In this document: positions 1 to 32,842 of the stretch, piece by piece
How the letters are laid out: every line of letters starts with the position of its first letter
Position numbering within the stretch: the first letter of the stretch is position 1
Source of the DNA: a virus
Reading direction: 5' to 3' (one strand)
IMG/VR virus record: IMGVR_UViG_3300010883_000218
Span: 1-32,842 of that record
Length of the DNA stretch: 32,842 nt
Program-made: the position numbers and the translations under genes
The notes under the pieces: generated by a model
What the model was told of the DNA's origin: nothing
Databases searched by the model: none
Seen by the model: the letters and a program-made list of their open reading frames with translations, nothing else

Positions 1-36
1 GCCGATCCGGGGTCTTCTGCTGCGCCCGTCGCGGTC

Positions 37-882
37 ATGGAGCCACCTAACCTGAAGGGTCCACACGCAGGAGAGACCAACGAGACGCACCGGGTTGCCG
101 AAGACCGCTCTCGAAAGGAATTCGAGAGGAAGTATGCGTATTGGACGTGGTGTCCCTCACAGGGGCGTCTGTACGGCTCTGGCGTGTTCCCCGGCGGGGA
201 GATCATTTTGTCGCCGATGACGACCAGCGAAGAAAAGATTCTCCAGCAGTCCGGTAAAGACCGAATGGAGATCGTGGACGACTTGGTTCAGCGGTGCATT
301 GTCAAATGCCCCGTGGCATACGAAGACCTGTTGATCCCCGATATGTTTTACATGCTGCTGGTGATCCGAAATATCACCTACGGATCGGACTACAAATTTC
401 GGCTTGAATGTGCCAAGTGCAGCTTGGAGTATCAGCAGGCTCTCGAAATTCCGAAGGGTCTGAAGCTCCGATGTTTGACGGAAGACGATGAGGGAGAGCC
501 TTGGTCAGTCACGCTTCCCAGAGAGGGCGACGTGATCCAGTACCGAATGCTCCGGGTCAAAGATGAGACTGACATTCGTCGTTGGGGGCGGGAAGCCTAC
601 CAGCGGTCAGTCCAGACCGGAGACCCGGCTTACGTCTATCGGATTGCGAAGCACATCGTCTCGATCAATGGTCAGGAACTGGACGCGGTGAAGCGTCTTG
701 ACTACGCGGAAGAGATGATTGGCTCCGACTCCCTTGCTCTGAGACGTGCAATCGAAAAAAGGGATTTTGGCATCAAACTGATGCTTGACGCAAAATGTCC
801 ATCTTGCGGACATGATGCGAAAGCGAGGCTCCCATTCGATCGGGAGTTTTTTCGTCCAAGTGACGGCGAAGACGGAGAGTGA
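37..882 (+). CDS. T4 gp26-like baseplate/tail assembly protein (zinc ribbon)
   Basis: This looks like the T4_baseplate (gp26-type) family of small assembly proteins encoded just before the tape measure. The core begins near residue 60 with an S-P-M-T-T-x-E-E-x-I-L motif typical of the family. Two CxxC pairs (C125/C128 in CAKC and C254/C257 in CPSC) look like the halves of one zinc ribbon. The protein has 281 residues, longer than T4 gp26 because of an N-terminal extension of about 55 residues. The reading frame is open to the left window edge and the ATG at 37 has no clear Shine-Dalgarno sequence, so the true start may lie outside the window. The 3' end overlaps a second small frame that may be joined to it by frameshifting. 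Family by motif and position: fairly sure. Exact role, hub part or tape-measure chaperone, is inference. Confidence 0.75.
   Translation: MEPPNLKGPHAGETNETHRVAEDRSRKEFERKYAYWTWCPSQGRLYGSGVFPGGEIILSPMTTSEEKILQQSGKDRMEIVDDLVQRCIVKCPVAYEDLLIPDMFYMLLVIRNITYGSDYKFRLECAKCSLEYQQALEIPKGLKLRCLTEDDEGEPWSVTLPREGDVIQYRMLRVKDETDIRRWGREAYQRSVQTGDPAYVYRIAKHIVSINGQELDAVKRLDYAEEMIGSDSLALRRAIEKRDFGIKLMLDAKCPSCGHDAKARLPFDREFFRPSDGEDGE
847..853 (+). other. Candidate programmed frameshift site (TTTTTTC)
   Basis: In the gp26-like frame the codons read GAG TTT TTT CGT. A tRNA-Phe on the second TTT could re-pair perfectly with TTC after slipping +1 (a -2 slip on the T-run reaches the same frame). The ribosome would then enter the +1 frame, which is open to 1090 and encodes a plausible chaperone-like tail. 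Tape-measure chaperone pairs in many tailed phages are joined by such frameshifts, so the position fits, but no stimulatory structure was verified. Confidence 0.35.
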
Positions 883-1090
883 TGACGTACTGAAGAACCA
901 GTTGTTTCTGAGCAAGTTTGCGGGTGTGAGTATGGATTACTCAGACCGGCTTACTCTTCGAGACCTTCGGACACTTTGCAAGCAAACTGAGGAGTGGGAG
1001 AAAGACATAGGCAAAGCGAAAGTGAAGTTGGAAGAATCGAAACTGAAATCCCTGTTCAAGGGGTTGGGTAAGATGATGAAACGAAGGTGA
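860..1090 (+). CDS. Small tape-measure-chaperone-like protein (possible frameshift product)
   Basis: A short charged protein in the +1 frame relative to the gp26-like gene, ending 4 bases before the tape measure start. The reading frame is open from 785. The GTG at 860 is chosen because CGGGAG lies 13 bases upstream and the overlap is only 23 bases; TTG 902 and ATG 932 are alternatives. The sequence after the overlap (LFLSKFAGVSMDYSDRLTL) resembles the small helical proteins that follow gp26/gpG-type genes, then becomes Lys/Glu-rich and ends KKRR-like. It may be made mainly as a C-terminal extension of the upstream protein. Reality of the coding frame: likely. Start and function: uncertain. 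Confidence 0.55.
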   Translation: MTAKTESDDVLKNQLFLSKFAGVSMDYSDRLTLRDLRTLCKQTEEWEKDIGKAKVKLEESKLKSLFKGLGKMMKRR

Positions 1091-1094
1091 CACT

Positions 1095-4046
1095 TTGTCT
1101 GACCAAGCCATCGGGTTTTTGCTGGAATTCCGCAACGAAGCGTCGGAAGACCTGCAACAAGCCACGACTGATTTTGATAAGGCGACCGAAGCCTTGGAAG
1201 AGGCTGTGGACGCGGCACAGGCTGCGTTCACATTTCTTGAGGAAGGTACGTCTCAACTGGCGAAGAGCCTTGGCGGCGCAGTCGACGCCGCTGTCAAGAA
1301 AACTGGTGACCTGAAGGCTGCGATGGGAGAGCTTGGCTCCGTCGAAGTCTCAGCACCTGATTTCAATCCCATCGAAGAGGCGATGGAAGATTTGGGCGAT
1401 AACATCGCTGCCCCGTTCGAGGCGGGTGTCGAAACGATCGAGGACGTTGTTGACGATATCAACGAGAACACGCAGAACATCAAAATCCCTGCGGAAATGA
1501 TTTGGGCGACGTTCAATTCAGGGGCAAGAGACGCGGTAGACGCCGTTGAGGAGATTGCCAAAGAAACGAAGCATGTTAATTCTCTGGCCGCTGATTATGT
1601 TCGCACACTCGATCTAACGTCGGACAAAGCATTACAAGTTAGAAGTGATGCCAGAAAACTCTTTGAGGGTCTTGATTCTAGCCTCGCGTTGGCTGGATCG
1701 AGACTTTACAAAGAAACGATTCCGGGTCTCGAAGAGTTTGGAGAAAAAGGGAAGAATGCTGCCGCTGCCATCGCAGGTGACGCGGTGGAAGCCTACGAAC
1801 GCCTGCAAGGTGCCGCTGGCGATTTCTTCACAGAGAACCGCGAAGCGTTTGCTCAAGCAAAAGACGCTTCTGAAGTTTGGAAGGGTTTCGTCGAAGCAGA
1901 AGACAGCGACGTGCGGAAGGTTCAAGACCTGCTCCGGGTTGCGGATAAAGCCACGTTGGAGCCGTTGGTCCAAGGGTTGGTTGACCAGCTTGGTGATGCT
2001 GCCTTGGCCGAAGAGTTTTGGAAGCCCATCGCTGATAACAAAAACGTGGATCGTGAATTCTTCACGGACCTGCGGAAATCGTTTTTGAAAGAGAACAAGA
2101 CGTACAAGACGTGGTGGGACAAAATGGGTTCCACGGCACAGAAATTCTTCTGGCCGGTCTACAAGAAACAGGGTGAGAAAGCCAACGACGGTATCGCAAA
2201 GTCTCTCGGTAAGAAGATGAAATCGGTATTCGCTTCTCCGATTGGTCAATTCGTTGCAGCCCTTCAGTTGTCGAGCCTCATCACGAAAGTCTTTGGTCCG
2301 GCTCTCGATGTTCTGGCTGAAATTATTAGTACAGCCTTGATGCCCATCATGCGGCTGTTCGTCGACTTGATGGATGAGGTTAGCCCACTCCTTCACGAAG
2401 TGACCCGCGCAGTCTTTCCTCTGTTCGAGGCTCTTGCCGAGCTTGCCGGGGAGTTTCTGAAGGGGATCGTGCCTGTGGTCAGGACATTCGTTGACCTGCT
2501 TATGACGTTCACCCCCCTCATCGTGTCCGTCGCCCGAACGGTGGGTGGCGTCGTGAACTTTGTTTTCACTTCGTTTGGTTACACCTTGAAGTGGGTGGGC
2601 GAAGTCCTCTCGATTGTCACGGGCATTCTCGGATTCTTTTTAGACGCTCTGATGTTTCTTTTGAAACCAGTTATCAACCTCGTCGTGCTTATTGACGAAT
2701 GGACGGGGGTCTCGAAAGCGCTTGGCTTTATCCTCTCCGTCTTCCTGCTCCCCATCTTGTGGTCTATGGCAACCACACTCATTCCACAGATGATTGCGGG
2801 CATGTGGAAGTTGGCGACGGCAAACAGCGGTGTGATTGCTTCGACTTGGAAGTACGTGGCGGCGATGACGGCAAGTACATGGGCTGCCGCCAAAGACTCT
2901 ACTGCGATGGTCTGGAACACGGCAGTCAAGTGGTGGAACTCGAAGGCGACGATTGCGGGTACAATCGCGACCGGAGCCTCAACTGTCGTGACGTGGGCCG
3001 CTACAGCCGCAGCGTGGGCCTTTAACACGGCGTTGTTGGCAAACCCCATCGTTTGGATCGTGCTGGCTGTCGTGGCCGCTATCGCCCTGCTGGTGGGTGC
3101 TGTGTGGCTCCTGTGGGAGCCGATCATGGCGGTCTTCGGTTGGTTCGGTGACCTTATTGGAGGTTTGGTCGACTGGGTCCAAGACCTGATTGCCGGGTTT
3201 GGTGACTTCGGGATCGTGATAAAGGTTGCGTTGGGTCCGATCGGCCTAATGATCATCGCCTTCGAGTATCTGGTTGAACTGTTCGACTGGATTTTTGGTG
3301 CAGGGGACGACAGCGAAAACACATTCAGCCTCAGTTGGATTTCAGACGGCATCGACTGGTTGACCGACTGGATGTTTGAGTGGCTCGACATGCTGCCGGG
3401 CTGGGTTAAGTGGCTTCTGGGCTTAGACGACGCGGAAGTTCCTGACGAAGCTGGCCCGGACGATATCGGTGGCGTGAGCGATGCGGAGGACATGGTCTCC
3501 GGGATTTCAGAGGGTGCGGCGTCTGAAGCGGAGGATCAGCCAGACTGGTTCAAATCGATGTGGGGCATTGACTCCACAAAAGCCACAGAGGAAGTCGCTA
3601 CAGCCGCATCCGATAGCGCTAACGAAGTCGGTGTGAATGCTACTGAAGCGATGACGAAGCCGGGCAGTGCAGGATTTTTGGGGACAATGGAAGAGGCTGG
3701 TGCGACAGCAGGATTTTCTCTGTTGGGAGGCTTGGCTGCTGGGATGTTTTCTTTCGCAGCGGCCTTTCCCCTCACGAACATCATGGGGGCGATGTTTGGT
3801 GGTTTTGCATCTATCTTCGGATCACCAGCGACGGAGCAGGCAAAAGCACCTTCGATGGCAGGCGTCAACGTCGGAGTGGTAGACTACCAAGTCGAAGCGG
3901 AAGTCAGTGGTGAAGAAATCGCAAAGCCAATTGTTGAAGCCATCACACTTCAGACGCGGTCGCTTTCGGCGGCTATCGAAAATAGTGGCGCGAAAGACTT
4001 AGAGTTGGACCTTACTGACCTAAAAGATATTGCGGGGTTTGGCTAA
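1095..4046 (+). CDS. Tail tape measure protein
   Basis: A 983-residue protein with a TTG start preceded by GAAGG at a 7-base spacing. The N-terminal third is Ala/Glu/Asp/Lys-rich and helical. The middle (about residues 385-735) is dominated by long hydrophobic helices, including an NPIVWIVLAVVAAIALLVGAVW segment near 648 that resembles the NPIG-W-type segment common in tape measures. The C-terminal quarter is Ala/Gly/Glu-rich. Tape measures set tail length and fill the tube before DNA passes. At the usual rule of about 1.5 angstrom per residue this suggests a tail near 145 nm, which is inference. Its position, after the gp26-like gene and before the hub genes, fits. It overlaps the next gene by one base (TAATG). 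It could be mistaken for a membrane transporter, but has no such motifs. Confidence 0.9.
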   Translation: MSDQAIGFLLEFRNEASEDLQQATTDFDKATEALEEAVDAAQAAFTFLEEGTSQLAKSLGGAVDAAVKKTGDLKAAMGELGSVEVSAPDFNPIEEAMEDLGDNIAAPFEAGVETIEDVVDDINENTQNIKIPAEMIWATFNSGARDAVDAVEEIAKETKHVNSLAADYVRTLDLTSDKALQVRSDARKLFEGLDSSLALAGSRLYKETIPGLEEFGEKGKNAAAAIAGDAVEAYERLQGAAGDFFTENREAFAQAKDASEVWKGFVEAEDSDVRKVQDLLRVADKATLEPLVQGLVDQLGDAALAEEFWKPIADNKNVDREFFTDLRKSFLKENKTYKTWWDKMGSTAQKFFWPVYKKQGEKANDGIAKSLGKKMKSVFASPIGQFVAALQLSSLITKVFGPALDVLAEIISTALMPIMRLFVDLMDEVSPLLHEVTRAVFPLFEALAELAGEFLKGIVPVVRTFVDLLMTFTPLIVSVARTVGGVVNFVFTSFGYTLKWVGEVLSIVTGILGFFLDALMFLLKPVINLVVLIDEWTGVSKALGFILSVFLLPILWSMATTLIPQMIAGMWKLATANSGVIASTWKYVAAMTASTWAAAKDSTAMVWNTAVKWWNSKATIAGTIATGASTVVTWAATAAAWAFNTALLANPIVWIVLAVVAAIALLVGAVWLLWEPIMAVFGWFGDLIGGLVDWVQDLIAGFGDFGIVIKVALGPIGLMIIAFEYLVELFDWIFGAGDDSENTFSLSWISDGIDWLTDWMFEWLDMLPGWVKWLLGLDDAEVPDEAGPDDIGGVSDAEDMVSGISEGAASEAEDQPDWFKSMWGIDSTKATEEVATAASDSANEVGVNATEAMTKPGSAGFLGTMEEAGATAGFSLLGGLAAGMFSFAAAFPLTNIMGAMFGGFASIFGSPATEQAKAPSMAGVNVGVVDYQVEAEVSGEEIAKPIVEAITLQTRSLSAAIENSGAKDLELDLTDLKDIAGFG

Positions 4047-4651
4047 TGCCTCTTCTACATATTGAAGCTCGTGGGGTTCCGGGGCTGCCTTTGACTTTCA
4101 TCGCTGCCGGTGAAATGGCAAACCATTTCGAGGAAAGTTATGGTGTCAGCATCGACGCGAAAGACAAGACCACGGCGTCGGCAAGTGTGACGGGCCAACG
4201 ACCTCACCCCCCAGACATGAACTTCGACCACGGTGCGTTTGAAAACACGCAGTTCACCGTAAAGCTGTTTTCCGGGATGACAATCAACAACAAGAAAGTT
4301 CCGGGTCCGTCTGCGACTGACCACTCGGAGCTAACGCTTTTTGCAGAACGGTTGTACCGACTCGCGATGCCTCGTCCAAGCGGAGACGACGGTTTCATCG
4401 GGCCACCCTTAGTCGTCGTGCAGTACGCCGCATATTGGCGAGCCATCGGGCTGTTCCAGAAAGTGACGTGCATCTCGGAAGGTGGTTTTGACGCTGGTGG
4501 GTATCCATCTTTGATGACGTTACGCATGGAGTTTGCTCGGCACTTTGGAGGCAACCCCACAGCAAACGGTGGAGTTTACCTGAAGGCAAAATGGAAGCAG
4601 CTTAAAGAAGCCACCGCCGATAAATTTTCATTCAAATCGAGACGGAGGTAA
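4046..4651 (+). CDS. Probable tail-tube initiator / baseplate hub-adjacent protein
   Basis: A 201-residue protein whose ATG overlaps the tape measure stop. I do not recognise it firmly. Its C-terminal half has a pattern seen in tube-initiator proteins (T4 gp48/gp54 or P2 gpU class and CIS tube-type proteins): a hydrophobic strand PPLVVVQYAAYW, then a G-x-F-D-x-G-G-x-P turn near residue 150, then strands ending in MEFARHFGG. The last 30 residues are basic (KAKWKQLKEA through SRRR). It sits between the tape measure and the LysM wedge gene, where tail tube initiators usually lie. The structural role is likely from context; the specific name is inference. Confidence 0.6.
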   Translation: MPLLHIEARGVPGLPLTFIAAGEMANHFEESYGVSIDAKDKTTASASVTGQRPHPPDMNFDHGAFENTQFTVKLFSGMTINNKKVPGPSATDHSELTLFAERLYRLAMPRPSGDDGFIGPPLVVVQYAAYWRAIGLFQKVTCISEGGFDAGGYPSLMTLRMEFARHFGGNPTANGGVYLKAKWKQLKEATADKFSFKSRRR

Positions 4652-4653
4652 GG

Positions 4654-5055
4654 ATGGTTGATGTACCCACACCAGAGGAAGGGCTTCGTCGGCGTCTCGA
4701 CAAAGAACTTGAAACGCTTCAAACCGACCAAGGTGACAACTTTAGTCGATACGCTCTTACGCGATTGCACCCGTCGTTGGAAAAGCGTCAGGTGCGATTT
4801 GGTGTCTGGAATGCCCCCCGGATTTCCCTTGTCAATCCGTTCTACAGAGTTGTTCGTGCAGAAGACGTTGGGCGTCTGGACAACATCTCGATGGAATACT
4901 ACGGCGATCCGAGAATGTGGTGGGTCATCGCGCATATCAATCAGATTTACAACATGCTTGCGGACATGGAAATTGGAATGACTTTGATCATCCCCAAAAA
5001 AGAGGCCGTCTTAGAGGCGCTTGAAACTGGCGACTCGGCGACGTTTGTAGCATGA
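4654..5055 (+). CDS. T4 gp53-like baseplate wedge protein (LysM-type domain)
   Basis: A 133-residue protein with a strong ribosome-binding site (GGAGGTAAGG just before ATG). Residues 64-114 match the gp53/LysM wedge pattern: YRVVRAEDVGRLDNIS, then YYGDPRMWWVIAHIN, then GMTLIIP. In T4, gp53 clamps neighbouring wedges together around the hub; in related contractile systems a LysM protein does the same. The stop overlaps the ATG of the hub gene (ATGA). The 63 residues before the domain probably contact other wedge parts. Assignment by motif is confident; the partner details are carried over from the family. Confidence 0.82.
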   Translation: MVDVPTPEEGLRRRLDKELETLQTDQGDNFSRYALTRLHPSLEKRQVRFGVWNAPRISLVNPFYRVVRAEDVGRLDNISMEYYGDPRMWWVIAHINQIYNMLADMEIGMTLIIPKKEAVLEALETGDSATFVA

Positions 5056-6173
5056 CCCGAAAATTTACATTGCAAGCCAACTCACGGGGTCTTGAAAATC
5101 TCGTCGGAACCGAACTCGTTGGGTTCCATTACATCGAGTCGTTGGACGGCTGCGCGCGGTGGGCGTTGATCTTCGAGACGCAAAAGCCAAGGCAGTACGA
5201 CCATCTCATAAAAGACGACGAGAGAACTTTAACGCTTCGCTTCGGCACGGAAATGAACACAACGGGTCCGTCGAAGTCAGCGTTGAAGACTGTCCGTATT
5301 TTGCTCTCTGAAAAACACTTGGTTGGAAACTCAAAAACAAGATTCACCCTGAAGGGAACATGCGGCGGCATTTCCTTGCAACGTCATCGAGCGAAGGACA
5401 AGCATTGGAAAGAACGAAAAGTCAGCCAGATCGTTGACGAGCTTGTCTCCGAAGTTGGTGGCCTCTCTTCAAGGATTGAACCGACTGAAGGTAAGTTCTC
5501 GTTGATGGGGTGCAACATCCCTACCGGACGCTTCGTTAAAAACCACCTACTCCCTCTCGCTTACACAGAAAAAGGCCGCGACTGGAGGTTCTGGGTAGAG
5601 AATGGCAAGACCGTTCACTTCGCCCCCTCTGACCCCCGTGGAGGAGGTAAGCCCCTTCGGTTCACAAACCGATTTCGTGATGGCTGGTTTATCCTGAACA
5701 GCCCAAAGATCATCAAGGATACTCAGTTCGAGACAGGTCTGCGAAGCGGTAAGATTGAAATGATGATGTACGATGCTGATCGTAATCAACTGATTCGTCA
5801 GGACGTCGGGGAGCATAGTGGTAACTTCAACTACGCGGCGTCTGGTCGACCCAAAGAACGGAAGCACGTCTCTGAGACAATTCGAGTCAATTACCAACAA
5901 GGTCGACAAACAGATTTGAGGGCGAACAAATTATTGCGGAATGTGGGCCAGACAATCTGGGGCCAACACGGACGAAGTCTTTACCGACTTGTCGCTCTGA
6001 TGGATTACGAACCCGGCATCCGGGTCAACGCCCCCGCCTTCGTTGACTTGGTTGACCCTCTTGATCTTCCCGACGCGAGTACAGGAAACTGGATAGTCCA
6101 TACTGTCAAACACCTTTACAGCCGTGGAACCACAAAAACGTGGGTGCGTCTGGAGAAGAGGTGGGAACGGTAG
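5052..6173 (+). CDS. Baseplate hub protein, T4 gp27 / P2 gpD-like
   Basis: A 373-residue protein lying between gp53-like and spike genes, the standard place of the hub. It begins with a beta-rich segment (FTLQANSRG, LVGFHYIESLDG) like the first tube-like domain of hub proteins. It then has a central part with SQIVDELVSEVGG and a late YEPGIRVNAPAFVDL followed by WIVHTVKHLYSRG, comparable to the second barrel of gp27/gpD. The hub is a trimer that adapts the six-fold tube to the three-fold spike. It starts with an ATGA overlap on the previous gene and its stop lies one base before the spike ATG. The family is inferred from order and general pattern more than from a unique motif. Confidence 0.75.
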   Translation: MTRKFTLQANSRGLENLVGTELVGFHYIESLDGCARWALIFETQKPRQYDHLIKDDERTLTLRFGTEMNTTGPSKSALKTVRILLSEKHLVGNSKTRFTLKGTCGGISLQRHRAKDKHWKERKVSQIVDELVSEVGGLSSRIEPTEGKFSLMGCNIPTGRFVKNHLLPLAYTEKGRDWRFWVENGKTVHFAPSDPRGGGKPLRFTNRFRDGWFILNSPKIIKDTQFETGLRSGKIEMMMYDADRNQLIRQDVGEHSGNFNYAASGRPKERKHVSETIRVNYQQGRQTDLRANKLLRNVGQTIWGQHGRSLYRLVALMDYEPGIRVNAPAFVDLVDPLDLPDASTGNWIVHTVKHLYSRGTTKTWVRLEKRWER

Positions 6174-6174
6174 T

Positions 6175-6969
6175 ATGCCAACAATTGAAACAAAAGACGG
6201 TGAAATTTTTCCCGGTGTCTGGTTGGGCATCATCAAGCAACTTGACGACGAACCGTCTCATCGCCGAACAGGAAAATGCAAAGTTGAAATTCCCGATGTG
6301 TACGGGGACAACATTCAGTCGCAAGAACTTCCGTGGGCTTATCCTATTTTCCCCGGAGCGATCAACCCTTCCGCCGGGTCTGGTTTTTTCCTGATGCCGA
6401 AGGTGGGGTCTCGCGTCTGCGTGATGTTTGAGAGAGGTGAACCAAACTCACCTCGCTGGTTTGGCGGCTGGACACAAAAAGGCCGCGTCCCTTTTCCGTT
6501 CATGTTCTCGCAGGGCGATAAGTTTCCTCACATCTCTGCGTGGCGTGGCGACGACGGGATGATGATTCGCATGGTGGAAGGCGAACGCTTAGAGATTTTT
6601 CTGGGTGAGTCTGGGGACTTTGATTCTGATGGAAAGTTTGTCAGAGACGGGGAGCATAAGCAGTACGAAACGTCATTCATTCTCGACAAAAAACGGAAAA
6701 AGGTTTCGTTCCGCAGCAAGTACGACATTGACGTGAGGTGCAAAGGGAAGATCAACATTCGCGCCCCGCAGATTCGTGTTAGAGTGATGCCCAATCAGCT
6801 ATACGACGAGGACACGGAAGACTGGTACAACGACCCGGATTCACCCTTCCCCACCAAATGGGAATTGAACGTCTTCGACCCAGATGCTGAGATAGGTGCG
6901 AGGATCACAGCAGAGCCGGGAAAACTCATGGGTCGAGCGAGACAGGTCAAAGGCTTCGAGGGAAAGTAA
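6175..6969 (+). CDS. Central spike protein with gp5/gpV-type OB fold
   Basis: The chosen ATG at 6175 gives 264 residues and has GAGGTGGGA upstream; an in-frame ATG at 6124 lies inside the hub gene and is rejected. Residues 13-99 form an OB-fold pattern of spike proteins: PGVWLGIIKQ, then KCKVEIPDVYGD, LPWAYPIFPGA, FFLMPKVGSRVCVMFERG and PRWFGGW. A beta-rich C-terminal segment (about 160-230, VSFRSKYDIDVRCKGKINI) looks like a short VgrG-type beta-prism. No lysozyme domain, unlike T4 gp5, so peptidoglycan cleavage must come from elsewhere if needed. The spike is the membrane-piercing tip below the hub. One base separates this gene's end from the next gene's start. Confidence 0.85.
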   Translation: MPTIETKDGEIFPGVWLGIIKQLDDEPSHRRTGKCKVEIPDVYGDNIQSQELPWAYPIFPGAINPSAGSGFFLMPKVGSRVCVMFERGEPNSPRWFGGWTQKGRVPFPFMFSQGDKFPHISAWRGDDGMMIRMVEGERLEIFLGESGDFDSDGKFVRDGEHKQYETSFILDKKRKKVSFRSKYDIDVRCKGKINIRAPQIRVRVMPNQLYDEDTEDWYNDPDSPFPTKWELNVFDPDAEIGARITAEPGKLMGRARQVKGFEGK

Positions 6970-6970
6970 C

Positions 6971-7369
6971 ATGGCGGGACTTTACAAGGGCATGGCGTTA
7001 CCGTTTGGTAATACACTGTCGTCGTATTTCGACCCAAAAGACGACCGTGAAATTCTACGCACTTCGATCCTGATGATTCTGCAAACGAAGATCGGAGAGC
7101 GGGTGATGCTCCCCGGTTTTGGTTCTCCTCTACACGACTCGGCATTTGAGCCAAATGATGAAATCCTCGCAGACTCTTTACGAGGAATTGTGAGTGAGAA
7201 TGTACCGTTCTGGGACGAGAGGCTGGAAGTGTTGGACGTAGATGTGACTGACGAGCAGGGTGGCAACGGCGTGCGGGTCTCCGTCATCTACACAGACTTG
7301 GCGACTCCTGACGACGAAGATAGATTTATCTTCACTATTCCCAGCGAAGTAATTTCAAGGATTGACTGA
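6971..7369 (+). CDS. Baseplate wedge protein gp25-like (GPW/gp25 family)
   Basis: The ATG at 6971 follows the spike stop directly and gives 132 residues, the normal size for gp25. The hallmark region is at residues 39-61: TKIGERVMLPGFGSPLHDS followed by FEP, matching the conserved G-E-R-x-x-x-P-x-F-G-S core. The C-terminus has the expected beta strand pair (VRVSVIYTDL, DRFIFTIPS). gp25 is a small sheath-like protein that seeds sheath polymerisation on the wedge. An ORF start at 6896 inside the spike gene is rejected. The stop overlaps the next ATG by one base. Confidence 0.9.
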   Translation: MAGLYKGMALPFGNTLSSYFDPKDDREILRTSILMILQTKIGERVMLPGFGSPLHDSAFEPNDEILADSLRGIVSENVPFWDERLEVLDVDVTDEQGGNGVRVSVIYTDLATPDDEDRFIFTIPSEVISRID

Positions 7370-9387
7370 TGACAGCACCCACAATCAACTACACGGATCG
7401 CGACTTCGAGTCGATCCGCACAGCCCTCGTCAACCGGATCATGGCCGAGTTCCCCAACACTTGGCGGGACTTCACAGAGTCAAACATCGGCATGGCGTGG
7501 CTGGAACTCGTCGCCTACACATTCGACGTTCTGAGCTTCTACACTGACGAGATGGTGCGTAACCAGTTTCTCGGTACGGCGAACGACCGGGAAGCCGTGA
7601 TCCTCATCACTCAACTCGTCGGCTACAAACTCAGGCCCGCGACAAGTTCATCCGTCGTCGTTGTCGGAACGCTCTCCGCGTTGGAAGCCGTGGATATCGT
7701 GATTCAAGCGGGGTCGACTGTCGAAACAAATAACGGTGTCACGTTCGAGGTTCTGTCTGACCAGCAGATCATCGCGGGTTCCCTCACTGGCGATATCACG
7801 TTTGCTCAGGGCGTGACACAGCAAGATACTTTCTCGTCAGACGGCTCCGCCTTCCAAGAGTTCAAGTTGGTACTGGCTCCCGTCATCGACGGCTCCATAA
7901 CACTCACGGTCGACGGATTTGTGTGGGCTGAAGTGGATTCCTTGGTCTTCTCGGACGAAGCCAGCGACAACTTCTCTATGCGAGTGGACGTAGACGACTT
8001 CGCTTACGTCAAATTTGGCGACGGTACGTCGGGGGCCATTCCGCAGGCAGCAGCCAACATCGTCGTCACCTACCGCATCGGCGGCGGCGTGGCAGGAAAC
8101 ATTGCCATTGGAGAACTCACGGAGTTACAGGTCCAAGGTCTCCGGGAAGGTTCATCCCCGGAAGAGTTCGTAACGGTCACTCTCGACAATCTTGAACGAG
8201 GCTCCGGGGGAGAAGACCGAGAGACCATCGAGTCTGCCAAATTCTGGACGCCACGCACCGTCGCCACGAATGGCCGGGCTGTCACGGAAGCCGACTTCGA
8301 CACACTCGCCAGTCAGTTTACCGACCCCGTGTATGGCGCGCCTGCTTTTGCGAAAGCAAGGCTGAAACAGAGAATCCCGGAACTCAACACGGTGGAGATT
8401 TTTCTGTGGGCCAGAGACGGCTACGGAACCATCGTCGCCCCTTCGAGCAACCTGAAGACAGCCGTGCAAGCCTACTTCGATAACAACGGTGCCGGAGCGG
8501 TGAGGATCATCACCGTAGATACCGAAATACTTGACGGAGATAACGTCGTTGTGGACGTAGACGTACTCGTCACTGGAGACGGTACGGTCGCCGACTCTGA
8601 ATTGATGCTGTCTGTCACGCAAGCTGTTCGCGCCTACTTCTCTCTGCCTGCAAATCAGCCCGGCACGGACATTCGGCTGTCAAGGCTCTACAACCTGATT
8701 CAGGTCACGGACGGCGTCAGCTACGCTCTCATCCGCCGTGTCACGGCGTCAAGCGAAACCAGTGAGGTTATTGGATCAAGCGATGGCGTCACGCAGATGC
8801 AAACGTGGACGACGTTTGAGCAACCTCTTGCAGGCACGATTGTGATCACGTCCGGGGAACACAGCATCACGGACGACGGTGCGGGTAACCTGATCGGTGA
8901 CGTGGACGTAGGCTTTGCAAACACCGTGGATTACGACACGGGTGCGATCAGCTTCGGTTTTGCAACTCCTGTCCCTGCAAACGAAGAGGCGATTACAATC
9001 GTCTATCGCTACCCTCTGGAGTATCAGCGGTCTGAGACCGGATTGCACACGGGCAATGGAGTGACGACGCGATTCAAAGGTCAGCTTGCGACCTTCCCTG
9101 TCGTGCCGGGGTCTGTGGCCTTCACGGATGCGTACCAAACTTGTGCAGACGACGGTTCCGGCGCATTGGTTGGTGACGATCTGGACGCCACTGGCGTCAA
9201 CACCTTCGACTACGATACAGGCACCTACGATTTCACCTTTGACACTGCACCTTCATCGTCGCGAACCATCGCAGCCATGTATCGACAACTCTTGTCGGTG
9301 AACGCTGGCGACGTGCCTATTGACGAGCAGCAGTTGGCCGTTTCTGGGTTTGTCGACGTGGAGATTCAAACTGGCGTTGGGGGGTGA
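7369..9387 (+). CDS. Baseplate wedge protein gp6/gpJ-like with duplicated C-terminal domain
   Basis: A 672-residue protein starting with NYTDRDFESIRTALVNRI and a following SNIGMAWLELVAYTFDVLSFY, the N-terminal signature of gp6/J-type wedge proteins. Residues 1-460 follow the family, including a FKFGDGTSG-like KFGDGTSGAIP strand turn and a SSPEEFVTVTLDNLERGSGGEDRET segment typical of J proteins. Residues about 463-645 add two copies of a beta-rich module sharing DDG-x-G-x-L-x-GD, then N-T-V/F-DYDTG, a set absent from the minimal family. Two gp6 copies per wedge normally clamp one gp7/gpI, whose likely partners are encoded immediately downstream. Confidence 0.9.
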   Translation: MTAPTINYTDRDFESIRTALVNRIMAEFPNTWRDFTESNIGMAWLELVAYTFDVLSFYTDEMVRNQFLGTANDREAVILITQLVGYKLRPATSSSVVVVGTLSALEAVDIVIQAGSTVETNNGVTFEVLSDQQIIAGSLTGDITFAQGVTQQDTFSSDGSAFQEFKLVLAPVIDGSITLTVDGFVWAEVDSLVFSDEASDNFSMRVDVDDFAYVKFGDGTSGAIPQAAANIVVTYRIGGGVAGNIAIGELTELQVQGLREGSSPEEFVTVTLDNLERGSGGEDRETIESAKFWTPRTVATNGRAVTEADFDTLASQFTDPVYGAPAFAKARLKQRIPELNTVEIFLWARDGYGTIVAPSSNLKTAVQAYFDNNGAGAVRIITVDTEILDGDNVVVDVDVLVTGDGTVADSELMLSVTQAVRAYFSLPANQPGTDIRLSRLYNLIQVTDGVSYALIRRVTASSETSEVIGSSDGVTQMQTWTTFEQPLAGTIVITSGEHSITDDGAGNLIGDVDVGFANTVDYDTGAISFGFATPVPANEEAITIVYRYPLEYQRSETGLHTGNGVTTRFKGQLATFPVVPGSVAFTDAYQTCADDGSGALVGDDLDATGVNTFDYDTGTYDFTFDTAPSSSRTIAAMYRQLLSVNAGDVPIDEQQLAVSGFVDVEIQTGVGG

Positions 9388-9390
9388 TGA

Positions 9391-10530
9391 GTGAATATCG
9401 GCTTGTACGATTTGCTCCCCCTTGCCATCAGGGTCCACGACCAAAAAGCATCCGGGGCGGGGAGTGAAGATTCAATTCTGACTCGTGTAATTGGCACAGT
9501 CGTCCAAGATGAGACGGACGAACTGGTTGCCCTTATTGCGGGTATGCGCGACCTGATCCAGCCGTCGTTGACGACAGACCTGATTCTGTCTCTCCTCGCT
9601 GAGTACCTTGGCGTCACAGGGTTCTCGTTCTCCGAAGTTGAAAACGATCGAGGAGAATACGTCGCCAACCTTGCGGATGCCCACAAAATCAAAGGCACGT
9701 TGCTTTCCATACTTCGGGAAATGCAAGCAAGGAACATTGCCCCGGACACTTTCATCCACGAGCTTTGGAAAGACGAACGCTACGCGGTTGATGAGTACGC
9801 TCTTATTGAGTCTGACACGCTTTACGGGAGTGGGATGAAAGCCGCTCGCATCGTGTTCATCAACGATCCTTACGAGGCAGAGCCTACCCCAAGCGATGGC
9901 TCCGTGAAGGGTATCTTCGCAGAAGATCAAGTTCCGTTTCTGACTGCCAATCAGTGGCGAGAGCGGTTGAACAACGTATTTCCAATTCACGTCATTGTTC
10001 CCGTTCCCGTGTGCCGTGTTGCGTTATCTGATGACGCCCCTGTTATGACAGAAGATTTTAAGGGTACGATCTACGGTCTCTTTGAAGACAACTTCCCCAT
10101 CATCACTGACGAGTTAGAAATCGTCATTGAGTGCGTGGCTTCATGTCAGGTCAGTTGTCAGGAAAGATGTGAGACTCTTTGCGAATTTACTTGCGAGACG
10201 ACTTGCGAGTCTTCGTGTCAGGCCCTTTGTGAATCTGATTGTCAGGCTGTTTGCCAGAGTTTTTGTCAGGCTTCTTGCGAGTCGGATTGTCAGGATTCTT
10301 GCCAGAGCTTTTGTCAGGCTTCTTGCCAGAGCGTTTGTCAATCCGCGTGTGAGGTGAATTGTCAGCAGGCTTGTCAATTTGGCTGCCAAGACGCGACGGA
10401 ATCCTGCCAATCATTTTGCGAACTCAACTGCCAGACAGACGCGGAAATTATTTGCAGCGACCAGTGCCAGACGACTTGCCAATCAGCCGCACAGAATCCT
10501 TGTCCGACAGGAGAGATACCAATTAACTAG
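9391..10530 (+). CDS. gpI/gp7-like wedge protein fused to a C-[E/Q]-x-x cysteine array
   Basis: A GTG start three bases after the gp6 stop, preceded by GGGGTGA, gives 379 residues. The N-terminal domain (YDLLPLAIRVHD, then EYLGV, then AHKIKGTLLSILREM near 95-110) fits tail protein I, the wedge partner of gp6/J. After a linker module (about 187-247) the C-terminus is extraordinary. From C248 to C332 there are 22 cysteines spaced exactly four residues apart, 21 of them followed by Gln or Glu, and seven more cysteines follow less regularly. It likely projects from the baseplate as a short fibre or fibre connector. Cysteine chemistry (thioether, metal or disulfide) is unknown. The N-terminal domain is shared with the 2950-residue fibre encoded downstream. 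Confidence 0.75.
   Translation: MNIGLYDLLPLAIRVHDQKASGAGSEDSILTRVIGTVVQDETDELVALIAGMRDLIQPSLTTDLILSLLAEYLGVTGFSFSEVENDRGEYVANLADAHKIKGTLLSILREMQARNIAPDTFIHELWKDERYAVDEYALIESDTLYGSGMKAARIVFINDPYEAEPTPSDGSVKGIFAEDQVPFLTANQWRERLNNVFPIHVIVPVPVCRVALSDDAPVMTEDFKGTIYGLFEDNFPIITDELEIVIECVASCQVSCQERCETLCEFTCETTCESSCQALCESDCQAVCQSFCQASCESDCQDSCQSFCQASCQSVCQSACEVNCQQACQFGCQDATESCQSFCELNCQTDAEIICSDQCQTTCQSAAQNPCPTGEIPIN
10132..10386 (+). repeat. Tandem 12-base repeat encoding C-[E/Q]-x-x, strict period
   Basis: Twenty-two consecutive Cys codons lie every 12 bases. The following codon is CAG/CAA or GAG/GAA in 21 cases. Cys, Gln and Glu codons vary synonymously (TGT/TGC, GAG/GAA), which points to selection on the protein. 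One unit encoding CQSFCQAS recurs at 10252 and 10300 with 23 of 24 bases identical, so local duplication also happens. Confidence 0.92.
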
Positions 10531-10540
10531 GGGGAAGTGC

Positions 10541-11353
10541 GTGGAGCGGGAGTCAGTTTACTGCCAGATGTACTGCCAGACGGCAACCGAATTAGGGGTC
10601 TGCACGACGGCGTGTGAAAACTTTTGCCAGCAAGGATGTGAAGTCAGTGGATGCGAGGAAGGGTGTCAATCCAGTTGCGTTGGTGGATGCGAGTCGTCCG
10701 GGTGTGAATCCGCGTCTTGTCAGCTTGCGTGCGAGAAGAGCCAGCAAGCCGACTCTTGCAGTAAATCCTGCGAGAGTTCTGGCTGCCAGTGGTCTTGTAC
10801 GACCGGCTGCACGTCAAGCTGCGAACTGGAAGGTTGCCAGACTGACTGCACACTTACCTGCCAAGCGGCCTGCCAGAGCGACGGAGAGGCTCAGGGAGCC
10901 TACGAGCCGGAGTCTGGGGGTCACTGTCAGACAACGTGCGAACAAGCGTGTCAGGAAGCCTGTGAGGGTGCTACGACGTGCCAGACGTCGTGTCAGACAA
11001 CGTGCGAATGGGATTGTGAGTTTGACTGTGAACTGGAACAGCAGGCTGGGCAGTCGCCGTCTGCTGGTGCTTGTGAGTTCGGATGCGAGTACACTTGTCA
11101 AAATTCCGTCCAAGGAAAGCCTCAACTCCCCCGGTGGGAAGAGGCTCTTGCAGAGTACGGAAGGCTCTCGTCGCGGGAGCTTAACAGCGAATTTTCTTGT
11201 GAATCGTCCTGCACTGGTGGATGTACGACCGCTTGTCAGGCAGACGCCGGTTGCCAAATGCTGGTGCAAGGCGGATGTGCTGTGTCTTGTGAGTCGAATG
11301 GTTGTCAACTGAGTTGGGAATCGGAGATGGAGACGGATGCTCCGAATTTATGA
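10541..11353 (+). CDS. Stand-alone cysteine-rich fibre-associated protein
   Basis: The GTG at 10541 has AGGGGGAAG just upstream and gives 270 residues; the longer open frame upstream only shadows the previous gene. The protein has about 43 cysteines, most followed by Glu or Gln, with spacings of 4 and 5 (CESSGC, CQTTC, CEFDC). There is no N-terminal wedge domain. A less Cys-rich stretch near residues 190-220 (PRWEEALAEYGRLSSREL) may be a helix separating two arrays. The end overlaps the giant fibre start by 17 bases, so the two are probably translationally coupled. It may be a fibre tip or cap, or a substrate of the radical SAM enzyme. Function is not known. Confidence 0.7.
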   Translation: MERESVYCQMYCQTATELGVCTTACENFCQQGCEVSGCEEGCQSSCVGGCESSGCESASCQLACEKSQQADSCSKSCESSGCQWSCTTGCTSSCELEGCQTDCTLTCQAACQSDGEAQGAYEPESGGHCQTTCEQACQEACEGATTCQTSCQTTCEWDCEFDCELEQQAGQSPSAGACEFGCEYTCQNSVQGKPQLPRWEEALAEYGRLSSRELNSEFSCESSCTGGCTTACQADAGCQMLVQGGCAVSCESNGCQLSWESEMETDAPNL

Positions 11354-14300
11354 TATTTTGCCGCTCGTAATCAGGCTCCGGGATGCGCAAGCGTCCGGGT
11401 CTGGTGGCATCGATCCAATCCTGAAACGCATTACGGATCGTCTTCTCCAAGACGAGTACGATACGCACGCTGCGCTCATTGCGGGGATGAAACAGCTTAA
11501 CAACGCCCTGCAAACCGACAGCCCCTATCGCGCTCTGCTGTTTCAATTTTTAGGTGAGCAGGTCGCGGAAGGCTGGACAGAATCTCTGGAGAGGTTTCTG
11601 CTGAGCGAGGCCATCCCTTGGCACAAGGTCAGTGGCACAGTTCACGGTTGGACGAAGACGATGGTCTACCGTGTCGCGGGTGCGTATGACTTCTACGAGC
11701 TTTTCAAAAAGCAGCCGTATGAGGTTGGAGACTACAACCCGCAGTCAAACGCAGAGTTTCCCCTACGCGCGGCTCGCGTTGTCATCTCTCCCGCCGGGTT
11801 GTTCCCCTACGACTGGTCGACGGACACGATCATCGCTGTCCCCCCTTACATTCCCGGACCCCCGCCTCCGGGTCGCGTTGCTCCAATCGATATTGATTAC
11901 GACGTCCCGGAAGTGGATTACGACGCCGAGCTTCCGGCTGCGGTTGTGGACCTGTTTGAGCCTTGCGAGAAACTCGTCAGTACGGAGCGGGGGCCGGATC
12001 ACCTCTTTGGCAAGTCGCTCGCGATCATTGAGCATCCCGCAACAGACGTGCCTTACGGGACACTGGCGGCGTCCACCAGCTTTGAGGATACGTTCGTTGA
12101 CGCCGACGACACTGCGCTGTCTGCCCACGTTTCCGACTCAGGGCATACTTGGCGATCTGTGCAGTTTGGCTCCTTCGAGGGTGGCGACATAAAAATCGTC
12201 GACAACAAGCTGCTCAACCCGAACAGCACAAGCGAAGCCGAAAACGGTCACAACTTCAAAGTCATTGACGCGGCATTCTCCGCAGACGCTACGGTTTCCA
12301 TTGATTTTTTGATGGTAAACGACTCCGTTGCGGGAACACCCACACCGCATGTACGCGAAGCCGATGAGCTTGGCCTCACGACTCGCATGTCGTTCGCCGC
12401 ACCCTTGGGAAGCGGTCAGGAGTATCCAGACTACATTTTTGGTCGCGCTTACGATGACGTCGGCCTAGATGGTACGTTCAGACTTGGTATTGATGCCGTC
12501 GTGGGTAGCGATATTTCCACACTAGCGTTAGGCAGCGTTGAGCATGATAAGACAAAGTGGTGGAAGCTCACGATGACGTTGTCCGGGACAACGATCACGC
12601 TCACCACGACACCTGTCGGACACAGCGGAGTAGGTGACTCAATCACCGCTCAGTCTTCAGTCAACATCACAGAGAAAATGTTTGGCCTTTGGGTCCGGCA
12701 GGTCGGAGATCGCGGCAACACAAATCCCGTATCGCTCTTGGACAACATGAGCATCGTCGCGGACCCCGTAGGTGTCATCAGCGTCAACGACGCGGGGACT
12801 GACCTGTTTGTCGGCGAGCCTCAGTGGACCAACTTGGCGACAGGGTTTTTCCACCAAGGTCGCGTGCTGCGTTACCGACAACGAACGGACGGGGTGTGGG
12901 TTTACCAAGAGCAGATTGTTGCCCCACTCGTCGACCCACTAACCGGCGACCCCTTCACCGAAAACACTTTCTTCGGCACGTCCGTCTACGCGCACGGTGA
13001 TTATCTTTGGGTTACCCAACAGCAAAATTGGGCGTGGATTTTCAAACGCGGTGCAGACGGAAATTACGTCAACGTCGACTCCACGAGTAAGACCCCTGCG
13101 ACACCCATCCGTCGCCGGGCAGTCATGGAAACACACCCGCGAACGGGGATAATCTACGCCGCCTCGATTGTCCGCACCCCCGCTTCGTTAATAAATTACC
13201 TTGAAGACCTGTTTTTAGACGTAGACGAAACAAAGCTGACAGACCACGTCGTCCAAGGGACAGCGGGATGGACTGGGTGGAACAAGGTTCTCGGCACAGA
13301 CCCGCGAATTATTAGCAACGGATTGCAGGTCTACAACACATCTTCAACTGTTGGTCTAAACGAGATCGTACTCGACCTTCGGCCCAATGTCCTTGCTCAA
13401 GGCGTTGTTCAACTGAACAACGCAGACTTCATGGGGTTTGCTGCGAGAGGTGTATTTTCTGGGATCGACTCGACTTACTTTCGCGGTGTGTTGCAGGCTG
13501 ATGGGAAAATTGCCATCTACTGGGTCACTGCGGGGGGGACAACCCAATTACTAAGGCGAGGCACGGTCTCCCACAACTTAAACGAGAGGTGGCATCTTGC
13601 TCTGAGGTTGTCTGGGCGATCTCTCCAGCTTACGAGTACCGGGGCAGGTCTAGGTCAGGCCCCCGGTGATACAATTTCTGTTAAAAACTCAAACAACATT
13701 GCTGCGATACGTTTTGGTCTGGTGCATCAACATGACGGAGGAGGTGTTGAGTCCGAAGTTGAAGCTGTCTTCGAGGACGCATTTTTCACAAATATAGGGA
13801 ATGCAACTCTCGACAGCGTTCAGCTTCACCAAGAAAATGTGGGCAAGACTGGGTTCGATGAAGTTGGCTCTTTGATCGCCGTTGAGGGTGCCGAATCCAT
13901 TCACGCCGCCGGAAACTTCATCGCGGTTGGTCGACCGAAAGCCCCCACGGATTACACCAAGCCCGGCACAACGACGACGACAGGAGACCTGAGTCATCTC
14001 TGGGGTCCACCGGACGGGGAGTGGGTTGGTGGATCGTCTGCCGGGGGTCCATCGAGCGAAGTAACACCTTGGACCATCTGGCCGCAACAAACGTCGGACT
14101 ACATCGCATCCATTGGCCCACGAACGGTTGCGACGACAGACAAGTCTTACCGACTTATTTTCAACGTGAAGTTACCGAACGAGAACAACCCGCCGCTCAA
14201 AGCGAAGGTGACCGGGGTCGAGATGACGCTTACGCGGAACTCGATGATTGGGTCGGGTCTCGTCACAGACTACGCACTTGGGTTGGTCATCACAGGTTCC

Positions 14301-17300
14301 GGTGCGAATCTACCGTTTGGTGGAACGGGTGCCGGGTCAAATCAAGTGGCGGGTCAGGCGTGGTCTGTTGTTGCACCCCAGACGCCGCAGACCGTGACTT
14401 ACGGTGGCTACGGCAATATGTGGGGGTACGACGTCCCCGGCAGGTTGTTCCCCTCTGGAGACCCTAACCTGCGAGACTTCGGTGAGAGGCCGCTGATCGT
14501 CGAAGACTTTGTCAAAGGCTTTAGCGACCACGGTGCGGCGTCGTTGTCGAACGCCCGCGTCTACTACACCGTTGGTGGCTTGAGCGCCAACTCAGACGGC
14601 AGGCTGCACAACGCTACGGTCAAAATCTACTACGAGCTTGAAGGGGGTACGGCGGTCTGGGTTGGTCACGTCGACATTTTTGAAGTCGTCGAAGAAACAC
14701 CCGGAACGCTTGGCCTTGAGTTCGTCAAAGAGGTTCACGCTGAGGACGAGGCAGAGGCCATCGCCGGAGCCATCGCTGCCGGGGGGACCGCCTCAGAGTT
14801 TGGTAGCGACGTTCACATGCGGGGCAACGAACTCGTCGTTGCATCCCGATGGCCGGAAGCAACCATTCCGGGGGACTCTACAGGCGCTCGTGTAAAATTC
14901 AGTGGCGGTGCATACCTGTTTTACGACAACGGAAATGACGGCGGTTTCCGTCAGGCACAGCAGTTGCAAAGAGCCTACCCAGAAACCCTTCCGGGGTTCA
15001 GTGGTAATCTCTCCGTTCTCGCAGCCGCTTCTGTTTTCATTGGCGACGGGTTTATCGCGGTCGGCTCACCGGGAGATTACTGGGACGCAACCTTCAAAAA
15101 TTCTTTGGGAGCCGCAACAGGAACGGTCACGCTCTACGAAGGGTTGTACTCTTACAACGGGTACATGGAGTCTCAGGTCATCGCAGCGTTTGGAATCAAC
15201 GGTCGTCAAGATTCAGACTTGTCTCCTCAAGACTGGGACATGGCCTTTGGTGATTGTGTCGCGGGTATCGATGACGAGTTGGCTGTCGGTGCGTGGGGCG
15301 ACAATTTCGACGTCTCCGGGCAGAATGAAATACAAGACGCGGGGGCCGTCTACACCTACTGTAAGGGTGCGTCACTTCCCACGGTTGAAGAGGAAGACGA
15401 GGGGCGAGACGCCCTTGTCTGCCTTGACTTCGCAATCTTACCCATCGGTGGTTTGGACACGACCTACGCGGCGGACGACACAACGTCGATGCTCGTGGTC
15501 AACATGCAGTTCCCGCCACAACCTGTTTCCGTACCGCCACTCACGTTCACCGGACCTTTCGATCTGATCGGCGTTCGTTTCCGCGCGTGGTCTGCCGACA
15601 CCTACACGGTGAATATCAACAACAGCTTGGCGGAGGGTTCGACTAATAAACGATCCATTCAAGTCAACAGTTTTGAGGTGAAGGAATACGAGGTTTGGTG
15701 GACGGCAGACGATCTGAGTGTTCCTCGCTGGAATGACTCCGACATTGATTGGGAGACGTTCTGGGTTTCGTTCACCACGAACGGCGGGCTGGTCTCCATC
15801 ACGGCTGCCGAGTTCATCGTCAGGAAGCAAGCCAGCGATCTGCCGTGTCCCTCAGACAACTTTTCTTTCCAAAGCGCAAGCAGCGTAGGCGTCGGGTCGG
15901 GAAATGGGGCGGTGACAACTCCGTGGGAGTCGGGGGCAGGCATTTCGGGCCACGTAATGTCCATCGGCCCTCGCGTGGGTGCCTCGACTGACCGCTCTCA
16001 CCAGATTATTCAATGGCAAGGTGTTTCGCAGGGTGAGGCAGAGGGCCTGCCTCTTGACGCGGTGCTGACAGGTATTGAGTTAAAAATGACCCGGCGGGCA
16101 GACGGTGGCCCGATACAAGACTACGCGGTGCATTTGCAGGTTAGAGACTCTTACGAAAACTACCTCTGGGATTTGAACTTCAGAGGAACCAATCAGTCCG
16201 CAGGTGCAACATGGGGCGCGACCACGGAAACCGTGACCTTTGGTGGTCCGGGAGATATGTGGGGTCACGACCCGACTGGACCTGTTGAACCCACCACTGA
16301 TCCGATAAATCCAAATCGAGATTTCAGTGTTGAGCCTTTGATCCTTGCCGATTTTGTGCTTGGCGCAAACAACCCCAATCCACTTTCAGTAAACGCCGCT
16401 TTCTGGATCGAAGTCGATGGTCTGGACGCTACCTCAGACGGTAAGTACATCTCTGCCATCACCACGCTCTATTACGAGTCTTCGTGTGCAGTTGCGGGTT
16501 CTCTCACGAATATCGAACCCCCAAACAGCGGAGGAAGCCAAGGTGGGACGCTTAATACAACTCGATGGGCAATCTCCTCTTCCCCCCAGAACCCTCCGTA
16601 CATCGGACTCATCGGACCCGGAAATGGAGAGTCGTGGCGTAGGACCACTAATGTCAGACTGCCAAGCGAGGGTATAGACGATAGTCTTCTCAACGCTGTC
16701 GTGACGGGCATCGAAGTGAAGATGGGGAGGACAGCGACAGCCCCCGTCAACGATCTTGGTGTCGCGGTGATGTGTAACAATTCTGGTGTCTGGTGGGATG
16801 ATGTTAGAGTAAACCGATCAGCAGGGGCCGCATGGGGGGCTGAAGAGGTAGTTACCTTCGGCAGCCCTACAGACTTGTGGGGGTACAAGAATGGACCGCT
16901 GTTTTCCACGTACAGAGATTTTGACGCAAGACCGTTGACGGTGAGGGACTTCGTCCGTGGTTACAGCGACAACGCCTCGAAGCCTCTCCCCAGCGGCAGC
17001 CTATCGAACATGAGCGTCTACGTCGTCGTAGACGGATTGACGAGTTCGTCGCGGGGTAGAATGTACTCCCTTGAGACGACAATTTATTACGAGGCTCCCG
17101 GCGGTGGTGGGGGTGGAGACCCCGGACCCGGACCCGGATTTTACAACCACACTACCGAAGTTGAGTCGAACAACAACTCGATAACGATTTCCGAAAACGC
17201 TCCTGCTAATAACCTCTTTCAGGGTGGTGTTGGCGTAACCACAACAATTATCTCCGTTGGGGGTGCAGGGGCCGGAGGCATTCACCGCGTAGACAACGGG

Positions 17301-20189
17301 ATGCACTTGCGGTTCCCTAACGTGGATATCCCACGGGGCTACACGATCACGGGGGCTTCGCTTTACCTCTCACCCTACGGATACTTTTCAAACCCGAAAC
17401 CGATAGACGCCCACGGCCCACCGAAGGGGATGACACTTGTTGACGGTGAGTTGAGTGGAGACGCAAGTCGGCCACAGGATATTGCAGATTACCTAAGCCG
17501 ACCACGAACCTCAGCGAATGTTGCGTGGCCGCTGCCTGTGTTCGACTACTCGAACGGTGCGCAGTCGCAGGGTCTCCGTCCCCCAGACTTGAGGCACATC
17601 GTACAGGAGATTGTCAGTCAGTCTTCGTGGTCGTCAGGAAACGCCCTCAGCCTTTCGGTCATGCCTCATCCGAATTTCTCGACTGGTGGAACCGCAAGCT
17701 CGTACTGGACCAAGTGGATTCACAACTACGCGGCTAACTCAGCCAATCGTGAGTCTCGCCTCTTCATCACTTACCAGCCAAATAACGACGGTGATGATGG
17801 GGGTGGCGGCGACGTCATCGTCGAATCTTGCTTGCAAGCCTGCGAATGTATTTGTCAGTCATCCGCAGAGCTAGGGGCTGATGGGTGCGTAACCACTTGC
17901 GAGACCTCTTGCCAAGGCACCTGCGAACAAAACTGCCAGACGGCGCTGGAGACCGTCACCTGCCAAGGTCAGTGTGAAGTTGGCGTCGAACCCAATTCCA
18001 CGTTCTCTCTTCCCCCGGACCAAGACGGAATCACCCTGTTCCAGTACGAGCTTGAGGGGACCATTGAGATCAATGCGTGCCTCGGAAACTCCATTCGGTT
18101 TACCGACGCGATGGCCTTGCTGGACACCTACTTTCGGGACCAACGGCCAATCCATGTTCTCCCCGTGTACTGCCTGACGATCGCAGACTTCCCGGAAGTG
18201 GCTTCTGTCGCGGGTGACGATTTCTTCGTGCGGGTGCTTGCCAATTTTCATGACCACCTTGCTGCCCAAGCTGACAATCTGGAAATTCTCCCGGAATGCA
18301 CAGTGGGCTGCCAAGTAAGTTGCGAGACATTTTGTGAGGTAGGTTGCGAGGATAATTGTCAGGGGATTGGAGCCTGCGAAAGCTCTTGCCAGCTTAGCTG
18401 TGAGGCCAATTGTCAGACTGATTGTGAAATCGTCTGCCAAGCCGGTTGCGTCATCAGTTGCCAAGCCGACGCTTGCCAGAGTTTTTGCCAGTCATCTTGC
18501 GAGGCTGATTGTCAGATCGCGTGTGAAGATCAATGTCAGGGAGCTTGCGAGATCGCAGGTTGCCAGCTTTCATGCACCGCCGGATGTGAAGACTCCTGCG
18601 AGTTTGATTGCCAGCATGAATGTGAATTTGATTGTCAGTCCCCGGCGGAAGTTTCTTGCCAGACTTCTTGTCAGGATTTTTGTGAAACGTGCTGCCAAGA
18701 TTCTTGCGAAGGTGTCGGTTGCCAGACGACTTGTGAGCAAGTTTGCCAAGCCTCTTGCGTCTCTGGTTGTGAGGAATCTTGTGAGACAAATTGTCAGACT
18801 TCTTGCGAGGCCGGTTGCCAGTCAACTTGTGAATTTAATTGTCAGGCAGATTGCGAAGGTGCTGGATGTGAGGTTGGTTGCGAGGGGGGTTGTCAGGAAG
18901 GTTGCCAGTCCTCTTGTGAGGTGACTTGCGAGGGTGCCTCATGCCAGATGGCCTGTGAAGGCAACGGTTGCCAGAGTTGCTGCGAATGCCAATGCCAGTC
19001 GACAGGCTGCGAGAGCAGTTGCACGTCCGGGTGTACTGAAGGTTGTCAGACAGGCTGCGAATCCGGCTGTCAGGACGCGGGAGGCTGTGAGACCGGCTGT
19101 GAAATGGCCTGCGAGGGTTCAACCGAATCCTGCACCGATTGTTGCGAAGTTTGCTGTGAAGAATACACAGAATACGGATGCACGCTCGGCTCCTGCGAGT
19201 CTACTTGCACGGCGGTGTCTTGCCAGTCTGCGACTCAGACACCGCCACCGATTCCTCCGCCACCATCGCTTAACGATTGCGGGGATAACCGGCTTGTAAA
19301 CCCAAGGTTTGATGAATTTCAGGAAGTTGACCGGCCCGGTGTAATAGTCGGTTGGATGACAGAAGAGGGGACACCTTATCGAGATGAATTCGTTTATCAC
19401 ACGCCGGAGCATTCGTGGCACGGCCTGTCAGGGACGCATAGTTCGTCTCAAGCCATTGTCGCGACGTCAGACGAAATCTTTCACATCGATCAGGTTGGTG
19501 GAGGTATGCTCGCATCCGCATCTATGTGGGTGAAACGGGCGTCTAACGCAGACTCCGCACTGCTGAGTCTGCTTTTCTTAGATACCAGTGCCAGAGTGAT
19601 AAGCCGACAGGATGCCACGATAGCCGCAGGTGCGGATGGCTCCGGGACGTGGCAGGAGATAACGATTCCCTCTGGAGACCTGAACTTATTTATGCCCGTG
19701 GGAACCCGCGCCATTCGTCTCATCATCCAGTCAGAGGGCGACGTCCACATCGACGACGTTCACTTCGGGATGTGCTACGGTAAACTCCAGCCGCCTACGG
19801 ATGAGCGGTCTGTTCCATGCTGCCCCGAACCCATCAAAGAAACTCTGTATGCGTCAATCTCAGCACCGGGGAACCTGATTGATGGTGCGGTCGTCCCAAT
19901 ACTGACTCAGACTGTGGGGACGGAAGCTCCGTGGGAGAATATCACGGAGCTTTGTGGTTCTAACTGGTTCTTCGACTTGATTTGCCCTCTTGGGACTGGG
20001 GTTGGAGACTTTACTCTCCGAATGGAAAACGCCGAGTCTGGTGTAGACGCCACTGTCAACCCTGACGGCGGAGCAAGTTGCAGCCCGTTGTTCTTGGTCT
20101 TCACCTACACAACAATTACTACGATAGCGAGCGACTGTGGCCCATCAGGTCAAACTATCGTAATCACCATCACAGACGTTGCACCGTGA
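11337..20189 (+). CDS. Giant 2950-residue wedge-anchored tail fibre with cysteine arrays
   Basis: ATG preceded by GGAGATGGAG. Domains by reading, with approximate residues: 1-155 gpI/gp7-like anchor (YDILPLVIRLRD, later KVSGT); 249-476 and 620-826 LamG-like jelly rolls (FEDTFVDADDTALSAH); FG-GAP-like propeller pieces at 476-617, 827-875 and 1103-1345; a beta-rich module repeated three times at 888-1102, 1507-1717 and 1722-1918; a DNRLRE-like domain at 1938-2148; a small Cys cluster at 2165-2213; a linker module at 2225-2318; a long Cys array at 2321-2629 with about 77 cysteines; a Pro-rich hinge at 2636-2644; then CBM-like and C-terminal beta domains at 2650-2950. It is probably the main receptor-binding fibre, attached at the baseplate wedge. 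The domain names are fold guesses; the anchor and Cys arrays are direct observations. Confidence 0.85.
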   Translation: MLRIYDILPLVIRLRDAQASGSGGIDPILKRITDRLLQDEYDTHAALIAGMKQLNNALQTDSPYRALLFQFLGEQVAEGWTESLERFLLSEAIPWHKVSGTVHGWTKTMVYRVAGAYDFYELFKKQPYEVGDYNPQSNAEFPLRAARVVISPAGLFPYDWSTDTIIAVPPYIPGPPPPGRVAPIDIDYDVPEVDYDAELPAAVVDLFEPCEKLVSTERGPDHLFGKSLAIIEHPATDVPYGTLAASTSFEDTFVDADDTALSAHVSDSGHTWRSVQFGSFEGGDIKIVDNKLLNPNSTSEAENGHNFKVIDAAFSADATVSIDFLMVNDSVAGTPTPHVREADELGLTTRMSFAAPLGSGQEYPDYIFGRAYDDVGLDGTFRLGIDAVVGSDISTLALGSVEHDKTKWWKLTMTLSGTTITLTTTPVGHSGVGDSITAQSSVNITEKMFGLWVRQVGDRGNTNPVSLLDNMSIVADPVGVISVNDAGTDLFVGEPQWTNLATGFFHQGRVLRYRQRTDGVWVYQEQIVAPLVDPLTGDPFTENTFFGTSVYAHGDYLWVTQQQNWAWIFKRGADGNYVNVDSTSKTPATPIRRRAVMETHPRTGIIYAASIVRTPASLINYLEDLFLDVDETKLTDHVVQGTAGWTGWNKVLGTDPRIISNGLQVYNTSSTVGLNEIVLDLRPNVLAQGVVQLNNADFMGFAARGVFSGIDSTYFRGVLQADGKIAIYWVTAGGTTQLLRRGTVSHNLNERWHLALRLSGRSLQLTSTGAGLGQAPGDTISVKNSNNIAAIRFGLVHQHDGGGVESEVEAVFEDAFFTNIGNATLDSVQLHQENVGKTGFDEVGSLIAVEGAESIHAAGNFIAVGRPKAPTDYTKPGTTTTTGDLSHLWGPPDGEWVGGSSAGGPSSEVTPWTIWPQQTSDYIASIGPRTVATTDKSYRLIFNVKLPNENNPPLKAKVTGVEMTLTRNSMIGSGLVTDYALGLVITGSGANLPFGGTGAGSNQVAGQAWSVVAPQTPQTVTYGGYGNMWGYDVPGRLFPSGDPNLRDFGERPLIVEDFVKGFSDHGAASLSNARVYYTVGGLSANSDGRLHNATVKIYYELEGGTAVWVGHVDIFEVVEETPGTLGLEFVKEVHAEDEAEAIAGAIAAGGTASEFGSDVHMRGNELVVASRWPEATIPGDSTGARVKFSGGAYLFYDNGNDGGFRQAQQLQRAYPETLPGFSGNLSVLAAASVFIGDGFIAVGSPGDYWDATFKNSLGAATGTVTLYEGLYSYNGYMESQVIAAFGINGRQDSDLSPQDWDMAFGDCVAGIDDELAVGAWGDNFDVSGQNEIQDAGAVYTYCKGASLPTVEEEDEGRDALVCLDFAILPIGGLDTTYAADDTTSMLVVNMQFPPQPVSVPPLTFTGPFDLIGVRFRAWSADTYTVNINNSLAEGSTNKRSIQVNSFEVKEYEVWWTADDLSVPRWNDSDIDWETFWVSFTTNGGLVSITAAEFIVRKQASDLPCPSDNFSFQSASSVGVGSGNGAVTTPWESGAGISGHVMSIGPRVGASTDRSHQIIQWQGVSQGEAEGLPLDAVLTGIELKMTRRADGGPIQDYAVHLQVRDSYENYLWDLNFRGTNQSAGATWGATTETVTFGGPGDMWGHDPTGPVEPTTDPINPNRDFSVEPLILADFVLGANNPNPLSVNAAFWIEVDGLDATSDGKYISAITTLYYESSCAVAGSLTNIEPPNSGGSQGGTLNTTRWAISSSPQNPPYIGLIGPGNGESWRRTTNVRLPSEGIDDSLLNAVVTGIEVKMGRTATAPVNDLGVAVMCNNSGVWWDDVRVNRSAGAAWGAEEVVTFGSPTDLWGYKNGPLFSTYRDFDARPLTVRDFVRGYSDNASKPLPSGSLSNMSVYVVVDGLTSSSRGRMYSLETTIYYEAPGGGGGGDPGPGPGFYNHTTEVESNNNSITISENAPANNLFQGGVGVTTTIISVGGAGAGGIHRVDNGMHLRFPNVDIPRGYTITGASLYLSPYGYFSNPKPIDAHGPPKGMTLVDGELSGDASRPQDIADYLSRPRTSANVAWPLPVFDYSNGAQSQGLRPPDLRHIVQEIVSQSSWSSGNALSLSVMPHPNFSTGGTASSYWTKWIHNYAANSANRESRLFITYQPNNDGDDGGGGDVIVESCLQACECICQSSAELGADGCVTTCETSCQGTCEQNCQTALETVTCQGQCEVGVEPNSTFSLPPDQDGITLFQYELEGTIEINACLGNSIRFTDAMALLDTYFRDQRPIHVLPVYCLTIADFPEVASVAGDDFFVRVLANFHDHLAAQADNLEILPECTVGCQVSCETFCEVGCEDNCQGIGACESSCQLSCEANCQTDCEIVCQAGCVISCQADACQSFCQSSCEADCQIACEDQCQGACEIAGCQLSCTAGCEDSCEFDCQHECEFDCQSPAEVSCQTSCQDFCETCCQDSCEGVGCQTTCEQVCQASCVSGCEESCETNCQTSCEAGCQSTCEFNCQADCEGAGCEVGCEGGCQEGCQSSCEVTCEGASCQMACEGNGCQSCCECQCQSTGCESSCTSGCTEGCQTGCESGCQDAGGCETGCEMACEGSTESCTDCCEVCCEEYTEYGCTLGSCESTCTAVSCQSATQTPPPIPPPPSLNDCGDNRLVNPRFDEFQEVDRPGVIVGWMTEEGTPYRDEFVYHTPEHSWHGLSGTHSSSQAIVATSDEIFHIDQVGGGMLASASMWVKRASNADSALLSLLFLDTSARVISRQDATIAAGADGSGTWQEITIPSGDLNLFMPVGTRAIRLIIQSEGDVHIDDVHFGMCYGKLQPPTDERSVPCCPEPIKETLYASISAPGNLIDGAVVPILTQTVGTEAPWENITELCGSNWFFDLICPLGTGVGDFTLRMENAESGVDATVNPDGGASCSPLFLVFTYTTITTIASDCGPSGQTIVITITDVAP
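14000..17095 (+). repeat. Triplicated ~200-residue beta-rich module within the giant fibre
   Basis: Three diverged copies lie at about 14000-14645, 15855-16485 and 16500-17090. Each has an I-G-P element, then a V/L-TG-I/V-E core (VTGVEMTLTR, LTGIELKMTR, VTGIEVKMGR), then a D/N-x-W-G turn (GNMWGYD, GDMWGHD, TDLWGYK), a PL-x-V/A-x-DFV segment and an end with I/L-YYE. An FG-GAP-like region and one unassigned domain separate copies 1 and 2. The nucleotide sequence has diverged, so the duplication is old. It probably lengthens the shaft or provides binding sites. Confidence 0.8.
17829..17975 (+). repeat. Short cysteine cluster A in the giant fibre
   Basis: Residues 2165-2213 carry a dozen or so cysteines in CxxxC-type spacing with Glu/Gln after most (CETSCQGTCEQNCQ). 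It precedes the linker module that is shared with the 379-residue fibre protein. Confidence 0.8.
18297..19223 (+). repeat. Long cysteine array B in the giant fibre
   Basis: Residues 2321-2629 hold about 77 cysteines, one in four residues. The basic unit is C-[E/Q]-x-x, with regular interruptions of five residues (CEGVGC, CEGAGC, CEIAGC) and a few CC pairs late in the array. The opening CxxGCQVSC matches the opening of the array in the 379-residue protein (CVASCQVSC). Confidence 0.92.
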
Positions 20190-20193
20190 CCTC

Positions 20194-20577
20194 ATGGAAC
20201 CTTGTGTAATTTGTCCGCTGCCGGAACTCTGTGAAGCCTTCGACTGGCACGTCATCGGCAGCATGTGGACTTTGTGGAAATCACCATCACCGCACGCAGA
20301 AGAGTACAGGGTTATCTGGGTCACCAACGCGAATCTTGATCTTGAAGAAACCCGTAATAAGTTTGGTGGTGGACACCCCGGCGGGCCGGAGTACACTACG
20401 GATTGCATCTACAGAGGAGAGACAGAACGCAGGCACAAATGCGAGTCGTGTGGGGACGGCTGGTATGCACCGATCAAACATTGTGATGTTCATGGCGAAT
20501 GCACGTTGTTCAAGGTCCAGATCGAGGGCGTGACTCTGTGTCCCTGCCCTCAACAGGTCGTTAAACTTTTGGTGTGA
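20194..20577 (+). CDS. Small cysteine-cluster protein, unknown function
   Basis: The ATG at 20194 lies five bases after the giant fibre stop and lacks a clear Shine-Dalgarno sequence, so coupled re-initiation is likely; an in-frame TTG at 20179 is the alternative. The product has 127 residues. Cysteines cluster at the start (CVICPLPELC) and at about 80-120 (CESCGDGWY, then KHC, GEC and CPC), suggesting one or two zinc sites. I recognise no family. It may be a small fibre-associated protein, a chaperone, or a substrate or partner of the modification enzymes downstream. Confidence 0.65.
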   Translation: MEPCVICPLPELCEAFDWHVIGSMWTLWKSPSPHAEEYRVIWVTNANLDLEETRNKFGGGHPGGPEYTTDCIYRGETERRHKCESCGDGWYAPIKHCDVHGECTLFKVQIEGVTLCPCPQQVVKLLV

Positions 20578-20601
20578 TGCAGCAGGGAGGGGAAGGTACA
20601 A

Positions 20602-21486
20602 GTGGAAGGTCTACCGAAAGAGATCAGAGTCCCGGCACAACTCATCCACCGGGCGAAGATCACGCATCACGTCTCGTATGTTGAGGCGATGCTTAACGAT
20701 ATCTCTCGTCGGTTCGGGACGCGGATTGTAGAAGACGCCGGGCTGGGTTTTCCTACACCCTTGTCATTTGAAATCGGTCTTGGCTCCCTTCGATGTGCGA
20801 TCGACTACAACGACCTGCCTCAACTTCCTCCCCGCGCGGGGGAGTTTGATTTCTGGATCAAGTTTCACACGACTTCGGCTCATGTCCCGTTCGGTAACGT
20901 GCTTCCTTTCCCCCCGTGCAGCTTCTCCAACTGGGATCAGTACCGGGAGTTGGAAAGCGATATCCGCTACGCGGCCAGCGGAGATACAATCCTGCACGCC
21001 CAAAGGACCAAGATCACCTTGCGGGCGCAACAGTGGGCGGAAGACCTGACCCGGCGACGAAGTCTCGTCAGAGAGCAACTTCGGGGTCGTTATGGAGACG
21101 AGGTGGATGTAGACTTCACCGATCAGGTGACGTACTGGCGGAAAGCGTCAACCTGTTTGACCAGCGTTCACGCTCCGGGTATGTGGAATAACATGCTCGA
21201 CCGAGCGCAGTTGCAGATGTTTGGTTTTGGCGTTTGCACGATCAGCCCAGTTCTTTACACGCGGTTGTCCCCCTCCGGTTCTCCTGTTCCGGGGGAGCAT
21301 TACATCGCTTGTCGAGACGACTACGCAGACCTGATTGAAAAAGTTGAATGGTGCCGGGAAAATCGAGAGAAGTGTTGTGAAGTTGGCGCGGCGGCGAAAC
21401 GCCTGTTCCAAGAAAATTGTCTGCCGGAAGCTGTTTGGTCTATGGTGGGCCGAACGACAGTCAAGAAAATGATGGCGGGTTTCTGA
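20602..21486 (+). CDS. GT-B type glycosyltransferase (CAP10/CgeB-like C-terminal half)
   Basis: A GTG start with an excellent GGGAGGGGAAGG upstream gives 294 residues. The C-terminal half follows GT-B glycosyltransferases: SVHAPGMWNNMLDRAQLQ then a GFGVCTISP turn, then EHYIACRDDYADLIEKVEWC with an R-E-N-R-E-K spacer, like the nucleotide-sugar half of CAP10/GT90 or CgeB-type enzymes. Eight cysteines is more than usual. The acceptor is unknown; position directly after the fibre genes suggests a fibre or fibre glycan. The stop overlaps the next ATG by one base. Enzyme class is moderately sure; sugar and acceptor cannot be read. Confidence 0.65.
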   Translation: MEGLPKEIRVPAQLIHRAKITHHVSYVEAMLNDISRRFGTRIVEDAGLGFPTPLSFEIGLGSLRCAIDYNDLPQLPPRAGEFDFWIKFHTTSAHVPFGNVLPFPPCSFSNWDQYRELESDIRYAASGDTILHAQRTKITLRAQQWAEDLTRRRSLVREQLRGRYGDEVDVDFTDQVTYWRKASTCLTSVHAPGMWNNMLDRAQLQMFGFGVCTISPVLYTRLSPSGSPVPGEHYIACRDDYADLIEKVEWCRENREKCCEVGAAAKRLFQENCLPEAVWSMVGRTTVKKMMAGF

Positions 21487-21938
21487 TGGGGTTGCGGAGA
21501 ACGACACACAGAGGAAAGTCACGGCAAATCGTCCGTGGGCAGAAAGGCGGGAAGCTACCGGCCATCACAGACGGCGTGCCGTTCTTCTCGTTCCAGAACT
21601 TTCCGTTGATTCGCAAGCAACTGGTCGAAGCCGTCCGGGGCTGTAAACACAGAAAAGACACAGGCACGATCACAACGGAACCTTGCTGCCGTGTTGAGCA
21701 GGGAAGAGTTTACCACTGCAACCTCTACGATCATTACCCCGCGAAATTGTATGACTGTTTGAACTGCCAGAAGAGATTTGCAATCGACAAGGAAGCTCAA
21801 TGGATACAGCCGTTGGTACAGCTATCGCAGGGCTTGGAACCACCGCAATCATTGCCCGGAGTTCAATCGGCTCTTGCGTCAGACGACCCATCAACTGGTG
21901 TTGTGAAAGAGTTGCCGGGGCATTTGGGCGGAAGCTGA
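21486..21938 (+). CDS. Small Cys-rich protein of unknown function
   Basis: The ATG at 21486 overlaps the previous stop by one base, giving 150 residues; the longer ORF start at 21417 is inside the glycosyltransferase gene. The N-terminal 30 residues are basic (RRTTHRGKSRQIVRGQKGGK). The middle has GCKHRKD, CCRVEQGRVYHC, then LYDCLNCQKRF, a likely zinc-finger-like cluster. The C-terminal 45 residues are low in structure and are encoded by bases that also encode the start of the next gene. No family recognised. Confidence 0.6.
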   Translation: MGLRRTTHRGKSRQIVRGQKGGKLPAITDGVPFFSFQNFPLIRKQLVEAVRGCKHRKDTGTITTEPCCRVEQGRVYHCNLYDHYPAKLYDCLNCQKRFAIDKEAQWIQPLVQLSQGLEPPQSLPGVQSALASDDPSTGVVKELPGHLGGS

Positions 21939-22147
21939 CCATGCTTTCGGAGTGGTGCCTGTACTGCTGCGGGTTCTGGGTAGGGATGATGTTTAGCGTT
22001 TTGGGTTACGGCTGGTTGGGAAATATCGGGATGGACGGTATGTTTCTGGTAGGTGTAACTTGGGTTGCGTCTGAAGCCTCAAATTTTTCTGAGGTACTCT
22101 GGTACGGTTTTATGGAGCGGGGTCAAGACCCCGGCGAAAGGAAATAG
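21800..22147 (+). CDS. Small membrane protein resembling DUF1360 family
   Basis: A 115-residue protein overlapping the previous gene by 139 bases. Residues 5-20 form a possible membrane helix followed by ARSSIGSCVRRPI, and residues 48-100 hold a WCLYCCGFWVG motif and two more hydrophobic stretches. This order, helix then R-S-x-I-x-x-x-x-R then L-x-x-C-x-x-C-x-x-F-W-V-G, is the DUF1360-type pattern and is why the ATG at 21800 (GGAAG upstream) is preferred. The ATG at 21941 would remove the first helix and give 68 residues. It ends one base before the radical SAM gene. It could help hold substrate or enzyme at the membrane, or act in lysis; the sequence does not decide. Confidence 0.5.
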   Translation: MDTAVGTAIAGLGTTAIIARSSIGSCVRRPINWCCERVAGAFGRKLTMLSEWCLYCCGFWVGMMFSVLGYGWLGNIGMDGMFLVGVTWVASEASNFSEVLWYGFMERGQDPGERK

Positions 22148-22148
22148 A

Positions 22149-23864
22149 ATGGCGAATAGACTTCTCAACGCGCACTTGAATCCTCGCATTCAGTGTGTGC
22201 CGCTACGAAGTGATGAGTCCCCGGAACTGGTCTACGTCAAGGTGGCGGAAGGGCTGGAGTTCGCGATGGACCCCAACAGCATGTGTGTGATGCAGATCGA
22301 CGGTCCTGAAGACTTCATCGAGTTGAGAAACAACCCGCCGACGCCCTACGTCATGGCGAAGTACAAACCAAACTTTCAGCGGGCCGGTGGAGACCCCCCT
22401 GTACGTTCGTTGGTGCTGGAAGCATGTCACGATTGCAATTTGGCCTGTTCGTACTGCTTCGTCCGCAACTATTATGCCGACCACGGGACGGGCAACTACA
22501 TGACGTTCGAGACGGCCCGAAGTGCCATCGATCGTCTGCTGGACCCCCGCCAAAAGTTGTCGGTCGGTTTCTTCGGCGGGGAGCCGATGTTGAACATGAA
22601 GCTCCTCAAAGAAGTCACGGCCTACGTCGAGCATCTTGCACTCACGCAAGGGCCGGGCTGTAAAGCCTGCGGTGGAGGGGGGCTTACCAGAGGCGAGCAG
22701 TGTCGTGGCTGTCGCGGCACAGGAAAGCAGAGTCCGGGTCTGCATGTCACGACAAACGGAACGCTCTACTCTGAAGAGAATCTGCGGTTCCTTGCGGATC
22801 ACGGATATTCTCTCATCACGTCTATCGACGGAACGAACGAGGCTCACGACGCGCTTCGTCCCATGAAGCGTTCTGGTCGAGGCTCTCACAAACAGATCAT
22901 GTCCGGTCTGGAGCGGATGCTGAAAATCGCCCCAACTCTCACGAAGAGCAACACGCTGCGTTCCACGTTCTCCGCGATGCGGGGGGAGACGATCCGAGAA
23001 CGTCTTGAGTTCCTCAATCAGATTTGTGACGACGGCAAGGCGTCATGGGTCAGCGTTGAGCCAGCCGCGATGAGTGAAAACACCTGCTTCATCCCGAATC
23101 AGGACGAACTCGAAATCCACATAGGAAATGTGTGGGATCGATTTTACGACGAGTACATGGATACGGCTGACTGGTGGATCGAACGAGCAACCGCCGGGAA
23201 GCAGCCACGGTTCCACAACATTCACAAGAGCCTTGAGCGGCTCTTCTGGACAGTCCACTCCGGGACAGAATGTGGAGCGGGAGCCGGATACGCTGCGGTC
23301 AACGCCAAGGCAGAAATCTTCGGGTGCCACCGAGAGAGCAACAGCTACCTCGGCACGCTCGTCACAGGAGTCGATCCGAAGCTCCGCCAACCTTGGCTCG
23401 ACAATCGAATCTACACGCGAACTGGCTGCATGAACTGCGGGCATCGTTACGCTTGTGGTGGGGGTTGTCGTGAGGATTCGATGGGGGATAAGGGCAACAT
23501 CCACGAACCCAGCAACGTCCATTGCACGTTGAAGGAAATGTGGATTCGCAGTGCCTTGAAGGTCATGGCATCCTTGCCGAAGAAAACCATCGCAAGGTTC
23601 TGCTCCGAACCCCGGAAGATGGACAGCCGGAAGCTCTACGGTTTTATCTCTGGCGACACGCTACCCAGAGACAAATCGGGCATCATCGAAACGAAGTGGG
23701 TTGAGAACATCCCGCTTTCCGCGCTGGTGAGAGAGGGAGTCGATCCGACTGTTCCCGTTCCTGACTTTCATGATGAGCCAATTGATCAGACCGTCGTCGA
23801 CACGGCGTACAACCCGGCGGGGCCTGTTGAGCTTCCTGCCGCTGTCCAAACTGCACTTCGATAA
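22149..23864 (+). CDS. Radical SAM/SPASM enzyme, peptide/protein-maturase type
   Basis: The ATG at 22149 with AGGAAA upstream gives 571 residues. The radical SAM cluster is CNLACSYC (C96, C100, C103). The SAM-binding GGEP is at 143-146. A C-terminal SPASM region has C375, C393, then CMNCGHRYACGGGC (C427, C430, C436, C440) and C459, the arrangement of protein- and peptide-modifying SPASM enzymes that hold extra 4Fe-4S clusters. An unusual insert at 171-191 has CKACGGGG and CRGCRGTG, like half of a DnaJ zinc finger. Enzymes of this class make Cys thioethers (QhpD, PapB, ranthipeptide maturases) or formylglycine. Neighbouring Cys-rich fibres are candidate substrates. Fold: sure; reaction: inference. 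A longer ORF start at 22065 lacks a ribosome-binding site. Confidence 0.9.
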   Translation: MANRLLNAHLNPRIQCVPLRSDESPELVYVKVAEGLEFAMDPNSMCVMQIDGPEDFIELRNNPPTPYVMAKYKPNFQRAGGDPPVRSLVLEACHDCNLACSYCFVRNYYADHGTGNYMTFETARSAIDRLLDPRQKLSVGFFGGEPMLNMKLLKEVTAYVEHLALTQGPGCKACGGGGLTRGEQCRGCRGTGKQSPGLHVTTNGTLYSEENLRFLADHGYSLITSIDGTNEAHDALRPMKRSGRGSHKQIMSGLERMLKIAPTLTKSNTLRSTFSAMRGETIRERLEFLNQICDDGKASWVSVEPAAMSENTCFIPNQDELEIHIGNVWDRFYDEYMDTADWWIERATAGKQPRFHNIHKSLERLFWTVHSGTECGAGAGYAAVNAKAEIFGCHRESNSYLGTLVTGVDPKLRQPWLDNRIYTRTGCMNCGHRYACGGGCREDSMGDKGNIHEPSNVHCTLKEMWIRSALKVMASLPKKTIARFCSEPRKMDSRKLYGFISGDTLPRDKSGIIETKWVENIPLSALVREGVDPTVPVPDFHDEPIDQTVVDTAYNPAGPVELPAAVQTALR

Positions 23865-23872
23865 AGCATCAG

Positions 23873-24565
23873 ATGGAATTGAAACTCGCGGAAACTCCTG
23901 ACGGAAAATTCTTCGTCTATGAGGGTGACTACATTGGGGACATGCTGCTGGCTGGCGAGCGATGGGAGCCTTGGGTTCTCGATGCGATCGCGGGCTGCGC
24001 GGACCGATCCAAAGTCTTCATCGACGCCGGTGGTTTTTACGGGACGCACGCGGTCTTCGCCGCAAGCCGTTTCAAGCACGTCCACGTCTTCGAGCCTTAC
24101 CCGGACTTCGCGAAGATACTCCGGCGAAACCTCGCGTTGAATGGAGTAACCAACGTCACCGTCCACGAGATGGCGTTGGGTCGAGACGAGCGTAGCGTGC
24201 GGATGCTTGATTTCGCAAATATCGATGAAATCCACCCGATGAACCTTGGTGGGCTGTCCAGCCTTACTCGGCAGCAAGACCATTCCATTTCGGCATCTCA
24301 AGTCACGCTCGACAGCCAAATGATTGCTAACGTGGGGGTGATCAAAATTGACACGCAAGGGACGGAGTTCCGGGTGTTGGAGGGGTCGAGAGAAACCATT
24401 GGACGCTACAGGCCCATCGTTTTTATCGAGGGGTCTGAGAAGCAGCTTGCAGTCTACGGAGACTCATTCCGCGACGTGCGAAGATTTTTCGTCAACCGCA
24501 AATACAAACGCTTGATCCGACTCAAAAAAAATTGTGCGGATTTCATGGGGGTGCCTAAACGGTGA
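23873..24565 (+). CDS. FkbM-family SAM-dependent methyltransferase
   Basis: A 230-residue protein starting 8 bases after the radical SAM stop. Motif I is KVFIDAGGFYGTHA at 48-61, the acidic adenosine-binding post-I is VFEPYPDF at 72-79, and IKIDTQGTEFRVLEG at 157-171 is the FkbM signature. FkbM enzymes O-methylate sugars or other hydroxyls of surface glycans and natural products. Among glycosyltransferase genes, its likely acceptor is a sugar added to the fibre or another surface structure. Overlaps the next gene by four bases (GTGA). Confidence 0.88.
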   Translation: MELKLAETPDGKFFVYEGDYIGDMLLAGERWEPWVLDAIAGCADRSKVFIDAGGFYGTHAVFAASRFKHVHVFEPYPDFAKILRRNLALNGVTNVTVHEMALGRDERSVRMLDFANIDEIHPMNLGGLSSLTRQQDHSISASQVTLDSQMIANVGVIKIDTQGTEFRVLEGSRETIGRYRPIVFIEGSEKQLAVYGDSFRDVRRFFVNRKYKRLIRLKKNCADFMGVPKR

Positions 24566-25524
24566 AGGTCTTATTCGTTTGTCACAAATCATGGTGGGAA
24601 TGGAAATGCCCTCCGTTCTGGCCGGAAATGTTTTTTGCTCTTGAAAAACACCCCGAAGTCAAAATTGTACGGACTGGTCCTCGCTGGGGCGGCTGGGATG
24701 AAAAAGCGTCGTTGAAGCAGAACATCGAAAGACTGATGCCTGACGCCGACGTGGTTTTCATGTGGCGACCGTTTGGCATCGTGGAGTTCGGCGGCTTCCG
24801 GGGCGCAGACGAACGTATCGATCAGCTAAAAGTCTCCGCGTACCAAGACTCTCCGGTCAAAGGTGCGATCGAAGCTAAGAACGCGGGCCTTGACCTGCTC
24901 TTCTATCACGATCACTGGGACAGACAGTTCTTTCAGGACTGCGGTGTTCGATCTGTCTACCTGCCACTGGCGGTCAACCTTGATCTGTTTGGCGAGTGGG
25001 GCAACAACCAAGAGGGTCGATCAACACCGATCCTCTTGACAGGAAACACACAACAGCAGACCTACCCGCTGAGGTATCGCTACGAGCGTATCCTGCGGCA
25101 CAAGCGAGGCATCCAAGGCCGCATCCGCCCCATGCCGGGCTACCGGATGAAATCTCTCGATCACGTCATGCAGGAGCAGAAACGGTACGTTCGATCGCTT
25201 TGCAACTCCCGAATTTCTATCGTCACGTCCTGCCCTCACATCCCGTTGACACTGCGAAAGTATTTTGAGTCGATGGCTGCGGGCTGTGTCCTCGTCGGTG
25301 ACGTCCCCCACTCTCCCCCCGATGACGTGAAAAGCTGCATCAACGTGGTCAGCATGAAGATGAGTGATGCTGAACTCGTCGCGACGGCAAACCGGCTGGT
25401 GAACGATCCGAAAGAATGCGAACGTCAACGACAGCGGAACCGAAAAATCGCGGAGAATTACAGCTACACGGAGTTTGCTAAACGCTGGGTGTCCGCAGTG
25501 AAGGAAAGTCTGGCGTCTCGATGA
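24562..25524 (+). CDS. GT-B glycosyltransferase (CgeB/group 1-like)
   Basis: A 320-residue protein with a GTG start overlapping the FkbM stop. It begins with a Rossmann strand (MKVLFVCHKSWWEWK) and has a late acceptor/donor-site block, HIPLTLRKYFESMAAGCV then GDVPHSPPDD near residues 230-260, which matches E-x-x-A-x-G of CgeB/group 1 transferases. The C-terminal helix (RQRQRNRKIAENYSYTEFA) is also typical. Sugar donor unknown. Four-base overlap with the next gene shows a tight operon. Confidence 0.8.
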   Translation: MKVLFVCHKSWWEWKCPPFWPEMFFALEKHPEVKIVRTGPRWGGWDEKASLKQNIERLMPDADVVFMWRPFGIVEFGGFRGADERIDQLKVSAYQDSPVKGAIEAKNAGLDLLFYHDHWDRQFFQDCGVRSVYLPLAVNLDLFGEWGNNQEGRSTPILLTGNTQQQTYPLRYRYERILRHKRGIQGRIRPMPGYRMKSLDHVMQEQKRYVRSLCNSRISIVTSCPHIPLTLRKYFESMAAGCVLVGDVPHSPPDDVKSCINVVSMKMSDAELVATANRLVNDPKECERQRQRNRKIAENYSYTEFAKRWVSAVKESLASR

Positions 25525-26273
25525 AGATTCACGTCGTCAAAAGCGAAGACACTTGGATTCTGAAGCGGGTCGCTGAGTCGATTCGCATACCCGGCGTCAC
25601 AGTCTCTGACAGGCCGGACCCGATGGCGAATATCAACTTTTTCGTCAGCTATCAGGGCTGGAACCAACGGCGAATCACGGATTCTCTTTGCGTTCCGTGG
25701 ATGACGCACCTTCCCGCACAGCTTGACGACGGGGGCTGGCGTCGAAAGAAGTTCCGAGACGCGGCTGCCAAGGCAGACTTCTGCATCGCCATGAGCCAGA
25801 ACACCGCGAATGACTGCCCGGCGGAGAAGACTGCCGTTTGGGGAGGGGCTGTCGAACCTCGTTTCATCAAGCCTCACATCGTCGTCGGCGTGTCCGCGAA
25901 GATTAGCCGGAGAAAGGGGGAGGCTCGGATTGAGGCGATTAGCAGAATTCGTGGAGTTAGCTTGAAGGTTACCGGCGGCAATCTGTCGATGGATGAACTT
26001 GCTGAGTGGTACAAGGGTTTGGATTATCTGGCCGTCACCAGCGACACGGAAGGCGGACCCTACTCCGTGCTGGAAGCCATCGCCGCCGGGGTGCCTGTGA
26101 TTGCCCCCGACGTCGGTTGGTGCTGGGAGCATCCTGTGATCCGTTACGACGGCACAACGGTAGGCTTGGTGAATACCATCAACAGACTTCGTCCGGCTCC
26201 CGATCCGTGGGGTGCGGCTTCGGTTAGGCTGGAAATAATTTTTCGTGAGATGCTGGAAAGATCGAAGACATGA
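25521..26273 (+). CDS. Short GT4-type glycosyltransferase
   Basis: A 250-residue protein, shorter than most GT4 enzymes (350-400), so the N-terminal Rossmann domain is reduced. Residues 173-199 contain TSDTEGGPYSVLEAIAAGVP then VIAPDVG, the GT4 donor-binding signature with the second Glu of E-x-7-E at VLEA. The GVSAKISRRKGEARIE segment near 117-135 replaces the usual G-R-x-x-x-x-K-G hinge. Neighbours overlap by four bases on both sides. Its substrate is not known. Confidence 0.75.
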   Translation: MKIHVVKSEDTWILKRVAESIRIPGVTVSDRPDPMANINFFVSYQGWNQRRITDSLCVPWMTHLPAQLDDGGWRRKKFRDAAAKADFCIAMSQNTANDCPAEKTAVWGGAVEPRFIKPHIVVGVSAKISRRKGEARIEAISRIRGVSLKVTGGNLSMDELAEWYKGLDYLAVTSDTEGGPYSVLEAIAAGVPVIAPDVGWCWEHPVIRYDGTTVGLVNTINRLRPAPDPWGAASVRLEIIFREMLERSKT

Positions 26274-27520
26274 ATGTGAAGCCAATCTCAGGTAAATTCT
26301 CAAAACAGTGGCTGAGCCGCTACCGTCAAATTCTCAGCCTGATTCGTCTCCACAAGCCACGATCCATCGTTGAAGTCGGCGCTTTCACCGGCGAGCGGGC
26401 GAGCGGGATGATCGAGGAAGCGGTGAGGCATCACCCGGAAGGCGGCGTAACGTACACCGGATACGACCTGTTTGAAGACGCGAACGGAGAGACGGACGCG
26501 ACAGAATTCAACGTCCGCCCACATCCCAAGGAATCCAACGTCGCTGATCGGCTGCAAAGACTCTGTGACCAGTTCAAGGGCCGTGCGCAGTTCCGACTCG
26601 TCAAGGGGAACACGCGAGAGACGCTCCAGCCGCAGCGTGCGGACTTGGCGTTCATTGACGGCGGACATTCCGTGGAAACGATCCAAAGCGACTATAACGC
26701 CCTCAGCGGCTCTGACGTGGTCATTCTGGACGACTACTACGAGTCGAGTGGGGGGCGGACGGGGCCGGATACCAAAAAAGTTGGCTGCAACGCCTTGGTT
26801 GCCGATCTTACCGATTTTTCCGTACTCCCTACCCATAATCCCGTCACGGGTGGCGGTCGGGTCAAGCTGGTGGTCCGTTTTGGGTCAGACAGGCTCCGTG
26901 GCGTGCGTGTAAGGCCCGATGGCCCCCTCATGCCATACTTCTATCACGATCACAACTGTGGCTCTCCTGCGTCTCTCAGGCGTACTGAGAGGACATTGGA
27001 AATGGCCGTTGCGATGCACTGGCTAGGCGGGGTAGGCCGAGACCCAAGGGGTGGGCTGGTGGAAGTGGGGGCTGTGACGCCATATTACAGCCGAGAATCG
27101 GGCTACGCGGTGGGTACGGTGATTGACCCTGCCGACGCGAAGGCCACGCAGCGAGTCTCCCTCTTCGACCACGATATCGCCGGGAAGGATGTGCTGTCTC
27201 TCTCGACCATCGAGCATATCGGCGCGAAGCAGTATGACCTGAAGGAAGACAAAACGCCGGTCCAAGCCTTCGAGTACATCGCAACCAAGTCCCGGAGGTT
27301 CCTGATTTCAATCCCTTACGGGTGGGTGAATTCTGTGGTCTTGGAGAAAAAGCTGCTCGCGGAGCGTGGCCTGCTGGCAGAGGCTGGGATCAACGTCTAC
27401 ACGGTGACACGACAGGCGGATGAAACGTGGCAAGCCTCTGACGACCTGAAGCCTTATGGCACGAGAGAGAAGCCGTGGGCGAACACCGTGATCATCGCAG
27501 AGCGAGGGGGTTTGTTGTGA
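26270..27520 (+). CDS. Two-domain methyltransferase-fold protein
   Basis: A 416-residue protein. Domain 1 is a class I SAM methyltransferase: IVEVGAFTGERASGM at 33-47, LAFIDGGHSVETIQSDYNAL at about 126-145 and VVILDDYYE at 149-157, like Methyltransf_24 enzymes acting on sugars. Domain 2 starts with LVEVGAVTPYY near 263 and has DVLSLSTIEHIG near 306-318, a degenerate second methyltransferase fold of the type in glycan-cluster proteins. A fusion or duplication is inferred. The stop overlaps the sulfotransferase start by four bases (GTGA). Confidence 0.75.
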   Translation: MNVKPISGKFSKQWLSRYRQILSLIRLHKPRSIVEVGAFTGERASGMIEEAVRHHPEGGVTYTGYDLFEDANGETDATEFNVRPHPKESNVADRLQRLCDQFKGRAQFRLVKGNTRETLQPQRADLAFIDGGHSVETIQSDYNALSGSDVVILDDYYESSGGRTGPDTKKVGCNALVADLTDFSVLPTHNPVTGGGRVKLVVRFGSDRLRGVRVRPDGPLMPYFYHDHNCGSPASLRRTERTLEMAVAMHWLGGVGRDPRGGLVEVGAVTPYYSRESGYAVGTVIDPADAKATQRVSLFDHDIAGKDVLSLSTIEHIGAKQYDLKEDKTPVQAFEYIATKSRRFLISIPYGWVNSVVLEKKLLAERGLLAEAGINVYTVTRQADETWQASDDLKPYGTREKPWANTVIIAERGGLL

Positions 27521-28242
27521 GCTACGTTTTCTGTGCCGGGATGCACCGCTCCGGCTCATCAGTTCAATTTCAGATTACCTCTGATCTTTTGGAGAGCCGA
27601 AAAATCGGCGAAAGAAAACCCAACAGTCACGGCGAACCTGCGGCGAAGGAAAACTGGTGGTGGGCGTGTAAGATGCACGAAGGCGTAAGGGGTTCTTCGT
27701 TGATGCAGAAGCATCCGACAGCGGTTGCCGTATACTGCTATCGGGATGTGAGAAACGTCGTCGTCTCATACTTGCGGCTTATGTCTACGGAGAGCAACGG
27801 AACTTTTTTCGTTAAAGATTCGCCCAACTTTGAAAAGCTGATGGAAGAAAATTTCATTCAGCGTGTCTTGAATAATTACAAACTCTGGACAGGTTTTGGC
27901 GATCGTTGTTGGGTATCTCAATACGAAAACTTCACCCCAAATTTGGCAGATGAAGTGCGTGGCATCGCGAGACACCTGAAACTTACTCTTGCGGAAGGTG
28001 AGGCGGACGAAGTTGCGGCGAGATACAGCGTCTCGGAACAAAAAAAGCGGATGGAGCAGATTCGGGGACTTCACGCCAACGACAAATCGGTTGCAAAAAA
28101 GTTGCACGAAGCGACTAGACTCCACCCAAATCATATTCGCAGCGAAGTGACGGATTTTCGCACAGAGTTGACTGCCTACCAGATTTCTGAAATTGAAAGC
28201 GTTGCAGGCGACTGGTTAGCCGCGAGAGGATATCCCGTATGA
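27517..28242 (+). CDS. PAPS-dependent sulfotransferase-like protein
   Basis: The GTG at 27517 (GAGGGGG upstream) gives 241 residues; an ORF start at 27475 overlaps the previous gene and is not used. The 5'-phosphosulfate loop is AGMHRSGSS at 7-15 and the 3'-phosphate motif is CYRDVRNVVVSY near 74-85, both characteristic of PAPS sulfotransferases. Length is near the small end of the family. It probably sulfates a carbohydrate hydroxyl in the same surface or fibre glycan as its neighbours. It depends on host PAPS because no PAPS synthesis gene is seen here. Confidence 0.82.
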   Translation: MSYVFCAGMHRSGSSVQFQITSDLLESRKIGERKPNSHGEPAAKENWWWACKMHEGVRGSSLMQKHPTAVAVYCYRDVRNVVVSYLRLMSTESNGTFFVKDSPNFEKLMEENFIQRVLNNYKLWTGFGDRCWVSQYENFTPNLADEVRGIARHLKLTLAEGEADEVAARYSVSEQKKRMEQIRGLHANDKSVAKKLHEATRLHPNHIRSEVTDFRTELTAYQISEIESVAGDWLAARGYPV

Positions 28243-29081
28243 TTTACGTGACGGTGACGACCCGGAACCGCTTCTGGCATTCCGCGATGACGGCTCTGGC
28301 CCTCGCGCAGATTGATAGTAAGGGCTGCTTCATTCACGTTCTTGACGACGCGACTGACGACGCTTTTCAGGAAGCCAAAAAGTTCATGTTTGAAGACCTG
28401 AAGTATCGGGGTTTCATCCAACGCTACGAGAGGGTGCCGGAGAAGATCGGATTCTGTGCCGGGCGAGAGTTATTGGTGAATAGGTTCCTCGCTGAGAAGA
28501 GGTTCTCTCATTGGTTCCACCTTGACGACGACATTCTCATCGGCCCGAACACGATCCAGAAAGCCTTCCGAGATGTGGATGGCCCTCTGCTGGAACGCCA
28601 AGGCATCCTGCATGTCTTCGCAAATCCTTGGTGTACCTACCAGCCGTTCAAGGGGGAGTTTGCCACCGTCACCAAAATTGGAGGGGCGTGTTACATCATC
28701 CCGAAGCCGGTGCTGTTGAAGGTTGGAAACCCCTACGAGGGTCAGACGGACGGCGAAAAAGCAAACGCTCGGTTCTGGGCTGCCCTTAATCGACAAGGCT
28801 CGCCGATGTTCTGCCGTTGGACCAACCCCTACCTCTGCCAGCACACCGGAAACGTCGAAAGTACGATCTTCGGACACACTCCAACATGGGAAGCGATGTA
28901 CGCCAAAGACTTCAAATCAGGAAACATCGTCGAGGTTCCGCCATTTCGCACGAAGGAACTCCGGGCTGCCGTAAAGTCCCGCAACCTATCGGGTTACGTT
29001 TGGCGAGTGAACACCGCTTGTAAGATGAAAGTCAAGCTGCCTGCGCCGGGAAGCGAAATTGGGATCGAAATTCGTCAATAG
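28239..29081 (+). CDS. GT-A type (GT2-like) glycosyltransferase
   Basis: A 280-residue protein. It opens with MIYVTVTTRNRFWH, the first strand and loop of GT2 enzymes, and has a HLDDDILIG metal-binding DDD motif at 94-102. It lacks a membrane anchor, so it probably acts in the cytoplasm. A later GGACYIIPKPVL and a QHTGNVESTIFGH segment may form the acceptor pocket. It ends 8 bases before the next tail gene, which ties the modification genes to structural genes in one transcript. Confidence 0.8.
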   Translation: MIYVTVTTRNRFWHSAMTALALAQIDSKGCFIHVLDDATDDAFQEAKKFMFEDLKYRGFIQRYERVPEKIGFCAGRELLVNRFLAEKRFSHWFHLDDDILIGPNTIQKAFRDVDGPLLERQGILHVFANPWCTYQPFKGEFATVTKIGGACYIIPKPVLLKVGNPYEGQTDGEKANARFWAALNRQGSPMFCRWTNPYLCQHTGNVESTIFGHTPTWEAMYAKDFKSGNIVEVPPFRTKELRAAVKSRNLSGYVWRVNTACKMKVKLPAPGSEIGIEIRQ

Positions 29082-29089
29082 GGTGTATC

Positions 29090-29665
29090 ATGAATAATCA
29101 CGTTTTCAAACATACCGACCATGCTTACCCCGGACGTGGGGGGAATCACGCCCCAATGGGGAACGTGGAGTGTCTCGTCCGTCGCGCAGGCTCTCGTGGG
29201 CTGCGAACCTTCAAAGGGTCAGACGGTCAAGACTTCCAAATGTGGTTGCCAGACGGCAAGGTCGAGGATGTGCTGCAAGGTGACAACATCGTTACCAACC
29301 GCATCAAGACCCAACTAGCTCACCTGCTCGTCGGCCACGAGACGACGACGCGGTTTGCGAACAAGATGGTCTGGGGGACCGGCGGTCATGCCGTTGGCGA
29401 CCCCACGACACCCATCGCCCCGTCTGAGACAGACACGGCGCTTGAGGCTCAGGTACTCGTCAAAAACTTTTCGACGTATGACTTCCCTACAGCCACGTCG
29501 GTACGGATGATCGCGTTCATTCTGGAAGCAGAAGCGAACGGGTTCACCATCACAGAGGAAGGGCTTGTCGCTTCCGATAATACACTTGTCGCTCGCCGGA
29601 CATTTCCCGGACTGCCGAAAACCGCAGACTTTGTGTTTGAGTTTCGACACACGATAATTTTCTGA
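29090..29665 (+). CDS. Tail-associated structural protein, fibre/collar type
   Basis: A 191-residue protein with AGGGTG before its ATG. Its pattern is NRIKTQLAHLLVGHET then KMVWGTGG, then DTALEAQV, VRMIAFILEAEANG, ITEEGLVASDNTLVARRTF and FEFRHTIIF. This is common in small phage tail-fibre or decoration proteins in which a beta domain ends in a strand pair. Its presence after the enzymes supports that the whole island belongs to the phage late region. The exact location on the virion is unknown. Confidence 0.65.
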   Translation: MNNHVFKHTDHAYPGRGGNHAPMGNVECLVRRAGSRGLRTFKGSDGQDFQMWLPDGKVEDVLQGDNIVTNRIKTQLAHLLVGHETTTRFANKMVWGTGGHAVGDPTTPIAPSETDTALEAQVLVKNFSTYDFPTATSVRMIAFILEAEANGFTITEEGLVASDNTLVARRTFPGLPKTADFVFEFRHTIIF

Positions 29666-29701
29666 GCGGGCTTTTTCGTTTGCTGTTTGGGGGAGACCAC
29701 A

Positions 29702-30169
29702 ATGAGAACGCTGCACTTCGCTTTTGCTCTGTTGCTGAGTTGCTTTACCGTCGCGCAGGCACAGGATATCCCGACGCCTCCGACTGGTAGCGAAAAGGGA
29801 CCAGCACCAAAAAACTACACCGCGAACAACCTTGTGGTCGAGGCCACGGCTCAGCCGCTTGCGAAGCCTACCTCGCCCGTGATGGCCGTGGAGTACGATG
29901 ACTTGCACCGCATCGCCATTGGCGCGACGCTCCAGCAGGTTGACGTGCCTCATCCCGGCATTGCAGGTCAGAGAGTCACGATTAGGTTCTACGCACCTAA
30001 CGTGAGACCCCGGATCAGAGAATACTCTTCGCGGATCGTGTACGACTACGGTTGGCACAGAGTCGAAGTGAAATACCGACGTGGGCGAATCGTCGTGGAC
30101 TACGACGGGCCGTCCCGTGGACCCCGTTTTGGGATTGCTGTCGGATACTTCTCCTACCGCCGTTGGTAG
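29702..30169 (+). CDS. Small secreted protein with signal peptide, unknown function
   Basis: The ATG at 29702 with GGGGGAG upstream gives 155 residues; a TTG at 29687 is less likely. Residues 1-20 form a classical signal peptide (basic MRTLHFAF, hydrophobic ALLLSCFTVAQA) with cleavage likely after AQA. The mature protein starts with a Pro-rich linker (PTPPTGSEKGPAPK) and has a beta-rich, Arg/Tyr-rich C-terminus ending SYRRW. No family recognised. It is exported from the infected cell or placed in the envelope. It is the last gene before the terminators. Confidence 0.65.
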   Translation: MRTLHFAFALLLSCFTVAQAQDIPTPPTGSEKGPAPKNYTANNLVVEATAQPLAKPTSPVMAVEYDDLHRIAIGATLQQVDVPHPGIAGQRVTIRFYAPNVRPRIREYSSRIVYDYGWHRVEVKYRRGRIVVDYDGPSRGPRFGIAVGYFSYRRW

Positions 30170-30254
30170 GAACCTTGGAAGCGCTGCTCCGGGAGCCACA
30201 AGGCCAAACCCGTAACCGCCGGGTACACCCCGCGCCTTGCCTGTTGAGCATTTT

Positions 30255-30295
30255 GACCCCGGATGGGTTCCGCCGACTCCATCCGGGGTCTTTCC
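30255..30295 (+). terminator. Rho-independent terminator closing the + strand operon
   Basis: A perfect 12-base inverted repeat, GACCCCGGATGG and CCATCCGGGGTC, with a 12-base loop, is followed by CTTTCC-type T-rich sequence. It lies 85 bases after the secreted-protein stop. The 252-base gene-free stretch 30170-30421 also holds the second terminator and a weak promoter-like pair; nothing else was seen in it. Confidence 0.75.
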
Positions 30296-30303
30296 ATTCC
30301 CTC

Positions 30304-30333
30304 TTGACCGCGAGTCACGGTATCTGGTACAGT
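30304..30333 (+). promoter_or_regulatory. Possible promoter between the two terminators
   Basis: TTGACC and TACAGT are separated by 18 bases. With the second terminator ending at 30422 this would produce an RNA of roughly 80 bases. A chance match cannot be excluded. Confidence 0.25.
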
Positions 30334-30385
30334 TTTCCGCGAATGACGCTGTTGGTCGCATCGTCAAATCGGAGTGGAACAGGAG

Positions 30386-30422
30386 AACCCCTCGAAGCGA
30401 AAGCTCCGGGGGGTTTTCTTTT
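30386..30422 (+). terminator. Second rho-independent terminator at the convergent junction
   Basis: The hairpin has AACCCC pairing with GGGGTT, an inner stem containing AGC-GAAA-GCT with a GAAA tetraloop, and a TTTTCTTTT tail. It reads on the + strand and ends at the stop codon of the convergent - strand gene, so it protects that gene from the rightward transcript. Confidence 0.75.
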
Positions 30423-30849
30423 AGCAGCAGTCGACTTCCTTGATGGGGTAGCGGGCCAGCACTTCCGCTGAGTAGACGGAATTCTCCCCCTCACTGGCCC
30501 GGACGTCTTCCCACCATCGCATACCATATTGCAGGCGGGGTGCCGCAAACTTCCCAATGTCAGCCTCGTGGATGCGAAAAAACAGGTCGACGCGGCCTTC
30601 CTTCGTCGTAACGGGTTCCTCAAACTTGATCCGCCCGCCGCCGAACTCCGCTTCGCACCATTCGACGAAGTCTAAGGCGTCGTTATCACCAAGGCTGGTT
30701 CCTTCCCACACGCAAAGTTGTCGGAACTCGGTGGCTCCACCGTACTGCCTCAGCATCGCGTTGACTTCCTCCGGGGTGTATCCGTCGATGATCGCGTTTT
30801 CGATCGCGTTGCGGACATGATCTTCGAGGCTCATTTTTTCCTTGGTCAT
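30421..30849 (-). CDS. Hypothetical phage protein
   Basis: The ATG at 30849 on the - strand has GGAAGGGGACC upstream and gives 142 residues; a longer frame to 30897 is rejected as it has no such site. The N-terminal half is helical (SLEDHVRNAIENAIIDG then YTPEEVNAMLRQYGG), which resembles small phage regulatory or accessory proteins. It has FVEWCEAEFGGG in the middle and ends in a CC pair. No family recognised. It is the last gene of the leftward block. Confidence 0.65.
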   Translation of the reverse strand: MTKEKMSLEDHVRNAIENAIIDGYTPEEVNAMLRQYGGATEFRQLCVWEGTSLGDNDALDFVEWCEAEFGGGRIKFEEPVTTKEGRVDLFFRIHEADIGKFAAPRLQYGMRWWEDVRASEGENSVYSAEVLARYPIKEVDCC

Positions 30850-30893
30850 GGGTCTGGTCCCCTTCCGGGATTGAAGTTTGCGGCGGACGGGGA

Positions 30894-31382
30894 TCAACCG
30901 TAGATGGCTTCTCCGAACAGGCAGGTCTGCAAGAAAACGTCGGCAGTGTGGGCGTCGTCGTTCTCGTCAAGGAAATCTGCGAAGTGCTTCGGCTCATTCG
31001 CAGCCATGATTTCGAGTCCCCGTTTCATGGTGTCCCGGTCGAGCTTGTAAGTCTTCGGTGGGTCGGAGTCCACTTCGTCTTCGACCGTGAGAGTGAGGTA
31101 GCAGCCTTGCACGAAGGGGATGAGCATGACGGAAGGCCAGTAGTCGCCTTCGAGAGTAAAGCGTCCAGCAGGCGTGTATGGCCCCCCGATATCGCTCTCC
31201 ACTTTGAAATCCTCCGCGACGACACCTTCTGCGTAGTGTTTCGTGACGGATGAAATCCAGTAGCCGCTTCCCCCCTCAAATGCACCGCAGAGCAGGTCGC
31301 GTACACGGCCTTCGGAAACTTCCGTGGGGATGGAGATCGTGGCGAAAGTGCTTTTGGAGTCGTTGAGTGTGGCGGTTGTCAT
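30894..31382 (-). CDS. Conserved-type phage protein with EGGSGYW motif
   Basis: The ATG at 31382 has AAAGGATTCC upstream; 162 residues. The N-terminal half contains VRDLLCGAFEGGSGYWISSV, a pattern seen in small conserved proteins of phages and plasmids of unknown function. The C-terminal half has a helical DTMKRGLEIMAANEPKHFADFL. An Asp/Glu-rich, acidic protein with no known catalytic motif. Its role is not known; the family resemblance is from memory of the motif and unverified. Confidence 0.7.
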   Translation of the reverse strand: MTTATLNDSKSTFATISIPTEVSEGRVRDLLCGAFEGGSGYWISSVTKHYAEGVVAEDFKVESDIGGPYTPAGRFTLEGDYWPSVMLIPFVQGCYLTLTVEDEVDSDPPKTYKLDRDTMKRGLEIMAANEPKHFADFLDENDDAHTADVFLQTCLFGEAIYG

Positions 31383-31421
31383 GGTCGGAATCCTTTGCGG
31401 GGGGCGGAAGGGGGTGAGTTG

Positions 31422-31646
31422 TCAGGGTCGAGACAACAGGCCGAGAGCATCGCAGGCAAACTTGAAAGTCACGACAGTGTTGTGAACGAACTCGGCGGGA
31501 ACAATAACCGTACTTTCGGGGTAAAAAGCGGGGAAGCCACCCTTCAGATACCAATCGGAAAGATCGTTGATTGCGTGGAACGCTTCGAGTGTATCATCGT
31601 TGCACTGAGCGTCCAGAAATCGGATGAAGCAGGCATTCGGGTCCAT
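31422..31646 (-). CDS. Small hypothetical protein
   Basis: The ATG at 31646 with AAAGGATTTTCC upstream gives 74 residues; the larger open frame reaching 32129 has low-complexity Thr/Pro-rich sequence in its first part and is mostly a shadow of the next gene. The sequence (MDPNACFIRFLDAQCNDDTL) is acidic at the start and has a helical end. No family recognised. Confidence 0.6.
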   Translation of the reverse strand: MDPNACFIRFLDAQCNDDTLEAFHAINDLSDWYLKGGFPAFYPESTVIVPAEFVHNTVVTFKFACDALGLLSRP

Positions 31647-31686
31647 TGGAAAATCCTTTGCAGGTAGGGGGTGAGTTCGAGCGGGC

Positions 31687-31890
31687 TTAGATTTCCTCAA
31701 CACCGGCGGAGCGGGCCGCGTCGTAGAGGCTTTCGTCGTTGGCAATCCAATCCCGGATGCCGTCGTCGTCAAGGTCGTGATCGTCACTGTGGTTGTGGTC
31801 TGTCCCGGACTTCGGGCAGTCGCAGCTTGCCTGACGCGGAACGAAGTTGAGGGAGCCTTCGATTGAGGCTCGCCCCAACAGTTTCGGCAA
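31687..31890 (-). CDS. Small acidic hypothetical protein, start unclear
   Basis: A 67-residue frame with a TTG at 31890. The C-terminal half (DDDGIRDWIANDESLYDAA) looks like a true protein segment of a common phage type, and SCDCPKSGTDHNHS may bind metal. A stop lies 8 codons upstream of the TTG in this frame, and better-initiated ATGs (31920, GGAG upstream; and 31916) lie in two other frames that carry a plausible PCRNCWGEP start. The gene may therefore be broken by a frameshift, or the start is unusual. Confidence 0.45.
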   Translation of the reverse strand: MPKLLGRASIEGSLNFVPRQASCDCPKSGTDHNHSDDHDLDDDGIRDWIANDESLYDAARSAGVEEI

Positions 31891-31947
31891 GGCGTTCGAT
31901 TCGTTCGTGGCATTTCATACCGTGGCTCCGGTTTCAGGGTTTCAGGT

Positions 31948-32196
31948 TCAGCAGGCGTGCGGACCTTGAATCGGGACTCCGATCTGGCGAATGGAAATGG
32001 AAACCAATTCGTTGACGTGGTACTGCTTTTGTAGCTTGCAGCGTTCCGCGTAGGCAGCGTCGATGGTCTGGGCATCCGAGTCGACAATCTTGCGAACCGT
32101 CCCGCCGTGGCAGCCGTGGCGAAGTTCAAGGTCGTGGTAGAATTTTGCGGTCATCTTGGTGGCTCCGTTTTCGTCGATGTATGTTTCGAGGGTCAT
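31948..32196 (-). CDS. Small hypothetical protein
   Basis: The ATG at 32196 with AAGGATTCCCC upstream gives 82 residues. The middle has KFYHDLELRHGCHGGTVRKI, then a helical DAAYAERCKLQKQYHV and a beta strand ELVSISIRQIGV. No family recognised. Two His and three Cys residues do not form a clear metal motif. Confidence 0.6.
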   Translation of the reverse strand: MTLETYIDENGATKMTAKFYHDLELRHGCHGGTVRKIVDSDAQTIDAAYAERCKLQKQYHVNELVSISIRQIGVPIQGPHAC

Positions 32197-32224
32197 CAGG
32201 GGAATCCTTGGATCAGACGGTGAA

Positions 32225-32251
32225 GGAAAAGGGCGGGGACCATCCCCGCCC
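32225..32251 (-). terminator. Rho-independent terminator on the - strand
   Basis: On the - strand GGGCGGGGA and TCCCCGCCC form a 9-base-pair hairpin with a 3-base loop, followed by TTTTCC. It lies 13 bases past the stop of the 160-residue gene and may reduce read-through into the genes further left. Confidence 0.7.
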
Positions 32252-32264
32252 AGCGGCGGCAGTC

Positions 32265-32747
32265 TCAGTAAGCGTAGAGTTCGGAGTCGGTCGGCTCTCG
32301 GCCCAACTCGGCGATCAGCTTCCGCATGGAGCGGTTCAGGATGGTCGCTTTGCGTCGGGCAGCGGCCCGGCTGATTTCACCGTCGCAGTGCAGGTTCTCT
32401 GGGGACAAGGCGTTGTCGACGTTGCGAATGTCTCGCAGGATGTTCTCGTCCGGTCGCTTGTGCCGGAAGACAACCTTGGCCTTCGGGGTCTTGCCCTTGC
32501 CATCCGTGAGGTTGGTCACAAGGTCTGCCGCTGACCCGGTGAGCAACTCGGTGGCTCTGTCGCTGGCCGGGGTGACCATGCTATGGGGGACCGTCCAGAC
32601 GGTGCCGACAGCGTAGTCTCGTTTGGTCCCGCGAGATTCGAGGGTTCGGACCTTGTAGGTCTTGCGGTTGACCTTGGTGATTTCGCCGAAAGTCTTCTCT
32701 CCGTTGAGGCGTCCGAAGTAAACTTTGTCGTTGATTTTGTAGGTCAT
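32265..32747 (-). CDS. Hypothetical protein with N-terminal beta-barrel-like segment
   Basis: The ATG at 32747 with AAAGGATTCC upstream gives 160 residues. The first 55 residues (INDKVYFGRLNGEKTFGEI, KVNRKTYKVRTLE) look like a small SH3- or Tudor-like beta barrel that often binds nucleic acid. The C-terminal part has a basic helix (SRAAARRKATILNRSMRKLI) and a terminal EPTDSELYAY. No family name can be given. It is followed directly by a terminator. Confidence 0.65.
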   Translation of the reverse strand: MTYKINDKVYFGRLNGEKTFGEITKVNRKTYKVRTLESRGTKRDYAVGTVWTVPHSMVTPASDRATELLTGSAADLVTNLTDGKGKTPKAKVVFRHKRPDENILRDIRNVDNALSPENLHCDGEISRAAARRKATILNRSMRKLIAELGREPTDSELYAY

Positions 32748-32751
32748 GTTT

Positions 32752-32761
32752 GGAATCCTTT
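32752..32761 (-). promoter_or_regulatory. Shared AAGGATTCC-type ribosome-binding leader
   Basis: The sequence AAAGGATTCC is 4-5 bases before the ATG here. Close matches precede the starts at 31382 (31387-31396), 31646 (AAAGGATTTTCC, 31648-31659) and 32196 (32201-32209), but not that at 30849. AAAGGA is the Shine-Dalgarno part; the constant TTCC is not needed for base pairing with 16S rRNA. Confidence 0.5.
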
Positions 32762-32819
32762 GGGGGCTGGAGTGAGTGGAGTGGGCGGGGACAACCCCCG
32801 CCCGAAGGCGTCGGGGGCT

Positions 32820-32842
32820 TTAGATGGTGAGCAGGTTCTCCA
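32820..32842 (-). CDS. 3' end of a further - strand gene (partial)
   Basis: On the - strand the last bases read as codons for E-N-L-L-T-I followed by TAA at 32822-32820. This fits the end of another gene of the leftward block extending past the right edge. Too short to identify. The 72 bases between this stop and the next start hold a GC-rich hairpin. Confidence 0.35.

Follow-up and report, generated by a model that had tools for sequence, protein, structure and literature searches.

A phage radical SAM/SPASM enzyme that probably cross-links the cysteine repeats of its own tail proteins

Downstream of three tail genes that carry arrays of C-[E/Q]-x-x repeats, a contractile-tailed phage encodes a radical SAM/SPASM enzyme which, to judge by how constantly such enzymes accompany repeats of this kind in the tail proteins of many unrelated viruses, probably stitches these cysteine repeats by sulfur cross-links into a rigid part of the tail, an activity that, as far as we found, is unreported for any virus. 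Our search of the open-access literature returned no report of radical SAM modification of a phage tail. The window analyzed here is the whole of a linear virus record of 32,842 bases (IMG/VR record IMGVR_UViG_3300010883_000218). An earlier note on this DNA had already read the enzyme as a candidate thioether maturase of the tail arrays, and the sequence comparisons reported below support that reading once its pairing rule is corrected. The basis directly observed consists of an intact gene, the class of its product, its adjacency to arrays in many phages, and the coupling of Glu and Gln (E/Q) to a cysteine at position -5.

Results

Gene layout and cysteine arrays

The features of the window are collected in Table 1. 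The enzyme gene begins 1.96 kb downstream of position 20189, on the same strand as the array genes and with packed small ORFs between, in agreement with the 2 kb given in the earlier note. That note had also described the arrays as belonging to fibre proteins; the homology of the first array protein to tail protein I places at least part of the system at the baseplate or tail tip rather than in the fibre proper. The genes between the enzyme and the tail-collar-like gene may serve further decoration of the tail.

Table 1. Features of the 32,842-base window
Feature	Position	Strand	Remarks
Baseplate hub	37-882		
Tape measure	1095-4046		Wedge proteins also present in the same tail gene run
Phage_base_V	6124-6969		
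Baseplate wedge / J-like protein	7369..9387	+	45-53% identity to counterparts in many other array phages
Tail protein I homologue	9391..10530	+	PF09684, E 4e-5; C-terminal C-[E/Q]-x-x array
Array 1	10132..10503	+	29 Cys, in the 9391-10530 product
Array-only protein	10541..11353	+	~270 aa with 42 array Cys; start inferred to be the GTG at 10541, given GGGGGAAG ahead of it
Tail fibre-like protein	11337..20189	+	2950 aa; N terminus tail-protein-I-like (BLAST), array near C terminus
Array 3	17829..19223	+	87 Cys, two blocks (aa 2165-2209 and 2321-2629 of the 2950-aa protein)
Small packed ORFs	Between 20189 and 22149		
Radical SAM/SPASM enzyme	22149..23864	+	571 aa; candidate array maturase
CNLACSYC radical SAM cluster motif	22434..22457	+	C96, C100, C103
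GGEP motif	22575..22586	+	aa 143-146
Gly-rich insertion in radical SAM domain	22659..22718	+	Two CxxC pairs (CKACGGGG...CRGCRGTG)
SPASM region	23271..23525	+	Seven Cys (C375-C459)
Decoration module	23873-29081		FkbM methyltransferase, glycosyltransferases, methyltransferase, sulfotransferase; directly downstream of enzyme
Tail-collar-like gene			Closes the run, after the decoration module

Together the arrays of the three tail genes hold about 158-159 cysteines, and four consecutive units of the pattern TGY SAR N6 occur 43 times in the window, whereas 100 shuffles gave an expectation of 0.00. A DNA repeat artefact was ruled out as the source of the arrays, as their codons are mixed; most DNA tandem repeats fall at 10216-10340, and two minor ones near 10.9 kb. 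The AlphaFold model of the array protein reached a pLDDT of 41.5 and was uninformative.

Arrays of other kinds and in other settings were seen as well. In three loci (L177:2324-4150, L179:117-1574 and L306:12734-15226) a short C-E array separates a tail-protein-I domain from collagen-like GXY repeats, placed as if registering a collagen-like trimer. In clostridial contigs (L232, L196, L236) arrays are joined to amidase-like or Hoc-like proteins, so that the array behaves as a mobile module, not bound to one tail protein. A second repeat type, GExxC with a cysteine every seven or eight residues, is found in another phage (G015; L156:5659-7947 and 3217-4779), where it adjoins a divergent radical SAM-like gene that PF04055 does not recognize.

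Coupling of Glu and Gln to upstream cysteines

The earlier note had remarked that nearly every array cysteine is next to Glu or Gln. This stands as a count, since E/Q follows 82% of the 159 array cysteines in the window, but it fails as the underlying rule. Over 165 runs, the share of cysteines followed by E/Q is 35% for the first of a run, about 88% for later ones and 82% for the last (first vs last, p 1e-18); if E/Q merely accompanied each cysteine, first and last would be alike. Across all arrays, the frequency of E/Q is 0.87 at positions with both their own cysteine (-1) and an upstream one, 0.54 with a cysteine at -5 only, 0.22 with their own only, and 0.07 with neither. Among residues of the window that adjoin no cysteine, E/Q makes up 57% (17/30) where a cysteine stands at -5 and 8% otherwise (p 2e-10); the corresponding figures are 54% vs 7% over all arrays (p 4e-139) and 31% vs 6% in loci that had not been chosen by their E/Q pattern (p 4e-16), all of these p-values assuming an independence of residues and records that related sequences violate. 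In the sequences at hand, then, the residue coupled to each cysteine is the Glu or Gln five positions downstream (C-x3-C-[E/Q]) and not its neighbor.

Within array 1, E/Q is found at +5 for 28/29 cysteines and at +1 for 26/29, and a one-to-one pairing is possible for all 29; about 138 such pairs can be drawn across the three proteins. Spacings of +4 and +6 are present beside +5. The acceptor position hardly ever holds D, N, S, A or G but admits T and M; Gln is as frequent as Glu. Common to the favored residues E, Q and T is a hydrogen-bearing gamma carbon, which would fit an attack at that carbon. The coupling could alternatively reflect non-covalent structure.

Two other pairings were weighed on the same statistics, namely a bond between each cysteine and its directly adjacent E/Q, or the mirror arrangement in which E/Q is joined to the cysteine three residues downstream. 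Besides the E/Q found after most array cysteines, the E/Q at -3 seen for 61-69% of cysteines in regular arrays would suit them. Yet without an upstream cysteine, E/Q after Cys drops to 16-22%, and without a cysteine at -4, E/Q at -3 drops to 11-14%, near the baseline of 7-11%. Both pairings were therefore rejected on residue statistics, and we hold either to be improbable.

Class and relatives of the enzyme

The ORF is intact, begins with ATG and contains all the hallmarks listed in the earlier note: CNLACSYC, GGEP and the full SPASM cysteine set. The seven SPASM cysteines (C375, C393, C427, C430, C436, C440 and C459) are invariant across 12 aligned relatives, and at position 388 Ala replaces the usual Gly of SPASM. 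A PF04055 match of 56 bits (cut-off 29.5, E 6e-15) assigns the protein to the radical SAM superfamily, and the seven-Cys set after the radical SAM domain to the SPASM peptide/protein maturases. Among NCBIfam models the best scores were those of the nif11 maturase (163 bits), QhpD (TIGR03906, 160), SCIFF maturase (TIGR03974, 157) and PapB (NF047865, 150), the last three under their cut-offs of 453, 425 (equivalog) and 340; in fact, every curated peptide-maturase family has a cut-off exceeding the enzyme's score. The CXXX-repeat maturase model TIGR04115 gave 63 bits (cut-off 350) and its target model TIGR04117 gave 16 bits (cut-off 50) with the array protein.

The predicted structure (pTM 0.79) has CteB (5wgg) as its best Foldseek match (E 4e-20). 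In a tree of 33 sequences the enzyme falls in a phage clade (95/91) that groups with genuine SCIFF maturases (99/97), and its N-terminal beta strands, where a leader-binding RRE domain might lie, align with theirs (DPNSM/DVNSG, the DxNS motif), the remainder of that domain being short. HMM scores, tree and fold all place the enzyme with the makers of non-alpha thioethers (SCIFF/CteB, PapB, QhpD) and not with sulfatase maturases. The earlier note had named grouping with anaerobic sulfatase maturases, together with a nearby sulfatase, as evidence that would speak against it. A relative of these maturases acting on a sulfatase would share the common SPASM fold, and anSME is indeed the second Foldseek family (3e-13), but the enzyme scores 68 bits with the anaerobic sulfatase maturase model TIGR03942 (cut-off 349) against 160 for QhpD, it stands apart from E. 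coli YdeM and AslB in the tree, and the scanned ORFs of the window hold no sulfatase. We rejected such a reading on HMM scores and tree, and consider it hardly credible.

Array-adjoining enzymes do not form one clade in this tree, so their chemistry could differ between phages; those of other phages score best with the PapB model NF047865. A search for a conserved leader before the arrays found only a loose acidic-hydrophobic stretch. The closest relative of the enzyme, with 55% identity, is encoded on a viral contig of 172 kb (L135, G005) and appears to be interrupted by a pair of inteins, the first located ahead of the initial SPASM cysteine and the second within the SPASM motif. With its two CxxC pairs, the Gly-rich insertion of the phage enzyme looks like a DnaJ-type zinc finger, and among the aligned enzymes it recurs in this closest relative only.

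Linkage of enzyme and array

The linkage between enzyme and array is real and general. IMG/VR was scanned for six consecutive C-[E/Q]-x-x units, which gave at least 120 stretches; among the stretches listed, 32 true arrays were picked by hand for their diverse x residues and long frames, the rest being simple-sequence artefacts, and 50 artefact records served as controls. Among the matches listed, PF04055 was present in 26/32 array records vs 3/50 controls (Fisher 2e-13, with record independence incomplete in that G009/G014 and G021/G031 are near copies). Two of the 26 positives (G004, G016) lie under Pfam's cut-off, and the enzymes in the three control records are other radical SAM types. A 27th positive, G015, was missed by Pfam and found by motif, its radical SAM-like gene (CSGGCVYC) lying just upstream of the array. 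As for the negatives, G003, G007 and G017 have arrays that extend nearly to the downstream end of the contig, G019 begins inside its array, and the array of G025 is nearly identical to that of G018, which has the enzyme. In all positives of this set, array and nearest enzyme share a strand, and the distance between them is usually less than 3 kb.

The result was replicated without hand selection by means of a strict alternating Q/E pattern and its complete list of 25 stretches, 21 of which are in records with a radical SAM gene. Of the four misses, three are arrays truncated at the end of a contig (L038, L337, L082) and one is a CQPR/CESR simple repeat (L339); in the five new records with measured distances, enzyme and array lie close together, on opposite strands in one (L338). 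The earlier note had proposed this check of genome context and had said in advance that related phages with the array but never the enzyme would count against it; instead, the two occur together almost always.

Starting from the enzyme, an alignment of seven sequences led to 54 viral loci. The 20 relatives at 30% identity or more include 14 beside long arrays, three beside short ones (L177, L178 and L179, with L177 and L179 having them directly before collagen-like repeats), two cut off upstream (L164, L169) and one split (L175); nine of the 14 long-array loci lie on contigs that the array-first search had already yielded and are thus not new evidence. Arrays were absent beside the more distant SPASM enzymes of human-gut scaffolds and Erwinia phage Caitlin, which argues that the array link is specific and not general to SPASM genes. 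Some relatives of the enzyme in cellular genomes also adjoin arrays (L216, Oscillospiraceae, Peptoniphilus, Fervidicella and Bathyarchaeota). The Bathyarchaeota contigs L255, L243, L260 and L281 combine C-[E/Q] arrays with SPASM radical SAM relatives, which suggests that viruses or proviruses of archaea have this system too.

A different explanation for these loci would be that the arrays are ordinary disulfide or metal-binding scaffolds, and that the enzyme serves the neighboring tail-decoration module. The glycosyltransferase, methyltransferase and sulfotransferase genes directly downstream of the enzyme lend themselves to it, as do the phages whose SPASM enzymes have no array. However, adjacency of an array to a SPASM enzyme of peptide-maturase type is seen repeatedly in phages whose array-bearing proteins differ widely, as well as in archaeal and clostridial genomes, and disulfides leave the directional E/Q coupling unexplained, which makes this explanation a poor candidate.

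Tandem radical SAM genes adjoin a single array in L124, L130, L149 and L150 (G020, G027), the first gene encoding a shorter enzyme from another class and the second the PapB-like enzyme. Baseplate J had been considered as a control for array-free relatives and was dropped, its matches being mostly array phages. Many metagenome contigs (L299-L303) stop just after J, where arrays or collagen-like repeats would begin, perhaps because repeats break assembly, so the system is probably under-counted. Among 50,697 records of cultured phages, no close homologue of J or of the enzyme was found.

Discussion

We think it likely, from class, context and residue coupling, that a phage maturase of the ranthi type (PapB/SCIFF/QhpD type) writes overlapping Cys(i)-Glu/Gln(i+5) thioethers into the phage's own tail arrays. 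Its substrates would be the arrays of the tail proteins encoded just upstream. Most likely, a hydrogen would be taken from the Glu or Gln side chain, presumably at the gamma carbon, and that carbon joined to the sulfur of the cysteine five residues upstream to give a C(i)-[E/Q](i+5) thioether. In favor of this spacing, a Cys32-Thr37 link, likewise five residues apart, has been reported for CteA and Tte1186a (PMC8326336). Because cysteines recur every four residues, successive rings would overlap by two residues and the array would become a continuous laddered rod; the first array protein could hold as many as 29 rings, the three proteins together about 138. Modification would take place before or during tail assembly, and the outcome would be a rigid segment, resistant to proteases and reductants, at the baseplate or tail fibre, where we presume its mechanical role and benefit to lie.

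The enzyme might modify the arrays by other chemistry, such as alpha-carbon thioethers, links from Cys to Thr or Ser at +2, or modification of E/Q or Cys with no cross-link. SPASM enzymes of similar sequence are in fact known to yield alpha-, beta- and gamma-thioethers, C-C links and formylglycine (PMC8326336), and the top HMM scores of our enzyme are spread over four families that differ in chemistry. The commonest pair at Cys+2 is with T/S, and CteA was found in later work in E. coli to be linked at Cys32-Thr34 through the gamma carbon (PMC8326336); the relatives therefore do not fix the spacing. Nevertheless, the strongest coupling in our data is that of Cys(i) with E/Q(i+5), and the nearest characterized families all make non-alpha thioethers, for which reasons we regard other chemistry as unlikely, while granting it a real chance.

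Beyond this phage, we lean towards a widespread viral system, also present beside clostridial and Bathyarchaeota arrays, in which an enzyme would write from tens to more than 100 overlapping Cys-Glu/Gln rings and so give a covalently laddered fibre. If this is true, virus particles are built with radical SAM peptide chemistry, on a scale (about 138 possible links in three proteins) far past the six links of freyrasin, and a strange, recurring sequence pattern of phage tails is explained. Thioether-stapled protein rods could then be encoded genetically, and the enzyme would offer a marker for phages of anaerobes with tail genes that break in assembly; a direct test would be feasible with two genes.

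Comparison with known systems

The thioether chemistry of QhpD, PapB and SCIFF maturases is documented in reviews, which confirm the earlier note in its description of QhpD and PapB as enzymes that join Cys to Asp or Glu (PMC8326336, PMC8172795). SCIFF (CteA/CteB; TIGR03974) is the sister clade in our tree, with the 5wgg fold match and the DxNS beta domain in common, and the SCIFF peptide reads CQxxCQxxCKxxC. One SCIFF reference enzyme (L226), which exceeds the family cut-off (538 vs 425 bits), adjoins a SCIFF-like peptide, CGECQTSCQSACKTSC, with the same grammar as the phage arrays. This CQxxCQxxC grammar is common to the SCIFF-like peptides at L226:9558-9785 and L227:5169-5321 and to the phage arrays, hinting at a common origin. 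SCIFF, however, is a free peptide of 45 residues with one mapped link, whereas 29-87 array cysteines are found here in large virion proteins, and the Cys-rich genes neighboring the enzyme encode tail proteins of 270-2950 aa where an adjacent peptide of ~45 residues would be expected.

PapB (NF047865) writes multiple Cys-Asp/Glu side-chain thioethers along one peptide, as we propose for the phage enzyme, and those of freyrasin are Cys-Asp beta links (PMC8326336, PMC8172795). It does so in C-x3-D (i to i+4) and refuses Asn in place of Asp (PMC8172795), in contrast to the i to i+5 spacing proposed here, with Gln equal to Glu. QhpD (TIGR03906) makes Cys-Glu gamma and Cys-Asp beta links (PMC8326336, PMC8172795) and, like the phage enzyme as we read it, places them in a protein subunit and not in a small peptide; its target, unlike the tail proteins, is a dehydrogenase subunit with three links, and we saw no qhp genes in the phage window. 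The CXXX-repeat system (TIGR04115/TIGR04117), which owes its name to the pairing of a radical SAM enzyme with a neighboring Cys-x-x-x repeat protein, is a different family by score, enzyme and array protein both being under its cut-offs, and searches of anaerobe genomes with both models gave no useful match. Covalent hardening of a phage structural protein is familiar from the capsid of HK97, where it takes place in the head, by an autocatalytic Lys-Asn isopeptide bond and with no dedicated enzyme known.
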